Positions 1 to 64,000 of a stretch of 64,000 nucleotides of DNA are shown piece after piece. The notes below the pieces were generated by a model. That model saw only the letters and a list, made by a program, of their open reading frames with translations. It was not told the origin of the DNA and made no database searches. The number at the start of each line of letters is the position of its first letter. Within the stretch, counting starts at the first letter, position 1. The translations under genes and the position numbers were made by a program. The DNA is from Erythrobacter sp. (GTDB lineage: Bacteria > Pseudomonadota > Alphaproteobacteria > Sphingomonadales > Sphingomonadaceae): the NCBI GenBank assembly GCA_025698865.1, contig JAILWQ010000004.1, positions 186,001 through 250,000 on the forward strand, read 5' to 3'.

Positions 1-269
1 GGCAATTCGATCCTGACGATCGCCCCCCGATCGAGCTCCGCGATGTCCATCGAGACGATTTCGCGCGCGCTCTCCACCAGTCCTTCCGACGCGGTGAAGC
101 CGACCGCGAAATCCTCGAGGTCTTGGGGGGTGCCGAGCATCACCGCATAGCCGAGGCCGTTATATTCGAAGGCGATCGGGCGTTCCTGCGCCAGAAAGCC
201 GGGCGGCTCGCGCCCTTCGCTCTCGCCCCAGGCGATACGGGAACGGGGAGTGGGGCGGCGGGGCGGCAT
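1..269 (-). CDS. fdhD: FdhD, formate dehydrogenase accessory sulfurtransferase (N-terminal part, runs off left edge)
   Basis: This gene is absent from the ORF track because its 3' end lies beyond position 1. Reading the minus strand from the ATG at 267-269 gives MPPRRPTPRSRIAWGE, then PIAFEYNGLGYAVMLGTPQDLEDFAVGF and SEGLVESAREIVSMD. This is the characteristic N-terminal block of FdhD, which transfers sulfur from a cysteine desulfurase to the molybdenum cofactor of formate dehydrogenase. The start is supported by an AAGGGTGG ribosome-binding site about 3 nt upstream. The CxxC loop that carries sulfur is outside the window. The track ORF 160..345 on the same strand is a frame shadow of this gene. 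Confidence 0.9.
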   Translation of the reverse strand, partial: MPPRRPTPRSRIAWGESEGREPPGFLAQERPIAFEYNGLGYAVMLGTPQDLEDFAVGFTASEGLVESAREIVSMDIAELDRGAIVRIEL

Positions 270-456
270 TGCCACCCTTGGTAACGCCGGGCGAGCGCGG
301 GACAAGGGGTCGCGGGTACGGCGGCACGGGCCTGCCCCGGTGCATCGCAAGGCTGGCGGGTGATCTTGCGTAATCTGCCGATATTTGAACCGATTGCCGC
401 GGATCCTCGCGCTATCCGCTTTATAGATCGCGCGATGTGCGATAGGGGCTGCGGCC

Positions 457-1590
457 ATGGCGATTTCGACTCTCCGCGCTTTCGCCGCTTCCTGCACGCT
501 TGCGCTGACGATCGCCGTGGCAGGCTGCTCGGGAGAGGAGGCGGAGCCCGAGCAGACAGCCGTGCCGGTGGTCGCGCAGGATGTGTCCGTCCTGCCGGAA
601 ACGCTGGAGATCGAAGCCATCGGAACCGCGCGAGCGGCGACCTCGGCGGAGATCTTCGCGCAGAGCGCCGGGCTGGTGAATTCGGTGCTCTTCACCGCCG
701 GCGATTTCGTGCGCGAGGGCCAGCCTCTCCTGCGGCTCGATGCGCGTCAGGAACGCCTCGCGGTCGATGCCGCGGAGGTTTCGGTGCGCGAGGCCGACCA
801 GCTGCTCGGCCGCTATCGCCGGATCGAGGACACCGGCGCCATCTCCGAGAGCCAGATCGAGGCGGGCGAAACCGCGCTGGCTTCGGCGCGCGTCTCGCTG
901 CGTCAGGCGCAGGAGGAGCTGGCCGACCGGACGGTGAAAGCGCCCTTTTCCGGCCATGTCGGCCTGACCGAGATCGATCCGGGCGACCGGGTCAACGATT
1001 CCACCCCGATCACCCGCATCGACCAGCGCGGCACCCTGTTCGTCGATTTCCCCGCGCCCGAAGCCGTGTTCAGCAATCTGCGCCCCGGCCAGGTGATCGC
1101 GGTCCGGCCCTTTTCCGACCCCTCCCGCACCATCGACGCGCGGGTGGTGACAACCGACAGCCGCATCGCGCAGGACAGCCGCGATTTCATCGTGCGCGCC
1201 TCGATCCCCAATGCCGACGACCGGCTGCGCCCCGGCATGAGCTTCCGCGTGGTCTTCTCCCGCGCGGGCGAGAGCCGACCGGTCGTGCCCGAACAGGCGA
1301 TCGTGTGGGGCGGGGAAGGATCGCACATCTTCGTCGTGCGCGCTGGCAAGGCGGTGCGCGTGCCGGTGACCATCACCGCGCGGCGCGAGGGGCGGGTTTT
1401 CGTGGACGGCGCCGTGCGGGCCGATGACCGGGTGATCGTCGAAGGCGTCCAGAAGGTCCGCGACGGGCAGGACATCCGCCTCGTCCGCCCCCGCAACAGC
1501 CAACCCCAGCGCGTGCGGGTCGAAGGCTCCGGGCAGAGCGAGCGCGCGAGCGGGAACGACAGCGGAGCCGGGACCGGCAATGGCCGATAA
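457..1590 (+). CDS. RND efflux periplasmic adaptor (membrane fusion lipoprotein)
   Basis: 377 aa. The N-terminus is a lipoprotein signal with lipobox AVAG-C at Cys24, so it should be anchored in the inner membrane facing the periplasm. It shows the adaptor order of a barrel-sandwich hybrid (ARAATSAEIFAQSAGLV), a helical hairpin around residues 100-150 (QAQEELADRTVKAPFSG) and a beta-barrel domain. It bridges the RND permease encoded next (11-bp overlap) and the outer-membrane factor after that, forming a tripartite pump. The D-D signature in the permease points to organic/drug substrates rather than metals. The large opposite-strand ORF 421..1980 is a GC-rich shadow. Confidence 0.9.
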   Translation: MAISTLRAFAASCTLALTIAVAGCSGEEAEPEQTAVPVVAQDVSVLPETLEIEAIGTARAATSAEIFAQSAGLVNSVLFTAGDFVREGQPLLRLDARQERLAVDAAEVSVREADQLLGRYRRIEDTGAISESQIEAGETALASARVSLRQAQEELADRTVKAPFSGHVGLTEIDPGDRVNDSTPITRIDQRGTLFVDFPAPEAVFSNLRPGQVIAVRPFSDPSRTIDARVVTTDSRIAQDSRDFIVRASIPNADDRLRPGMSFRVVFSRAGESRPVVPEQAIVWGGEGSHIFVVRAGKAVRVPVTITARREGRVFVDGAVRADDRVIVEGVQKVRDGQDIRLVRPRNSQPQRVRVEGSGQSERASGNDSGAGTGNGR

Positions 1591-4500
1591 GCAGGACCTG
1601 CCGATGCTGGCGGTCAAGCGGCCGCTGCTGATCGGTGTCCTCAATCTGCTCATCGTCATCGCCGGGATCGCCGCCCTGCTCGGCGTCGAGGTGCGCGAAC
1701 TGCCCAATGTCGATCGCCCGATCGTCTCGGTCACCGCCAACCTGCCGGGCGCCGCGCCTGAGACGATGGATTCGGAGGTGACAAGCCTGCTGGAAAATGC
1801 GGTGGCGCGCGTGTCGGGCGTGCGCCAGATCCGGTCCTCGAGCGAGGAAAACAATTCCCGCATCCGGATCGAGTTCAATCCCGGCGTCGATCTCGACACC
1901 GCCGCATCGGACGTGCGCGAGGCGGTCAGCCGCGCGACCCGCGAACTGCCCGACCGGGTCGAACAGGTCACCGTGGTCAAGGCCGATCAGGACGCGCAGC
2001 CGATCATGACGCTGGCGGTCCTGTCGAACCGCTACGATCAGGCGGAGCTGACGCAGATCGTCGAGAACGACATCGTGCCCGAGCTGCTGGCCGCCGAGGG
2101 CGTCGCCAGCATCGAGGAATTCGGCACCCGCGCCCGGCAGATGCGGGTCTCGATCGATCCGGCGCGGCTCAACCGCTTCGGGCTGACCATTACCGACGTC
2201 GCCGATGCGTTGCAGGGCGCGCCCTACGACGTGCCGGTCGGCTCGTTCCGCTCCGATGCGCAGCAGCTGATCGTGCGGGCCGAGGCGAGCGCGACCGATC
2301 CGGCCCTGATCGAGAATGTTGTGATTTCCGGCACGACCCGCGTGGGCGATGTCGCCGATGCGGATTTCGCCCCCGCCAATGCGACCAATTTCGTGCGGCT
2401 CGACGGACAGCCGATCATCGGCCTAGGCGTGGTGCGTCAGGCGAGCTCGAACACGATCGAGATATCGAACTCGATCCGGGACGGGGTCGAGCGGCTGAAC
2501 GAGCGGTTCGACGATCTGCGGATCGAGGTGGTCTCCGACGATGCCGAATTCATCAGCATCTCGGTGCAGGAAGTGCTCATCACGCTGGCCTTCACCATCG
2601 CCGTGGTGGTGGCAACGATGCTGCTGTTCTTCCGCGCCTGGCGGCCGACCATCGTGCCGAGCGCGACGATCCCGGTGGCGCTGGTCGGCGTGGTCGCGGG
2701 CATCTGGATGACCGGTTTCTCGGTCAATCTGCTCACCCTGCTGGCGCTGGTGCTGGCCACCGGGCTGATCGTGGACGATGCCATCGTGGTGCTGGAGAAC
2801 GCACAGCGGCTGCAGAACAAGGGGCTCGGGCGGCGGGCGGCGGCGGTGGTGGGAACGCGGCAGGTGTTCTTCGCCGTGGTCGCGACCACCGCCGTGCTCG
2901 TCAGCGTCTTCGTGCCGATCAGCTTCCTGCCTTCCGAAGCCGGGCGCCTGTTCCGCGAGTTCGGCTTCGTGCTGGCGGTCTCGGTGATCCTCTCCTCCTT
3001 CGTGGCGCTCACGCTCGTGCCGGCGCTGGCGGCGAAGTTCGACCTCACGAGCGGCGATGCGGAACATGGCCGCCTGTCGCGCTGGGGGAGCAAGGCGAAC
3101 GCCTGGTACGAGGATCTCCTGCGCCGCTGTCTCGACCGGCCGAAACTGGTCGGTGTGGTTTCCATTGTTCTCGCGGTGCTGGCCGGGCTGCTCTATTCGC
3201 AGCTCGACAACGAGCTGGTGCCCGACGAGGACCGCGGCGTGGTGACCATCGATGCCAGCGGCCCCGACGGGGTCGGCATCGATTTCATGGACGGCGAGCT
3301 CGACGAGGTGGAGCAGGTCATCCAGCCCTATCTCGACGACGGGGTGATCCAGAGCACTTTCTCCATCGTCGGGCGCTACGATCCCAACCGCGTGCGGGTG
3401 ACGGCCCAGTTGTCCGACTGGGGCGACCGCGATCGCAGCCAGACCGAGATCGTGGAGGAGCTGAACGAGCCGCTGCAGGAAATCCCCGGATCGCGCATCA
3501 ACGCCCGCGGCCGGGGCACGCTCAGCTTCGGCGGCGGCGGCGAGGGGATCGAGGTCGCGCTGACCGGCGCCGATTACGGGACGATCTTCGGTTCGGCGCA
3601 GGCACTCGCCACCGCGATCGACACGCAGTCGGACATCCTCTCGAACGCCGAGATTTCCTACCAGCCGACCCAGCCGCAGCTCTCGATCCGGGTCGACCGG
3701 CAGCGCGCCGCCGATCTCGGCGTCGATCTCGACGACGTCGCGCAGACCCTGCGCGCGATGGTGGGCGGCGAGGACCTCGTCGATCTCAGCATCGGCGATC
3801 AGGCGGTGCCGATCTTCCTCACCGCCAAGGCCGTGAGCGTCACCAACCCCTCGGACCTGCGCAACCTCTACGTCCGCAGCGGAGAGAACGCGCTGGTGCC
3901 GCTCTCCAGCGTGACGGTGATCGAGGAACAGGGCATCGCCGCCGAACTCAACCGCACCGAACAGCGCCGCGCGATCGAGGTCAGCGCCAACATCGCCGCC
4001 GGCACGCCGCTGCGCGACGCAGTCGAGGAAATCGAGCGGCTGTCCGCCGAGACCCTGGGGCCGGGCATCGACATGATCCTGCAGGGCGATGCGCAGAGCC
4101 TGGAGGAGACGTCCAGCGACCTCCTGCTCACCTACGCCTTCGCGCTGGTGATCGTCTTCCTCGTGCTGGTGGCGCAGTTCGAGAGCCTGACGAGCGCGCT
4201 GGTCGTGCTTCTGACGGTTCCCTTCGCGCTCGCGGCGGCGGTGTTCTCGCTCTACATTTCCGGCGTGTCGCTCAACATCTATTCGCAGATCGGCCTCGTC
4301 ATGCTGATCGGGCTGATGGCCAAGAACGGCATTCTCATCGTCGAGTTCGCCGACCAGCTGCGCCACCAGGGGCGCAGCGTGCGCGAGGCGGTGGAAGAAG
4401 CGGCGGCGATCCGCCTGCGCCCGATCGCGATGACGCTGATCTCCACCGTGGTCGGCGCCCTGCCGCTGATCCTCGCGAGCGGAGCGGGATCGGAAGCCCG

Positions 4501-4681
4501 CCAGTCGATCGGCTGGGTGATCTTCGGCGGGCTCGGCCTTGCCGGGCTCTTCACGCTCTTCCTGACCCCGGTGATCTATCTCGCCGTTGCTCGCTTCGGC
4601 AATCCGCGCAGCGTCGACCTTGCGCGCCTGCGCGAAGAGATCGACGCGGTCGACGAAGACCACACCATGGCGCCGGCATGA
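1580..4681 (+). CDS. RND multidrug efflux permease (HAE family)
   Basis: 1033 aa, the full length of AcrB/MexB-type permeases. A membrane segment at about residues 13-33 is followed by a large periplasmic porter loop, a central membrane block around residues 335-480 with GLIVDDAIVVLENAQR, a second periplasmic loop, and a C-terminal membrane block around 860-1020 (GLMAKNGILIVEFADQ). The adjacent aspartates in TM4 (VDDAIVV) mark the proton-relay of the hydrophobe/amphiphile class. It starts inside the adaptor gene and overlaps the next gene by ATGA, so the three genes form a translationally coupled operon. The true substrate cannot be read from the sequence. Confidence 0.93.
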   Translation: MADKQDLPMLAVKRPLLIGVLNLLIVIAGIAALLGVEVRELPNVDRPIVSVTANLPGAAPETMDSEVTSLLENAVARVSGVRQIRSSSEENNSRIRIEFNPGVDLDTAASDVREAVSRATRELPDRVEQVTVVKADQDAQPIMTLAVLSNRYDQAELTQIVENDIVPELLAAEGVASIEEFGTRARQMRVSIDPARLNRFGLTITDVADALQGAPYDVPVGSFRSDAQQLIVRAEASATDPALIENVVISGTTRVGDVADADFAPANATNFVRLDGQPIIGLGVVRQASSNTIEISNSIRDGVERLNERFDDLRIEVVSDDAEFISISVQEVLITLAFTIAVVVATMLLFFRAWRPTIVPSATIPVALVGVVAGIWMTGFSVNLLTLLALVLATGLIVDDAIVVLENAQRLQNKGLGRRAAAVVGTRQVFFAVVATTAVLVSVFVPISFLPSEAGRLFREFGFVLAVSVILSSFVALTLVPALAAKFDLTSGDAEHGRLSRWGSKANAWYEDLLRRCLDRPKLVGVVSIVLAVLAGLLYSQLDNELVPDEDRGVVTIDASGPDGVGIDFMDGELDEVEQVIQPYLDDGVIQSTFSIVGRYDPNRVRVTAQLSDWGDRDRSQTEIVEELNEPLQEIPGSRINARGRGTLSFGGGGEGIEVALTGADYGTIFGSAQALATAIDTQSDILSNAEISYQPTQPQLSIRVDRQRAADLGVDLDDVAQTLRAMVGGEDLVDLSIGDQAVPIFLTAKAVSVTNPSDLRNLYVRSGENALVPLSSVTVIEEQGIAAELNRTEQRRAIEVSANIAAGTPLRDAVEEIERLSAETLGPGIDMILQGDAQSLEETSSDLLLTYAFALVIVFLVLVAQFESLTSALVVLLTVPFALAAAVFSLYISGVSLNIYSQIGLVMLIGLMAKNGILIVEFADQLRHQGRSVREAVEEAAAIRLRPIAMTLISTVVGALPLILASGAGSEARQSIGWVIFGGLGLAGLFTLFLTPVIYLAVARFGNPRSVDLARLREEIDAVDEDHTMAPA

Positions 4682-6066
4682 TCCGCCGCATGGGCACTTT
4701 CGCCGGCATGATGGCGGGCGGCGTCATGCTCTCGGCCTGCGCCGGGGGGCCGGAGCCCGAGCCGGAGCTCGTGGCAGTGGTCGCCCCGCCGCCGGTCTAC
4801 GCGACCGACCTGCCGCCCTCAGGACTGGATCAGGAATGGTGGGCCGGGTTCGAGGATCCGGAACTCGACGCGCTCGTCGAGCGCGGACTTGCCGTCAATC
4901 TCGACATCGATGCGGCCGCGGACCGTCTGGAAAGCGCGGCCGCGCTGCTGGCGGCCGAACGCTCCGACCGCCTGCCGTCCCTCGATGCGACGGGGGATGT
5001 CGGCCTCGATCTCGGCAGCGACAACCGCGTTCGCGCCGCAGCCGGGCTGTTCGGCCTGTTCGATCCCGACATCAACGGCAGGCTCGCGGCCGAGATCCGC
5101 GCGGCGGCGGCCGATTATGCCGAGGCGGACTATATCCTCGCAGACCAGCGCCGGCTGGTCGCCGCGGCCATCGCCAGCCAGTATATCGAATATCGCCGCA
5201 CCGGCGCGCAGCTCGATCTGCTCGATCAGTCGACCGATCTCCAGCAACAGACGCTGCGCATCGTCACGCTTCGTTTCGAGGCGGGGCTCGCCGCCAATCT
5301 CGATGTCCGGCGCGCCGCGACCGATCTGGCGCAGACCCGCGCGCGGCGGGGGCTGATCGCGATCTCGCGCTCCAATGCGGCGAACGCGCTCGCCGTGCTG
5401 CTCGCCGAGCCGCCCGGAACCTTCGCCCCCTCGAGCCCGCCGGGCGAGAACAACATTCCGGACTATGTGCGCGGCCCCGAGGCGGGCGTGCCGGCCGATC
5501 TGCTGCGTCGCCGGACCGACATCCTCGCCGCCGAAGCCCGGCTCGCGCAGGCGGCGGCGGCGATCGGGATCGAACAGGCCGATCTTCGCCCGTCCCTGAC
5601 CATTCCGGGAAGCGTGGGGATCGGCGACGGGCTGCTGGGTGGGCTGTTTCGCCAGTTCCTGGTCGGGGTCGGTGCCGCTCTCGACCTGCCGATCCTCGAC
5701 GGCGGGCGCCGCCGGGCCGAGATCGACGCCGCGCGGGCGGAAGGACGGGCGCGTCTCGCCGAATATCGCGCGACCTTCCTCGATGCGCTGGGTGAGGTGG
5801 AAAATGCGCTGGTCGCGATCGACGCCTATCAGCAGCGCAACGAGGATTTGCGCGAGGCGATCGAACAGAGCGAGACGGCGCTCGAGCAGTCGAACGCGCT
5901 CTACCGCGAAGGCCTCGCCTCGCTGTTCGACGTGCTCGACGCCCAGCGCCAGCTGATCGCCAGCCGCCAGTCGCTGATCGACAGCGAGGCCGCCCTCGCC
6001 GATTCCCACGTCGCCTTCAACGCCGCGATCGGCGCCCCGGGATACGAGGCGGGGCGGGCGCTCTAG
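4678..6066 (+). CDS. NodT-family RND outer-membrane factor lipoprotein
   Basis: 462 aa. The signal peptide ends in lipobox LSAC (Cys21), typical of NodT/OprM lipoproteins. Two repeated helical/strand halves are visible (about 60-250 and 270-450), with the family motif PADLLRRRTDILAAEARLAQA and a C-terminal YREGLASLFDVLDAQRQL. It completes the tripartite pump with the two upstream genes (ATGA overlap with the permease). It converges on guaA with only 7 bp between stop codons, and I see no hairpin terminator there. Confidence 0.92.
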   Translation: MIRRMGTFAGMMAGGVMLSACAGGPEPEPELVAVVAPPPVYATDLPPSGLDQEWWAGFEDPELDALVERGLAVNLDIDAAADRLESAAALLAAERSDRLPSLDATGDVGLDLGSDNRVRAAAGLFGLFDPDINGRLAAEIRAAAADYAEADYILADQRRLVAAAIASQYIEYRRTGAQLDLLDQSTDLQQQTLRIVTLRFEAGLAANLDVRRAATDLAQTRARRGLIAISRSNAANALAVLLAEPPGTFAPSSPPGENNIPDYVRGPEAGVPADLLRRRTDILAAEARLAQAAAAIGIEQADLRPSLTIPGSVGIGDGLLGGLFRQFLVGVGAALDLPILDGGRRRAEIDAARAEGRARLAEYRATFLDALGEVENALVAIDAYQQRNEDLREAIEQSETALEQSNALYREGLASLFDVLDAQRQLIASRQSLIDSEAALADSHVAFNAAIGAPGYEAGRAL

Positions 6067-6073
6067 CGGGGGG

Positions 6074-7678
6074 TCACTCCCACTCGATCGTGCCGGGCGG
6101 CTTGCTGGTGTAGTCGTAGACGACGCGGTTGATGCCCTTCACCTCGTTGACGATGCGGGTGGCGCACTGGGTGAGGAAGCCGGCGTCGAAGGGATAGACG
6201 TCCGCCGTCATGCCGTCGGTGCTGGTCACCGCGCGGAGGGCACAGACGCTGTCATATGTGCGCCCGTCGCCCATCACGCCGACCGTCTTGACCGGGAGCA
6301 GCACGGCGAAGGCCTGCCAGATCGCGTCGTAGAGCCCGGCCTTGCGGATCTCGTCGAGATAGATCGCGTCGGCCTTGCGCAGGATGTCGCAGCGCTCCTT
6401 GGTGACCTCGCCCGGAATGCGGATCGCGAGGCCGGGGCCGGGGAAGGGATGGCGGCCGACGAAGACGTCCGGCAGGCCGAGCTCGCGGCCGAGATCGCGC
6501 ACCTCGTCCTTGAACAGTTCGCGCAAGGGTTCGACCAGTTGCATGTTCATGCGTTCGGGCAGGCCGCCGACATTGTGGTGGCTCTTGATCGTGACGCTCG
6601 GCCCACCGGTGAAGCTGACGCTCTCGATCACGTCGGGATAGAGTGTGCCCTGCGCGAGGAAATCCGCGCCGCCGATCTTTCGGGCTTCTTCCTCGAACAC
6701 GTCGATGAAGGTCTTGCCGATGAACTTGCGTTTCTTTTCAGGGTCGGTTTCGCCCGCAAGGCCCGAGAGGAACTGTTCCTCGACGTCCACATGGACGAGC
6801 GGGATGTTGTAGTGATCGCGGAACAGGGTGACGACCTGCTCGGCCTCGTTCATCCGCATCAGTCCGTGATCGACGAAGACGCAGGTCAGCTGGTCGCCGA
6901 TCGCCTCATGGATCAGCACCGCGGCGACCGCCGAATCGACGCCGCCGGACAGGCCGCAGATGACCTTGCCATCCCCCACCTGCTCGCGGATCTCGGCGAT
7001 CTTGGTCGCGCGGAACTCGGCCATGGTCCAGTCGCCGGCCAGCCCGCAGACATGGCGCGCGAAATTGGCGATCAGCTTCGCCCCGTCCGGCGTGTGGACG
7101 ACTTCGGGGTGGAACTGGATGCCGTAATATCTGCGCGCCTCGTCGGCGATCACGGCGAAGGGCGCGCCGTCGCTGGTGGCGACGATCTCGAACCCGTCGG
7201 CGAAGCGGGTGACCTTGTCGCCATGGCTCATCCAGACCTGGTGGCGCTCGCCCTCCTCCCACAATCCGTCGAACAGGGCGCAGGGCTTGGTGACGGTGAG
7301 GAAGGCGCGGCCGAATTCGCCGCCTTCGCCCGTTTCGTGCCCGGGGCGGACCTCGCCGCCGAGCTGGTGGGTCATTACCTGCTGGCCGTAGCAGATGCCG
7401 AGGATGGGCAGGCCGCTGTCGAACAGGCATTGGGGCGCGCGCGGGCTCCCTTCGTCCGGCACGCTGGCGGGCGATCCAGACAGGACGATGCCCTTGGGCT
7501 TCATCCGGTGGAAGGCTTCCTCGGCCTGCGTGAACGGCGCGATCTCGGAATAGACCCCGGCCTCGCGCACGCGGCGGGCGATGAGCTGGGTCACTTGGCT
7601 GCCGAAATCGACGATCAGTATCGAGTCAGGCAGGATCGAGTCGGGCTGGACGGAATCGGAGAGGGTGTCGGGCTGCAT
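6074..7678 (-). CDS. guaA: GMP synthase (glutamine-hydrolysing)
   Basis: Converts XMP to GMP with glutamine and ATP in de novo purine synthesis (cytoplasm). From the chosen start the protein is 534 aa. The class I amidotransferase domain shows GICYGQQ with the nucleophile Cys and HPEV with the catalytic His. The PP-loop is [13 protein letters not shown], and the C-terminal dimerisation domain ends in the invariant [10 protein letters not shown] start at MQPDTLSDS because family members begin close to the ILIVDFGSQ strand. The track start at 7741 would add 21 residues of unconvincing sequence. Neither start has a clear ribosome-binding site. The plus-strand ORF 6449..7915 is its antisense shadow. 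Confidence 0.96.
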
Positions 7679-7857
7679 GGCGAGGCGGTTAGGCAGCGCT
7701 CCGCCGCCTGTCCAGATCGGCAAATCGCGCCAATTGCGCATTTTGCAACATCCGCTGACCTTAACTCACTTTCGTTCGCCGGCGAGCAACATTATTACAC
7801 CCTCAACCCGGCGGTTCACTCCCTCCCATTTCGGCCGTCGGACATCAGGAGAAAGAC

Positions 7858-7938
7858 ATGCGCTTCGCAGTCAACATCCTGGCCTTCCTTGCGGCGAGTG
7901 CAGTCAGCACCTTGATGCTGGTCCCCCACATCGCCTGA
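7858..7938 (+). CDS. candidate 26-aa small membrane protein
   Basis: Too short for the ORF track. ATG at 7858 is preceded by an excellent ribosome-binding site (CAGGAGAAAGAC-ATG). It encodes MRFAVNILAFLAASAVSTLM then LVPHIA and a TGA stop. The peptide is one hydrophobic helix with an N-terminal Arg, as in single-pass small membrane proteins or a cleaved leader. It sits alone between guaA and the acyl-CoA synthetase gene. Function unknown. The strong Shine-Dalgarno and clean helix are the only evidence; conservation was not checked. Confidence 0.5.
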   Translation: MRFAVNILAFLAASAVSTLMLVPHIA

Positions 7939-8041
7939 CCCACCGCCCGCAAGGCGACATGGCAGCGAGTAGAGACGCGGCCGCCGAATTCCTCTCCCCC
8001 AGAACCCCTTCGGCGGTCCGCGTCTCGAAAACCTCAACCAG

Positions 8042-9607
8042 TCAGGCCGGGTCGATATGCCGTGCCGCCATTTCGCGCAGCTCGCTCTTGAGCAGCTTGC
8101 CGATATGGCTGCGCGGCATTTCGTTTATGGGATGGAGCGCGGCGAGCCGCTGGGTCTTGCCGAGGCGGAAATTGACCGCGGCGAGGATGGTCTCGGCCGC
8201 CGCAGGATCGTCCGAATGATGCGCCAGACGCACGAAACCCACCGGCGTCTCTCCCCAGCGGCGCGAAGGCACGCCGATCACCGCCGCCTCGAGAACCTCG
8301 TCCTCCTCGAGCAGGGCGTTCTCCAGATCGACCGGGTAGATGTTGAACCCGCCCGAAATGATCATGTCCTTGGCCCGCCCGACCAGTTCGACGAAGCCGT
8401 CCGCATCCATGCGGCCGATGTCGCCCATGCGCTGCCACACCTCGCCGGTTTCGGGATCGATCCACTGGCCTTCGCGGGTCTTGTCGGGCTGGTTCCTGTA
8501 GCCGGCCATCATCGTGGCGCTGCGGCCGACGAGATTGCCGGGCGTGCCGGGGGCGACCTCGCGATCCTCGTCGTCGAGAACCTTCAGCTCGCTGCCCGGC
8601 GCGGGACGGCCGACCGTGTGCAGCTTGTCCGGGAATTCATGCGCGGCGAGGATGCAGACCACCCCGCCCTCGGTCATGGAATAGATTTCGACCAGCGCGC
8701 CCGGCATGCGGTCCAGCACCTCGCGCTTCAGTTCGGCGGAGAACGGGGCGGAGGTGCAGTACTTGATCGCCAGCGAGGACAGGTCGAACTCGGCGAAACG
8801 CGGCTCGTCCATCAGCCGCTGATACTGGACCGGGACGAGCATGGTGGTGGTCGCCCGATCGGCCTCGGCGAAGCCGAGCCATTTCACCGTGTCGAACTTG
8901 CCCATGATCCGCACCGAACCGCCCGCCAGCAGGGGCGCGAGAAAGGCGACCATGGTGGTGTTGGAATAGAGCGGGGTCGAGGCGAGCGCGCGCACGGGAA
9001 GGCCCGCCGCCAGATAGCTCGCCGCGGTCGAGCCGAATTGCCGCCAGCGCATCAGGTGCGAATGGACGATGCCCTTGGGCGTGCCGGTCGTCCCGCTCGA
9101 ATAGATGATGTTGAACGGGTCGGCGGAGTCGGGCTTGAAGTCGGGCGCGCGGGTTCCGACGGGCGCCATCCAGCCGTCCAGCGCCTCGTCCAGCACGATG
9201 CGCTCCATGCCGGGAAAGCTGTCTTCGCCCAGCTCTTCCAGCTTGGCGCGGTCCACGAAAATATGCCGCGCGCCGCTGTCCGCCGCCATTCCGGCGAGCT
9301 GCTCCGCGCTGGCGCTGGTGGTGAGCGGCGCGGCCACCCCGCCCGCGCGCACGGCGGCGAGGAATACCAAGGCATAGGCGATGGACGATGTGCCGAGTAT
9401 CGCGACCGATTGCCCGCGCTCGAGCCCGTCCGCCGCCAGCCGCGCCGCGATCCGCTCGATCCGGTCGACCATGTCGGACCAGCTCAGCGCGCCGCTCTCG
9501 TCGCGCAGGGCGACCGCTTCGGGCTGCACCTTGGCCCAGCAGGCGAAGATCGCGTGATAGGATCCGAAGGGTTGCGAGAGGTCGGCTGCGTCGGGGGCGT
9601 TTTCCAT
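8042..9607 (-). CDS. acyl-CoA synthetase / AMP-dependent ligase
   Basis: 521 aa adenylate-forming enzyme of the ANL superfamily. The P-loop-like A3 motif is IIYSSGTTGTPKGIVHSH (about residues 168-185), the A5 motif is YSMTEGG, and the adenylate-binding aspartate region is GEVWQRMGDIGRMDADGFVELVGRAKDMI. The C-terminal domain carries the catalytic lysine in PRSHIGKLLKSEL. It should activate a carboxylic acid to an acyl-adenylate and then load CoA. Whether the substrate is a fatty or aromatic acid cannot be told from sequence. It is transcribed leftward and appears monocistronic. Confidence 0.9.
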   Translation of the reverse strand: MENAPDAADLSQPFGSYHAIFACWAKVQPEAVALRDESGALSWSDMVDRIERIAARLAADGLERGQSVAILGTSSIAYALVFLAAVRAGGVAAPLTTSASAEQLAGMAADSGARHIFVDRAKLEELGEDSFPGMERIVLDEALDGWMAPVGTRAPDFKPDSADPFNIIYSSGTTGTPKGIVHSHLMRWRQFGSTAASYLAAGLPVRALASTPLYSNTTMVAFLAPLLAGGSVRIMGKFDTVKWLGFAEADRATTTMLVPVQYQRLMDEPRFAEFDLSSLAIKYCTSAPFSAELKREVLDRMPGALVEIYSMTEGGVVCILAAHEFPDKLHTVGRPAPGSELKVLDDEDREVAPGTPGNLVGRSATMMAGYRNQPDKTREGQWIDPETGEVWQRMGDIGRMDADGFVELVGRAKDMIISGGFNIYPVDLENALLEEDEVLEAAVIGVPSRRWGETPVGFVRLAHHSDDPAAAETILAAVNFRLGKTQRLAALHPINEMPRSHIGKLLKSELREMAARHIDPA

Positions 9608-9656
9608 CGCCCCACCCTATCGCCAAGCCGCGCGCTGTCGAGCCCCGCCGATCGCT

Positions 9657-10381
9657 CTAGCCTCCGCCGAGGCTCCCGAGAACGAAGGCGAGGATCACGC
9701 CAAGCGCGGTGGCGATCCCGGCCATGTAGTGATCTTCCTTGAAGGCCTTGGGAAAGACCTCGGTCGCCAGGCTCGCCACCACGGCTCCGGCGGCAAAGCA
9801 GCGGATGACGGCAAGCGTCCCCTCCCCCACACCGGAAAGCAGCAGATTGCCCGCGATCGCCGCCACCGAAAGAAGGATGGCGGTCGCGGTCCACAGCAGC
9901 ATGATCCGCCCCTTCGACTTACCGCCGCCCTGGCCGCCGCCCTGGCTCCCGCCCTGCCCCATGTCGCGCGCACCGCCTGCCGCTTCGGGCAGGTTGGAGA
10001 GCAGGATCGACCCGGCGAGCGCGGCCACTTCCAGCCCGCCCGCACCGATCAGGGCGACGCCGAGCGCGAGGTTTTCCGGTATCCCGTCGAGCGTGATCGC
10101 GGCCAGCAGCCCGCCGCCCGAATCCGAGCCCCATTTGCGCTTGATCAGCCAGTCGCTCGCCGTGAACACCGCCGCCCCGGCCGCGACGCCGAGCATGGCG
10201 TGAAAGATGCTGCTCATGTCGATCGACGGCTCGATCAACTCGCTCGTCACCGACAACAGCAGCGCGCCGCCCGCCAGCGCGACCAGAAATCCCTCGAGCC
10301 TTTCGGGCAGCTTGCCGTAGATGCCCCATGCGGCCCCGGCGACCAGCGCGCCCGAGACCACCAGCACCACGGAAAACAGCA

Positions 10382-10388
<7 letters not shown>
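9657..10388 (-). CDS. ZIP-like metal transporter, integral membrane protein
   Basis: About 243 aa with several membrane helices. The motif ITLDGIPENLALGVALIGAGG corresponds to the conserved TM4 region of ZIP divalent-metal transporters (usually H-N-x-P-E-G). A Gly/Lys-rich cytoplasmic loop (GGSQGGGQGGGKSKG) lies between helices. The ATG at 10388 overlaps the 3' end of sdaA; an alternative ATG at 10382 gives a TGATG stop-start overlap. Either way it is translationally coupled to sdaA. The track ORF starting at 10736 reads in the wrong frame through sdaA before this point. The substituted TM4 histidine makes the transported metal uncertain. Confidence 0.75.
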
Positions 10389-14432
<4,044 letters not shown>

Positions 14433-14449
14433 TCCGATGCGGCGGTAAG

Positions 14450-15205
14450 ATGGCGAGCTTCCCGCGGCCCCAGTCCCAGTCCGAGCAGGTCGGCCGGCTG
14501 ATCATCGCGGCCGCGCTGGTGCTGTTCCTGCCGCAATTGCCGCTCGGCAATTACCTGCTCTACCCCTTCGCCATTCTCACCACCTGGTTCCACGAGATGG
14601 GCCACGGGCTGACGGCGCTCCTGCTGGGCTGGCAGTTCGACCGGCTGATCCTGTTTCCCGACGGGTCGGGCGTCGCCGAAAGCTACACGCTGGGCGAGCC
14701 GGGCCGCCTGTCGCAAGCGCTGGTGGGCGCGGGCGGGCCGCTGGGGCCGGTCGTGGTGGGCGCGCTGCTGATCCTCGCCTCGGCCCGCCATACGCTCTGG
14801 CGCCCGGCGCTCTACACGCTCGCCGCCGCGATTGCGCTGTCGGTGATGATCTGGGTGCGTTCGGCGACCGGACTGATCGTCCTGCCGCTGGTCGCCGCGC
14901 TGATCGCTCTCGTCGCCTGGCGGGCAAGCGACGGCCCGGCCCGCTTCGCGCTCCAGTTCCTGGGCGTGCTGGCCGGGTTCAGCATGTTTCGCGACTGGCA
15001 CTATCTCTTCACCGAAAGCGCGGTGATCGCGGGCCGGCCGATCCTGTCCGACACCGGCGTGATCGAACAGGCGCTATTCCTGCCGCACTGGATCTGGGCG
15101 ATCCTGCTCACCGCGCTGTCCGGCCTGATTCTCGGCGCGAGCCTCAAGTTCGCCTTGCGCGAGGATGGTTTTCGCAGCACGCTCGGCGTGCCAGCGAAAA
15201 GGTAA
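14450..15205 (+). CDS. M50-family membrane metalloprotease-like protein
   Basis: 251 aa from the ATG at 14450 (MASFPRPQSQSEQ). Membrane helices flank a zinc-binding HEMGH (HExxH) at about residue 45, in TTWFHEMGHGLTALLLGWQFD. This motif and topology match the M50B-type integral membrane peptidase family. It lies 17 bp after gyrB and probably shares its transcript. The track ORF from 13958 runs through gyrB out of frame and is not the real start. Substrate unknown. Confidence 0.75.
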   Translation: MASFPRPQSQSEQVGRLIIAAALVLFLPQLPLGNYLLYPFAILTTWFHEMGHGLTALLLGWQFDRLILFPDGSGVAESYTLGEPGRLSQALVGAGGPLGPVVVGALLILASARHTLWRPALYTLAAAIALSVMIWVRSATGLIVLPLVAALIALVAWRASDGPARFALQFLGVLAGFSMFRDWHYLFTESAVIAGRPILSDTGVIEQALFLPHWIWAILLTALSGLILGASLKFALREDGFRSTLGVPAKR

Positions 15206-15286
15206 AGTCGATCATACGATCTTACACCAATAGTTACCCTGCCCGGGGGTGACACCCGTCGGCAACACGCAAAAACCTTAACGTGT

Positions 15287-15301
15287 TTTACGTCCTGTTA
15301 A
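15287..15301 (+). promoter_or_regulatory. candidate CtrA-binding site upstream of ctrA
   Basis: TTTA-cgtcctg-TTAA followed by CC, one mismatch from the TTAA-N7-TTAAC full site used by CtrA. Further TTAA elements occur at 15278-15281 and in TTAACAG near 15327. Position 96 bp before the ctrA ATG fits autoregulation as known in Caulobacter. Based on motif only. Confidence 0.5.
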
Positions 15302-15396
15302 CCTTTTCCCTTCAGAAGGGCCGTGGTTAACAGGGGCGCAGTTCGTTGTCGCGGCGCGTCGCCGGGCTTCGAACAGGGGCCAACAGGGGACGATCC

Positions 15397-16092
15397 ATGC
15401 GCGTATTGCTGATCGAAGACGAGCCGACCACCGCCAAGGCGATCGAGCTGATGCTCACGACCGAAGGCTTCAACGTGTACTCCACCGATCTGGGCGAAGA
15501 GGGCCTCGATCTCGGAAAGCTCTACGATTACGATATCATCCTGCTCGATCTGAACCTTCCCGACATGCATGGGTACGACGTCCTCAAGAAACTGCGCGTC
15601 GCCAAGGTGCAGACGCCGGTTCTGATCCTTTCCGGCATCGCCGAGATGGACAGCAAGATCCGCAGCTTCGGCTTCGGTGCCGACGATTACGTGACCAAGC
15701 CGTTCCACCGCGAGGAACTGATCGCGCGCATCCATGCGGTCGTGCGCCGGTCCAAGGGCCATTCCCAGTCGGTCATCCGCACCGGCAAGCTCGCCGTGAA
15801 CCTTGATGCCAAGACGGTCGAGGTCGACGGCGCGCGCGTGCATCTGACAGGCAAGGAATATGCGATGCTGGAGCTCCTCTCGCTCCGCAAGGGCACCACG
15901 CTGACCAAGGAAATGTTCCTCAACCATCTCTACGGCGGGATGGACGAGCCCGAGCTCAAGATCATCGACGTGTTCATCTGCAAGCTGCGCAAGAAGCTCT
16001 CCCATGCCTGTGGCGGGGAAAACTATATCGAGACCGTCTGGGGCCGGGGCTACGTGCTGCGCGATCCGGGCGAGGAGGCCGAAGCAGCCTGA
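15397..16092 (+). CDS. ctrA: CtrA, cell-cycle response regulator
   Basis: 231 aa OmpR-type regulator. The receiver domain has the acidic pocket ED at 7-8, phosphoacceptor Asp51 in [20 protein letters not shown] and the switch lysine in [10 protein letters not shown]. The winged-helix domain ([52 protein letters not shown]) is almost diagnostic of CtrA. It binds TTAA-type sites and controls motility, cell cycle and, in sphingomonads, gene-transfer and flagellar functions. The start has no strong Shine-Dalgarno but begins directly with the MRVLLIEDE strand. Confidence 0.96.
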
Positions 16093-16210
16093 TCCGCCGC
16101 GCGCTGGTTCATCCACTTTCGGATCTTTTCGGTCCCGGCCAAGATTCCGTCTCGCTCCGCCGATTTTCCGCAACTATATGGCGCGGACAATCGGACAGGA
16201 CTGATCCGCC

Positions 16211-16978
16211 ATGGAAATCTTCGGTTTCGACCTCGCGCCGCTCCTGCCCTTCATCCTCGTGGGCTTTGCCGCACAGCTGGTCGACGGCGCGCTCGGAATG
16301 GCGTTCGGAGTCATCTCGAACACGCTGCTGGTCGGCGTGTTCGGCGTTCCGCCCGCGCTGGCCAGCCAGCGGGTCCACGTGGTCGAATGCTTCACCACGG
16401 CGACCAGCGGCATCAGCCACCTGATCAGCGGAAATATCGACGGCCGGCTGTTCCTGCGGCTCGTCGTGCCGGGCATGATCGGCGGGGTTGCCGGCGCCTA
16501 TCTCCTGTCCTCGCTCGACGCAGGCCTGGTGAAGCCCTTCGTGCTGGCCTACCTCGCCGGGATCGGCATCTATCTGCTGGTGCGCGGCCTGCTCTACCCG
16601 CCCAAGTTCCGCGAGGCACGCCTGGTCGCGCCGCTCGGCCTCGTGGGCGGCTTCCTCGATGCAGCGGGTGGCGGCGGCTGGGGGCCGGTGGTGACGAGCA
16701 ATCTGCTGATCCAGGGCGCCGAGCCGCGCAAGGTCGTGGGCACGGTCAATTCGGCCGAATTCTTCCTGACCGTCGCGATCTCCGCGACCTTTATCTTCCA
16801 TCTCGGCATCGCCGACCTCGCCGGGGCGACCGCCGGTCTGCTGATCGGCGGGATCGTTGCCGCCCCGTTCGGCGCCGTCGCGGCCAAGCGGTTCAGCCCC
16901 AAGGCCATGCTGATCCTCGTCGGCGTGGTGCTGACCGCGACCAGCATCTATGGCATCTGGACGGCGCTTGCCGGTTAG
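16211..16978 (+). CDS. TauE/SafE-family membrane exporter
   Basis: 255 aa, about eight hydrophobic segments arranged as two repeats. Family features include GFAAQLVDGALGMAFGVISNTLL near the N-terminus and GLVGGFLDAAGGGGWGPVVTSNLL in the second half. Members export sulfite, sulfoacetate or other small anions; the substrate here is unknown. The start ATG is used as in the track. It is followed 16 bp later by trmB on the same strand. Confidence 0.85.
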   Translation: MEIFGFDLAPLLPFILVGFAAQLVDGALGMAFGVISNTLLVGVFGVPPALASQRVHVVECFTTATSGISHLISGNIDGRLFLRLVVPGMIGGVAGAYLLSSLDAGLVKPFVLAYLAGIGIYLLVRGLLYPPKFREARLVAPLGLVGGFLDAAGGGGWGPVVTSNLLIQGAEPRKVVGTVNSAEFFLTVAISATFIFHLGIADLAGATAGLLIGGIVAAPFGAVAAKRFSPKAMLILVGVVLTATSIYGIWTALAG

Positions 16979-16994
16979 CGCTACGGCGCGCGGC

Positions 16995-17696
16995 ATGACG
17001 GCATTCAAGGAAGGCGATCCGACCACGCTCGGCCGGCTCTACGGGCGCAGCCAGGGCAAGCCGCTGCGCGCGCACCAGCAGCATCTGGTCGAGGACCTGC
17101 TCCCGCAGATCGCCGTGCCGGACGAGGGCCCGGTGACGGCCGAGCGCCTGTTCGGCGACGACCGCCCGCTCCATTTCGAGATCGGCTTCGGCGGCGGCGA
17201 ACACCTCGCGCACCGGGCCGACCTGCTGCCCGATCACGGGCTGATCGGCGCGGAACCCTATCTCAACGGCGTCGCCCAGTGCCTCGCCCATATCGAGGAG
17301 GACAGGCTCGCCAATGTCCGGCTGGTGCATGGCGATGCCTTGCAGGCGCTGGCGCGGGTGCCCGACGGCGCGCTGACCATGCTCTATCTCCTCCACCCCG
17401 ACCCCTGGCCCAAGAACAAGCACGCCAAGCGGCGGATGATGAATGACGGGCCGGTGCAGATGTTCGCCGACAAGCTGAAACCGGGCGGCGAGTTCCGCTT
17501 CGGTACCGACCACCCGGTCTATCTGCGCCACGCGCTGATGGTGATGCGGCGCTTCACCGACGTGTTCGAATGGCAGGTCGAGAGCCGGGACAGCTGGGAG
17601 AACCGCCCCTCGGGCTGGTGCGAGACGCGCTACGAGCACAAGGCGCGCACCCAGATGGGCCACGAGGTATGGTACTTTCGATTCAGGCGACGCTAG
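16995..17696 (+). CDS. trmB: tRNA (guanine-N7)-methyltransferase
   Basis: 233 aa. Forms m7G46 in tRNA using S-adenosylmethionine. The SAM motif I is LHFEIGFGGGEHLA and the TrmB signature is LLHPDPWPKNKHAKRRMM. The C-terminal part ends RTQMGHEVWYFRFRRR. I start at MTAFKEGD rather than the track's 16950 because the extra 15 residues overlap the upstream stop and are not family-like. The 3' end contains one copy of a direct repeat whose second copy lies at the start of the integrase gene, so trmB may be the chromosomal boundary of the mobile region. Confidence 0.93.
   Translation: MTAFKEGDPTTLGRLYGRSQGKPLRAHQQHLVEDLLPQIAVPDEGPVTAERLFGDDRPLHFEIGFGGGEHLAHRADLLPDHGLIGAEPYLNGVAQCLAHIEEDRLANVRLVHGDALQALARVPDGALTMLYLLHPDPWPKNKHAKRRMMNDGPVQMFADKLKPGGEFRFGTDHPVYLRHALMVMRRFTDVFEWQVESRDSWENRPSGWCETRYEHKARTQMGHEVWYFRFRRR
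17651..17670 (+). repeat. direct repeat copy 1 (trmB 3' end), candidate attachment core
   Basis: CCAGATG-GGCCACGAGGTAT. The last 13 bases (17658-17670) recur exactly at 17807-17819, with a similar CCAGA leader in both. It lies in the last codons of trmB immediately outside the integrase remnant. Confidence 0.45.
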
Positions 17697-17798
17697 ACTA
17701 CGCTGATGTTGTAAAAACAACGACTTAGCGCAAAACACTTACGCCAGAATTGCCTCCAATTCGCCCCTTTTTCCGCTTGCGTGATTACCCGGTGATTG

Positions 17799-17819
17799 CC
17801 AGAAAAGGCCACGAGGTAT
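17799..17819 (+). repeat. direct repeat copy 2 (integrase 5' end)
   Basis: CCAGAAAA-GGCCACGAGGTAT, sharing 13 exact bases with copy 1 about 149 bp upstream. It directly precedes the integrase ATG at 17823, as attachment sites often do for P4-type integrases. I did not notice a third copy in the window, but could not search exhaustively. Confidence 0.45.
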
Positions 17820-17822
17820 CGC

Positions 17823-18750
17823 ATGGCAACAGGAAAAATCAGCAAGCGCACGGTCGATTCGCTCCCGGTTGGACCAAAGGAAAACTATCTTTGGGACACC
17901 GATCTCAAGGGCTTTGGCGTCAAGATTACAACTGCTGGATCAATCAGTTACATAATCCAGTTCCGAATGGGCGGACGAGAAGCGAAGACCCGTCGTTTCA
18001 CGATCGGATCACATGGATCGCCTTGGACACCGACTACTGCACGCTTGGAAGCTGAGCGATTGTTGGTGATTGTTGCGCAGGGCATTGATCCGGTTGATGC
18101 GGAAAAGCAGCGCCGCCGGGAAGCTGTCGACCTCGCCTTCTCGAATTACGCTGACCTCTTCACTCGCTCCTGCAAACGCGAGGGATGGCGTCGCCTCGTG
18201 GAGCGATCCATTCGCCTCTACCTCAAGCCCACATTCGGAATGAAGGCGCTGCCAGCGATTACGAAGATCGACGTCGTTTCGGTTCTCGATCAGATGCCGC
18301 CCAAGCAGGTGGCAAACCGGCGAAATGTCTTTGCCGTTATGCGCCGCCTGTTTCGCTGGGCCGTCAGTCGCGGAGATATCGATCGCAATCCGATGGAGGG
18401 CATGGAAACGCCGCCTCCGGTCAAGCCACGAGAGCGCTGGCTCAAGGATGGCGAACTCCGCCATATCTGGAATGCGGCGCCGGAATGTCATCGCTGCTTT
18501 GGTCCAATTGTCAGGCTTCTGATCGTAACCGGACAGCGCCGTGAAGAAGTCTCCGGGATGCACTGGCAGGAGCTCAGTCGCAGCGAAAGATTATGGACCC
18601 TGCCCGGATCTCGAACCAAGAACGGAGAACCTAACTCCATTCCCCTCAACGATCTTGCAATCGCCGAGCTCGACCGGGAGGCTCGCGGCGAGAGGTGGCC
18701 GCGTAAGGGCCGTGTTTTCGCGACAGCTATCTTATCGGTCCGATTCTGTT
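17823..18750 (+). mobile_element. remnant of a P4-type site-specific integrase (catalytic C-terminus lost)
   Basis: This is the integrase part of the fused ORF. It retains the arm-binding and core-binding domains plus the first catalytic Arg (TGQRREE) and probable Lys strand (SRTKNGEPNSIPL). The HxxR, H/W and nucleophile Tyr are missing, so it cannot catalyse recombination alone. The junction with kinase sequence falls around 18720-18776. Its place next to trmB marks the edge of the acquired region. Confidence 0.75.
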
Positions 18751-19856
18751 CATCCCGGGAAGGTCACAAGCTGGCTATGAATGCAAAAGTCATCACGAAC
18801 TTCCAGCTTGGCAGCCGCGAATCCTCTTCGGCGCCTGATGTCTTGCCCCTCGCTACAGAGCATGCGCTGCAATCCGCCGGAGCTGCTTTCCATGCGCTCG
18901 CCGACACCATGCCGCAGATGGTATGGTCGACTCTTCCCGACGGCTCCCACGATTATTACAATGCGCGCTGGTATGAATTCACGGGTGTCCCTGTCGGATC
19001 AACCGACGGCGAAGGATGGGCCGGGATGTTCCATGAGGATGACCAGGCCGACACATGGAAGAAATGGAACCACAGCCTCGCTACCGGCGAACCGTACGAG
19101 GTTGAATATCGCCTGAGGCATCACAGCGGCGATTATCGCTGGATGATCGGTCGTGCGCTGCCGATCCTCAACGAGGAGGGTGAGATCCAGCGCTGGATCG
19201 GCACTTGTACGGATATCGACGAGCAGAAGCGCACCGCCCTCCAAAACGAAATCCTGAGTCAAGAGCTCAGCCATCGCATCAAGAACATCTTCGCGATTGT
19301 TTCCGGTTTGATCAGCCTGACAGCGCGCGCAAATGAAGCGTTCGGTGAAGCGTCGCGCGACCTGCTGGGCCGGATTTCCGCGCTGGGGCGCGCGCACGAA
19401 TTCGTCCGGCCCCACAGCGAAAAGTCCCAGCCCGAGGGCAAGGAAGTGACCCTCGCCACGCTGCTTGCGACGATCTTCGAGACCTATCCTGCCTTTTCCG
19501 AAAGAAGGATTGCTATTTCCGGCCCCGATATCGCGGTCGAAAGCCGCGCCGCCACGCCGGTTGCATTGGTGTTCCACGAGCTGGCTACCAACGCGATGAA
19601 GTACGGAGCTCTGTCCAATCCCGAGGGAAGGATTTCGCTGGACCTTTCAACCGAGGACGAGATGGTCCGCTTCCGCTGGAGGGAACACGGAGCTCACATC
19701 GACAAGGCGAGTGAGCCTCAAACGGGTTTCGGAAGTCGCCTCATCGAGTTGGCCGTGAAGCAACAGCTAGGAGGCAATTACGAGAGAACCTGGCATGACG
19801 ATGGCGTTGAACTCGTCATGGATGTCCGAAAAAGCAGGTTGCAGGAGCCTAGTTAA
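17823..19856 (+). CDS. in-frame fusion: truncated tyrosine integrase + PAS/HWE histidine kinase
   Basis: 677 aa from MATGKISKRTVD. Residues ~1-90 are a DUF4102 arm-binding domain and ~95-190 the core-binding domain. From ~200 the catalytic domain begins (RLLIVTGQRREEVSGMHWQEL) but stops near residue 305, before the HxxR and Tyr motifs. The frame continues into a PAS domain (FHALADTMPQMVWSTLPDG...WIGTCTDIDEQKR) and a kinase core with HWE hallmarks: ELSHRIKNIFAIVSGL (phosphoacceptor His), ELATNAMKYGALS (N box) and FRWREHG (the W-x-E). The kinase alone could start at ATG 18777. Its 3' end overlaps the convergent response-regulator gene by 8 bp. Confidence 0.8.
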   Translation: MATGKISKRTVDSLPVGPKENYLWDTDLKGFGVKITTAGSISYIIQFRMGGREAKTRRFTIGSHGSPWTPTTARLEAERLLVIVAQGIDPVDAEKQRRREAVDLAFSNYADLFTRSCKREGWRRLVERSIRLYLKPTFGMKALPAITKIDVVSVLDQMPPKQVANRRNVFAVMRRLFRWAVSRGDIDRNPMEGMETPPPVKPRERWLKDGELRHIWNAAPECHRCFGPIVRLLIVTGQRREEVSGMHWQELSRSERLWTLPGSRTKNGEPNSIPLNDLAIAELDREARGERWPRKGRVFATAILSVRFCSSREGHKLAMNAKVITNFQLGSRESSSAPDVLPLATEHALQSAGAAFHALADTMPQMVWSTLPDGSHDYYNARWYEFTGVPVGSTDGEGWAGMFHEDDQADTWKKWNHSLATGEPYEVEYRLRHHSGDYRWMIGRALPILNEEGEIQRWIGTCTDIDEQKRTALQNEILSQELSHRIKNIFAIVSGLISLTARANEAFGEASRDLLGRISALGRAHEFVRPHSEKSQPEGKEVTLATLLATIFETYPAFSERRIAISGPDIAVESRAATPVALVFHELATNAMKYGALSNPEGRISLDLSTEDEMVRFRWREHGAHIDKASEPQTGFGSRLIELAVKQQLGGNYERTWHDDGVELVMDVRKSRLQEPS

Positions 19857-20253
19857 AGAAGAGCCTAAGACGGGCTGGCGGATCGATTTTTTCGCCCTTC
19901 CGGACCGCAATGACATAGTCGAGAACCTGCTTGAGAATGCTAAGATCGACCGGTTTTTCCAGCGCGCCCAGCGTTCCGCTCACCCCTTCGCCGAGTTGTG
20001 CGGGATTGGCGGTTACGAAAATAACCTCGATCCCGAAATCCGCAGCAAGCTTCTCGCCGATCCTCGGACCAGTGGCTCCATCGGCCAGATTGACATCGAC
20101 GAGCGCCACATCGATCGCGTCTGAAGCCTTTGCCAATGCCGATTGCATGTCGTCGGCTATGCCTGCGGATTCATGACCGAGATCGTGAACCACCGCCTCC
20201 ATTTCGACAGCTATGAGGAATTCGTCTTCGACAATCAGAATGGTGGTCGGCAT
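19849..20253 (-). CDS. single-domain response regulator
   Basis: 134 aa, receiver domain only: acidic pair at 9-10, Asp53 in VALVDVNLADG, Thr81 in IFVTANPAQ and Lys100 in ALEKPVD. There is no output domain. It converges on and slightly overlaps the HWE kinase gene, so it is the likely phosphotransfer partner. Stand-alone receivers of this kind commonly work with HWE/LovK-type kinases in alphaproteobacterial stress signalling; the pairing here is inference from adjacency. Confidence 0.85.
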   Translation of the reverse strand: MPTTILIVEDEFLIAVEMEAVVHDLGHESAGIADDMQSALAKASDAIDVALVDVNLADGATGPRIGEKLAADFGIEVIFVTANPAQLGEGVSGTLGALEKPVDLSILKQVLDYVIAVRKGEKIDPPARLRLFFN

Positions 20254-20392
20254 GGAAAGCTATCAAAAGTTAAATGACGAGGCTCTGTAGTGAGGGGACG
20301 GACAGGGCGCATATTCGTTCCCTCGCCTCGTCGCATCCGGCTTCGATCGAAATAGCTTCAAGACGCGCACCCGTTCCGACGGCATAGCTTCA

Positions 20393-20815
20393 CTATCGGG
20401 CGCCAGGACCACGACCAAAGAGCGTATCTATGATGGGGCATTCCGGAACATCACCGCCTTCGCAGCGGGCTGATACATCGGCTAGCGTGCGCTCCAACCT
20501 AGTCAAATCAGCAATTTTAGCTCGCACGCTGGCCAGATGGTTATTGGTCAGATCCCGAACCTCGCCGCAGCTGTAGGGGTGCGAATCAACGAGGCTGAGC
20601 AGGCTTTTGAGCTCCTCGATCGAAAAACCCAGATCGCGGCCGCGCAAGATAAAGCCGAGCCGCGCCTGGTCGCCGGGTGGATAGAGCCTGTGCCCGCTTG
20701 CCGTACGCTCGGGAGGCTGAAGCAGACCGATGTTCTCGTAGTAGCGGATTGTCTCAAGGTTGCAGCCCGACCGTCTGGCCAGTTCTCCCCGTTTGATCAC
20801 TTGCGATGCTGTCAT
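20393..20815 (-). CDS. merR: MerR, mercury-responsive regulator
   Basis: 140 aa. N-terminal winged helix (GELARRSGCNLETIRYYENIGLLQPPERTASGHRLY), long dimerisation helix, and the three Hg(II)-ligand cysteines at 83, 118 and 126 (YSCGEV, ARCEGGDVPECPI). These match the C82/C117/C126 pattern of MerR. It is divergent from merT with the operator between them. It represses and, on Hg(II) binding, activates the mer promoter by untwisting the 19-bp spacer. Confidence 0.93.
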   Translation of the reverse strand: MTASQVIKRGELARRSGCNLETIRYYENIGLLQPPERTASGHRLYPPGDQARLGFILRGRDLGFSIEELKSLLSLVDSHPYSCGEVRDLTNNHLASVRAKIADLTRLERTLADVSARCEGGDVPECPIIDTLFGRGPGAR

Positions 20816-20836
20816 GAGCCATATGCCAATTAGTGC

Positions 20837-20867
20837 TTGAACCTGTAGTTACTACAGGGAGTACATT
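20837..20867 (+). promoter_or_regulatory. mer promoter/operator with 19-bp spacer
   Basis: -35 TTGAAC (20837-20842) and -10 TACATT (20862-20867) are separated by 19 bp. Between them lies the perfect dyad CCTGTAGT-T-ACTACAGG (20842-20858). This is the standard MerR-family geometry and points rightward into merT. Confidence 0.85.
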
Positions 20868-20874
20868 GGTTTCC

Positions 20875-21237
20875 ATGGTCGATCAAATGCACAAGAACGC
20901 GCAGCGCTTATGGGCGAGCGGCGGGACGCTCGGCGCGATACTCGCCTCGTCCTGCTGTATTGCCCCGCTGTTATTGCTGAGCCTTGGCATCAGCGGCGCG
21001 TGGATCGGCAATCTCACTGCGCTCGAACCGTACAAATGGGTATTTATCGCCATTGCGGTTGTCTTTTTGGCCCTTGGATTCCGGCACGTCTATTTTCGGC
21101 AAGCCGAACCTTGCGAAGACGGAACATATTGCGCGCGGCCCGGAGCAAACCTGCTCGTCAAAAGCTCCCTGTGGCTGGCGACCGTATTGGTCGCTGCCTC
21201 GTCCACGGTCGAGTGGTGGGCGCCGCAATTCTACTAG
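20875..21237 (+). CDS. merT: MerT, mercuric transport protein
   Basis: 120 aa from MVDQMHKNAQ. Three membrane helices. The first carries the vicinal pair ILASSCCIAPLLLLSLG that relays Hg(II) from MerP across the inner membrane. A cytoplasmic loop has a second cysteine pair region (EPCEDGTYCARP). I prefer the ATG at 20875 because the track start at 20833 would place the operator inside the gene. First gene of the mer operon. Confidence 0.9.
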   Translation: MVDQMHKNAQRLWASGGTLGAILASSCCIAPLLLLSLGISGAWIGNLTALEPYKWVFIAIAVVFLALGFRHVYFRQAEPCEDGTYCARPGANLLVKSSLWLATVLVAASSTVEWWAPQFY

Positions 21238-21248
21238 GAGTTCGAAAG

Positions 21249-21590
21249 ATGAAGAAGACGATGATCGTCGCAGTTGCGATACTGGGACTGGCCGGAGCGG
21301 GTATCTGGGCAGCGACCTTGTTTCCGCCAAACTCCGACGAACGGGTTCAACAAAATTCTGCGCATCTGCAATCGGCAAGTTTTGCGGTCGAGAATATGAC
21401 CTGCGCGACCTGCCCGATAACGGTTCGGCGCGCGATGGAAGGCGTGGCAGGCGTGCACGAGGTGACTATCGATTACGAGACCAGGACGGCGACTGCGCAG
21501 TTCGATCCTGAGCGAACAACCACAAGCGCGATCGCCGCGGCGTCGACCGAGGCCGGATATCCGGCGATCCTTTCAGAGAGCGCGCTATGA
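21249..21590 (+). CDS. merP: MerP-like periplasmic mercury-binding protein
   Basis: 113 aa. An N-terminal signal/anchor helix (MKKTMIVAVAILGLAGAGIWAA) is followed by an HMA domain with the metal loop NMTCATCPITVRRAM and the fold ending AIAAASTEAGYPA. It captures Hg(II) in the periplasm and hands it to MerT. The start is supported by AGGAG 9 nt upstream. The track ORF beginning at 20910 runs out of frame through merT. The last codon overlaps the next gene by ATGA. Confidence 0.9.
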   Translation: MKKTMIVAVAILGLAGAGIWAATLFPPNSDERVQQNSAHLQSASFAVENMTCATCPITVRRAMEGVAGVHEVTIDYETRTATAQFDPERTTTSAIAAASTEAGYPAILSESAL

Positions 21591-21817
21591 TCGAACTGAA
21601 GTCCGAGATCACATGCCCTACTTGCGGGTACAAAAAGCTCGAAAGAATGCCGACGGATGCCTGCTGGTTTTTCTACGATTGCAATGGTTGCGGTGTGAAA
21701 CTCCGCCCCAATGCGGGCGATTGCTGTGTCTTCTGCTCATTCGGCACCATCCCCTGCCCGCCGATCCAGGAAACGCGTGCCGATCGCAAGGGCGCCACAT
21801 GTTGCGGAGGGCGGTGA
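21587..21817 (+). CDS. GDCCVxC-domain small cysteine-rich protein
   Basis: 76 aa, eleven cysteines. N-terminal zinc-ribbon-like pair (ITCPTCGYKKLE), a second pair (DCNGCGVKLRP), then the signature GDCCVFCSFGTIPCPPIQ that defines this family, which is widespread in mer and other metal-resistance operons. Probably a cytoplasmic thiol protein handling Hg or another soft metal; activity unproven. ATGA overlap with merP, and the flavoprotein gene starts one base after its stop codon, so translation is probably coupled. Confidence 0.88.
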   Translation: MIELKSEITCPTCGYKKLERMPTDACWFFYDCNGCGVKLRPNAGDCCVFCSFGTIPCPPIQETRADRKGATCCGGR

Positions 21818-21818
21818 G

Positions 21819-22616
21819 ATGAGTACGCGAAACTTCGATCTTATAGTGCTGGGTGTTGGTATGGCGGCCGTAAATGCCGCCAACAAATGCGCCTCAGCCG
21901 GTTGGTCGGTCGCGGTGGTCGACGAACTGCCTTATGGCGGCACCTGCGCCCTGCGCGGCTGCGATCCGAAGAAAATGCTCCGCCGCGGGGCGGAAATCAT
22001 CGACGCAGCGCGGCTCATGCACGGCAAGGGCATCGAACCGAACGACATCGCCATCAACTGGCCCGATCTGGTCGCCTTCACGCAGACGTTCACCGACAAA
22101 ATGCCCGGTCGGATCGAAAACGGTCTGGAGAGCAACGGCGTCACTACCCTTCACGGGAAAGCGCGCTTCGTCGGCGAAGATACCGTCGAAATCGACGGCG
22201 AGGGGCAGTTTCAGGCAAACCATTTCCTGATCGCAACGGGTGCCAAGCCGCGGACGATAGATGTTCCCGGCTCCGAACACCTTACCGACAGCACCGAGTT
22301 CATGCGGCTCGATGCGCTGCCCGAACGCATCCTGTTCATCGGCGGCGGCTTCATCTCGTTCGAGTTTGGCCATATCGCAGCACGCGCCGGCAGCGAGGTG
22401 TGCATGATCGATCGCGGCGAGAGACCGCTTAAAGGTTTCGATGCCGATCTTGTTGAAAGACTCGTCGCGCGAGGCGAGGAAGTCGGCGTCCATCCACCAA
22501 ACGCAAGAGCGCGCTCGACATCGCACTTTACAAACGCGTCCTGTGCGACGCGCTGGAAAAGGCCGGCATTTCGGAGAAAGGGAGCTGGTCCGGTAAAGTC
22601 GAAACGAGCCTGTTAG
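21819..22616 (+). pseudogene. truncated FAD/NAD(P) disulfide oxidoreductase of the mer operon
   Basis: The first ~223 codons are a normal flavoprotein disulfide reductase: FAD-binding DLIVLGVGMAAVNAANKC, redox-active GGTCALRGCDPKK, then FLIATGAKPR and the NAD(P) motif ILFIGGGFISFEFGHIAAR. The family is related to MerA and dihydrolipoyl dehydrogenase, but the redox motif (GTCALRGCDPKK) differs from canonical MerA. After RGEEVGV (about 22487) similarity stops and the frame reads through unrelated DNA to a chance stop at 22616. The NAD-domain end, the interface domain and any C-terminal Cys pair are missing. Almost certainly non-functional, which leaves this operon without a reductase in the window. 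Confidence 0.85.
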
Positions 22617-23167
22617 CCAAGCACGCGACCGAGGTTGCGAAATTCCTTCTGATAGCTTCGGCGCACGACGTAGAACCCGACCTCAAGAATCCGGGTTTGG
22701 TCGTATCCGGCCGGAAAGGTGTTCATCCAACCCTGACGCTGGATGCCTGGAACCTGCTTTCGCCCATGCAGGTCGAGCACATCGCTCCACAGCAAGGGGC
22801 GAGCACTGACTGGCCCGCTGACCTCTACGATGAACGAGAGCTGTTCCAGACTCTGGGCAACCTCACGCTGCTGCATCGCGACCACAACATCGTGGTGTCA
22901 AATCATCCCCAACCGAAAAAGATGGCAAGCTACCGCGCCTTGGCATCGAGAACGCCCGAAGCGTTCGAGGCCGCGCGCGAAGAAGCCAGAAAGTTGGGGT
23001 ATGACTTGCCCGAAAGATCGGAAGCGATCCTCGCCGAAGCAACCCACGCGAGATTGTTGATTCCGCTCGTCGAATGTCCGTCCGACTGGGACGGGGAATT
23101 TGTGCGTCAACGCTCGCGAAGGTTGGCGGAAATTGCATGGGATCGCTTACGGCCATGGTTGGACTGA
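22490..23167 (+). pseudogene. C-terminal fragment of a DUF1524 (GmrSD-like) HNH nuclease protein
   Basis: In the frame of track ORF 22697..23167, coding-quality sequence extends back to about 22490 (STKRKSALDIALYKRVLCDAL...). There is no start before the ATG/GTG-poor stretch near 22697. The DUF1524 HNH core is visible as MQVEHIAPQQ followed by LGNLTLLHRDHNIVVSN. This domain is the C-terminal half of DUF262/DUF1524 (GmrSD-type) proteins that restrict modified phage DNA. The N-terminal DUF262 half is absent, replaced by the truncated flavoprotein. If translated from 22697 it would give 156 aa. Confidence 0.75.
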
Positions 23168-23223
23168 CGGCCGTGTCGCGCAGTTGCAAACCAATGCCTT
23201 GGCGTCACGAGAGGACTTAAAGC

Positions 23224-24195
23224 TTGTTCCGTATTACCGCCCGAACTGTTCTCGAACTTGGCTCTGAACTAATCAGTTCGGATATTATCGCGTTTTATGA
23301 GCTTATCAAGAACGGTTTCGACGCTAGAACAAAAGCAGGGGTCGACGTAAAGTTCGACATTGTTCTGACACGCCGAGCATTTCTACGCCTCAAGGGTACA
23401 ATCCACGGTAAAGCCAGCCTCCCGGACCTGAAAAAGCTCATAAAAGACGAACTTCTTCCAACTGCTTCAGAGGCAGCGTACGGGAGCTTCGTCGATTTGA
23501 TCGATGAAGCGACTACAAAACAAGAGCTTACCGAAAAGCTCGATCAAGCTCAGCGACGCTTCAACACAATCACCGTGACAGACACGGGAAGCGGAATGTC
23601 GCTAGAGGATTTGGATCGAAGCTTCCTCGTGATCGGAACGCCATCAAGGAAAAAAGAGGTCGAAGCAGCGCTTGCGCGTGGAGACAAGAGCACCCCGTAT
23701 CTCGGCGAAAAAGGTATCGGGCGCCTTTCGGCAATGCGTCTTGGCGAGCGGTTGCTGGTTGAGACGGCCCGTTCAACCGACAAGAAACTCAATCGTCTCG
23801 AAATCGATTGGACCGAGTTCAGCAATGTCGATGCAATGCTCGATCAAATTGCGGTGGCCCCGACGAAAGGAGGAAAAAAACCCAGTGCCGAGTGGTCCGG
23901 CACAGCTTTGACGATCAGCGACCTTGTCGAGAATTGGACCGAAGCGAGGGTCCGCGACATGGCGGACTATGAATTTGCCCGCCTGACCGACCCTTTCGCC
24001 AATGCGACGACGCGACCTCGGATCGCCATCTTCTGGAACGGAGAAAGGATCGGCATTCCCATAATGTCCGGTGCCCTGCTTGATGCTGCCCATGCACGCG
24101 TGTCAGGCGCATATGAACTTATCGATGGCGCACCTGTTCTGACCTGCACTTTCGAGGCGTTGGATCTCGGGTTCGAGCATCCGAAAACGCACTGA
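23224..24195 (+). pseudogene. GHKL (Hsp90/MORC-like) ATPase, N-terminal half of a broken gene
   Basis: 323 aa from a TTG start (LFRITARTVLELGSELIS) with GAGAGG upstream. Bergerat-fold motifs: FYELIKNGFDA (N box), TVTDTGSGMSLEDLDRSFL (G1) and YLGEKGIGRLSAMRLG (lid/G2). A transducer-like domain follows, ending FEALDLGFEHPKTH and a stop. The downstream ORF 24210..24818 carries a second, kinase-type GHKL domain in another frame, and open sequence (ASENALKALAHMKGRD) extends it upstream across this stop. I infer a single gene broken by an internal deletion/frameshift near 24185. Alternatively it is a genuinely separate short protein. Confidence 0.65.
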
Positions 24196-24209
24196 AGGCT
24201 CTTGCCCAT

Positions 24210-24818
24210 ATGAAGGGTCGCGATGTCCCAGACCGCCTGCGCAGCTACTTCAATACGTTGCAGGCGGAAATGAAGAGTGTCAGCAAGCGCGTGCGCGTTC
24301 TCGACCCGATGAGCGTCTCTGGTCGACAACGATCGGAAGTCTTTGCACTCGACGAAGTCATTCGGGACGCCATTGAAGCCCATCATGCCCAATTCAAGCG
24401 TCACAAGATCGACGTGATCACCGACCTGACTACGCGACCTCTGCGGATCAGGGCAGTCAAGGGAATGATCGTTCAAATCATTGAAAATTTGATTTCGAAT
24501 TCAGTCTATTGGCTCGATATGCGCGCGGAGCGAGAACCTTCCTTCAAGCCGAAAATTTCAATCTCGCTTGAAAGTGACCCACCCGTAATGATGTTCGAAG
24601 ACAATGGGCGAGGCATTGCTCCGGAAAATCGAGACCAGGTTTTCAAGATGTTCTTTTCGCTCAAGGATACGCGCAGGAGGCGCGGACTTGGCCTTTACAT
24701 CGCCCGCGAGGCGGCCATGCATAACGGCGGCACACTTGAATTGGACGAGGAGCGCGATCCGGAGACCGGCAGACTCCACAAATTCGTTCTCGAATTGCCA
24801 GCAGGAGCGCAGGTGTGA
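24210..24818 (+). CDS. histidine-kinase-type GHKL ATPase, C-terminal half of the broken gene
   Basis: 202 aa. A helical N-terminal segment (RLRSYFNTLQAEMKSVSKRVRVLDPM) resembles a DHp-type dimer region. It is followed by HATPase motifs IIENLISNSVYW (N box), MMFEDNGRGIAPENRDQ (G1), a F-box (VFKMFFSL) and RRGLGLYIARE (G2). I see no clear phosphoacceptor His in a canonical H box. It overlaps the receiver gene by ATGA, so the two are coupled. Together with the preceding ORF this gives two GHKL domains in tandem, the arrangement seen in paraMORC-type ATPases of prokaryotic conflict systems (family assignment is inference). Confidence 0.7.
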   Translation: MKGRDVPDRLRSYFNTLQAEMKSVSKRVRVLDPMSVSGRQRSEVFALDEVIRDAIEAHHAQFKRHKIDVITDLTTRPLRIRAVKGMIVQIIENLISNSVYWLDMRAEREPSFKPKISISLESDPPVMMFEDNGRGIAPENRDQVFKMFFSLKDTRRRRGLGLYIAREAAMHNGGTLELDEERDPETGRLHKFVLELPAGAQV

Positions 24819-25837
24819 CGCTTGGAGACCTTCTGGCGCAAAAGAGAATAACAACCGCTCTCGTGGTGGATGACGTCTGCGACGCCGTGCCGACAGCGAC
24901 GGATATTGGACCCGAGAACGAGGCTTGGGCGATCTTCAATGACGACCTTACCGCCGAACAACGCCAGCTTATCGAAGCTGTATATGAGGATGCGAAAGAC
25001 AGAAGTTTCGATGAGCTGGTGTCCGATGATGCCTATGTGGCAGCCGTATGGGGCTTGCGCGATACCCTTACGGAAGTCGCCGCTCCTTTGTTCGAGCAGT
25101 ATCTTGCCGATCAGGCATCTGACCAAACTTATGTCGATGTGGTGGTCCAGAAGCTTCAAGAGCTCGGCCTCGAGTGTCGGACATCCGGGCGCGACTTCAT
25201 CGAAGCTGCGCAGGAGGTCGATCTCATTGTTATCGACCTGTTCTTCAACAAAGCGCAGGACGAGGCGGCCCTTCACGCATCCAAAAGGATGCTGCGCGAC
25301 GCCATAGAGAAGCGTCGAGCCACGCCGCCCCTGGTTATCCTTATGTCACGCAGTCCTCGGCTCGAAGACAAGCGAGAAGAGTTTCGAGACGAAGTGGGCC
25401 TCTTGGACTCGGGTTTCAGGATCATAAGGAAATCGGAGCTAGAAGAGGCAGGCAAACTCGATCGCCAGCTTGAGCGCCTTGCCCACAATGCGGATGACTC
25501 CCGCATGCTCGCGCGATTCTTTGAATCCCTCGAACAGGGAATGGCTGACGCCACTTCGCGAACGCTCAAACTTTTGCGAAATCTCCGCCTCTCGGACATC
25601 GGTCAGATCCAGCAACTGCTACTCAACGCCGAGGGCGAACCGGCGGGAAGCTATCTGGTCGATGTCTTCGATCGTGTTCTGCAACACGAGATCGAACGTG
25701 AGCGGCAAATCATCGATGCGGCAATTCCCTTAGCGGCCTGTTGCCCACTGAACCCGAAAGCGAACCTTCACCGGACTAATGGGGAGACATTCATTGTTTC
25801 CAATGACGCTCAACGAATGGCGCGAACGGCTCGATGA
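24815..25837 (+). CDS. receiver-domain protein partnered with the GHKL ATPase
   Basis: 340 aa. It begins TLGDLLAQKRITTALVVDDVCDAVP. A central part reads LIVIDLFFNKAQDEAALHASKRMLRDAIEKRRATPPLVILMSRSP, an atypical receiver with Asp in VIDLFF. A helical C-terminal half follows. It resembles the long receiver proteins encoded with paired GHKL ATPases. The last ~30 residues (PLNPKANLHRTNGETF...) look unlike the rest and overlap ssb by 47 bp tail to tail, so the natural C-terminus may have been lost at a recombination junction near 25730. Function unknown; a defence role is inferred from context. Confidence 0.65.
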   Translation: MTLGDLLAQKRITTALVVDDVCDAVPTATDIGPENEAWAIFNDDLTAEQRQLIEAVYEDAKDRSFDELVSDDAYVAAVWGLRDTLTEVAAPLFEQYLADQASDQTYVDVVVQKLQELGLECRTSGRDFIEAAQEVDLIVIDLFFNKAQDEAALHASKRMLRDAIEKRRATPPLVILMSRSPRLEDKREEFRDEVGLLDSGFRIIRKSELEEAGKLDRQLERLAHNADDSRMLARFFESLEQGMADATSRTLKLLRNLRLSDIGQIQQLLLNAEGEPAGSYLVDVFDRVLQHEIERERQIIDAAIPLAACCPLNPKANLHRTNGETFIVSNDAQRMARTAR

Positions 25838-26309
25838 CAACGGGCGCGCGCTCGGCATCGAGCCGTTCACCACTCTGCCGCAGGTCGATCCTGGCGCGCA
25901 AATCCTGCTCTCGGTGCGAAGCTGGCCAAAGGTTCGCCAGGTCTTTGCGCTGATCGATGCGATCGAGGACGTTGGCATCCATCCCTGCGATGTAGCTCTC
26001 CGAGCCATACCGCGTCACACCGTCCTGGTCTTCCCACTGCGTGTAGTGGATACGGCCCTGGACCGAGACCAGCTGGCCTTTCGAGCAATACTGACCGACG
26101 GTCTTGGCGAGGCCGTTGAAGCAGGTCACACGGTGGAATTCGCTGTCCTTGGCGGTGTAGCCGTTCTCGTCCTTGTAGGTCTTGCCGTCCTTGTCGCGTG
26201 CAGGACGATCGGTGACGACAGTGATCCCGGTAACGCTGGTTCCGCCCTTGGTTTCGCGGGTGTCCGGATCGCGGGCGATACGGCCGGTGAGGATTGCGAT
26301 ATTGGTCAT
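25791..26309 (-). CDS. ssb: single-stranded DNA-binding protein, plasmid type, atypical C-terminus
   Basis: 172 aa. Residues 1-~105 form an OB fold of the plasmid/ICE SSB type: MTNIAILTGRIARDPDTRETKGG, KDSEFHRVTCFNGLAKTVGQYCSKGQLVSVQGRIHYTQWED. After TRYG the sequence (SESYIAGMDANVLDRIDQRKDL...VERHWKQ) is not family-like, and the acidic DDxIPF tip that recruits partner proteins is absent. A junction with foreign DNA near 25990 would explain this. Such SSBs usually sit on conjugative plasmids, so the gene suggests a plasmid origin for this stretch. Confidence 0.8.
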   Translation of the reverse strand: MTNIAILTGRIARDPDTRETKGGTSVTGITVVTDRPARDKDGKTYKDENGYTAKDSEFHRVTCFNGLAKTVGQYCSKGQLVSVQGRIHYTQWEDQDGVTRYGSESYIAGMDANVLDRIDQRKDLANLWPASHREQDLRARIDLRQSGERLDAERAPVVIEPFAPFVERHWKQ

Positions 26310-26578
26310 GAGATAAGTTCCTTCAGTTCCTCAAACCGGAGACCATCTCCGGCTTGCGAACATCCAGAAGAAGCAGGGCATGGGAGGACTGCACCGCAGG
26401 CCTGAAGGGCCGAAGGGAAACCTGTTCATGACGGGGGGTGCGGGCAGGCGGCGAAGCCGCCAACACGGCCGGAAAGGAACGGGTTGCGGCTCCTCAGCTG
26501 ACCTGGTTCAGGACTGTTCGCGAAGAAAGCCGGATGGGTATCGGGTGCGGGTCTGAAGGTGCCAAGACCCTGCTGCAA

Positions 26579-26848
26579 TCAGCTTACCTCATTGCCTTCC
26601 GATACCGCCAGGAGATCCATGAAGTTGCGGGCTGCTTCCCGGTCTTCCTCGTTCTCGAAGGCCACGTCGAGGTCGGGGGCAGACCCGAGCAGGTAGAGCA
26701 TGGCCCACAGGGCAAAGCGTTTTCCCCGGTCCTGCTCCAGACCGAGATCGACCTGGCATCGCTCGATCCCCGAGGCCAAGGTTTCTGCGCCAACCGCTCC
26801 AGGATCGGCAGTGCCAAAATAGCGCATGAGAAGCGTATCGAGGTCCAT
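26579..26848 (-). CDS. conserved-looking hypothetical protein (89 aa), plasmid backbone type
   Basis: MDLDTLLMRYFGTADPGAVGAETLASG..., an acidic helical protein ending FENEEDREAARNFMDLLAVSEGNEVS. No domain recognised. It lies in the same orientation as ssb and the next small gene, as in sphingomonad plasmid backbones. Codon use looks genuine on this strand. A second ORF of similar extent (26584..26853) in another frame is a shadow. The 269 bp between this gene and ssb hold nothing I can identify. Confidence 0.6.
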   Translation of the reverse strand: MDLDTLLMRYFGTADPGAVGAETLASGIERCQVDLGLEQDRGKRFALWAMLYLLGSAPDLDVAFENEEDREAARNFMDLLAVSEGNEVS

Positions 26849-26919
26849 CGCACTCTTTTCGGATCATCGGTCGGGCCGCGGCGAGGAAGGCCAGCATTCG
26901 TGGCCCGGTCAAGCGTCGC

Positions 26920-27273
26920 TCAATCAGCGGTGGGTTGCTCGCGAAGCCGCCGGGCGCGCTCGACGAAGTGCTCCATCTGGGTGGCGGCATGCAGGGTAAG
27001 CGGATGCGGCTTCGCATCGGCACGAGGGGATATGAATTCCGCGATTTCTTCGATTGCTGCAAGCTGATCGGCGCTGGCCTTCGACAGAAGGCCGAGCACC
27101 ATGTTCTCAAGGGCGATCACCCTGATGCGCAATTGGATGATCTCGGCATCGGAAAGTGGCGGAATATCCCATTTCTCGCAGTCGGCAGCGAGCGCTTCCT
27201 GCGGCCCGCAGGGCAATGCCCCGCCTTCGTCTTCCCAGCGCGACAGCGCCCCGGCTTTTCCCGTTTCCGACAT
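26920..27273 (-). CDS. hypothetical protein (117 aa), plasmid backbone type
   Basis: MSETGKAGALSRWEDEGGALPCG..., with a leucine-rich helical middle (LSDAEIIQLRIRVIALENMVLGLLSKASADQLAAIEEIAEFI) that could form a coiled coil. An AAGGA ribosome-binding site precedes the ATG. No recognised domain. It begins the small leftward cluster with the 89-aa gene and ssb, and lies just outside the first copy of the ~90-bp repeat. Confidence 0.65.
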   Translation of the reverse strand: MSETGKAGALSRWEDEGGALPCGPQEALAADCEKWDIPPLSDAEIIQLRIRVIALENMVLGLLSKASADQLAAIEEIAEFISPRADAKPHPLTLHAATQMEHFVERARRLREQPTAD

Positions 27274-27379
27274 ATGCGGTTCCTTTCATAACCAACGAGG
27301 CGATCGTCTGCACGCTGCTCACATAACACAAAGCCCTACCGGGATGCGCTTGGCACGGCGACAGCGAAGCCGGGCAAAC

Positions 27380-27475
27380 GGAACCCCGCGCGTCGGGTTG
27401 GTCTTCACGCGTGGTTCCTGAACGACCCCTTGGGGGCACCTGCGACCCGCAGGGCGTCGGGGGGAGGCGGGGCCG
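27380..27475 (+). repeat. ~95-bp hairpin repeat, copy A (left flank of copper cassette)
   Basis: Begins GGAACCCCGCGCG...CGCGTGGTTCC (imperfect hairpin 27380-27418). It continues GAACGACCCC...CACCTGCGAC-CCGCAGGG...GGGGGAGGCGGGGCCG. The same order and orientation recur at 43466-43556. The rest of the 27274-27559 gap shows nothing else. Confidence 0.7.
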
Positions 27476-27559
27476 TCCTTTCCTGATCTTGCGTTGTTCG
27501 TTGCGATTTCTTGCCGAGGATATCTCCTGAATTGCCGGGTCACCGGGAAACGCGTCCGA

Positions 27560-27967
27560 TCACATACCTTCCATGTCGTGATCGGCCATCGAGGACATGT
27601 CATGGCCCGTATGGGGATCGGCGGGCGGAGTCGCCTCGCTCGCGGGTTGCGGGCGCGTTGCTGGCGCGGCGGGTGTGGCAGTTGCGCGTGAAGCGGGCGA
27701 GGCGGCGCGCCGTGAGGCGGGCGTGGCGGCATCATCTGCCGAAGTAGCGTCCTGCCGCGCAGTCGCTGCCTCACCTTCGGAGGGAGAGGCTGCCGGGTCT
27801 GCAAGACCCGCTTCAGGTGCCGTACCAGCCACCACCGCAGCTTCGCCCATAGTCGAAACCTCGGTGATCGGTGTGCTCTCCTGCGCCTCGTCGCAGGCAG
27901 CAAGAGCGGACATCAAGGGCGAGATCGCGAGAAACCCGATCGCTACATTCAATCTGGAAGTACGCAT
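27560..27967 (-). CDS. lipoprotein with Ala/Pro-rich linker and His/Met C-terminal tail
   Basis: 135 aa from MRTSRLNVAIG. A signal peptide ends in lipobox SALAAC (Cys25). A long low-complexity Ala/Thr/Pro/Ser linker follows, then the tail DPHTGHDMSSMADHDMEGM, a likely Cu(I)/Cu(II)-binding patch. It starts 14 bp after the DUF2231 gene in the same direction, so it shares that gene's ECF-type promoter. No domain recognised; periplasmic copper buffering is inferred from the tail and neighbours. The longer track ORF from 28219 is a frame shadow upstream of this start. Confidence 0.7.
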   Translation of the reverse strand: MRTSRLNVAIGFLAISPLMSALAACDEAQESTPITEVSTMGEAAVVAGTAPEAGLADPAASPSEGEAATARQDATSADDAATPASRRAASPASRATATPAAPATRPQPASEATPPADPHTGHDMSSMADHDMEGM

Positions 27968-27981
27968 GCTCTTCAACTCCT

Positions 27982-28653
27982 TCAGAGCCAGGAAATACCG
28001 AGGTGGTTCGCCCCATGCGCGAGCTCGCCGCCAAGGAAGCCTTGGATGAGAACGAGCGCCGCCATGGAGAAGATCGACGCGCGCAACCAGGCGCGGCTCT
28101 GGCTCGGCCTGCTCGCGAGATAGGCCATCGCAATACCGAGAACCGCGATCAGCATACCGTTCCATCGATGCACCTGCATGACAGTGTCGCCGCCGAACCA
28201 CAGCCCGGTGTGAATCCATCCGAACAGGACTGCGACCACCGCGCCGATGGCCCCGCCGTAGGCAAGCACGCGCACCGCACTTTCCAGGCCCGCTCCTTTC
28301 CGGCGCATCACGAACAATTCGGTGGCCGCAGCCATGAGAAACAAGGCGATCGGGAAATGGATCGTTGCCGGATGCAGCTTCTTCAGTACGGCCATGACGC
28401 CGGCTTCGCCCTCATCCGCATGGCCAACGGCCTCGTCATGACCTCCGCCCGCTTCATCGTGCGCGTCAGAGGATTCGCCAGCATCCGCAGTCTCACCCAT
28501 CTGCGCCATGGCCGCCTGGTCGTGCGCATCGCCATTGGTGGCAGCAGGCGCGGCGCTCGCCTCTTCGCCATGTTTTTCGTCGCCATGAGCATGAACGGGT
28601 CCGACGAAGAGCAGGCTTGCGACGAGCAGCGCCAAGAATGAGGGGGCTTTCAT
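27982..28653 (-). CDS. DUF2231 membrane protein with His/Asp-rich periplasmic loop
   Basis: 223 aa from MKAPSFLALL. A signal peptide (VGPVHA|HG) leads into a His-, Asp- and Glu-rich segment (GDEKHGEE...DAHDEAGGGHDEAVGHADEGE), then DUF2231: KLHPATIHFPIALFLMAAATELFV and three more helices with VQVHRWNGMLIAVLG-like histidines. Similar proteins occur in copper and other metal clusters; biochemical role unknown. The track start at 28710 lies upstream of the promoter's -10, so it cannot be used from that promoter. Confidence 0.8.
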   Translation of the reverse strand: MKAPSFLALLVASLLFVGPVHAHGDEKHGEEASAAPAATNGDAHDQAAMAQMGETADAGESSDAHDEAGGGHDEAVGHADEGEAGVMAVLKKLHPATIHFPIALFLMAAATELFVMRRKGAGLESAVRVLAYGGAIGAVVAVLFGWIHTGLWFGGDTVMQVHRWNGMLIAVLGIAMAYLASRPSQSRAWLRASIFSMAALVLIQGFLGGELAHGANHLGISWL

Positions 28654-28703
28654 GTCTCGTATGTCTCCCGACCCTGCAGTTAAAGTGCGACCTATGTGCC
28701 TGA

Positions 28704-28731
28704 TACGCACCGCAGCCGCCTGCCCCTCACA
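28704..28731 (-). promoter_or_regulatory. ECF-type promoter (DUF2231 operon)
   Basis: Minus strand TGTGAGGGG-N15-CGTA. The CGTA element lies 50 bp before the ATG at 28653. It shares element sequences and exact 15-bp spacing with four other promoters in this cassette. Confidence 0.65.
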
Positions 28732-28883
28732 TTAATTTGATGGTATTGGCGCGACAGATGTGCGTCCGCCGTATCACGTCTGATGGCGGCACCATCGCGA
28801 TTGTCGAACGCAGTCGGCTCCTGGCCCCGTTCGGCCTGGCGCACGGGTTAAGGCGTTCGCCCACGCGCATTAGCCCCATGGGC

Positions 28884-29615
28884 TCAGGCGAGTTTGCTCT
28901 TCTTTGTGCGACGACGCAGCCGCGGCATCCGGTTCGCAAGCAGGACGAAACCCGACAGGGCTATGATCGTGCCGCCAATGCCGAACAGCAGAAGCCACCA
29001 ACTGTTGATGCGATCGCGCTCGGTCCAGTCCATGATGTGCAGGCCCCAGATGAAATCGAACAGGCGCCAAGTATCACTACGCGCCGCCCCGAGGGTACCG
29101 CTGCTGGCATCGATGTAGAGGCGCGTCGAAGCCTCGTCAGCATAGGTGACCTGCCAGGCCGGAAAAGGGCCGCGAAACTCGGTCCCCACCGGTTCGTGAA
29201 CGAGCCGCGCGCCTTCGATCGTCGTGCGCGGTCCGGTCCATGCGCGCAACGCGATGGATCTTGCCGTCGGAGCCGAGATGGGGGAGAGTTTGCGCCCTGT
29301 CACCGGATCGTGAAGGCTCACGCTACCGTCGACCTTTCGGACCTCGGTCACGGCATCGCCGTCGAGCGAACGCGTCGACACCGCCGCAAGAGTACCGTCG
29401 TTTGCGACCCAGGCCGGGAGCGGGGCATCGGCAGGCAGCGCCTCTTGTTCACGCGAAACGACATGTTCGGAGCGAACTTCTTCCAGGTTGAGAAACGACA
29501 TGAGGGCGCCGGTTCCCATCCACAAGAGAACCTGGACACCGACGAAAATCGCCAGCCATTTGTGGATCTTGCTGCCGAGCACATGCAGGCGCAGCTTCAG
29601 CGACGGCGTTGCCAA
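28884..29615 (-). CDS. PepSY-type membrane protein
   Basis: 243 aa. An N-terminal helix (KIHKWLAIFVGVQVLLWMGTGALMSFL), a periplasmic domain of ~150 residues with PepSY-like character (FPAWQVTYADEASTRLYIDASSGTL), and a C-terminal helix (SWWLLLFGIGGTIIALSGFVLLANRM) followed by a basic tail. It resembles PepSY-associated membrane proteins found with copper and iron-reductase genes. It begins 27 bp after the NTF2-like gene and is probably the last gene of the copAB operon. Confidence 0.75.
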   Translation of the reverse strand: MATPSLKLRLHVLGSKIHKWLAIFVGVQVLLWMGTGALMSFLNLEEVRSEHVVSREQEALPADAPLPAWVANDGTLAAVSTRSLDGDAVTEVRKVDGSVSLHDPVTGRKLSPISAPTARSIALRAWTGPRTTIEGARLVHEPVGTEFRGPFPAWQVTYADEASTRLYIDASSGTLGAARSDTWRLFDFIWGLHIMDWTERDRINSWWLLLFGIGGTIIALSGFVLLANRMPRLRRRTKKSKLA

Positions 29616-29642
29616 CCGGTGCTACCTCTTCGAAAGCCGTAA

Positions 29643-30161
29643 TCAGTTGCGCAGCGCGCGCGACGAGGAATGGTACTGGACGATTCTCCACCCGTCCGCA
29701 TCGTGAGCAAGCACCGATGTCGCCACGCCGTCGCGCTCGATCACCCGGCCATCGCTAAGTTCGATGCGATAGCCATACGTCTCATAGGCATGGGCCATGT
29801 GCCCCATCCGGGTGACGGTCAGCGTGGGGTCGGTAAAGGTGAAGCTCACAATCGCGTCGAGCTCGGGGCCCAAATGGTGCTCCATGTAATTGGCAAAGCT
29901 TCCTTCCGCCTTGCCATTCTCGAAGATCGCCGAGTCCTCGGCGAAGAGCGCGCGCATTGCCTGCGCGTCGCGCGCTTCAAGAGCGGTGCGATAGGCCTTG
30001 AGGGTTTCTTCAGCGCCCGCGACATCCTCCGCCGAGGCGTCCATCGCGTGCATCTGATGGTTCGCATGAGAAGAGTGGTCCATCTGCTGCGCGAAGGCTG
30101 GCAGCGGTATCAGCGCGGCAACAAACGCAGTCGCCGCGATGCGCGTCAAAGTCTTGGTCAT
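29643..30161 (-). CDS. secreted NTF2-like (SnoaL-fold) protein
   Basis: 172 aa. Signal peptide MTKTLTRIAATAFVAALIPLPAFA|QQ, a short His/Met stretch (MDHSSHANHQMHAM), then an NTF2-like fold (ETLKAYRTALEARDAQAMRALFAEDSAIFENGKAEG...DGWRIVQYHSSSR). It lies between copB (24 bp) and the PepSY gene (27 bp) in one leftward operon. The metal-rich N-terminus suggests a periplasmic copper-binding role; no enzymatic residue can be assigned. Confidence 0.8.
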   Translation of the reverse strand: MTKTLTRIAATAFVAALIPLPAFAQQMDHSSHANHQMHAMDASAEDVAGAEETLKAYRTALEARDAQAMRALFAEDSAIFENGKAEGSFANYMEHHLGPELDAIVSFTFTDPTLTVTRMGHMAHAYETYGYRIELSDGRVIERDGVATSVLAHDADGWRIVQYHSSSRALRN

Positions 30162-30185
30162 GGAAGTTTTATCCTTTTTGAGATT

Positions 30186-31502
30186 TCAGAACCAGAATCG
30201 CACACCGACGACATAATTGGTGACGCTCGGATCCTCTCCGGCGGCCCGCGCAAAATCCGCGCTGTCGCCGATGCGCCATTCTTGCGAAACGCCGACATAG
30301 GGTGCGAATTCGCGCGCGAACTCGTAGCGAAGACGCAGGCCCGCCTCGATCCGATCGAGCCCGGCACCGATGCCCAGCTCGGGAATGTCCTGCGCAGAAA
30401 GCGCGAGTTCGGCTCTGGGCTGGAGGATCAACCGCTGCGTGATGCGCTGGTCGAGTTCGCCCTCGATCCGCGCGGTCACATCGCCCTTGGTGGACACGAA
30501 GGCCGCAGCATCGACCTCGAAACGGTACGGCATGAGACCCTGTATGCCGATAACCGCGTGCGTGCGCTCCGGACCGGTGAGGTCCTGGCGAACACCCGCC
30601 TGGAAATCGAAGAAGGGCGCAATGGCGCGGCTCCAGAGCGCCTGGACCTCGGCGCCTTCTATGGGTTCGCCAAAGCTGCCCTCACCCTCGGACTTGAACC
30701 AGAATTTGTCGATGTCGCCGCCATAATATCCCTGGATGTCCCACAGATATCCATCCTTCCCCTCGCGGGCGCGGTATTCGAGGCGGTCGCCCTGAAACCA
30801 GAAGCGCATTCCTCCGTCGGTCTCGCGGACAAGCTCGCGCCGCGCTTCGTTCATGGCTTCCTCGCCCCAGATGGCGACCGCCGCGCGCGCTGGGCCGCTC
30901 CCGGCTTCTGGAGGAGGCGGCAGCAGCGGGATATCGGCATCCGAGCCCATCTGCATCGCCGAATGGTCCATGCCCTGCATGTCCTGTGAAGGCGTCTGCC
31001 CATGGTTCATCTGGCTGTGATCCATCTGCCCATGGTCCATCGACGACCTGTCTGCGTTCGCCTGCCCCATCTCGCCGTGGTTCATCTGCGAATGATCCAT
31101 CGCACCTTCGGCGGGCTTGCCCTGCGGCATCGAGCCGTGATCCATTCCGTCATGACTTTCGGGCGATGCCTGTGGACGGGCAGCGTCCATCGGCATTGTC
31201 ATGCCAGAATGACCGTCCCGAGCGGTCATCGAACCATGATCCATGGTTGAATGATCCATCTCGGAGCGGTCCATGGCGGCTTCAGGCTGGGCAGCCGGTT
31301 CGCATGCTCCATCTGCAACCGGATGCCCCATTGCGCGATGGCGCTCGGCTTCTTGTTCGCACTTTGTCTTGGCGTCGGCCTGCGCCTCGACACTCTGCTG
31401 CGGTTCCGTCGGCGAATGACCGGCATGCTGCGCCGCCGCCGGGGAGGCGAGAACTGAGCCGGCTGCGACCGATGCGAGCAGGCTGACAATACGAATTTTC
31501 AT
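30186..31502 (-). CDS. copB: CopB, copper resistance outer-membrane protein
   Basis: 438 aa. A signal peptide (ASPAAAQ) is followed by an unusually long Met/His repeat region of about 170 residues (MDHSTMDHGSM, MDHSQMNHGEM, MDHGQMDHSQMNHGQ). The C-terminal beta-barrel domain has the typical EEAMNEARRELVRETDGGMRFWFQGDRLEYR start and YVVGVRFWF end with terminal Phe. It overlaps copA by ATGA. It is thought to store or pass copper at the outer membrane together with CopA. Confidence 0.95.
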   Translation of the reverse strand: MKIRIVSLLASVAAGSVLASPAAAQHAGHSPTEPQQSVEAQADAKTKCEQEAERHRAMGHPVADGACEPAAQPEAAMDRSEMDHSTMDHGSMTARDGHSGMTMPMDAARPQASPESHDGMDHGSMPQGKPAEGAMDHSQMNHGEMGQANADRSSMDHGQMDHSQMNHGQTPSQDMQGMDHSAMQMGSDADIPLLPPPPEAGSGPARAAVAIWGEEAMNEARRELVRETDGGMRFWFQGDRLEYRAREGKDGYLWDIQGYYGGDIDKFWFKSEGEGSFGEPIEGAEVQALWSRAIAPFFDFQAGVRQDLTGPERTHAVIGIQGLMPYRFEVDAAAFVSTKGDVTARIEGELDQRITQRLILQPRAELALSAQDIPELGIGAGLDRIEAGLRLRYEFAREFAPYVGVSQEWRIGDSADFARAAGEDPSVTNYVVGVRFWF

Positions 31503-33307
31503 GCTTCGCTCCCGTCGGGATTGGCGACCGTGACGATCTGAAACATCCCGGCATGCATGTGGTAGAGAAGGTGACAGTGGAAGGCCCAGTCGCCCGGCTC
31601 GTCCGCCGTCAGGTCGAACTGCGCGCTGCCACCCGGCTGCAGGATTACCGTGTGCTTGAGCGGTTGACGATCGGCCGGCGCGCCATTGACCAGCTCGAAG
31701 AAATGACCGTGCAAGTGAATGGGGTGCGCCATCATCGTGTCGTTGACGAGCTTCACGCGCACGCGCTCGTTATAGGCGAAACGGATCGGCTCGTCTGAGA
31801 CGGCGGAGAACTTCTTGCCGTCGAACGACCACATGTAGCGCTCCATATTGCCGGTCAGATGAATTTCCATTCGCCGTGACGGCGTGCGGCCCTCGCGGTG
31901 CGGCGTCAGAGCGCGCAGCTTGCGATAGTCGAGCGTGCGATGCGGCACATCGGCGAGACCGATGCCGGGATCGCCCATACGGTCGACCGGGTTCATCGAG
32001 ACCATGTCGAGACCGGGACCGACCTTCACATCGGGTGGCAGGAGCGAGGTATCGCGCATCTGCATGCCCGACATTCCGGCCATGCCTGCCATCTCGGATT
32101 GGCCGGACGAACCATGGTCCATCCCCGCCATGTCGCCGCCACTTCCATGGTCCATACCCGACATGCCGGCATCGCCAGACGAGCCGTGGTCCATGCCGCT
32201 CATGCCCATGTCGGCCATGGTCAGGAGCGGCGGATCGCGCAGCGGCGGAATGGCGGCGCGCGCGCCGGGTGCGCTCGCGAGTGTGGCAATACCCATGCCC
32301 GAGCGGTCCATCGACTCAGCGACCAGCGTGTAGGCCTGTTGCGCGCCCGGCGTCACGACGACGTCATAGGTCTCGGCCACGCCGATCTGGAACTCGTCGA
32401 CCTCAACCGGCTCGACGTTCTGCCCGTCCGCCTGAACGATGGTCATCGGCAGGCCGGGAATGCGAATATTGAAGAAGGTCATGGCGCCGGCATTGATGAA
32501 GCGCAGCCGCACGCGTTCGCCCGGGCGGAAGAGGTATTCCAGATTGTCGAGCGGGCCATGGCCGTTCAGAAGATAGGTATAAGCCGCGCTCGACACGTCG
32601 AGGATGTCCGTCGGCATCATGCGCATTTTCGCCCACATCCGGCGATCCTCGCCCGAAAGCGGGTAATCGTCGGTCCAGGTGTTCTGGTTGTAGTTGAAGT
32701 AGCCTTCGCCCTTCTTGAGCTTGTCGAAAATCGTGTGGGGCGACATTTCGCTGAATTCGCTCAGCACCACGATATATTCGCGGTCGGCCTGGACCGGATC
32801 GGGTCCGGCGGGGTCGATCACGATCGCGCCGTAATGCCCGGCCTGTTCCTGCAGGCCGCTATGCGAGTGCCACCAGTAGGTACCCGACTGGCGAACCGGA
32901 AATTCGGCGGTGAAGGTCTCTCCCGGTTTGACGCCGGGAAAGCTCACGCCAGGCACTCCATCGAGCTGAAACGGCACGAGCAGACCGTGCCAGTGGATCG
33001 AGGTATCTTCCTCGAGCTGGTTATGGACATTGAGCCGGACGGTCGTGCCTTCCTGCAATCGCAACAGCGGACCGGGGATCGTGCCATTGACGGCGATCGC
33101 GCCGCCGCGCCTGTTGCCGGTCGCGAAGGCCGATCGGGCAACGGTGAGGTCGATATTGGGGCCGGATATCTCGTCCAGCCCCTTGCGGGCGTTACCTGCG
33201 AGGATGTCCGCGCCCCGTGCCCAGGCAGGCATCGCCCCGGCAAGGCCGAGCAGACCCATTCCTCCTGCTCCGGCTCCGAGAAACTTGCGTCGATTGACGG
33301 CGATCAT
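31499..33307 (-). CDS. copA: CopA/PcoA-type multicopper oxidase
   Basis: 602 aa, Tat-exported (NRRKFLGAGAGGMGLLGLAGAMPAWA). All copper-ligand motifs are present: IHWHGLL, WWHSHSGLQ, HPIHLHGHF and HCHLLYHMHAGM. A Met-rich insertion around residues 370-420 (MGMSGMDHGSSGDAGMSGMDHGSGG) is typical of the PcoA/CopA subgroup and binds Cu(I). It oxidises Cu(I) in the periplasm. First gene of the copA-copB-NTF2-PepSY operon, preceded by an ECF-type promoter that overlaps the end of the sigma-factor gene. Confidence 0.96.
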   Translation of the reverse strand: MIAVNRRKFLGAGAGGMGLLGLAGAMPAWARGADILAGNARKGLDEISGPNIDLTVARSAFATGNRRGGAIAVNGTIPGPLLRLQEGTTVRLNVHNQLEEDTSIHWHGLLVPFQLDGVPGVSFPGVKPGETFTAEFPVRQSGTYWWHSHSGLQEQAGHYGAIVIDPAGPDPVQADREYIVVLSEFSEMSPHTIFDKLKKGEGYFNYNQNTWTDDYPLSGEDRRMWAKMRMMPTDILDVSSAAYTYLLNGHGPLDNLEYLFRPGERVRLRFINAGAMTFFNIRIPGLPMTIVQADGQNVEPVEVDEFQIGVAETYDVVVTPGAQQAYTLVAESMDRSGMGIATLASAPGARAAIPPLRDPPLLTMADMGMSGMDHGSSGDAGMSGMDHGSGGDMAGMDHGSSGQSEMAGMAGMSGMQMRDTSLLPPDVKVGPGLDMVSMNPVDRMGDPGIGLADVPHRTLDYRKLRALTPHREGRTPSRRMEIHLTGNMERYMWSFDGKKFSAVSDEPIRFAYNERVRVKLVNDTMMAHPIHLHGHFFELVNGAPADRQPLKHTVILQPGGSAQFDLTADEPGDWAFHCHLLYHMHAGMFQIVTVANPDGSEA

Positions 33308-33339
33308 AAAGGGCTCCTGACTTGGCGTTTACCGTTACT

Positions 33340-33367
33340 TACGCGCGCGCCCAGCCAACCCCTCAAA
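33340..33367 (-). promoter_or_regulatory. ECF-type promoter (copAB operon)
   Basis: Minus strand TTTGAGGGG-N15-CGTA, with CGTA 32 bp before the copA ATG. The -35 element overlaps the sigma-factor stop codon (33363-33365). Same elements and spacing as the sigma operon's own promoter. Confidence 0.75.
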
Positions 33368-33923
33368 GTTTTTCGAAGCGCTCCTTCAGCCTGTTGCGCG
33401 CGCGATATACGCGGGTTTCGATCGCCTTTTCGGTCGTTCCGAGAAGATCGGCCGCCTCGGCCTGGCTACGCCCCTCGATGGTCACGAGCACAAGCGCTTC
33501 GCGCAGCCTTACAGGCATTCGCGCGATCTCGGCCTGAACGAGATTGAGCTCTTCCCTGGAAACGGCCAACGCTTCAGGACCAGGCAAATCGTCGGCGATG
33601 GAATAGAGTTCGTCATCACCCGACAGTCCGAAAAAGCCCGCGACCTTGCGCCTGCGCAAACGGTCCCGGCAGCGGTTGAGGACGACGGTTGTCAGATAGG
33701 GTCCGATCGGCTTGTCCGGATCAAGCCGATGGCGCGTCAGCCACACCGAAGCGAGGCTGTCCTGAACAACGTCCTCGGCCTGAGAAGGAGAGGAAAGCAT
33801 GCGTGTCCCGAGCGCGAGAAGCCGACCAGTTTCATGCTCGACGAGTTGGCTGAAAGCCCGCTTGTTTCCAGCCCTCGCCTGCGAAACAAGGGCCTCATCC
33901 GGATTGTCGCCCGCCCCCGACAT
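33363..33923 (-). CDS. ECF RNA polymerase sigma factor (CnrH-like position)
   Basis: 186 aa. Region 2 reads VVQDSLASVWLTRHRLDPDKPIGPYLTTVVLNRCRDRLRRRKVAG and region 4 reads ALVLVTIEGRSQAEAADLLGTTEKAIETRVYRARNRLKERFEKL, with no extra domain. It is the third gene after a small membrane protein and a CnrX-like sensor, in the order of cnrY-cnrX-cnrH, so it is probably held by the first and released when the sensor binds metal. It likely reads the AGGGR-N15-CGTA promoters in this cassette, including its own. Confidence 0.9.
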   Translation of the reverse strand: MSGAGDNPDEALVSQARAGNKRAFSQLVEHETGRLLALGTRMLSSPSQAEDVVQDSLASVWLTRHRLDPDKPIGPYLTTVVLNRCRDRLRRRKVAGFFGLSGDDELYSIADDLPGPEALAVSREELNLVQAEIARMPVRLREALVLVTIEGRSQAEAADLLGTTEKAIETRVYRARNRLKERFEKL

Positions 33924-33929
33924 GGCGCT

Positions 33930-34364
33930 TCAGTCGCGAGGGTCGCGGGTCAAGGCGTCGGAGACCTTGCGGTCGAACTGGCGTTGCTGCTCGGGTTCGA
34001 GAATTTCGCGCATGTCGAAGACATGGCGCACCGTTGCTTTCTGCAGATCGCCCATGCGTGCATGCACCTCGTCGATCGCGGCCGAGACCTCGGGACCGTA
34101 CTCATGCTCGGTTTCCATCGCCTGGGCGAGCCGGGCATTGGCTGCACGCGCCGATCCTTCGAGCCGTGCCCTTTCGACAGCGAAACGAGCCTCGAGCGCA
34201 TCGAGACGCTGCTCCTGGTCGGCCGTCAGGGTGAGTTCGTCGTGCACGAAATCGTGGAGGCCGGAGCCAGCCTCGTGATTGGCCCAGCGGTCCGCGGCAA
34301 TCGCGCCGAGGCATCCTGCAAGTGCTGCGAGAAGCACCGCGAGAACGATATGCGTCGTCTTCAA
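33930..34364 (-). CDS. CnrX-like periplasmic metal sensor
   Basis: 144 aa from a TTG start 3 bp after the preceding stop. An N-terminal membrane anchor (IVLAVLLAALAGCLGAIAA) is followed by an all-helical periplasmic domain of the Metal_resist/CnrX type. His37, His41, Glu58, His114 and Met118 reproduce the CnrX ligands H42, H46, E63, H119 and M123 with identical spacing (motifs LHDFVHDE and RHVFDMREIL). In CnrX these bind Ni(II)/Co(II). The metal that signals here is open: the downstream genes are copper genes. Confidence 0.88.
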   Translation of the reverse strand: MKTTHIVLAVLLAALAGCLGAIAADRWANHEAGSGLHDFVHDELTLTADQEQRLDALEARFAVERARLEGSARAANARLAQAMETEHEYGPEVSAAIDEVHARMGDLQKATVRHVFDMREILEPEQQRQFDRKVSDALTRDPRD

Positions 34365-34367
34365 ACC

Positions 34368-34664
34368 CTATTGCTCCACATGGAGGAGCGCCGATGGGGA
34401 CAGCTGTTCGCCGAGGATAAGACTCTCGCCAAATGACGCGGAAGACGTGCCATAGCCGCCGGGCCAACCGCTCGTTCCGGCGCCAGCTCCAAGCCCGACG
34501 ACGAACAGACCGACGAACAGAGCCGTCCGGCGGCGTCGGTCGGCGATTTCGCCAAGCTGTCCGGCGCGCTGCCAAACGCCATCCATGAAGTCGGCGGGGA
34601 CCTCGCTGGTGCCGGTGGCGGAAAGGGTTCCGAGCACCGCATCAAGAGAGTGATTGTCACGCAT
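34368..34664 (-). CDS. small single-pass membrane protein, probable anti-sigma factor (CnrY-like position)
   Basis: 98 aa from MRDNHSLDAVLG. A cytoplasmic N-terminal half of about 45 residues (EVPADFMDGVWQRAGQLGEIADRRRR) precedes one membrane helix (TALFVGLFVVGLGAGAG) and a short periplasmic tail. Size, topology and first position in the operon match CnrY, which binds the sigma factor with its cytosolic segment. Sequence identity to CnrY cannot be judged by eye, so the role is inference from layout. The overlapping ORF 34361..34660 is a shadow. Confidence 0.7.
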   Translation of the reverse strand: MRDNHSLDAVLGTLSATGTSEVPADFMDGVWQRAGQLGEIADRRRRTALFVGLFVVGLGAGAGTSGWPGGYGTSSASFGESLILGEQLSPSALLHVEQ

Positions 34665-34696
34665 CCGAAAAACTCCTGTGGGTTGCACGTGTCCTA

Positions 34697-34724
34697 TACG
34701 CGCTCGCCTGCACAATCCCTTAAA
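34697..34724 (-). promoter_or_regulatory. ECF-type promoter (sigma/sensor operon, autoregulatory)
   Basis: Minus strand TTTAAGGGA-N15-CGTA, with CGTA 32 bp before the ATG at 34664. It is divergent from, and a few bases away from, the matching promoter for the methyltransferase gene. Confidence 0.75.
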
Positions 34725-34732
34725 CTTCTTTT

Positions 34733-34760
34733 TTTGAGGGAATGTCCACCACCATACGTA
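34733..34760 (+). promoter_or_regulatory. ECF-type promoter (methyltransferase-DUF411 operon)
   Basis: TTTGAGGGA-N15-CGTA, 37 bp before the ATG at 34798. It lies back to back with the sigma-operon promoter. Confidence 0.7.
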
Positions 34761-34797
34761 ATCGAGACGGGTCTGTCAGAATCGGGTCGAACCCGGG

Positions 34798-35502
34798 ATG
34801 AATGGAAACCAACTCGTGAGCAATATCACCGCACCTGAAGATCACGGCGAATTTACGCCTCTTCTTGGCAAGAGCTTTCTGACGCCGCTTTACGACCGGG
34901 CGATCGGTCTGTTCACCCGCGAACATCTCTGGCGCCAAAGGATTGTCGAAGAGCTGCACCTTGTCCCCGGCGACCGGGTGATCGATGTTGGCAGCGGAAC
35001 CGGCACTCTTCTCAAGGCCTTGATGACGGATTGTCCGGAAGCGGGTCTGATCGGTGTCGAACCCGACCCGGATGCGCTCGCGCTTGCGCGGCGCAAGTTT
35101 GGCGCGGGAGCCGATCTCGTGAAATGGCACAATGGCTTTCTCGAAAGCCTCGAGCTACCCGCAGGGTGGCAGCCGAACAAGATCGTCAGCAGCCTCGTCC
35201 TGCACCAGGTCCCCTTGCGCAAGAAGCAGACAATCCTGGAAACCATCGAAAGCTTGCTCGTGCCAGGCGGAACCGTGTTGATCTCCGATTATATGAAGCA
35301 GGATAGCCCACTCATGCGGAGCCTCTTCCGGGCGACCGTCCAGTCTCTTGACGGCATAAGCGACACGCAGCCCAGCGCCGACGGCGAAGTCGAAAAACTG
35401 TTCGCCGAAATCTTCACCGAGCCATGCCTGCTCCAACGGTTCCCGACGGCAACCGGGACGATCTCGCTATGGCGCGGATACAAGAAAGGAATTGCACAAT
35501 GA
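34798..35502 (+). CDS. class I SAM-dependent methyltransferase
   Basis: 234 aa. Motif I VIDVGSGTGTLLKAL (about residues 61-75), motif II acidic residue in LIGVEPDPDALALA, and motif IV region NKIVSSLVLHQVP. It resembles small-molecule methyltransferases of the UbiE/ArsM-like class but lacks the ArsM cysteines, so no substrate can be assigned. It overlaps the DUF411 gene by ATGA and is preceded by an ECF-type promoter, placing it in the metal regulon. Confidence 0.82.
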   Translation: MNGNQLVSNITAPEDHGEFTPLLGKSFLTPLYDRAIGLFTREHLWRQRIVEELHLVPGDRVIDVGSGTGTLLKALMTDCPEAGLIGVEPDPDALALARRKFGAGADLVKWHNGFLESLELPAGWQPNKIVSSLVLHQVPLRKKQTILETIESLLVPGGTVLISDYMKQDSPLMRSLFRATVQSLDGISDTQPSADGEVEKLFAEIFTEPCLLQRFPTATGTISLWRGYKKGIAQ

Positions 35503-35963
35503 ATTTGAAAAAGCCTTCGCTGCTCCGGCGATCGATTAGCGGCGCGGCCTTGCTCGTGCTGGCAGCCTGTTCGAACGTGGCTCAGGCAGCGACCTATACG
35601 ATGTTCCGGGATCCAGGATGTGGGTGCTGTCTCAACTGGGCAGGCCATGTCGAAGACGGGATGAACACGAAGGTGGCATCGGTCGACAGCAACGACATGG
35701 CGGCGATCAAGACCGCGCGGGGCGTACCCCATGAGTTATGGTCATGCCATACGATGGAGGTCGATGGATACATCATCGAAGGTCACGTGCCTGCAGAAGC
35801 CGTCGCCAAGCTTTTGCGCGAACGGCCCGCCGGCGTTGCCGGCCTCGCGGTTCCGGGAATGCCTCTGGGATCGCCCGGCATGGAGGCCGGAAACCGGATC
35901 CAGCCTTACGACGTCATCGCCTTTGGCCCAACCGGACAGAGCGTCTTCGCGTCCTTTCCGTAA
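35499..35963 (+). CDS. DUF411 metal-binding lipoprotein
   Basis: 154 aa from MNLKKPSLLRRS. Lipobox VLAAC (Cys24), then the DUF411 signature MFRDPGCGCCLNWAGHVE with clustered cysteines, ELWSCHTMEVDGYIIEGHVPAEAV and a C-terminal PGMEAGNRIQPYDVIAF. DUF411 proteins bind copper in the periplasm and are common in cop clusters. Translationally coupled to the methyltransferase (ATGA). The track start at 35424 is within the upstream gene and out of register with a signal peptide. Confidence 0.88.
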   Translation: MNLKKPSLLRRSISGAALLVLAACSNVAQAATYTMFRDPGCGCCLNWAGHVEDGMNTKVASVDSNDMAAIKTARGVPHELWSCHTMEVDGYIIEGHVPAEAVAKLLRERPAGVAGLAVPGMPLGSPGMEAGNRIQPYDVIAFGPTGQSVFASFP

Positions 35964-36057
35964 GGGGGTGAAGCCACTCCATGCGTCGGCATGAAAGGTT
36001 GCAGGCGATGAGGACTAATTGCGGGAAGCGACACAGAAGCCTGTCGAACTTCTCGCC

Positions 36058-36092
36058 GGGTCCGGGCTGGCTGCCCCCACAGTCCCGGACCC
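36058..36092 (+). terminator. hairpin after the DUF411 gene
   Basis: GGGTCCGGG ... CCCGGACCC, a perfect 9-bp stem with a 17-nt loop, 95 bp after the DUF411 stop. There is no strong U-run after it, so termination is possible but unproven. The rest of the 35964-36249 gap contains the permease promoter. Confidence 0.4.
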
Positions 36093-36171
36093 TTCCAATT
36101 TGTATGATTGCAGCACGCACGAAATAGGAGAAATGCGATAGTCAAAAGCTCGGTCAGAAATGCTGGATCTT

Positions 36172-36199
36172 TTTAAGGGGTGAACCTCTGCCCAACGTA
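36172..36199 (+). promoter_or_regulatory. ECF-type promoter (permease operon)
   Basis: TTTAAGGGG-N15-CGTA, with CGTA 50 bp before the TTG start at 36250. Fifth member of the shared motif set. Confidence 0.7.
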
Positions 36200-36249
36200 C
36201 TGCTTGTCGTGATGCTTCTCGGACGGGATGACATAGACAGGGGAAAGAC

Positions 36250-37602
36250 TTGCAGACAGATGGCGACGATCAACATAGCGAGAATGCGGGCTCGATAACG
36301 TTGCTGGGCGGTGTCGCGATGGGGACCGGCGTCATGATTGGCGCCGGTATCTTCGCACTGACCGGCCAGATTGCCGAACTGGCTGGACCGTTATTTCCGC
36401 TTTCTTTCATAGTCGGCGCGCTGGTTACCTCGCTTGCCGCCTACAGCTACATCAAGATGTCGAACCGCTGGCCCTCCTCTGGCGGCATCGCGATGATCCT
36501 TCAGAAGGCTTACGGACCGGGCGTCGTTGCAGCATCGGCATCGCTCCTGATGGCGCTGTCGATGGTCATCAACGAAAGCCTGGTCGCTCGGACCTTCGCG
36601 ACCTATGCCTTGCGGCCCTTTGGGCTCGAAAGCAGCGGCATTCTGGTCTCCGTCGCGGCACTGGCCCTCATCGTTTTCGCCTATTTCGTGAATGCTGCCG
36701 GCAACAAATCGGTCAGCGGGTTTTCGCTCATTATGTCGGCAATCAAGATCGGCGGCATCGCCCTGTTCGCAATTGCGGCGATCTGGGCCACCGGATTTTC
36801 AGGCGGTGCCTTCGCAGAGCCGGTCGCGCTTTCGGGCCTCGACGCGTTGCTCGCTTCGGTCGCTTTCTCGATCCTCGCTTTCAAGGGTTTCACCACCATC
36901 ACCAACAGCGGCGGCGAAATCATCGATCCGCATCGGAATGTCGGCAGAACCATTATCATTTCGATCGCAGTATGCGTGGTCGTCTACCTTCTCGTCGCGG
37001 TGGCGGTCGGCGCCAGCCTCAGCACTTCAGAAATAGCCGAGGCGCGCGATTACTCTCTTGCGGCAGCTGCGCGCCCCGCGCTCGGAGAGCTTGGCTTCTA
37101 TTTCACAGTCGCAATCGCGATCGCAGCCACGACCTCGGGTGTCATCGCCAGTGTTTTCGCCGTTTCGCGAATGCTGACGATGCTGACCGAGATGAAGATG
37201 ATCCCGCATAGCCATTTCGGCATGAGCGGACCGATCCGCAGTCACATGCTGGTCTATACCGTAGTGATTGCCGGCACGCTCGCGGTCCTGTTCGATCTGT
37301 CGCGGATCGCTTCGCTCGGAGCATTTTTCTATCTCGTAATGGACATGCTTGTGCATTGGGGCGTGCTGCGCGGTTTGCGGGAAGAGATCGGTGCGCGTGC
37401 CTGGGTGCTATGGTCGGCACTCGTGGCGGACAGCGTAGTCCTGACAGCTTTTGCCTTCGCCAAGCTCAAAACCGACCCTGCGGTCGTCGCCTATGCGGTC
37501 GCAGGCATTGCCGCCGTTTTCATCGCCGAATGGTTCTATTTGTCCAGGCGTTCGCAAGCGATGGACTCCGCTTCAGAAAGACCGGCGGAAGAGAGGCGGT
37601 GA
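36250..37602 (+). CDS. APC-family amino acid/organocation permease
   Basis: 450 aa, about 12 membrane helices. The first helix has the APC signature GGVAMGTGVMIGAGIFALTGQIAELAG. Later helices include FKGFTTITNSGGEIIDPHRNVGRTI, a region conserved in amino acid permeases. TTG start with GGGGAAAGAC upstream. Transport substrate unknown; control by the metal-linked promoter suggests it imports a metal-buffering amino acid or exports a complex, but that is speculation. Followed 100 bp later by the glutaredoxin-MauE gene in the same direction. Confidence 0.85.
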   Translation: MQTDGDDQHSENAGSITLLGGVAMGTGVMIGAGIFALTGQIAELAGPLFPLSFIVGALVTSLAAYSYIKMSNRWPSSGGIAMILQKAYGPGVVAASASLLMALSMVINESLVARTFATYALRPFGLESSGILVSVAALALIVFAYFVNAAGNKSVSGFSLIMSAIKIGGIALFAIAAIWATGFSGGAFAEPVALSGLDALLASVAFSILAFKGFTTITNSGGEIIDPHRNVGRTIIISIAVCVVVYLLVAVAVGASLSTSEIAEARDYSLAAAARPALGELGFYFTVAIAIAATTSGVIASVFAVSRMLTMLTEMKMIPHSHFGMSGPIRSHMLVYTVVIAGTLAVLFDLSRIASLGAFFYLVMDMLVHWGVLRGLREEIGARAWVLWSALVADSVVLTAFAFAKLKTDPAVVAYAVAGIAAVFIAEWFYLSRRSQAMDSASERPAEERR

Positions 37603-37702
37603 CCCCGTTAGTAGAACACGAGCGCAAAGGCAGCGACCAAAAGCCGACGAGGATCGAGGCGCCAAGTTCGCGGATCAAAAGAAATTCAAGACGGAGCATA
37701 TC

Positions 37703-38464
37703 GTGACGACTAAAACTGCCACCGTTTACCGAATGGTCATGCCGGACCACGTTTGTCCGTATGGATTGAAAACGGTCGATTTGCTCAAACGCGAAGGTTT
37801 CGAGGTGGACGACCACCATTTGAAAACGCGCGAGGAGACCGATGCGTTCAAAGAGCAGCATGGGGTAGAAACCACCCCCCAAACCTTCATCGGCGGGAAG
37901 CGCATCGGAGGTTACGACGATGTCCGTGAGCATGTCGGCAAGAAAAGAACGCAAGCCGGTGATGACGAGACCAGCTACCAGCCCGTCATTGCCATTTTCG
38001 GCGTCGCTTTCCTCCTGGGTCTGGCAATTAGCTGGTACGTTTTCGACACGATTTTCACGGTGGAAGCGGTCGAATGGTTTGTCAGCCTATCGATGGCCTT
38101 GCTCGCGATCCAGAAGTTGCAGGACGTGCGCAGCTTCTCGACCATGTTCCTCAACTACGATCTGCTGGCGCGACGCTGGGTAGGATATGGATTTCTATAT
38201 CCGTTCGGTGAGGGTTTGGCTGGAATATTAATGGTCGCGCACGCGCTTCCGATCGTCTCGGTTCCGGTATCGCTGTTCATAGGGACGGTCGGCGCGGTCA
38301 GCGTGTTCAAGGCGGTCTACATCGACAAGCGCGAGTTGAAATGCGCTTGCGTCGGCGGAAGCAGCAACGTGCCGCTCGGCTTCGTATCGTTGACCGAGAA
38401 CCTGTTCATGATCGGTATGGGTCTTTGGATGGGTGCCAAGGCCCTGGGTTGGGTCTCGCTATGA
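37703..38464 (+). CDS. glutaredoxin-MauE membrane fusion protein
   Basis: 253 aa from a GTG start with GGAG 7 nt upstream. Residues ~8-80 form a glutaredoxin domain (VYRMVMPDHVCPYGLKTVDLLKREGF, TTPQTFIGGKRIGGYDDV) with a CPYG site that keeps only one redox Cys. Residues ~95-250 form four membrane helices of MauE/DoxX type (SMALLAIQKLQDVRSFSTMFLNYDLLARRWVGYGFLYPFGEGLAGI). A Cys pair in the loop (KCACVGGSSNVPLG) may relay thiol electrons. Likely a membrane thiol/disulfide or metal-handling protein; ATGA overlap with the channel gene. Confidence 0.8.
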   Translation: MTTKTATVYRMVMPDHVCPYGLKTVDLLKREGFEVDDHHLKTREETDAFKEQHGVETTPQTFIGGKRIGGYDDVREHVGKKRTQAGDDETSYQPVIAIFGVAFLLGLAISWYVFDTIFTVEAVEWFVSLSMALLAIQKLQDVRSFSTMFLNYDLLARRWVGYGFLYPFGEGLAGILMVAHALPIVSVPVSLFIGTVGAVSVFKAVYIDKRELKCACVGGSSNVPLGFVSLTENLFMIGMGLWMGAKALGWVSL

Positions 38465-38877
38465 TTTGGGCACTGCTTCTCGGTTTCGCGCTGTTCGCGA
38501 TCTCTCTCTACTTCCACATGTTGATGCTGCGCGGGGCGAAAGCCGTTTCTCCGCCAGGCAAGGACCCACGCCATTTCCGGCTGCTTGCAGGCTCCAGCCT
38601 CGTTCTTCTCAGCCATCTGGTCATCGCCGGCATATTCGCGGGCGGAATGTATCTCGCTTCCGTCTGGGGCCTTGGCGGGCTCGAGAAGGACGTCATCAAC
38701 AGCTGGATGGATTATTACTACTTCGCGCTGATCACGATCTCGACGGTCGGTCTCGGCGATATTCTGCCCGCCGGGCACATGCGCGCCATTTCCGGCATCG
38801 CCGCCCTTACCGGGTTCCTGATGATCAGTTGCACCGCCCAATATGTCTATCAAACCATGAGCGAAAAGGAGAATTGA
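38461..38877 (+). CDS. two-helix ion channel protein (K+ channel-like pore)
   Basis: 138 aa. Three to four hydrophobic segments. The last two flank a pore loop YYYFALITISTVGLGDILPAGH, which contains the K+-channel filter core T-V-G-L-G-D. No cytoplasmic RCK or cyclic-nucleotide domain is present. Coupled by ATGA to the glutaredoxin-MauE gene and followed 1 bp later by the DUF305 gene. A pore protein inside a metal-resistance operon is unusual; it might balance charge during metal efflux (speculative). Confidence 0.78.
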   Translation: MIWALLLGFALFAISLYFHMLMLRGAKAVSPPGKDPRHFRLLAGSSLVLLSHLVIAGIFAGGMYLASVWGLGGLEKDVINSWMDYYYFALITISTVGLGDILPAGHMRAISGIAALTGFLMISCTAQYVYQTMSEKEN

Positions 38878-38878
38878 T

Positions 38879-39412
38879 ATGGCTGAAGCTAGGCACGATG
38901 CACACGAAAAAGGTGGAGGGGGCGGCAACTACTGGCGGTTCATGGCAATGGTATCGACCTCGACCGTGATCATGTTCTTCCTGATGTATGCCAACAGCTT
39001 CGACATGGACGACGTTTTCTGGAGCGAGACGCGCTTCTGGATGATGTTCGTCATGGGCGCGATGATGATGGTGGTCATGCTTCTCTTCATGTGGGGCATG
39101 TACAAGGACCGGACCAAGAACTTCATCATCTTGGGTGTCGGAGCCGTCGTCTTCGCGCTCGCGCTATGGCTCGTACGCAGCCAGACCACGGTGGACGATA
39201 CCGAATACATGGCCGCGATGATCCCGCACCACTCGATCGCGATCATGACTAGCGAGAGGGCGAGCCTGAAGGATCCGCGGGTTCGCGAACTCGCGCAGGC
39301 CATCATCGTCGCGCAGCGGCGCGAGATCGCCGAGATGAAATATCTCATCCAGGACATCGAGGAAAACGGTCCGCGCACCGAAGAACGTCTGCCCGAGGAG
39401 ATGCAGCAATGA
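38879..39412 (+). CDS. DUF305 membrane protein
   Basis: 177 aa. Three N-terminal membrane helices unusually rich in Met and Phe (WMMFVMGAMMMVVMLLFMWGMYKD). A C-terminal ferritin-like DUF305 helical part carries EYMAAMIPHHSIAIMTSERASLKDPRVRELAQAIIVAQRREIAEMKYLI. The HH pair and Met residues are the usual metal-binding candidates. DUF305 proteins are frequent in copper clusters. ATGA overlap with the next lipoprotein gene. Confidence 0.88.
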   Translation: MAEARHDAHEKGGGGGNYWRFMAMVSTSTVIMFFLMYANSFDMDDVFWSETRFWMMFVMGAMMMVVMLLFMWGMYKDRTKNFIILGVGAVVFALALWLVRSQTTVDDTEYMAAMIPHHSIAIMTSERASLKDPRVRELAQAIIVAQRREIAEMKYLIQDIEENGPRTEERLPEEMQQ

Positions 39413-39897
39413 ACAAGATCGCAATCCTGACGCTTGCAGCCCTCCCTCTGGCGGCCTGCAACACCAATACCGCGGTCGGCAATGATCGCGAAGCACAGCT
39501 CGATCCCCCGGCAACTGCGGCGCCGATAGAGAGTGCTGCGAGCGCTCTTGCCAATCTCAGCCCGGGCCTCATGCTGCCCGAGACCATGAGCGACGCGGAC
39601 CTCGCCACGCTGGGAGCCGAGAACACGTGTCAGTTTCGCCTGACTGAGGTCGCGTTTCCGTCGTTCGTCTACGACAACAGCGGTGGCGGCGCGATCAAGA
39701 TCAACGGCAAGCTGATCCCTGTCACAGCAAGCGCCTCGGGTGAGTATGCGAATGGTGAGCTTCGTATCCGCACGCGCCTTCTCGATGACGAAGGAGACGC
39801 GGGCCTGCAGATGCAGGAACTCATCGTCGCCGGACCTCGGATGAAGGACGAGTTCGGGTTCTGGGGGTACACGACCTGCGGCAACAGCGAGGCGTGA
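39409..39897 (+). CDS. hypothetical lipoprotein
   Basis: 162 aa. Lipobox PLAAC (Cys17). The mature part is mainly beta (FRLTEVAFPSFVYDNSGGGAIKINGKLIPVTASASGEYANGELRIRTRLLDDEGD) with two cysteines (ENTCQFR, YTTCGNS) that could form a disulfide. No named domain recognised. Last gene of the permease-led operon, so its role is probably periplasmic and metal related. Confidence 0.7.
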   Translation: MNKIAILTLAALPLAACNTNTAVGNDREAQLDPPATAAPIESAASALANLSPGLMLPETMSDADLATLGAENTCQFRLTEVAFPSFVYDNSGGGAIKINGKLIPVTASASGEYANGELRIRTRLLDDEGDAGLQMQELIVAGPRMKDEFGFWGYTTCGNSEA

Positions 39898-39990
39898 ACA
39901 CGAGCGAGCGGGCGCCAGCGTGCGTCGGTGCCCGCTCTATGATCATGTTCGGCCCGGCACGCGCGGCCGAATTTATAATGAGGTGCTACA

Positions 39991-40710
39991 GTGGAAGCTG
40001 AGCCTGTGAGCGATGCAGCCCCCCTTGCGGTCTTCGGTGCCGGAGGAAAGACCGGCACGGAAATACTGCGCCATGCGGTTCACAAGGGCATCGAAGTTCG
40101 AGCGTTCGAGCACACCTTGCCCGAACCATCGGACCGGGTCGACAACGTCGAGTACCTCCAGTGCGATGTACTCAATGACGACTTCAGCAGCGAGCTCGAA
40201 GGTTGCCGTGCTGTTATTTCCGCACTCGGTATAGGATTTAGCCCATCCACGGCGATCGATCCGCCTCCGCTTTACACGGAGGGAACCCGCAGGCTGGTGG
40301 AAGCGATGTCGGCGACCGGCATTTCCCGGATCGTCGTGATATCGGCGGCGTTCGTAGAGCCGCAGCCCAGCGTTCCTGCATGGTTCGAGCTCACAGCAAG
40401 ACCAGCCTTGCACAATATTCTCGAACAGATGCGCGCCATGGAAGATCTTCTGGAGCGCGCGAAAGGCCTGAAATGGACGGCTGCGCGACCGGGCTGGCTC
40501 CTCGACGAACCCTATACGGGTGAAGCCGTCATTACCGACGAGCGCCTTGCCCAAGATTGCTTTCGCTGCAGGCACGCCGACCTCGCGGCAGCGATGCTCG
40601 AATTCGTCTGCGAGAACACCTGGGTCAACGCTAAACCCGCTATCGCCCGGCCAGAAGAAGACCGCTTCGAGAACGTCTCGGCGCTCAAGGCCGAACTCGG
40701 GATCGACTAG
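39991..40710 (+). CDS. NAD(P)-binding (NmrA/SDR-like) oxidoreductase
   Basis: 239 aa from a GTG start with GAGGTG upstream. Rossmann motif LAVFGAGGKTGTEILRHAVHKGIEVRAF, then VEYLQCDVLNDD, CRAVISALG and ISRIVVISAAFV. It lacks a clear Tyr-x3-Lys pair, as in atypical NAD(P)H-binding SDRs. Substrate unknown. It stands between the ECF regulon and the MBL-rhodanese gene; no motif-type promoter was seen in front. Confidence 0.78.
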   Translation: MEAEPVSDAAPLAVFGAGGKTGTEILRHAVHKGIEVRAFEHTLPEPSDRVDNVEYLQCDVLNDDFSSELEGCRAVISALGIGFSPSTAIDPPPLYTEGTRRLVEAMSATGISRIVVISAAFVEPQPSVPAWFELTARPALHNILEQMRAMEDLLERAKGLKWTAARPGWLLDEPYTGEAVITDERLAQDCFRCRHADLAAAMLEFVCENTWVNAKPAIARPEEDRFENVSALKAELGID

Positions 40711-40753
40711 ATCGATGCGGACTTGCGGAAACATTCCAACAACGAGGTAAGAT

Positions 40754-42106
40754 ATGCTGCTTGAGAAGATAAAGACCCCCGGCCTTTCGCACCTTTCCTA
40801 TCTGATCGGTTCGCAGGGCAAGGCAGCGGTCATCGATCCGCGCCGCGACTGCGAGATATATCTCGAGCGAGCCCGCGCCGAAGGGCTGGAGATCACGCAT
40901 ATCTTCGAAACGCACAGGAATGAGGATCTCATCACGGGATCGCCGGTACTGGCCAAAATGACCGGCGCCCGGGTTCTGCACGGTCCAAACCCTGCGGATG
41001 AGGTTGTGTTCGCCGACACCGCGCGAGAGGGCGATGTTTTCGAGATCGGTAAGATCAGGGTCGAAGTGCTCGAAACCCCCGGTCACACCGACGATCATCT
41101 CGCCTTCGTCTTTCACGACGACGATTATCCCGAAGGACCGGTCGGCGTGTTCACCGGCGATGCGCTCTTCGTGGGCGACGTCGGCCGAACCGATTTCTAT
41201 CCCGAGCGCGCGCGGGAGGTCGCGGGCCTCCTGTACGATTCATTGCAAAAGATTTGCGCTCTGGGTGACCAGACAATCATATACCCGGCGCACGGTGCCG
41301 GATCGGTTTGCGGGTCCGGAATGGCAGACCGGGAATTCTCGACAATCGGCCATGAGCGGCGCAACAACCCGCGGCTGCGCATTGCTGACCGCGACGAGTT
41401 CATCAAGGCGAAGGTAGAAGAGCATCATTACCAGCCACCTTATTTTCGGCTAATGGAGCGGCTCAATCTCGAAGGCGCCAATGCCGCGCCGCGAGTCATG
41501 CGGCCAAGGCTTCTGGGGCTGGAAGACCTCGGCGAGAGCGGCGCCGATCATCTGGTCGATGTACGCGAGCCGCTCGCCTATGCCGCCGGTCATATGCAGG
41601 GTGCCGTGTGCCTTCCAGTGGGAATGATACCCGCCTTTGCCGGGTGGTTCATCAGCGAAGGCGACACGATAGCCCTAATCGCTTCCGAAGAAGACGAGCT
41701 CGCTCAAGCTATGGCGCATTTGGTGCGCATTGGTCTCGATAATATTGTCGGCGGCTATGTCGGCGTGATCCCAGCCGCCGCACAGGGCAAAGCGATGCAA
41801 AGTATTGCCATGATCGACACCGAGGAAGTCGCACGCAGGCTCGCTGAGGACAGCGAAGATTGGACCTTGCTCGACGTGCGCGCCCTTGACGAACGGCAGC
41901 AAGGCAGCATCGATGAATCCGAACATGTCTATGTCGGCGAGCTCAACACCCGCTGGAAAGAGCTCGATCGCGACCGTCATTACACTTTGATGTGCGCCAG
42001 CGGCATGAGGGCGAGCGTAGCAGCGGGCTGGCTCGCAAGCCAAGGCTTCAAACACCTCGACGTCTATCTGGGCTCCATGGGCGCATGGACAAACGCGCAG
42101 GGCTAA
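40754..42106 (+). CDS. MBL-fold hydrolase with two rhodanese domains
   Basis: 450 aa. Metallo-beta-lactamase fold at ~1-250 with FETHRNEDLITGS in place of the usual HxHxDH, the variant seen in this fused family, plus ETPGHTDDHLAF, FTGDALFVGDVGRTDF and YPAHGAGS. Two rhodanese domains follow. The first (LVDVREPLAYAAGHMQGAVCLPV) has no active-site Cys loop. The second has TLMCASGMRAS with the catalytic Cys. Family members act in persulfide/sulfur handling. A decayed ETHE1-type gene lies directly downstream. Confidence 0.88.
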   Translation: MLLEKIKTPGLSHLSYLIGSQGKAAVIDPRRDCEIYLERARAEGLEITHIFETHRNEDLITGSPVLAKMTGARVLHGPNPADEVVFADTAREGDVFEIGKIRVEVLETPGHTDDHLAFVFHDDDYPEGPVGVFTGDALFVGDVGRTDFYPERAREVAGLLYDSLQKICALGDQTIIYPAHGAGSVCGSGMADREFSTIGHERRNNPRLRIADRDEFIKAKVEEHHYQPPYFRLMERLNLEGANAAPRVMRPRLLGLEDLGESGADHLVDVREPLAYAAGHMQGAVCLPVGMIPAFAGWFISEGDTIALIASEEDELAQAMAHLVRIGLDNIVGGYVGVIPAAAQGKAMQSIAMIDTEEVARRLAEDSEDWTLLDVRALDERQQGSIDESEHVYVGELNTRWKELDRDRHYTLMCASGMRASVAAGWLASQGFKHLDVYLGSMGAWTNAQG

Positions 42107-42126
42107 AAAGCTGGAAAACCTCGAAA

Positions 42127-42436
42127 ATGGCCAACCCGCGATCCCTTCAGGGCCGTGCGCGAAAGCTGTTTGGCCTACCGGAAGACACGCTGGTCTATCC
42201 TGCGCTTGATTGTGCAGGGGGGCGCGTCTCGACGATCATACAGGCAGGCAAACGCAACCCCCGCTTGAATGGCGATGTCTCACTTTTTCGAATTTCAGCA
42301 GATCAGGGCCGTGCTGGACCTGCCCTACCTTGAAAAAATCGACGTGGCCGTGCCTACCAATCTGAAATGCGGAAATTGCTCTGAAGATGCTGTCGAGCGA
42401 CTGCACGAGCTCGGCGGGAAATCACCGCAGGGATAG
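42127..42436 (+). pseudogene. decayed C-terminal part of an ETHE1-like persulfide dioxygenase
   Basis: Frame 1 gives ARKLFGLPEDTLVYPALDCAGGRVSTIIQAGKRNPRLNG. Frame 2, from 42275, continues with LDLPYLEKIDVAVPTNLKCGNC. Joined, these follow the end of ETHE1-type enzymes (LFTLPxDxxxYPAHDYxGxTVSTxxEExxxNPRL...LxLPxPxxIDxAVPANxxCG). The metal His of PAHDY is Leu here, and a frameshift separates the pieces, so it is a relic. The following 42437-42794 (358 bp) shows no gene I can support. Confidence 0.7.
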
Positions 42437-42794
42437 GTTGGATTGCCTTGGCCACCGCGGAGCCATGTGCGGGCTATTGCGCGCTATCCGCATTCCCAAT
42501 CATTTGAACGAACCGGGGAGGCTATCATCAGAACCACATCGGGATGACAATCGAATTGGAGTCCTTCGGGATTGGGGAGCTTTTTTGAACCTGTCGCAAT
42601 TAAGACCGCTTTTTTTCGCTCGATTCCGAAAATGCTTACCCTCGAACATTGCCAAGGCGCATTTGTCTGTAGGACGTTGCGCGCAGAAGATCGTCTGAAC
42701 CCTCATTGTCCGGTCGCGCTTTATAGATCCCCGCAAAGTTTCGCTATCGCAGTAAAAGGAGCCAATCCGAGTGTCGTTCTCTCAGAACCTCGGA

Positions 42795-43214
42795 TTACAT
42801 AAATGCTTTCATGAGAGTTGGCTCGAAATAGCCCCAGGCGGCCGCGATGAAGCTCATCACGGTTGCAACCAGGAGCAAAATTATCTGACGGTTCTTGAGC
42901 CATTTAACTGCGGCCCGGGAGTGGCAATGACTCGTGTGCCGATGTTTGCGCAGAACAATGAGCCAACTAGCCGCCACCGCAATCATCGAAAATGCGGTCA
43001 TTGGCCAATGGAGCGAACCCAGAGGCGCCAAAACACTGCTCAGGCTCGCACTCAGCCCGGCGGCAACCAGCACCATCGGTAGAATGCAGCAAGAGCAAGC
43101 TGCCAAAACAGCAGCCGAACTGCTTATGACGCTCACAACGGTCGTCTTGCCGTCGTGCAAAGGTAGTGGTTCGACAGCATGAGTCGGTTCGGCCATCAAG
43201 CGACTAGCAACCAC
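42795..43214 (-). CDS. orphan MerT-like mercuric transporter
   Basis: 139 aa from a GTG start with AAGGG upstream (alternative ATG at 43196). Helix 1 carries the MerT pair in VLAACSCCILPMVLVAAGLSASL. A His/Cys loop follows (RKHRHTSHCHSRAAVKW), then a final helix. It resembles MerT more than MerP, but no merR, merP or reductase gene is next to it. Upstream sequence shows no MerR-type operator. Possibly a stray from a second mer module. Confidence 0.72.
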   Translation of the reverse strand: MVASRLMAEPTHAVEPLPLHDGKTTVVSVISSSAAVLAACSCCILPMVLVAAGLSASLSSVLAPLGSLHWPMTAFSMIAVAASWLIVLRKHRHTSHCHSRAAVKWLKNRQIILLLVATVMSFIAAAWGYFEPTLMKAFM

Positions 43215-43465
43215 GAACGGCCCTTACCCATATGAAGTCTTCAAATAGGTCTGCCATAGTACTCGTTCGAACAGAGGCTTCACACGCGAGGGTTCATTGT
43301 ATTTCGCCGATGTGGCATAGCCCTCCACCAATTGAAGGTCGAGGTCAATTGCGTCACACTGACAGCTCCTCAACCCCGTCACGCAGCTGAGGTGTCCAAG
43401 CTCGGCGGACGCCGCAGTCCTTTGACCAACATAGCCGCGCTCAACAGCTATTGTACCTGAAAGAC

Positions 43466-43556
43466 GGAACCCCGCGCCAGGGTTGGGTGAAGCGCGGGGT
43501 TCCTGAACGGCCCCGGGACACCTGCGATCCGCAGGGTTCAGGGGGAGGTGGGGCCG
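43466..43556 (+). repeat. ~90-bp hairpin repeat, copy B (right flank of copper cassette)
   Basis: Perfect 12-bp stem GGAACCCCGCGC ... GCGCGGGGTTCC (43466-43503). It is followed by TGAACGGCCCC...CACCTGCGAT-CCGCAGGG...GGGGGAGGTGGGGCCG. Same order and orientation as copy A at 27380. The rest of the gap 43215-43748 holds AT-richer sequence with no supported gene. Confidence 0.7.
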
Positions 43557-43748
43557 CCATTCGATTAACGAGGAGAAAACCGATCGGGACCGGATTTGGT
43601 TTTACCGTACACCTAATCGCTTACGCTTCTTGCCAATCTATATATCGAACAGATAGATCCACTCGCAGGTGTGGCGACGCGCTCAAATTCTAGCATGAGC
43701 ATGCTATATTCACGCCGACATGCAATTGCTGGCAACCTGTTCGCGCAA

Positions 43749-44411
43749 TTAGTCGATCGGTTCTTGGATCACACGCAAATACGGTTTCTTTTCGTCCCAG
43801 CCATCGGGATATTTGGCTTTCGCATCTTCGTCCGACAAGGAAGGCGGAATAATCACATCATCACCCTTCTGCCAATTGACCGGCGTCGCTACACCCTTGC
43901 GTTCGGTGAGTTGCACCGAATCAAGCAGCCGGAGCACTTCATCGAAATTCCGCCCGCTGCTCATCGGATAAAGCAGCACGGCGCGAATTTTCTTGTCTGG
44001 CCCGATGATATAGACAGCGCGGACGGTGGCGTTATCGGCTGCGGTTCGCCTCTCCGCATTACCCGCTTCGTCGGCCGGCAGCATATTATAAAGCTTGGCG
44101 ACCTGTAGGTCGCTGTCGCCGACCACGGGATAGTCGACCTTATTTCCACTCACCTCCTCGATATCGGGAAGCCAATCGCGATTATCCTGGCTGCTGTCGA
44201 CCGAAAGGCCAATAATCTTGGTGTTGCGTTTGGCAAATTCCTCGCCAAGCCCGGCCATATAACCAAGCTCGGTCGTGCAAACCGGTGTAAATGCCTTGGG
44301 ATGGGAAAAGAGGATTGCCCAGCTGTCACCCATCCAATCATGGAAGTGAATGTTTCCTTGTGTGGTCTGGGCTGTGAAATCGGGGGCTGTCGAGCCAATT
44401 GAAAGGGTCAT
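43749..44411 (-). CDS. 1-Cys peroxiredoxin (Prx6 type)
   Basis: 220 aa. Peroxidatic Cys in SHPKAFTPVCTTELGYMAGL (about residue 45). Prx6-type C-terminal extension with GDDVIIPPSLSDEDAKAKYPDGWDEKKPYLR. It reduces hydrogen peroxide and organic peroxides in the cytoplasm with one catalytic cysteine. It is leftward with its own upstream gap of ~135 bp. Peroxide defence fits a copper-stress neighbourhood. Confidence 0.93.
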   Translation of the reverse strand: MTLSIGSTAPDFTAQTTQGNIHFHDWMGDSWAILFSHPKAFTPVCTTELGYMAGLGEEFAKRNTKIIGLSVDSSQDNRDWLPDIEEVSGNKVDYPVVGDSDLQVAKLYNMLPADEAGNAERRTAADNATVRAVYIIGPDKKIRAVLLYPMSSGRNFDEVLRLLDSVQLTERKGVATPVNWQKGDDVIIPPSLSDEDAKAKYPDGWDEKKPYLRVIQEPID

Positions 44412-44547
44412 GTAAAATACTCCTACTTATTTTGTGGGTACTCAGGGCACATTTCTAGCGATGCTCTGAGAAGAATGCGGGTCCGACCTCGTCTTCATCC
44501 TGTTCCTAAAGGAAGAGCGCCAGATCCGCTTTGCTCGGGTCAACCGG

Positions 44548-47133
44548 TCATACGACAAACCGATCCCAGCCCGCATAATGCTCACCGCTTCGCTTACCGC
44601 GAGGCAGGCTCAGTCCGATCAAGAGCAGTCCGACCCCAACCGAGGCCACCGTTCCGGCAGCCGAAGCCCCTGCAAGCATGAAGGGCGCTGCGACCAGCCA
44701 GGCACCGAATGCAGCGTTGATGAAGCGCAGGGCGCGCGCGACTTCCGCGGTCGCGATGATTGCCACCGTAATCACCAAAGCACCCACCACGTGATCGCTG
44801 TTGGCCATCGCCCCCTCGCTGCCAAGCGTTATCCTTGTCAGCATCAGCCACGCTCCCAGAGCCGTGCTGGCCACCAGGGTCCACGGGAAGGTCACGCCGC
44901 GCACCGTGTTCGTCCAGATCGAACGCGCGTCGGTCATATAGTCGGTATCGTCGATTTCACCGTTTGACACTGCGCCGCCCTTGAAGAAGGTACGAACGAG
45001 TGACTTGCCTTCCTTTTTCGACCAGTAGAGATACTGTCCCATGGCGATGACTTCATCGAGCGAGAACGGGATCATGATGAGCATCGCAAGCGCAGCAATC
45101 AGAGCCGGCGTACTCCACGTCCCGATCATTATCGGCTGAATGATCACGAAATAGATACTGACCACACCGAGCGGAATGACCAGAATGCCGAAGAAGGTAA
45201 CCATCCACGGCATCGTGCGCCAGCGCGTGCGGGTTCCCATGACCGCCATTAGGATCTCGAGCACATAGCTGACCGCCCCTAGTCCGGCATCCGGGATCGG
45301 CCAGGCCTTGGATACATCCGACGTGATGATTTCCTCGGTGCCGTTCTTGGGATCGCCAAGCGATCCGGAGAAAAACGGCTCCCACGCCACATCGATATGG
45401 CCAAGCTGGTAGGAGGTAAGCATGCGCGATATCAGAAGGCCGATGATGCCCATCGCAACAATCGGGAATCGCTGGGCATCGGTCGAGGGACTGTAGGTCC
45501 ACCCGGGCGGGATGGACTTCTTGTCCATCATCCCTTCCATGCTCATGCCGGGCATCATTGGCACCAGCACCGAGAATGCGATCGCCAATGTACCGACAAG
45601 CATATTGGTCAGATATTGGGCCGCGCTCGGACTCCAGAAGAACAAGGGCGCGAAAAGCAGCCAGATGCCGACAAAGGCCGTCGCCCACTGCCCCAACCAG
45701 GCGGTGCGCTTCGAAAGCGACATCGCGCCGAAGATCATCAATGCGATCCCGCTCAGCATATCGCTCAGAGCAAGAGCGTTGGCCCGCCATTCGATCGACG
45801 GCAAACCCCGCTCGAGAGTGACCGCTACGACCGAAGCACGCGCAGTATCGGCGGATACGACGTCATAAACACCAGGACTTGCAGCAAGCCAGAGGCCGAG
45901 TCCGATGACAGCAAACTGCGTCCAGCGGGTACCGCGCTGGGGTCCGTCCATATGCTGCATATCGCCGTCCATATTGTTCATGTCGCCGTCCATCTGGTGC
46001 CCATCATGCGCTATATCGGTGTCTTGCGATTGAGGTCGCGCCGGTTCGGTCTTCGCTGCATCCGAACTCTTTGGATGCCAGGCCACGCGGGACGTGTTCA
46101 GCTTGTTCGTTTCGTACCAGTCCTGCGGGTCGGCTTGCAACGCGTCGATGATGGTCGGAAGCGTTTCGCGGAGCGAGTGCTCTGGCTCCCACCCCAGCAG
46201 TTTCCGGGCGCGGGAGATATCGAGAATGTAGTGAGCGTTTGCGTCATCGACCATCCACTGCTTGACGAATCCGTCATGACCGAGGACTTCTTCCTCGATC
46301 CACGTGCCCAGTTTCGCCACGCTTTTTGGAATGCGCACTGTCGTCCATTCCTTGCCGTGGATCTGGCAATGAACGATGTCCTGTATCTCGGCATAGCCCA
46401 GCGTTTCGGGCTCGCCGACAAGTATCGGCATCTCGCCCTCGAGGTCAGTGCGATGAGCGATAGTCTGCTCGACCGCCTTGGTCAGATCGTCAAGATGCAG
46501 TGCCGATTGTGCAGCGCACAACATCCCCGGATACAGATGCGCCGACACGCGATGCTCATAGACACCGGCAATCTGTTCGGCGAGAAAGGCGGAGTGCCCC
46601 TCGTCGTCGTAAACCCCCGCAAACCGCAAGAATACAACCGGAATGTCGCCACGGTTCTCGCGCAGTACCTGTTCCGCATCGACCTTCGATTGAGGGTAAG
46701 GCCACGTCGGTCCAAGCGGACTGGATTCGTCGATACGTACGCCCGGCAGCGGTTTGGGCTCGTGTACAAGCATCGAGCTTGCATAGATGAACTGTTCGAC
46801 ATCGAAGTCCTGCAGTGCCGTAATCAGCCTGCGCGACCCTTCAACATTGACATTGGTGTACAGCGGGTTTGGCTCGCCCGTGATGTCAAAATAGGCAGCC
46901 AGGTGAATGCAAGCTGCAATCGTGTTTGAATGCGCGGCACGCACATTGGTCAAGGCGTCGACAACCGACGCTTCGTCCGCGAGGTCGATGGCGTATGAGG
47001 CTTCTAGTCCGGGAACGTCTTTCGCGACCGAGCGATCGAGGCCGATGATGCGGTACTGGTCGCTCAACCGATCAACCAAAGCGCGCCCAATGTATCCGCT
47101 TGCACCGGTTATCAGGACGACGCCTCTAGCCAT
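44548..47133 (-). CDS. SDR epimerase fused to SPW-repeat and VKOR-like membrane domains
   Basis: 861 aa. Residues ~1-330 are an extended SDR: ITGASGYIGRAL, and YPQSK as the Tyr-x3-Lys site. A Met/His/Asp linker follows (DGHQMDGDMNNMDGDMQHMDG). Two SPW-type membrane blocks flank a central VKOR-like membrane domain (RWRTMPWMVTFFGILVIPLGVVSIYFVIIQPIMIGTWSTPALIAALAMLIMIPFSLDE). In VKOR-type domains the WSTPA position would be a CxxC; here it has no cysteine, so thiol chemistry is unlikely. Downstream of the CBS gene with a hairpin between; probably under the leftward CueR-type promoter. Confidence 0.8.
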   Translation of the reverse strand: MARGVVLITGASGYIGRALVDRLSDQYRIIGLDRSVAKDVPGLEASYAIDLADEASVVDALTNVRAAHSNTIAACIHLAAYFDITGEPNPLYTNVNVEGSRRLITALQDFDVEQFIYASSMLVHEPKPLPGVRIDESSPLGPTWPYPQSKVDAEQVLRENRGDIPVVFLRFAGVYDDEGHSAFLAEQIAGVYEHRVSAHLYPGMLCAAQSALHLDDLTKAVEQTIAHRTDLEGEMPILVGEPETLGYAEIQDIVHCQIHGKEWTTVRIPKSVAKLGTWIEEEVLGHDGFVKQWMVDDANAHYILDISRARKLLGWEPEHSLRETLPTIIDALQADPQDWYETNKLNTSRVAWHPKSSDAAKTEPARPQSQDTDIAHDGHQMDGDMNNMDGDMQHMDGPQRGTRWTQFAVIGLGLWLAASPGVYDVVSADTARASVVAVTLERGLPSIEWRANALALSDMLSGIALMIFGAMSLSKRTAWLGQWATAFVGIWLLFAPLFFWSPSAAQYLTNMLVGTLAIAFSVLVPMMPGMSMEGMMDKKSIPPGWTYSPSTDAQRFPIVAMGIIGLLISRMLTSYQLGHIDVAWEPFFSGSLGDPKNGTEEIITSDVSKAWPIPDAGLGAVSYVLEILMAVMGTRTRWRTMPWMVTFFGILVIPLGVVSIYFVIIQPIMIGTWSTPALIAALAMLIMIPFSLDEVIAMGQYLYWSKKEGKSLVRTFFKGGAVSNGEIDDTDYMTDARSIWTNTVRGVTFPWTLVASTALGAWLMLTRITLGSEGAMANSDHVVGALVITVAIIATAEVARALRFINAAFGAWLVAAPFMLAGASAAGTVASVGVGLLLIGLSLPRGKRSGEHYAGWDRFVV

Positions 47134-47178
47134 AATCTACTCCATCGCGTTGATCTTGGGATTACTCTTCAAGACAGA

Positions 47179-47200
47179 ACCGTCCTCGCGGGAGGACGGT
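47179..47200 (-). terminator. hairpin between the CBS and SDR-SPW genes
   Basis: ACCGTCCTC-CCGC-GAGGACGGT (minus strand), a 9-bp stem 19 bp after the CBS stop codon, followed by TCTGTCTT. It could attenuate transcription into the SDR-SPW gene. Confidence 0.45.
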
Positions 47201-47218
47201 CCTGCAGCTGCCCTCGGA

Positions 47219-47662
47219 CTAGCAACAACCCGATGAGGCCTTTTCCTGAGATGGCTTGGAGATTTCCTCGACGAGTTCTGCGGTCTTTGCATCGGCACCG
47301 GACCGTGCAATATCAGCCTGGGAAACCATGCCGCAGCAATTCCCTTCGTCATCAATCACGGGAACGCGCCGGACCTGGTTGCTCTCCATCGTGGAGCAAC
47401 ATGCATCTACCTCGGTATCCGGCGTGACAGTGACAACCGAACGGGTCATGATGTCCCCCACCGGGGTGTCGGGCGACTTGCCTTCAGCTACGACGCGACA
47501 GCAAATGTCCCGATCTGTGACGACACCCACCAGACCGCCTTGGTCATCAACAACAGGAATCTCTCCGCAGTCGTTTCCCACCATGAGCTTCGCTGCATCC
47601 TGTACGCTCGCATCCTTGTCGCAGCAGGCGGGATCCTTCGTCATAATGTCCTTAACATGCAT
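47219..47662 (-). CDS. CBS-pair protein with Cys-rich ends
   Basis: 147 aa, two CBS motifs: MTKDPACCDKDASVQDAAKLMVGNDCGEIPVVDDQGGLVGVVTDRDI and IMTRSVVTVTPDTEVDACCSTMESNQVRRVPVIDDEGNCCGMVSQADIA. Cysteine pairs (ACC, ACCS, NCCG) and the C-terminal SSGCC are unusual for CBS proteins and could bind Cu(I). Transcribed from the CueR-type promoter about 80 bp upstream. Ligand unknown. Confidence 0.85.
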   Translation of the reverse strand: MHVKDIMTKDPACCDKDASVQDAAKLMVGNDCGEIPVVDDQGGLVGVVTDRDICCRVVAEGKSPDTPVGDIMTRSVVTVTPDTEVDACCSTMESNQVRRVPVIDDEGNCCGMVSQADIARSGADAKTAELVEEISKPSQEKASSGCC

Positions 47663-47740
47663 AATTCCACTCCTTCATCGGTCGGTCTGTGCAAAAGCAT
47701 TTCCCGTCAGGGCAGCTTCGCTCAAATCATAGAAAATCAT

Positions 47741-47771
47741 AAGGTAACGGTTCCCATCGTTGGAAGGTCAA
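47741..47771 (-). promoter_or_regulatory. CueR-type promoter/operator driving the CBS operon
   Basis: Minus strand TTGACC-(TTCCAACGATGGGAACCGT, 19 bp)-TACCTT. The dyad CTTCC...GGGAA matches the CueR pattern seen at 48751. It points leftward to the CBS gene. The wider gap 47663-48219 shows no other supported feature. Confidence 0.7.
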
Positions 47772-48219
47772 GCCCCCTCCATGCGACGAATTGGCGAACT
47801 CGGTGCCGACCTGGACCGCACAAGGAGGTCGCGCAGGTGCTGATCTTGGTGCGTCTCTGATGGGTCACGCTTACAGTACGAGCCATCTGCTCCAACCCCT
47901 CATATTGGCTGAATGGGAAAAGGTCGGGAGCTTGGAGAAAAGATCGTTTCAGCGAATGGATATGTTCCACTCAATAGAGCTGACACCGAGATTTGTTGCG
48001 AATTAAACTTCGCAAACGGGCAGACCACGCCTTGGCAAAAAACTGCAATCGCGAAACTGGCCAAGCTTGAGGTTTTGCGAACAACGACGCAGCACCTTCG
48101 GGCCCGCTCCAGGAGTCTTATGTGTCTCGCCGGTCAAATGTCGGACGCGTCCTCAGCCAATTGCTGGTCCAACCCAAAATGAAGCGAACCATGAGAACAG
48201 ACCAGCGCCAACTCTGTTT

Positions 48220-48678
48220 TTAGCAGACCCGCTGGTATCCGAACTTGTGACCGACTTCTTTTGCTAAGGCAGGATTGGCATCGTTGGAAAGATCTTTGAG
48301 AATAGGACAATCTGGCCGGTCATCGTTCGTGCAACCCGCGATAAGATGCTCAAGAGCGTCGATCATGGAAAGAATTTCTGCCGCCTTGGCGCGCAGAGCA
48401 CCCAAGTGTCCGGCGGCAACCTCCCGGACATCCTTGCTGGCTCTTTTCTCGTCGTGCCACAGACCGAGCAATTCGCCGATATCATCTACCGAAAAGCCAA
48501 GGTTGCGGGCGCGGCGGATGAACCGCAGCGTATGTATTTCGGCAGGGCCGTAAAGCCGATAGCCAGCTTCGGTGCGTTCGGCCGCTCCGATCAGACCGAT
48601 TTTCTCATAATGCCTGATCATCTTGGCCGACACGCCACTGTCTGCGGCGGCCTCACCAATTGTGTGCAGTTGGCTCAT
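48220..48678 (-). CDS. cueR: CueR-like Cu(I)-responsive MerR-family regulator
   Basis: 152 aa. Winged helix HTIGEAAADSGVSAKMIRHYEKIGLIGAAERTEAGYRLY. The two Cu(I) cysteines C116 and C124 sit in the loop GCTNDDRPDCPIL. There is no Cys near position 77-84, as expected for sensors of monovalent ions (CueR) rather than Hg/Zn/Pb. It lies between two operators of the same design, one on each side, and probably controls both. Confidence 0.9.
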   Translation of the reverse strand: MSQLHTIGEAAADSGVSAKMIRHYEKIGLIGAAERTEAGYRLYGPAEIHTLRFIRRARNLGFSVDDIGELLGLWHDEKRASKDVREVAAGHLGALRAKAAEILSMIDALEHLIAGCTNDDRPDCPILKDLSNDANPALAKEVGHKFGYQRVC

Positions 48679-48750
48679 GCATGCTGGATAACTTTCCCAC
48701 GATAGGAAAGCAAACAGCCTGCGCCGACAATTTTTATTCTGACGCCCCTC

Positions 48751-48781
48751 TTGACCTTCCCATGATGGGAAGCCCTATCTT
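48751..48781 (+). promoter_or_regulatory. CueR-type promoter/operator driving rightward copper genes
   Basis: TTGACC (48751-48756) and TATCTT (48776-48781) with a 19-bp spacer containing the dyad CTTCCCAT-G-ATGGGAAG. Geometry and half-sites are those of CueR/HmrR promoters. Confidence 0.85.
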
Positions 48782-48849
48782 TTGGGTAATGTTCGATTCG
48801 CGGAGAAAGGTTATAAGAAGAAAGCGCACTCCCGCGCATTGACGCCGAC

Positions 48850-48972
48850 ATGCCCAGAAGCCGCACCGCCCTGGAAAAAATGCAAGCCAGATATGTGCGG
48901 ATGACCCAGGCAGGTGACCTGAGCGGCAAGTTCGCGCGCTTCCAGTTCCTGCGCATGACGACGCAAAGCTGA
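48850..48972 (+). CDS. candidate 40-aa basic small protein
   Basis: First ORF of reasonable quality after the rightward CueR promoter: MPRSRTALEKMQARYVRMTQ then AGDLSGKFARFQFLRMTTQS. Basic and helical, without a signal peptide. It lacks a Shine-Dalgarno sequence; a good GGAGAAAGG lies 30 nt further upstream without a start codon at the right distance. No family recognised. Confidence 0.35.
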   Translation: MPRSRTALEKMQARYVRMTQAGDLSGKFARFQFLRMTTQS

Positions 48973-48985
48973 ACTTATCGGAACA

Positions 48986-49344
48986 ATGAAAGGAACTTTT
49001 TTATTAATAGTTTTAAATTAGCGGCGCTCGGAGCCTTGGCGACCGCCGGTCTCGCAACAGCTGCGGCCGCGCAATCCCAAGTCGATCATCAGCCCGCTCC
49101 ACAAGAGAGCTCGCAAGGCCAAGAGAGCAGCCACGAGCATGGTGCAATGCAGGGCGAAATGTCGGACATGGATGGTGACATGTCCGGGATGATGGCGATG
49201 ATGAACAACCCCGAGATGCGCGCTGAAATGATGGCGATGATGAACGATCCGGAAATGCGCGCTCAAATGATGGACATGATGCGCAACTGCAATGAAATGA
49301 TGAAGATGAAACAGGAACAGATGTCGAATGAAGAGGCAGGGTAA
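48986..49344 (+). CDS. Met-rich secreted copper-binding-type protein, signal peptide out of frame (slippery U_UUU_UUA)
   Basis: The track shows only 49036..49344 from a TTG. The ATG at 48986 reads ATG AAA GGA ACT TTT TTA and soon hits a stop. One base back at the T-run the frame becomes INSFKLAALGALATAGLATAAAA|QSQ, a perfect signal peptide joined to the track ORF. The sequence t-TTT-TTA is a canonical -1 slippery heptamer in the correct phase. A one-T loss from a seven-T run would look the same. The mature protein is Met-rich (MAMMNNPEMRAEMMAMMNDPEMRAQMMDMM). Confidence 0.65.
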
Positions 49345-49387
49345 TCCTGAGCACCACACGTCAATTTGCCAGATTGTCTTCGCCTAA

Positions 49388-49413
49388 GCCTGCCCCCTCC
49401 CTGCGGGGCAGGC
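49388..49413 (+). terminator. hairpin after the Met-rich gene
   Basis: GCCTGCCCC ... GGGGCAGGC, perfect 9-bp stem with an 8-nt loop, 44 bp after the stop codon at 49344. There is no U-run, so it may attenuate rather than terminate. Confidence 0.4.
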
Positions 49414-49538
49414 ACCATCCGAACAATGATCGGTGAATCCTGCTGATCTCATGTCCCATGCAAGCGGACCGTATTTATGATTTCTACCACAACAGATCCC
49501 GAAGGCTTGTCGAGGCTCGGCTGCGCCCGTAGAGTTAG

Positions 49539-49898
49539 ATGATGCAGTTACTGCGCTCTCTTGGAATTTTTCTGATTGCTTGCGGACTCTTTGTCCAGTC
49601 GGCCGCTCATGCCTCGGCGGTGCCGCAAGCACCGGCGGGAAGCGAGGCGGCGTGTAACGAGATGCGCATGGAGACTGGTGCTACGACCGCTTCGGAAGAC
49701 CAACCCGGACCGTGCAAAAATCTTCGCCTGGATTGCCTTGTGGCCCTCGGTTGTATCGCTCCACTGGCCATGATCACAGCCCCATCAGGCGAACGTACGA
49801 AAATTGCTGTGCGTTCGTTGTTCACCCCATTTGCCGCATATTCTCCGGCTCTCGTTGATCAAGGACCCGAGCCGCCGCCCCCGCAAGAGCAATTCTGA
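49539..49898 (+). CDS. hypothetical secreted protein ahead of cusCBA
   Basis: 119 aa. Signal peptide MMQLLRSLGIFLIACGLFVQSAAHA|SA. The mature part has paired cysteines (EAACNEM, GPCKNLRLDCLVALGC), a hydrophobic stretch (LVALGCIAPLAMI) and a Pro-rich tail (QGPEPPPPQEQF). No domain recognised. Small proteins of this layout sit before HME-RND pumps in other proteobacteria. It may share the copper transcript. Confidence 0.65.
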   Translation: MMQLLRSLGIFLIACGLFVQSAAHASAVPQAPAGSEAACNEMRMETGATTASEDQPGPCKNLRLDCLVALGCIAPLAMITAPSGERTKIAVRSLFTPFAAYSPALVDQGPEPPPPQEQF

Positions 49899-50013
49899 GT
49901 ATTGCCAGGGACTGCCCTGCATACTGAAGCTGAACGAATTTTCCGTCGCGCCTAGCGATGGTCGTTTGTTCCGTCCGCGCTTATATCGCGCGCTCTAGCG
50001 GAATCTAGAAATC

Positions 50014-51249
50014 ATGCAGAAAATTTGCTGGACCGCATTTCCGGTCCTGCTGGCTTTGGCGCCAGCTAGTTACGCGCAGTCAATCGGCTACGAGGAGGCA
50101 TTGAGAGCGGCCGTTAGCGAACAGCCGCAGGTGCGAGCGCGGGAGTTGCAGCTCGAGGCACGTCGCAGCGTCGCTGATGCAGCTGACGAACTACCAGATC
50201 CTCGCCTCCGCGCTGGGATTCAGAACCTTCCGGTGGCAGGCCCGGCAGCCTTCGAGATCGACCGGCAGCTGCCCACCCAGATCCAGGTCGGTGTGGAGCA
50301 GGACATACCCAATCTCGCGGAGCGCCATGCGAGAGCGCGCATGGCAGTGGCCGATATAGATCTGGCTTCCGCGCAGTTGACCCGCGCGCAGCTCACGGCT
50401 CGGCTTGGAGCAGGCGAGGCCTGGATTTCGCTCGCGTACACCCAACAGGCTCTGAATGTTATCGATGAGGCACTTAGGCAGATCGAAAGGCTGGTGCCCT
50501 TGGCGCGGAGCGCCGTTGCGGCGGGATCGGCCAGGCCGGCTGAGAGCCTCGAAATTCGCCGTGCGGTACTGGAAGTCGAGGACATGCGGACCCGCCTAGA
50601 AGGCGACCTTGACGCGGCACGGGCCATGTTGGCGCGATATGCTGCTGTGCAAGGCGCAGTTGCCACCGGGGCTATCCCCGCGGCGGATGTCGATGCCGAG
50701 CGACTCCGGGCGACCCTAGAGCTTAATCCCGATATCATTCTCGCTATCGCACAGGTTCGACAGGCAGATGCGAGGATCGATCTTGCCCGGTCGGAGAAGC
50801 GGCCCGATTTCGGCATCAATGTCAGCTATGGCAGGCGCGATCCGATGTTCGGTGATGTCGTCTCGGTCATGGGCTCGATTACGCTCCCCATCTTTGCGGG
50901 CAGGCGGCAGAACCCGAGGATTGCCGCTGCTGAAGCCGAAGCAAGCGCAGCGCAAGCAATTCAGCTTGATCGCTTGCGCGAACTGCAAGCGCAATTCGAG
51001 GCCGACCTTGCCGCTTGGCGCAGCGCATACCGCCAGTGGCAGCGAGCCACGGAGGAGTTGCTACCCCTCGCCCAAAGCCGGGCTGATCTCGAAAGGGCCA
51101 GCTTCGCGGCAAACCGCGCCGAACTGCTGGACGTCATCGAAGCGATCAAGGCGCTGGCGCTCCTACAAATCGAGATCCTTGAGCGTGAGGAGGCGACAGT
51201 TGAAGCCGCGACGACCTTGCGACTGACCTATACGGAGTTCCAGCCATGA
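50014..51249 (+). CDS. CusC/CzcC-type outer-membrane factor
   Basis: 411 aa TolC-family protein with a cleavable signal (LLALAPASYA|QS), not a lipoprotein. Two repeats of long amphipathic helices: EEALRAAVSEQPQVRARELQLEARR near the N-terminus and FAANRAELLDVIEAIKALALLQIEILEREEATVEA near the C-terminus. It forms the exit duct for the CusBA pump; ATGA overlap with cusB. No Shine-Dalgarno of note precedes the ATG. Confidence 0.92.
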   Translation: MQKICWTAFPVLLALAPASYAQSIGYEEALRAAVSEQPQVRARELQLEARRSVADAADELPDPRLRAGIQNLPVAGPAAFEIDRQLPTQIQVGVEQDIPNLAERHARARMAVADIDLASAQLTRAQLTARLGAGEAWISLAYTQQALNVIDEALRQIERLVPLARSAVAAGSARPAESLEIRRAVLEVEDMRTRLEGDLDAARAMLARYAAVQGAVATGAIPAADVDAERLRATLELNPDIILAIAQVRQADARIDLARSEKRPDFGINVSYGRRDPMFGDVVSVMGSITLPIFAGRRQNPRIAAAEAEASAAQAIQLDRLRELQAQFEADLAAWRSAYRQWQRATEELLPLAQSRADLERASFAANRAELLDVIEAIKALALLQIEILEREEATVEAATTLRLTYTEFQP

Positions 51250-52754
51250 GAGCCAAAATGGGAGCCGCGTGGGACAAACTGTCGCCGCGCCAGAAATCCT
51301 GGACGATGGCGGCAACGGTCGCCCTGATCAGCGTCACCGCAGGATACGGGTTATCGCAGCGGGGTGAGAGCGGAAGTCAGGCAAATGGCAACGGGGGATC
51401 ATCCAGCGCCGAATGTGAGGACGTGCTTTACTGGTACGATCCGATGGTGCCGGGACAGCGTTTCGACGAGCCTGGAAAATCGCCGTTCATGGATATGGAA
51501 CTTGTTCCCAAATGCGCTGGCGAGGAGGCCACCTCCGGGGTTCAGATCGACGCGGGGCTTGTCCAGAACTTCGGCATCCGCACCGCCGAGGCCGAATACG
51601 GCGTACTTGAGCCGGACGTGTCCGTTACCGGTGTTCTCGCTTACAATGGGCGGGACGTTGCAATTGTCCAGCCAAGGGCTGGCGGCTTTGTACAACGAAC
51701 CTATGGGCGTGCTCCAGACGATGTGGTGAGCCGAGGCGCGCCGCTGGCCGATATTCTCGTACCCGAATGGGGAGGAGCGCAGCAGGAATATCTGGCCGTC
51801 CTGAACAGCGGCGATGAACAGCTTGCACAGGCCATGCGCGAGCGGATGCGGCTGCTCGGCATGTCGAATGGGCAAATTTCATCGGTGGGCCGGACCGGCC
51901 GCGCGCAGGCGACGATCACGGTCACCGCGCCGACCGGCGGGGCCATCACCATGCTCGGCGTGCGACCCGGCATGACCGTGATGGCAGGCCAGACCCTGGC
52001 GGAAATAACCGGATTCTCGCCGATCTGGCTCGAGGCATCGGTGCCCGAAACACAAGCAGCGAATATCCGGGTCGGCCAACCTGTCAGTGCAACCCTGACC
52101 GCGTTTCCCGATGAGAGATTTTCCGGACCGATCATCGCGATCTTGCCGAGCGCACAGGATGCCAGCCGGACAATCACCGTCCGCGCACAATTGCCCAATC
52201 CTTCCGGACGGCTCAAGCCGGGCATGTTCGCGCAGGTCTCGCTGACCCCCGACACCCGGCGCGCTCTGCTGGTTCCTTCCGAAGCGGTGATCCGGACCGG
52301 GCGCCGCACCATCGTCATGATCAAGCAGGACGAGGGCGGCTTCATGCCTGCCGAAGTCCGGATCGGCCGTGAGGCGGGAGGCAGGACCGAAGTGCTGGCC
52401 GGCCTTTCGCAAGGCGAAGAGGTCGTGACCTCGGGCCAGTTCCTGCTCGATTCCGAGGCAAGCCTGGCAGGACTTGATGTTCGTGCGATCGATGAGGCAG
52501 GTCCGAACCGGGACGGTGAAGACCAACCAGTGACATTCAGCGCAATGGGGACGATCGAGAAGATTGCCGATGGCTCCGTCACGCTGCGGCACGGACCTGT
52601 CCCGCGGCTAGACTGGCCCGCCATGACGATGAGTTTCCGCACGAAGAATGCAGCGCAGATCAGCGGGTTCGAGGAAGGCGATAGAGTGCGCTTTACCTTC
52701 ACCCAGCAGGACGCCGGCCCCCGTATCGAGACCATCAGGAGTGCCGGGCAATGA
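51246..52754 (+). CDS. cusB: CusB-type adaptor with fused CusF domain
   Basis: 502 aa. An N-terminal anchor helix is followed by a heavy-metal-binding domain ([34 protein letters not shown], about 55-95). The adaptor body follows ([49 protein letters not shown]). A C-terminal CusF-like beta-barrel spans about 430-500 ([30 protein letters not shown]), with the His and WPAMTM Cu(I) residues. Metal can therefore be delivered by built-in domains at both ends. ATGA overlaps on both sides. Confidence 0.94.
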
Positions 52755-55700
52755 TCGCGCGCATTATCGATGCCTCGATCGCCAATCGGCTTTTCATCGT
52801 CCTCGCCGCCATAGCTGTGACCCTTGGCGGGTTCTGGGCCGTCCGCACAACTCCGGTCGATGCTTTGCCCGATCTGTCCGATGTCCAGGTTGTCGTCCGA
52901 TCCAACTATCCGGGCCAGGCGCCCCGGATTGTCGAGGACCAGGTGACCTACCCGATGGCCACGACCATGCTGTCGGTGCCGGGAGCGAAGACCGTACGCG
53001 GCTACTCGATGTTCGGCGACAGCTACGTTTATATCATTTTCGAGGACGGTACCGACCTTTACTGGGCACGGTCGCGGGTGCTCGAATATCTCAATCAGGT
53101 GCAGAACCGCCTGCCCGAGGGTGTTACGAGCACGCTCGGTCCGGATGCGACGGGCGTGGGGTGGATTTACGAATATGCGCTTGTCGATCGCACGGGCGGT
53201 CATGACCTTGCCGGGCTGCGCAGCCTGCAGGACTGGTTTCTGCGCTACGAGCTCAAGACGATCCCCGGCATTGCCGAAGTCGCGAGTGTCGGCGGTATGG
53301 TGAAACAATACCAGATCGTGCTCGAACCTTACCGGATGGCATCGTTCGGCGTCACGCATGCCGAGATCGTAAACGCCATCCAGTCGTCCAACCAGGAGGC
53401 CGGCGGTTCGATCGTCGAGATGGGTGAGGCCGAATACATGGTACGCGCGTCGGGCTATCTGACGACGCTGGACGATTTCCGCGAGATTCCCCTCAGGACT
53501 GCAACTGGCGGGGTTCCGGTTACCCTTGGCGATGTCGCCACAATCCAGGTCGGGCCGGAGCTGCGCCGCGGCATTGCCGAGCTCAACGGCGAAGGAGAGG
53601 TCGCCGGCGGCATCATCGTTCTCAGACAGGGCGCGGACGCTCGCAGCGCAATCCAGGCGGTCGAGGAAAAGCTGGACGAATTGCAGGCGAGCCTTCCCGA
53701 GGGCGTCGAGATCGTCACCACCTACGACCGATCGCAGCTTATCGACGCCTCGGTGGAGAATTTGACGACCAAGCTGATCGAGGAGTTCATCGTCGTCGCG
53801 ATCGTATGCGCGCTGTTCCTCTGGCACGCACGTTCGGCACTTGTCGCCATCATCACCCTGCCTTTGGGCGTGCTCGCGGCGTTCATCGTGATGCGTTTCC
53901 AGGGGGTGAATGCCAATATCATGTCGCTGGGCGGGATCGCTATCGCGGTCGGCGCCATGGTCGATGCAGCCGTTGTGATGATCGAAAATGCGCACAAGCA
54001 TCTCGAGCGATGGGAGCATGAAAATCCCGACACGGTGCTTTCGGTCAAGGAACGCTGGCGGATCATCGCCGATGCATCGAAGGAAGTGGGACCGGCGCTG
54101 TTCTTCAGCCTTCTGATCATAACCTTGTCGTTCCTGCCCGTGTTTACCCTACAAGCCCAGGAAGGCCGGTTGTTTGCACCGCTTGCCTTCACCAAGACCT
54201 ATGCCATGGCGGCGGCTGCGCTGCTGTCGGTTACACTGGTTCCGGTGATGATGGGCTGGCTGATCAGGGGTAAGATACCGTCAGAAGACTCCAATTTCCT
54301 CAATCGCTGGCTGACCAGGATTTACCGACCGGGCCTTAATTGGGTGATGCGCTGGCCAAAAGCCACGCTCGCGGTTGCAGGCGCGATCTTCCTCACCACG
54401 CTGATCCCCTTCTCGCAGCTCGGCGGAGAGTTTCTCCCGCCGCTCGACGAGGGCGATCTGCTCTACATGCCGAGCGCCCTTCCCGGTCTATCGCCAGGCG
54501 AGGCCTCGGCGCTGCTGCAGCGCACCGACCGCCTCATCAAATCGGTACCGGAAGTCGAAACAGTCTTCGGCAAGGCCGGCCGTGCAGATACGGCTACCGA
54601 CCCGGCTCCGCTCACCATGTTCGAGACCACGATCCGGTTCCGGCCGCGGGAGGAATGGCGCGAAGCCATGACGACTGATGCGCTGATCGAAGAGCTCGAC
54701 CGGGTCGTTCAAGTGCCCGGTCTCGCCAATGTCTGGGTACCCCCTATCCGTAACCGCATCGATATGCTGGCGACCGGGATCAAGAGCCCGATCGGGGTCA
54801 AGGTTTCGGGCGAGGATCTTGCAGAGATCGAACGGGTGGCGCTCGAGGTCGAGGGTGTGGCAAAGACGATTCCCGGCGTCAGTTCGGCTCTGGCCGAGAG
54901 GCTTTCCGGCGGGCGCTACGTCGATGTCGACATCGATCGCGCCGCAGCGGCGAGATACGGCCTCAACATCTCCGATATCCAGCAGATCGTCTCGGGCGCT
55001 ATTGGTGGGGCCAATGTCGCGCGGACTGTTGAAGGTCTGGCGCGCTATCCGATCAATGTGCGCTACCCCCGTGAAATTCGCGACAGCGTGGACGAATTGC
55101 GAACCTTGCCCCTCCTGACGCCGTCGGGACAACAGATTACGCTCGGCACGGTCGCACGGATCGGCGTCAGCGATGGCCCCCCCATGCTCAAGAGCGAACA
55201 GGGACGATTGACCAGCTACATCTATGTGGATGTGCGCGACCGCGATCTTACATCGGTGGTTGCCGACCTCCAAGAAGCGGTCGCCGCAAGCGTCAATCTT
55301 CCGGCGGGCGTCAGCCTGTCCTACGCGGGTCAGTTCGAGTACCTTACCCGCGCCTACGAACGGCTGCAGATCGTCGTACCCGCCACGCTCGTCATCATTT
55401 TCCTGCTGCTCTATCTGATCTTCAGAAGGTGGGACGAGGCAATGCTTATCATGGGTACGCTGCCATTCGCCCTGTCAGGCGGCTACTGGCTCCTCTATCT
55501 GATGGGCTACAACCAGTCGGTCGCAACTGCCGTCGGATTCATTGCCCTGGCAGGTGTATCGGCCGAGTTCGGCGTGATCATGCTGATCTATCTCAAGGCA
55601 GCCCTCGAGAAACGAAGTGGCGATTTGAGCGCCGAGGAAGTGGATCAGGCGATCCGCGAAGGGGCGCTCTTGCGTGTCCGACCCAAGGCGATGACCGTAG

Positions 55701-55918
55701 CGGTGATCCTTGCGGGTCTGTTCCCGATCTTGATCGGTACCGGAGCTGGCTCGGAGGTGATGAGCCGGATCGCGGCACCGATGATCGGCGGTATGATTAC
55801 CGCGCCGCTCCTGTCCATGTTCCTGCTTCCCGCCGCCTATCTGTTGTTGCGGCGCCCCCGTCCGGAAAAACCGGCCAACCCTCAAGGAGAAGAAGAATGC
55901 GTACCCCAACCTATATGA
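52751..55918 (+). CDS. cusA: CusA-type heavy-metal RND permease
   Basis: 1055 aa HME-RND. N-terminal [48 protein letters not shown] is typical of CusA. TM4 has [24 protein letters not shown], the HME signature. The periplasmic Met residues in [12 protein letters not shown]-flanking loops fit Cu(I)/Ag(I) relay. It exports Cu(I)/Ag(I) through CusC with CusB. Its 3' end overlaps the start of cusF. Confidence 0.95.
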
Positions 55919-56283
55919 TCCTGCTCGCGGCACCGCTGGCGCTTGCAGCCTGCGACGCTGCAGACGACAGCTCAGAGACCATGATGTCAGACGACATGGC
56001 GAACTCGGACAGCATGCCCATGTCAGGCGAAATGCCGATGGCGGAGGAGACCGGCGGCGAGCAGAGCGCCAGCGCGGAGGGAACGGTTACAGCCATCGAT
56101 TCCGAGGCGGGCACTGTGACCATCGAGCATGGTCCGGTCGAAAGTATCGGGTGGCCCGCGATGACCATGGCATTCGAAGCCGACGCGCAAATCCTCGAAC
56201 AGGTCAGTGTCGGTGAGGGAATAGCCTTTAAATTTCGTACTGGAACCGAAGGCAGCGTCGTTACCTCGGTAACGCCGCGATAG
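55897..56283 (+). CDS. cusF: CusF-like periplasmic copper-binding lipoprotein
   Basis: 128 aa from [10 protein letters not shown] with AAGGAGAAGAAG before the ATG. Lipobox LAAC (Cys19), a Met/Asp-rich linker ([20 protein letters not shown]), then the CusF barrel [32 protein letters not shown] with the Cu(I) ligands His, Trp and two Met. It starts 22 bp inside cusA. The track ORF from 55429 is the same frame run backwards into cusA antiregister. Confidence 0.93.
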
Positions 56284-56341
56284 CATGAAGGGTGGGAGGC
56301 GCTCGGTTGCGCCGGTGCCTCCCACGCAAAAACAGGTGAAT

Positions 56342-57883
56342 ATGCCCGATATCGACAGGCCCAACTTTCAGGATCGGCGCGATTTCATGAAGAGCGCCGG
56401 TCTCGCGGCGACGGGTTTCGCGGCGCTGCCGCTGCTGGGCTGCGATACGCAAAGCAGGATGTCGCTCGATCGATCAGGTGCAAGCAAACCTCTTGCCATA
56501 CCTCGGCTACAGGCCGGAACGATCGAACGGGGCGAGCGTGTCTTTCGCCTCTCCCTCACACCTGGCGAGAAAGAATTCGTGTCCGACACTCCGTCTCCGA
56601 CAATCGGCATCGATGCATCCTATCTCGGGCCCACCCTCGAAATGCGCCGCGGCGAACAGGTTCGCTTTCAGATCGACAACAAGCTTGCCGAGGACGCGAC
56701 TGTCCACTGGCATGGTTTCGAACTTCCCGCCACAGCGGATGGCGGACCGCACCAGCTCGTGCGGCCCGGCGAGCGCTGGAGCCCGTCCTTCGAAATACGC
56801 CAGCGCGCTTCGTTATACTGGTATCATTCGCATCTGCATCGCCGGGCCGGACCACAGGTCTATACCGGACTTGCTGCCCCGATCTACGTGCGCGACGAGG
56901 AAGAGGATCGCCTCGATCTGCCGAGCCGGTACGGTGTAGATGACATACCGCTCGTCGTGCAGGATCGCGTGATCGACAGCTCGGGCCGCCTTGTTTACCC
57001 GCTCGACATGCACTCGCGGATGATGGGGGTGATGGGTGAGCGCATCTATGTGAACGGAACGGCCAATGCCGTTTTCGAGGCCGCCGCCGGTCCGCTGCGC
57101 CTGCGGCTTCTCAATGGATCGAATGCGCGGTTCTACACCTTCTCGCTCGAAGGTGATCGTCCGATGCAACTCATCGCAAGCGATGGCGGCCTGCTTGCCG
57201 CGCCAAGCGAGGTTCGCAGTCTTACCCTTGCCCCAGGCGAACGCGCACAAGTGATCGTCGATCTTTCCGAAGGGCGCCCGCTCCGGCTGATTGCCAGCAG
57301 CCCTGCTAACGCCATGGGCATGATGGGCGGGCAAGGCGGGGGTATGATGGGCGGCGGAATGATGGGAAACCGGACCGGTCGCGAGAGGCAGGGCCGCACA
57401 TTTTCCATCCTCGATATGCGCCCCTCCGGCTCGTCGACTCCAGTGATGCTCCCGCCCACCCTCGCCGCGCTAGCCGCGCCAGACCCCTCGCTCGCCGTTC
57501 GCAGCCGCCGTTTCGTACTCGATATGGGCATGATGGGTCGGGGTATGTCGATCAACGGCCAGACCATGGACATGGATGTCATCAATCAGCGCGTACCGGT
57601 GGGTCAGTGGGAAATATGGGAAATCGCCAACGCATCGATGATGGCGCATCCCTTTCATATTCATAACGTGCAGTTCCGCTTGCTCGACCGGGACGGCCGG
57701 CCTCCGCGGGCGGAAGAGGCGGGCTTCAAGGACACCGTTATCGTCAACCCGCGTGAACAGGTCAGGCTGCTGCTACGGTTCGAAGAGAATACCGATCCCG
57801 ACACTCCCTACATGTATCACTGTCATATCCTCGAGCACGAGGACGCAGGCATGATGGGGCAGTTCGTGGTCACGGCCAGTTAG
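56342..57883 (+). CDS. CueO-like multicopper oxidase
   Basis: 513 aa from [20 protein letters not shown], a Tat-type signal ([24 protein letters not shown]) that also carries a lipobox-like Cys. Copper motifs: [29 protein letters not shown] and [15 protein letters not shown] Met/Gly-rich loop ([20 protein letters not shown]) corresponds to the CueO Met-rich insert. CAGGTGA precedes the ATG, so I use 56342 rather than the track's 56285. It oxidises periplasmic Cu(I). Confidence 0.93.
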
Positions 57884-57896
57884 GGGAGAACGACAG

Positions 57897-60236
57897 ATGA
57901 GCGATGGGCACAATGCGATCGAGGGTACGGCGACCGACCCCGTTTGCGGAATGAGCGTGAAGATGGACGGCGCCCGCTTCATCGATCGACACAAGGGTGG
58001 CGACCATTACTTCTGCTCCTCGCGCTGCCTCGACAAGTTCCGCGCGGATCCGGAGATGTATCTTTCAAAGGCGCACCTCGATGCTGTCGAGGATGTCCCG
58101 GAAGGTACGATATACACCTGTCCGATGCATCCGGAGATCCGGCAGCCGGGGCCGGGCTCCTGCCCGATATGCGGGATGGCCCTCGAACCCGAAACGGTCA
58201 CCTTGAACGAGGGTCCCGATCCCGAACTGGTCGACATGCGGCGAAGGTTCTGGTGGAGCGCGCTCTTCACCCTGCCGCTCTTCGCTTATGCGATGGGCGA
58301 CATGATCCCGTCGCGACCGTTCGATCAGATCATCGAACCCGCTTCCGCGCAGTGGCTGCAGCTTCTGCTGGCCACTCCGGTGGTGCTTTGGGGCGGCTGG
58401 CCCTTCTTCACCCGCGCGCTGCAATCAGTCCGAACCATGAACCTCAACATGTTCACCCTGATCGGCTTCGGCGTTGCCATCGCTTATCTGTTCAGCCTTG
58501 TGGCAACCCTCGCCCCGGACATCTTTCCCGAGGCTTTCCGCGATCATGCGGGCCGGGTCGGCGTCTATTACGAGGCAGCAGCGGTTATCACGACCCTCGT
58601 GCTGCTCGGGCAGGTGCTCGAACTCAAGGCGCGCGGATCCACATCGAGCGCCTTGCGGGCGCTTCTCGAGCTCGCGCCCCCGACCGCGATGAAGATTTTC
58701 GGTCGCGGGGACGAGCGCGAAGTTCCGCTTGATGAATTGACGTCTGGGGACCTTCTGCGCGTGCGTCCGGGCGACAAGGTCCCCGTCGATGGCACGCTCG
58801 AGGATGGAAGCAGTGCCATCGACGAATCCATGATCAGTGGCGAGCCCATTCCCGTCAAGAAAAGCGCGGGCGATCAGGTAATCGGGGGCACTGTCAACCA
58901 GACCGGCAGCTTCACCATGCGCGCGACGCAGGTCGGCGCGGACACCATGCTCTCGAAGATCGTGCAGATGGTGGCGGAGGCGCAGCGCAGCCGGGCACCG
59001 ATCCAGCGGCTCGCCGACCAGGTCACCGGATGGTTCGTGCCCATCGTCGTCCTTGTCGCTATCGTGAGTTTTGTCGTCTGGGCCATCTGGGGACCGGCAC
59101 CGGCCCTTGCCTACGCGCTCGTCAACGCGGTCGCCGTTCTGATCATCGCCTGTCCCTGCGCGCTCGGACTGGCGACGCCAATGTCGATCATGACCGGCAC
59201 CGGCAAGGGAGCCCAGCACGGCATCCTGATCAAGAACGCCGAAGCGCTCGAAACGCTGGAAAAGATCGATACGCTGGTTGTCGACAAGACCGGCACACTG
59301 ACCCGGGGCAAGCCCGATCTTGTCGACGTAAAACCGCAGTCAGATTTCGACGAGCAGGAATTGCTGAGCCTTGTCGCTGCCGTTGAGAGAGGAAGCGAGC
59401 ATCCGCTCGCCCACGCGATCGTGGAAGGGGCTCAAAACAGGGGCGCTGCCATTCTCGACGCTTCCGATATCGAATCCGTGACCGGCGAAGGTATCCAGGC
59501 AAATGTCGACAAGCGCCTGGTCGCGATCGGGAATGAAAAGATGATGGAGCGTATAGGGGCGCTCGAAGAAGGCTGGCGGTCAACGGCGGACGAAGGCCGA
59601 AGCCTCGGACAGACGGTGATGTTCGTGGCCGTGGACGGGGCACCGGCAGGCCTTATCGCGGTCGCCGATCCGATCAAGGCAACCAGCCGCACCGCTATTG
59701 CCGCGTTGCATGAGCGCGGCATCAAGATCGTGATGCTTACCGGCGACAGCGAAGCCACCGCGCGTGCGGTAGCAAGCCAGGTCGGTATCGACGAAGTCGA
59801 AGCGAACGTCTCGCCCGAGGACAAACATCGCAAGATCGAGCAGTTGAAGAGCGAGGGTCGCCGGGTCGCTATGGCCGGCGACGGCATAAACGACGCACCC
59901 GCGCTTGCCGCTTCGCATGTCGGCATCGCGATGGGAACGGGTACCGATGTCGCGATCGAAAGCGCGGGCGTGACATTGGTGCGCGGCGACCTCGTCGGCG
60001 TTGTTCAGGCGCTCGTCCTGTCTCGGGCCACTATGCGCAACATCAGGCAGAACCTGTTCTTTGCCTTTGCGTATAATGCGCTCGGCATACCGGTCGCAGC
60101 AGGTGTCCTCTATCCATGGACCGGGTTGCTTTTGAACCCGATGATCGCGGCCGCAGCGATGAGCCTGTCTTCGGTATCGGTGATCGGCAACGCCCTGCGC
60201 CTGCGCGGCCTCGCTCTTCCCAAATTCGATACCTGA
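57897..60236 (+). CDS. copper-translocating P-type ATPase (CopA type)
   Basis: 779 aa. In place of HMA domains the N-terminus has a YHS domain ([15 protein letters not shown]...[19 protein letters not shown]) and a heavy-metal-binding segment ([24 protein letters not shown]). The P1B core shows MISGEPIPV, the membrane CPC in [13 protein letters not shown], phosphorylation [20 protein letters not shown] and [11 protein letters not shown]. It pumps Cu(I) from cytoplasm to periplasm. Follows the oxidase gene by 13 bp. Confidence 0.96.
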
Positions 60237-60280
60237 GCGATGGGGACGGGACGGAGATCGCAGGAGTGACGAATCAGACG

Positions 60281-60757
60281 ATGCAGGATCAGGACCAAAT
60301 CTCTGAGGAATCGCGCGAATGGCGCGGTGCTCATCCAGCCCTCTGGATCGCGATATTCGGAATTCTCATCGCTTTCGCCTGGGAGATGCTCCAGCTTCCT
60401 TTCTACCAGTCGGGAGGTCTGTCGCCTGCCGAGGCAGCACGTCGCTGCGGCCTGGCCTCGTTCGGCGATGCCGGGATCATGGTGGCCGCTTATCTCGGCG
60501 CCTCTGTCGGCAGTGGTAAAACGCCGTGGCTCGTAGACTGGCCGATCTCGCGTTTTGTCGTGTTCCTGGGAATCGGCCTGGCCATTACTGCCATGGTCGA
60601 AGTGCTGGCTGTCGGTGCCGACTGGGGGTGGTCCTATAGTGCAATCATGCCGCTTGTGCCCGGGACCAAAATCGGCCTGGTACCGATCGTGATGTGGGTC
60701 GCGGTTCCCACGGCCACCTTGTGGCTCGCGCGCCGTCTCGGCACCGGACCCCGCTGA
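60281..60757 (+). CDS. hypothetical integral membrane protein (about 158 aa)
   Basis: MQDQDQISEESREWRGAHPALW..., four hydrophobic segments, ending TATLWLARRLGTGPR. No domain recognised. A GTG at 60266 with GGAG 9 nt upstream is an alternative start. It lies 44 bp after the copper ATPase gene in the same direction and converges on the FTR1 gene. Probably the last gene of the CueR-driven cluster. Confidence 0.65.
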   Translation: MQDQDQISEESREWRGAHPALWIAIFGILIAFAWEMLQLPFYQSGGLSPAEAARRCGLASFGDAGIMVAAYLGASVGSGKTPWLVDWPISRFVVFLGIGLAITAMVEVLAVGADWGWSYSAIMPLVPGTKIGLVPIVMWVAVPTATLWLARRLGTGPR

Positions 60758-60774
60758 TCGCAAACCGGGATCTC

Positions 60775-62727
60775 CTATCCCTCGACAGCTGCCGGCTGCG
60801 GTCCCGATGGTGATCGACTTACCCGAAATCCGGCAATCAGGGCCAGCAGCGTGAGCAATTGCGCGCCGATCGTCTCGACAGTCGGGAAGAAGCCGAGTTC
60901 GGCGAGGCGCGGCAAGCCGGCAATGAAAGTGGCGGAAAGAACTCCGGCCTCCTGGAAAGCGCCCACGCCCTTGCCCGCGAGAATGACCGCAAGGATCGCA
61001 ATCAGGATAGCACTGTAGCGGAAGAACTGGGTGATCGGCAGTTTGCGGCTGTAGCGCAGCATGGCCCATGCAATGAGCGCCAGCAGCGCTACTGCGGACA
61101 AGGCACCTGCCAGTATGATGCCGCTGCTCTGCGGGTTCCACAGGGCAGCGTAGAACAGGATAGTCTCGAACGCTTCCCGGTAGACGACCACGAATGCAAG
61201 ACCAAAGAGAAACCATGCCGATCCGCGCGAAAGCGCCTTGCCCATTTTTTCCTGGATATAGCGCCGCCATTCCTCGGCCTGGGATTTGCCATGCATCCAG
61301 ATCCCGACCGATACGAGAATGACAGCCGCAAGCAGCGCGCCGATCCCTTCGGTCATCTCGCGGCTCGCCCCGCTGATGCTTACGAAGTAGGTTGCTACGA
61401 CCCAGGTGGCGACACCTGCGAAAAGAGCAGCGATCCACCCACCATGGATATAGGGCAATACCTCGGAGCGCTGCGACTTTTTCACAAAGGCGATCATGGC
61501 GATCACAACCAGAATTGCTTCGATCCCCTCGCGCAGGAGAATGGTGAACGCCCCGAGAAAGGTCGAGATTTCGCTGGCCGCCTCAGGAGCCAACGCTTCC
61601 TCGGCTCTTGCCAGCAGACTATCGATGCGAGCCCTTAGTTGCTGTAGTTCGGATGGATTCGCACCGGACCCTATTCCGGCCCGGAATTGCCCGAGCGCCT
61701 GTTCTACCTCCCGCATCAAACCGCCATCGCGCGTTGCCAGGAGGGCCTCCAGGGGTTCAAACCCGTCGAGATAGGCAGACAGGGCAAGCTGCCGCGCTTC
61801 CTCTCGGTTGCCAGCCCGATAAGCTGACAGGCTGCGATCGAGCGTATCGCGAACGAAGGCGAGCGAACCTGCGTCATTTGCCTGTCCCACCGCATCGGGA
61901 TTGGCGCGAAGATAGGCCATGACGGCGAGCGCACGGTCCTCGCCGATCTGCTCGGCCAGACTTTCCGGTGTGAGCGCGGCGAGCGTCTCGAGATCGGGGA
62001 CAAGCTGGCGTATGCCATCATCTTCCCGCCAAATACGCTCGCCCTTGGCCACATCTTCAAAAGCAATGCTGCCGGCATGGAATGCAAGCGCCCAGCGATC
62101 CTCGTCGGACAGCGATGCGAAGCTGGCCATGGACGTTCCTTCCAGCCCTTGCGTGATGACCTGGTAAAGCCCGAACGCACTGCGCTGCCGCGCCCGGTCG
62201 ATATCGGTGAAGTCGATCGGCGGGGGATCAAGTGCCTGCATTGCGGCCGGTGGCGCACTTCCGGCGGCGCCGTGACACGAGGCGCAGTTCTGCGCGAAGA
62301 GAGTGCGGGCGCGGTCAAGGTCGGGCGCTTGCGAAGGGGCAAGCGGAACCGGGTAGGCTGTCAGCAACGAGGCTGCCAGCGCGCGCGCTAAGCGCCCAAC
62401 TCGCTCGGCGGGTTCCTTATTGGCGATCAGAGCTCGCAGCTGGTCCGATCGGCGGATGAGTGCTTGATTGTCTTTAGTATCCGGCAATGCAGCGATCTGC
62501 CGCGCCACGACATCGGAAAACTCCACCATTTCGCGATATTCGAATTCGTCGGCAACACGTCCCTCGGAAACGGCGGAGGCGTAGTCGACCGCGATATAAT
62601 CGAGCAGACGCCAGGTGGTTCGCACGTCGGGTTCTTCCGCGTTCGCGGTGACGGACAGACACAGCGCAAGCGCCAGCAGAATGAGCCGCAGTGCCGGATG
62701 GACGGTGGCGGAGACGATGCGATGCAT
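60775..62727 (-). CDS. cytochrome c-FTR1 iron permease fusion
   Basis: 650 aa. Signal peptide (ALALCLSVTANA|EE), a helical periplasmic region, and a cytochrome c domain with heme motif CASCH at about residue 152 and Met in GTSMASFASLSD. The C-terminal FTR1 permease has seven helices with REGIEA and REAFE, the two Glu-containing iron motifs. Ferrous iron may be oxidised by the attached cytochrome before transport. Leftward; convergent with the copper cluster. Confidence 0.9.
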   Translation of the reverse strand: MHRIVSATVHPALRLILLALALCLSVTANAEEPDVRTTWRLLDYIAVDYASAVSEGRVADEFEYREMVEFSDVVARQIAALPDTKDNQALIRRSDQLRALIANKEPAERVGRLARALAASLLTAYPVPLAPSQAPDLDRARTLFAQNCASCHGAAGSAPPAAMQALDPPPIDFTDIDRARQRSAFGLYQVITQGLEGTSMASFASLSDEDRWALAFHAGSIAFEDVAKGERIWREDDGIRQLVPDLETLAALTPESLAEQIGEDRALAVMAYLRANPDAVGQANDAGSLAFVRDTLDRSLSAYRAGNREEARQLALSAYLDGFEPLEALLATRDGGLMREVEQALGQFRAGIGSGANPSELQQLRARIDSLLARAEEALAPEAASEISTFLGAFTILLREGIEAILVVIAMIAFVKKSQRSEVLPYIHGGWIAALFAGVATWVVATYFVSISGASREMTEGIGALLAAVILVSVGIWMHGKSQAEEWRRYIQEKMGKALSRGSAWFLFGLAFVVVYREAFETILFYAALWNPQSSGIILAGALSAVALLALIAWAMLRYSRKLPITQFFRYSAILIAILAVILAGKGVGAFQEAGVLSATFIAGLPRLAELGFFPTVETIGAQLLTLLALIAGFRVSRSPSGPQPAAVEG

Positions 62728-62823
62728 GAGGGGTCTCTATATCTGTTGCAATTAATCCGCAATAGCAGGGTGTAGACGGAAATGTATTTCCTCCAACCCC
62801 CGATCGCGGGGATATTCTGGAGT

Positions 62824-63441
62824 TTAGGTAGAGCGCAGTTCGCCACGGGCCTGTTTGGAGACTTCGGCACTTCCCCACACCGCCAGTCCTGCCATGATGC
62901 TCGCCACAACCAGATCGGGCCACGCACGGCCGGTGCCGAAAACGCCAATCGCTGCCGCCAGCACGGCGATATTACCGATCGCGTCGTTGCGCGAACAGAT
63001 CCACACCGAGCGCATGTTCGCATCGCCCGAGCGATACCGGAACAGCATCGCGGCGACGGCGAGATTTACCGCCAGAGCAAGAGAACCGATGGCGCCCATC
63101 GTTCCCGGGTCGGGCGACGCCCCGACAAAGAAACCCCAGATGGCCGAGCCGAGCACCCACAGGCCGAAAGCCAGCATGGTCGCCGCCTTTACGAGAGCCG
63201 CACGCGCGCGCCAGACGAGCGCCATCCCCGCTACACCGAGACTGATAGCATAGTTTGCCGCATCACCGAGAAAGTCGAGCGCGTCGGCCTGCAAGGCGCG
63301 CGAATCCGCAGCAATGCCTGCCACGATCTCCACGCCGAACATGATTGCATTAAGGCCCAGTGCGATCCACAGAATGCGCCGCCATGTCGGATCGTTGTTG
63401 TTTGCACCGGCCTCATCGGGGCCGCAGCAGGTCTTTCCCAT
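62824..63441 (-). CDS. cation diffusion facilitator (CDF) family transporter
   Basis: 205 aa. Short Cys-containing N-terminus (MGKTCCGPDEAG) and six membrane helices with ADALDFLGDAANYAIS (TM2 Asp residues) and CSRNDAIGNIAVLAAA (TM5 Asp). The usual cytoplasmic C-terminal domain is nearly absent. Likely exports Zn, Cd, Co or a related ion. Divergent from the adjacent MerR-family gene with one operator between. Confidence 0.82.
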   Translation of the reverse strand: MGKTCCGPDEAGANNNDPTWRRILWIALGLNAIMFGVEIVAGIAADSRALQADALDFLGDAANYAISLGVAGMALVWRARAALVKAATMLAFGLWVLGSAIWGFFVGASPDPGTMGAIGSLALAVNLAVAAMLFRYRSGDANMRSVWICSRNDAIGNIAVLAAAIGVFGTGRAWPDLVVASIMAGLAVWGSAEVSKQARGELRST

Positions 63442-63467
63442 TTACTCGACTCCTTGCGTCGATCCGC

Positions 63468-63498
63468 CCTATGCACCTTGTAGTAACTACAAGGTCAA
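63468..63498 (-). promoter_or_regulatory. MerR-family operator/promoter for the CDF gene
   Basis: Minus strand TTGACC-19 bp-CATAGG. The spacer contains the perfect dyad ACCTTGTAGT-T-ACTACAAGGT (63475-63495). The core TGTAGTTACTACA is identical to the core of the mer operator at 20842. Confidence 0.75.
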
Positions 63499-63516
63499 GC
63501 GGCAGGAGCCTTTGTC

Positions 63517-63915
63517 ATGAGAATTGGTCAACTTGCCCGGATAACCGGCGTCAAATCCGAAACAATCCGCTTCTACGAGCGTGAGGGTATCCTCGCTGCC
63601 CCTCCACGCACGCGGGCCAATTATCGCGATTATGGACCAGCAGAGGAAGCGCGCCTTAACTTCATACGGCGCGCGCGTGATCTCGGCTTCTCCATGGCAC
63701 GCATCAGGGAATTGCTCGATCTCTCCGATGATGCCGACCGGTCCTGCGCGGGCATCGACGCTCTGGCCAGAAGCCATCTCGGCGAGGTCGAGCGCAAGAT
63801 CGCGAGCCTGGAGGCGTTGCGGACGGAACTTGGGCGTATGATCGCTGCCTGCGAGCAAGACACTGTAGGCGATTGCCGCATCATCGATGCACTTGCGGGT
63901 ACCGCCGAGCCTTGA
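63517..63915 (+). CDS. MerR-family divalent-metal regulator (CadR/PbrR/ZntR-like)
   Basis: 132 aa. Winged helix MRIGQLARITGVKSETIRFYEREGILAAPPRTRANYRDY. Metal cysteines C77 (DRSCAGI), C112 and C120 (AACEQDTVGDCRII). The Cys near 77 marks divalent-metal sensors. CAGGAG precedes the ATG. It should control the divergent CDF transporter through the dyad between them. The last 85 bases of the window (63916-64000) show nothing I can assign. Confidence 0.88.
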   Translation: MRIGQLARITGVKSETIRFYEREGILAAPPRTRANYRDYGPAEEARLNFIRRARDLGFSMARIRELLDLSDDADRSCAGIDALARSHLGEVERKIASLEALRTELGRMIAACEQDTVGDCRIIDALAGTAEP

Positions 63916-64000
63916 TGTCCGCGCCTCGTGCGCCAGTTCGGTCAGGCTCGCCAATGCACGGCTTTTGTCGGCCGCCCATAAGAGACTTAACTTCGGGAAA

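Follow-up and report, generated by a model that had tools for sequence, protein, structure and literature searches.

A probable CnrYXH-like regulatory switch linked to copper-resistance genes in a marine sphingomonad

Five operons in the window (the whole 64,000-nucleotide stretch of Erythrobacter sp. DNA that was analyzed) are preceded by copies of the element AGGGR-N15-CGTA, and these copies, probably together with two more, are very likely read by a CnrH-type ECF sigma factor that is encoded among them. The genes would thereby constitute a CnrYXH-like metal switch, with copper as the likeliest inducer. The host genome is that of a marine sphingomonad of the Qipengyuania type. The features of the locus are given below; operon extents and read-through are predicted.

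34697..34720, minus strand: promoter 1, AGGGA-N15-CGTA, predicted autoregulatory promoter before the anti-sigma/sensor/sigma operon, with transcription expected to start about 8 nt past CGTA
34371..34664, minus strand: candidate CnrY-like anti-sigma factor, 98 aa, proposed from position, size and one hydrophobic segment (aa 48-66)
33933..34364, minus strand: CnrX-type periplasmic metal sensor, 144 aa (Pfam Metal_resist; CnrX/NccX in the PDB)
33366..33923, minus strand: CnrH-type ECF sigma factor, 186 aa, sigma2 and sigma4 only, no C-terminal extension
33340..33363, minus strand: promoter 2, AGGGG-N15-CGTA, exact match, predicted promoter of copAB-SnoaL-PepSY
31502..33307, minus strand: copA, copper-resistance multicopper oxidase (TIGR01480, 778 bits)
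30189..31502, minus strand: copB, outer-membrane copper resistance protein (PF05275)
29646..30161, minus strand: SnoaL/NTF2-like secreted protein, operon of copAB (PF13474)
28887..29615, minus strand: PepSY_TM membrane protein, operon of copAB (PF03929)
28704..28727, minus strand: promoter 3, AGGGG-N15-CGTA, exact match, predicted promoter of DUF2231-lipoprotein
27985..28653, minus strand: DUF2231 His-rich membrane protein (PF09990)
27563..27967, minus strand: His/Met-containing lipoprotein, no match in the family search
34737..34760, plus strand: promoter 4, AGGGA-N15-CGTA, predicted promoter of methyltransferase-DUF411, divergent to promoter 1
34798..35499, plus strand: SAM methyltransferase (PF13649)
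35499..35960, plus strand: DUF411 protein (PF04214)
36176..36199, plus strand: promoter 5, AGGGG-N15-CGTA, exact match, predicted promoter of the permease operon
36250..39894, plus strand: APC permease, glutaredoxin-MauE fusion, ion channel, DUF305 and DUF6692 proteins

The permease operon may run on, via an NAD-binding protein and a rhodanese, to position 42106. At promoter 2, the sigma gene overlaps the -35 box TGAGGG, whose TGA is also its stop codon. An initial annotation of the window had proposed a single autoregulated regulon of about 14 genes; the single regulon is supported, but within the window it appears larger, with seven sites and about 20 genes. Several members had also been described as having no established copper role, which does not hold for DUF411, since proteins of this type, the CopG family, have a reported role in copper.

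The regulatory genes were compared with known families and structures. Among solved structures, the best match of the ECF sigma factor was CnrH (4cxf, E 3.8e-29; next match 1.3e-14 in the PDB search), and it was also closest to CnrH in a tree. The protein of 186 aa contains only one Cys (aa 85) and stops just past sigma4; a CorE-type autonomous copper ECF factor was ruled out, as there is no C-terminal Cys domain. The best PDB matches of the sensor were CnrX and NccX (E ~6e-22), and the CnrX ligands H42, H46, E63, H119 and M123 were retained by 57-58 of 58 distinct sequences, with variation at control positions. The 98-aa protein matched the CnrY group weakly at the profile level (hhalign E 1.6e-5, 79%), and it gave no Pfam match and no CnrY match in a PDB sequence search. 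In the genome collection of 80 loci, the order Y-X-H in one operon was observed with the sensor in 80 and the anti-sigma factor in 79. Judging from gene order and homology, the locus is of CnrYXH architecture. The initial annotation had not recognised this architecture.

The element stands out in the window both by number and by spacing. AGGGR-N15-CGTA has seven matches, against 0.32 +/- 0.57 expected from dinucleotide shuffles, none of which reached seven. A spacer of 15 gave these seven matches, while every other spacer in the scanned range of 8-23 gave 0-2. The densest 7.5 kb contains five sites, compared with a maximum of two in 300 simulated windows. These five are the sites noted initially, where the gap is indeed exactly 15 in each case and CGTA lies 50, 32, 32, 37 and 50 bp before the start codon, in line with the 32-50 bp first given. 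The TTTr that was said to precede them is present at four of the five sites; the site at 28727 reads AATGTG instead. The two plus-strand sites start at 34737 and 36176, or at 34733 and 36172 when TTTr is counted in. The element contains neither a palindrome nor a direct repeat.

At the genome level, it is the extended -35 box TGAGGGR that makes the element specific, not the bare pattern. A whole-genome scan with AGGGR-N15-CGTA had been proposed initially; this bare pattern gave 14 matches versus 23 for the reversed pattern, i.e., no enrichment, and therefore has background, with the matches outside the cluster lying mostly within ORFs in this genome. TGAGGGR, on the other hand, gave six genome matches versus none for its reversed control. 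The bare pattern was accordingly abandoned as an unspecific regulon finder and replaced by the TGAGGGR and TTTKAGGGR forms.

The reference promoters of CnrH provide a direct comparison. Transcription from the CnrH-dependent promoters cnrYp and cnrCp starts 24 and 25 nt ahead of the respective genes (PMC9045368), and pMOL28 carries GGGGG-N15-CGTA before cnrY and GGGGA-N15-CGTA before cnrC. Together, the published start sites and the pMOL28 sequence place +1 eight nt after CGTA in both promoters, which identifies CGTA as their -10 box. At the level of its letters, the window element is the CnrH promoter element with an A before GGGR (TGAGGGR), where cnr has G. The resemblance to CnrYXH of Cupriavidus metallidurans CH34 pMOL28 (and to NccYXH) extends to the order anti-sigma, periplasmic sensor and ECF, to the CnrX-type sensor with all five ligands, to the ECF factor itself (41% identical over 93%), and to GGGR-N15-CGTA elements in front of both the regulatory operon and the gene that follows the sigma gene. 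In contrast, the window system occurs in Alphaproteobacteria, has at least three additional promoters, and would act on copAB and other copper-associated genes rather than on the CnrCBA RND pump. A cnr/ncc Ni-Co determinant with a cnrCBA RND efflux operon as its target does not describe the locus, in which copA follows the ECF gene.

The element was then followed across related genomes. Many of the cassettes are related by descent or transfer and are hence non-independent events, so that the counts given here overstate the evidence, and non-redundant sets were used where possible. In 11 orthologous cassettes of the genus, with ECF identities down to 51%, the motif has exactly N15 and the same genes downstream. 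A de novo dyad search returned AGGG-N16-CGTA as its top result, in 81 of 106 non-redundant upstreams versus at most six in block-shuffled sequences. Among non-redundant lineages, the element was found upstream of the sigma operon in 23 of 25 (at 28-59 bp) and upstream of ECF-adjacent copA in all 26, whereby autoregulation and a local regulon, as first proposed, are well supported by the comparison. The corresponding numbers were 16/20 for DUF2231, 13/25 for the permease (CGTA to start, 49-53 bp) and 4/10 for the methyltransferase. The distances from element to start codon in the non-redundant upstreams are fixed and class-specific, and no motif was found upstream of the internal operon genes (copB, SnoaL, PepSY, sensor and ECF). 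In other lineages the divergent slot is occupied by DUF2231 or copC, again with a site. The same cassette and element also occur on plasmids of sphingomonads, where the divergent position is taken by copCD or DUF2231.

Three comparisons do not rest on counts alone. The first, in the genus, covered 61 genomes, 37 with the ECF gene and 24 without. TGAGGGR-N15-CGTA was present in 37/37 of the former (169 matches) versus 9/24 of the latter (nine matches; Fisher p 2e-8). Reversed controls gave 31 and 14 matches, respectively; the nine matches in ECF-lacking genomes are at background level. The stricter TTTKAGGGR form was found 88 times versus once in the same 61 genomes. The second concerned copA: where the gene does not adjoin this ECF gene, the motif was found in 0/20. 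(In the genome collection, a separate count, copA lies directly downstream of the ECF gene in 78 of 80 loci, all 78 of which have the motif.) In the third, 30 CnrH-like loci from a phylum sample of 399 genomes were examined, and the motif was present in 17/17 with a CnrX-type sensor and in 0/13 without one; copA is the next gene in 15 of the sensor-bearing loci and cnrC in one (L249). Both in the genus and in the phylum, therefore, the ECF system predicts the motif, which supports the original proposal that the locally encoded factor reads the sites.

The following sequence of events is proposed. At rest, the small, single-span CnrY-like anti-sigma factor would hold the sigma factor at the membrane. 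Excess metal would be bound by the membrane-anchored, CnrX-like periplasmic sensor through H42, H46, E63, H119 and M123, and the metal-loaded sensor would cause the anti-sigma factor to release sigma. RNA polymerase carrying the sigma factor would then transcribe from TGAGGGR-N15-CGTA (-35, TGAGGGR; -10, CGTA; 15 bp between GGGR and CGTA). In this manner, the sigma factor would transcribe its own operon, in positive autoregulation, together with copAB-SnoaL-PepSY, DUF2231-lipoprotein, methyltransferase-DUF411 and permease-Grx/MauE-channel-DUF305-DUF6692. The recognition of DNA by sigma, the metal-triggered release and the copper signal are presumed here from the cnr system and the gene content.

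Points counted against the main reading were the weak CnrY match, the occurrence of the element in only 4/10 methyltransferase and 13/25 permease lineages, and the lack of enrichment of the bare pattern, besides the relatedness of the cassettes and the ligand set shared with CnrX.

Periplasmic copper is the most likely inducer because most of the target genes are copper-resistance genes. The same switch could instead respond naturally to nickel, cobalt or a mixture of divalent metals, an unlikely reading but the best of the alternatives: all five Ni/Co ligands of CnrX are conserved, and the nearest characterised homologues are Ni/Co regulators. The genes adjoining the switch argue otherwise, since copA is next to sigma in nearly all loci of the genome collection and in 15/17 of the sensor-bearing loci of the phylum, further neighbours include copB, copC, copD, DUF411 and Cu-type ATPases, and cnrC appears only at L249. 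As the ligand set is the same as that of the Ni/Co sensor CnrX, the copper specificity of the proposed switch is not explained by the ligands.

It is considerably less probable that the ECF gene is merely nearby and that the element is the operator of a DNA-binding regulator of the CueR/MerR or CopR type, or is read by another sigma factor. A CueR-like gene is indeed encoded at 48220-48678, and the presence of a motif does not by itself name its reader. Nevertheless, an element that is neither palindrome nor direct repeat is at odds with an operator, whereas it equals the mapped CnrH-dependent promoters, with its -10 at the right distance from +1. Moreover, genomes without this ECF gene are at background, copA genes not adjoining it and sensor-less CnrH-like loci lack the motif, and the genes scanned at 27.5-42 kb gave no match to a kinase or response regulator family. 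Chance or composition (GC-rich sequence, purine-rich leaders) has a negligible likelihood: the bare-pattern count below its reversed control would fit it, but it is refuted by the clustering and spacing specificity in the window, the conservation at fixed start-codon distances across many lineages, the non-redundant upstreams, and the genus and phylum tests.

The preferred reading, a CnrH-type switch responding to copper, differs from the copper-linked regulators known from other bacteria. CorE of Myxococcus xanthus is likewise an ECF factor that controls a multicopper oxidase and other copper genes (PMC3107203), but its copper sensing resides in its own Cys-rich C-terminal extension (PMC3107203), whereas the window factor has its single Cys, no extension, and sensor and anti-sigma partners. 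SigAb of Acinetobacter is similar in being a copper-linked, autoregulated ECF factor with a small CnrY-like anti-sigma factor (PMC12153292). Its direct regulon, however, consists of three genes (sigAb, relA and sabS), its operon is sigAb-aabA-aabB, and copper-resistance genes are only its indirect targets (PMC12153292). The two-component systems CopRS, CusRS and PcoRS are associated with the same structural genes, copA and copB; in contrast, the window operons had no kinase or response-regulator match among the genes scanned alongside.

In terms of novelty, the architecture and the promoter code belong to a system already known. A search of open-access literature returned no paper on a CnrH-type copper regulon, nor on how broad such a regulon is or how it has spread among sphingomonads. 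We consider it likely that a trans-envelope switch of CnrYXH architecture has been rewired to copper, that it has spread horizontally and commonly controls copAB copper resistance in sphingomonads and other Alphaproteobacteria, that its specificity lies outside the ligand set, and that it unites uncharacterised families in one copper regulon. With five sensor ligands identical to those of the Ni/Co system, metal specificity would have to come from outside the primary ligand set, which raises the question of how CnrX-type sensors with identical ligands can be used for Ni/Co genes in one lineage but for copper genes in another. If the reading is correct, DUF2231, DUF305, DUF6692, SnoaL, PepSY, the APC permease, Grx-MauE, the methyltransferase, CBS and the SDR fusion would be joined to a copper regulon, thus giving about 10 poorly characterised gene families a concrete context. 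In beta- and alphaproteobacteria alike, the promoter code goes with a named sigma/sensor family, and its precision would render regulon members predictable from sequence alone.

The initial set of five sites, all of them real, had missed two exact matches in the window, which are listed with their neighbouring genes.

47877..47900 (47877-47900), minus strand: probable promoter 6, TGAGGGG-N15-CGTA, 214 bp upstream of the Cys-rich CBS gene
47219-47662, downstream of the 47877 site: Cys-rich CBS gene
44548-47133, downstream of the 47877 site: SDR-membrane fusion gene
56216..56239 (56216-56239), plus strand: possible promoter 7, TGAGGGA-N15-CGTA, within the 3'-terminal part of a CusF-like gene
56285-57883, plus strand: multicopper oxidase, starting 45 bp after the 56216 site
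57897-60236, plus strand: Cu P-type ATPase, following the multicopper oxidase

The 47877 site is probably a promoter. It is kept in two lineages, inside a 300-bp non-coding region before the CBS and SDR-fusion genes, and a separate copy of the motif 119 bp before the SDR-fusion homologue of another genome (L178) lends it independent support. No Rfam elements were found in the long CBS leader. The 56216 site is a possible promoter. It lies within the CusF-like reading frame, so that its conservation could be coding, and it was dropped as an obvious promoter. In a codon comparison the motif codons GAG, GGR and CGT were constant in all subgroup orthologues while the spacer codons varied, which keeps the site as a possible one. 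Two candidates from the genome searches were set aside: G000:C20:479958 (TGAGGGG-N15-CGTA), which coincides in part with a response-regulator start codon, is probably a chance match, and TGAGGGAGGACACCATGACCAACGTA, in four genomes, resembles conserved coding sequence. In other genomes, sites were observed before copC, a thioredoxin-reductase-like gene, a gene for a Met/His-rich periplasmic protein, DUF305 homologues and a second ECF gene.

The predicted promoter motif AGGGR-N15-CGTA (in its extended form TGAGGGR-N15-CGTA) also occurs in the window at a site overlooked in the initial annotation, as well as within a coding sequence:

47877-47900, minus strand: motif copy ahead of the two genes that follow
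47219-47662: Cys-rich CBS-domain gene, downstream of this copy
44548-47133: SDR-membrane fusion gene, likewise downstream
56216-56239, plus strand: motif contained in the 3' part of a CusF-like reading frame, directly ahead of a multicopper oxidase and a Cu P-type ATPase

A conserved leader of 214 nt separates the first copy from the CBS-domain gene, and the SDR-fusion homologue in other genomes is preceded by its own, separate motif copy. Within the CusF-like gene, the motif appears to be under constraint at its synonymous positions. At 33363-33365 (minus strand), the TGA that ends the sigma gene also belongs to TGAGGG, the -35 box of the predicted copA promoter.

Further copies of the motif lie in loci from other genomes:

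L175, position 3584, minus strand: motif ahead of a second, different ECF-like sigma gene
L185, position 478, minus strand: the same arrangement
L177, positions 3994 (minus) and 4025 (plus): divergent pair ahead of a CopC-like and a thioredoxin-reductase-like gene, at long distance from the sigma gene

The position of the motif in the first two suggests a sigma cascade in these genomes.

In some cassettes (L244, L247, L250 and L249, the last carrying cnrC after the sigma gene) the -35 box is displaced by one base, GA|GGGGR-N15-CGTA, and the effective TGAGGG spacing therefore ranges from 16 to 17; the nickel/cobalt determinant cnr has the same arrangement. The cassette of Erythrobacter longus (L117) includes the sensor and anti-sigma genes, with neither the motif after the sigma gene nor copA downstream.

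The ECF sequences are at least 95% identical across approximately eleven genera (L056-L084), including Qipengyuania, Croceicoccus, Novosphingobium, Sphingobium, Stakelama and Pacificimonas, pointing to a recent horizontal spread of the island among them.
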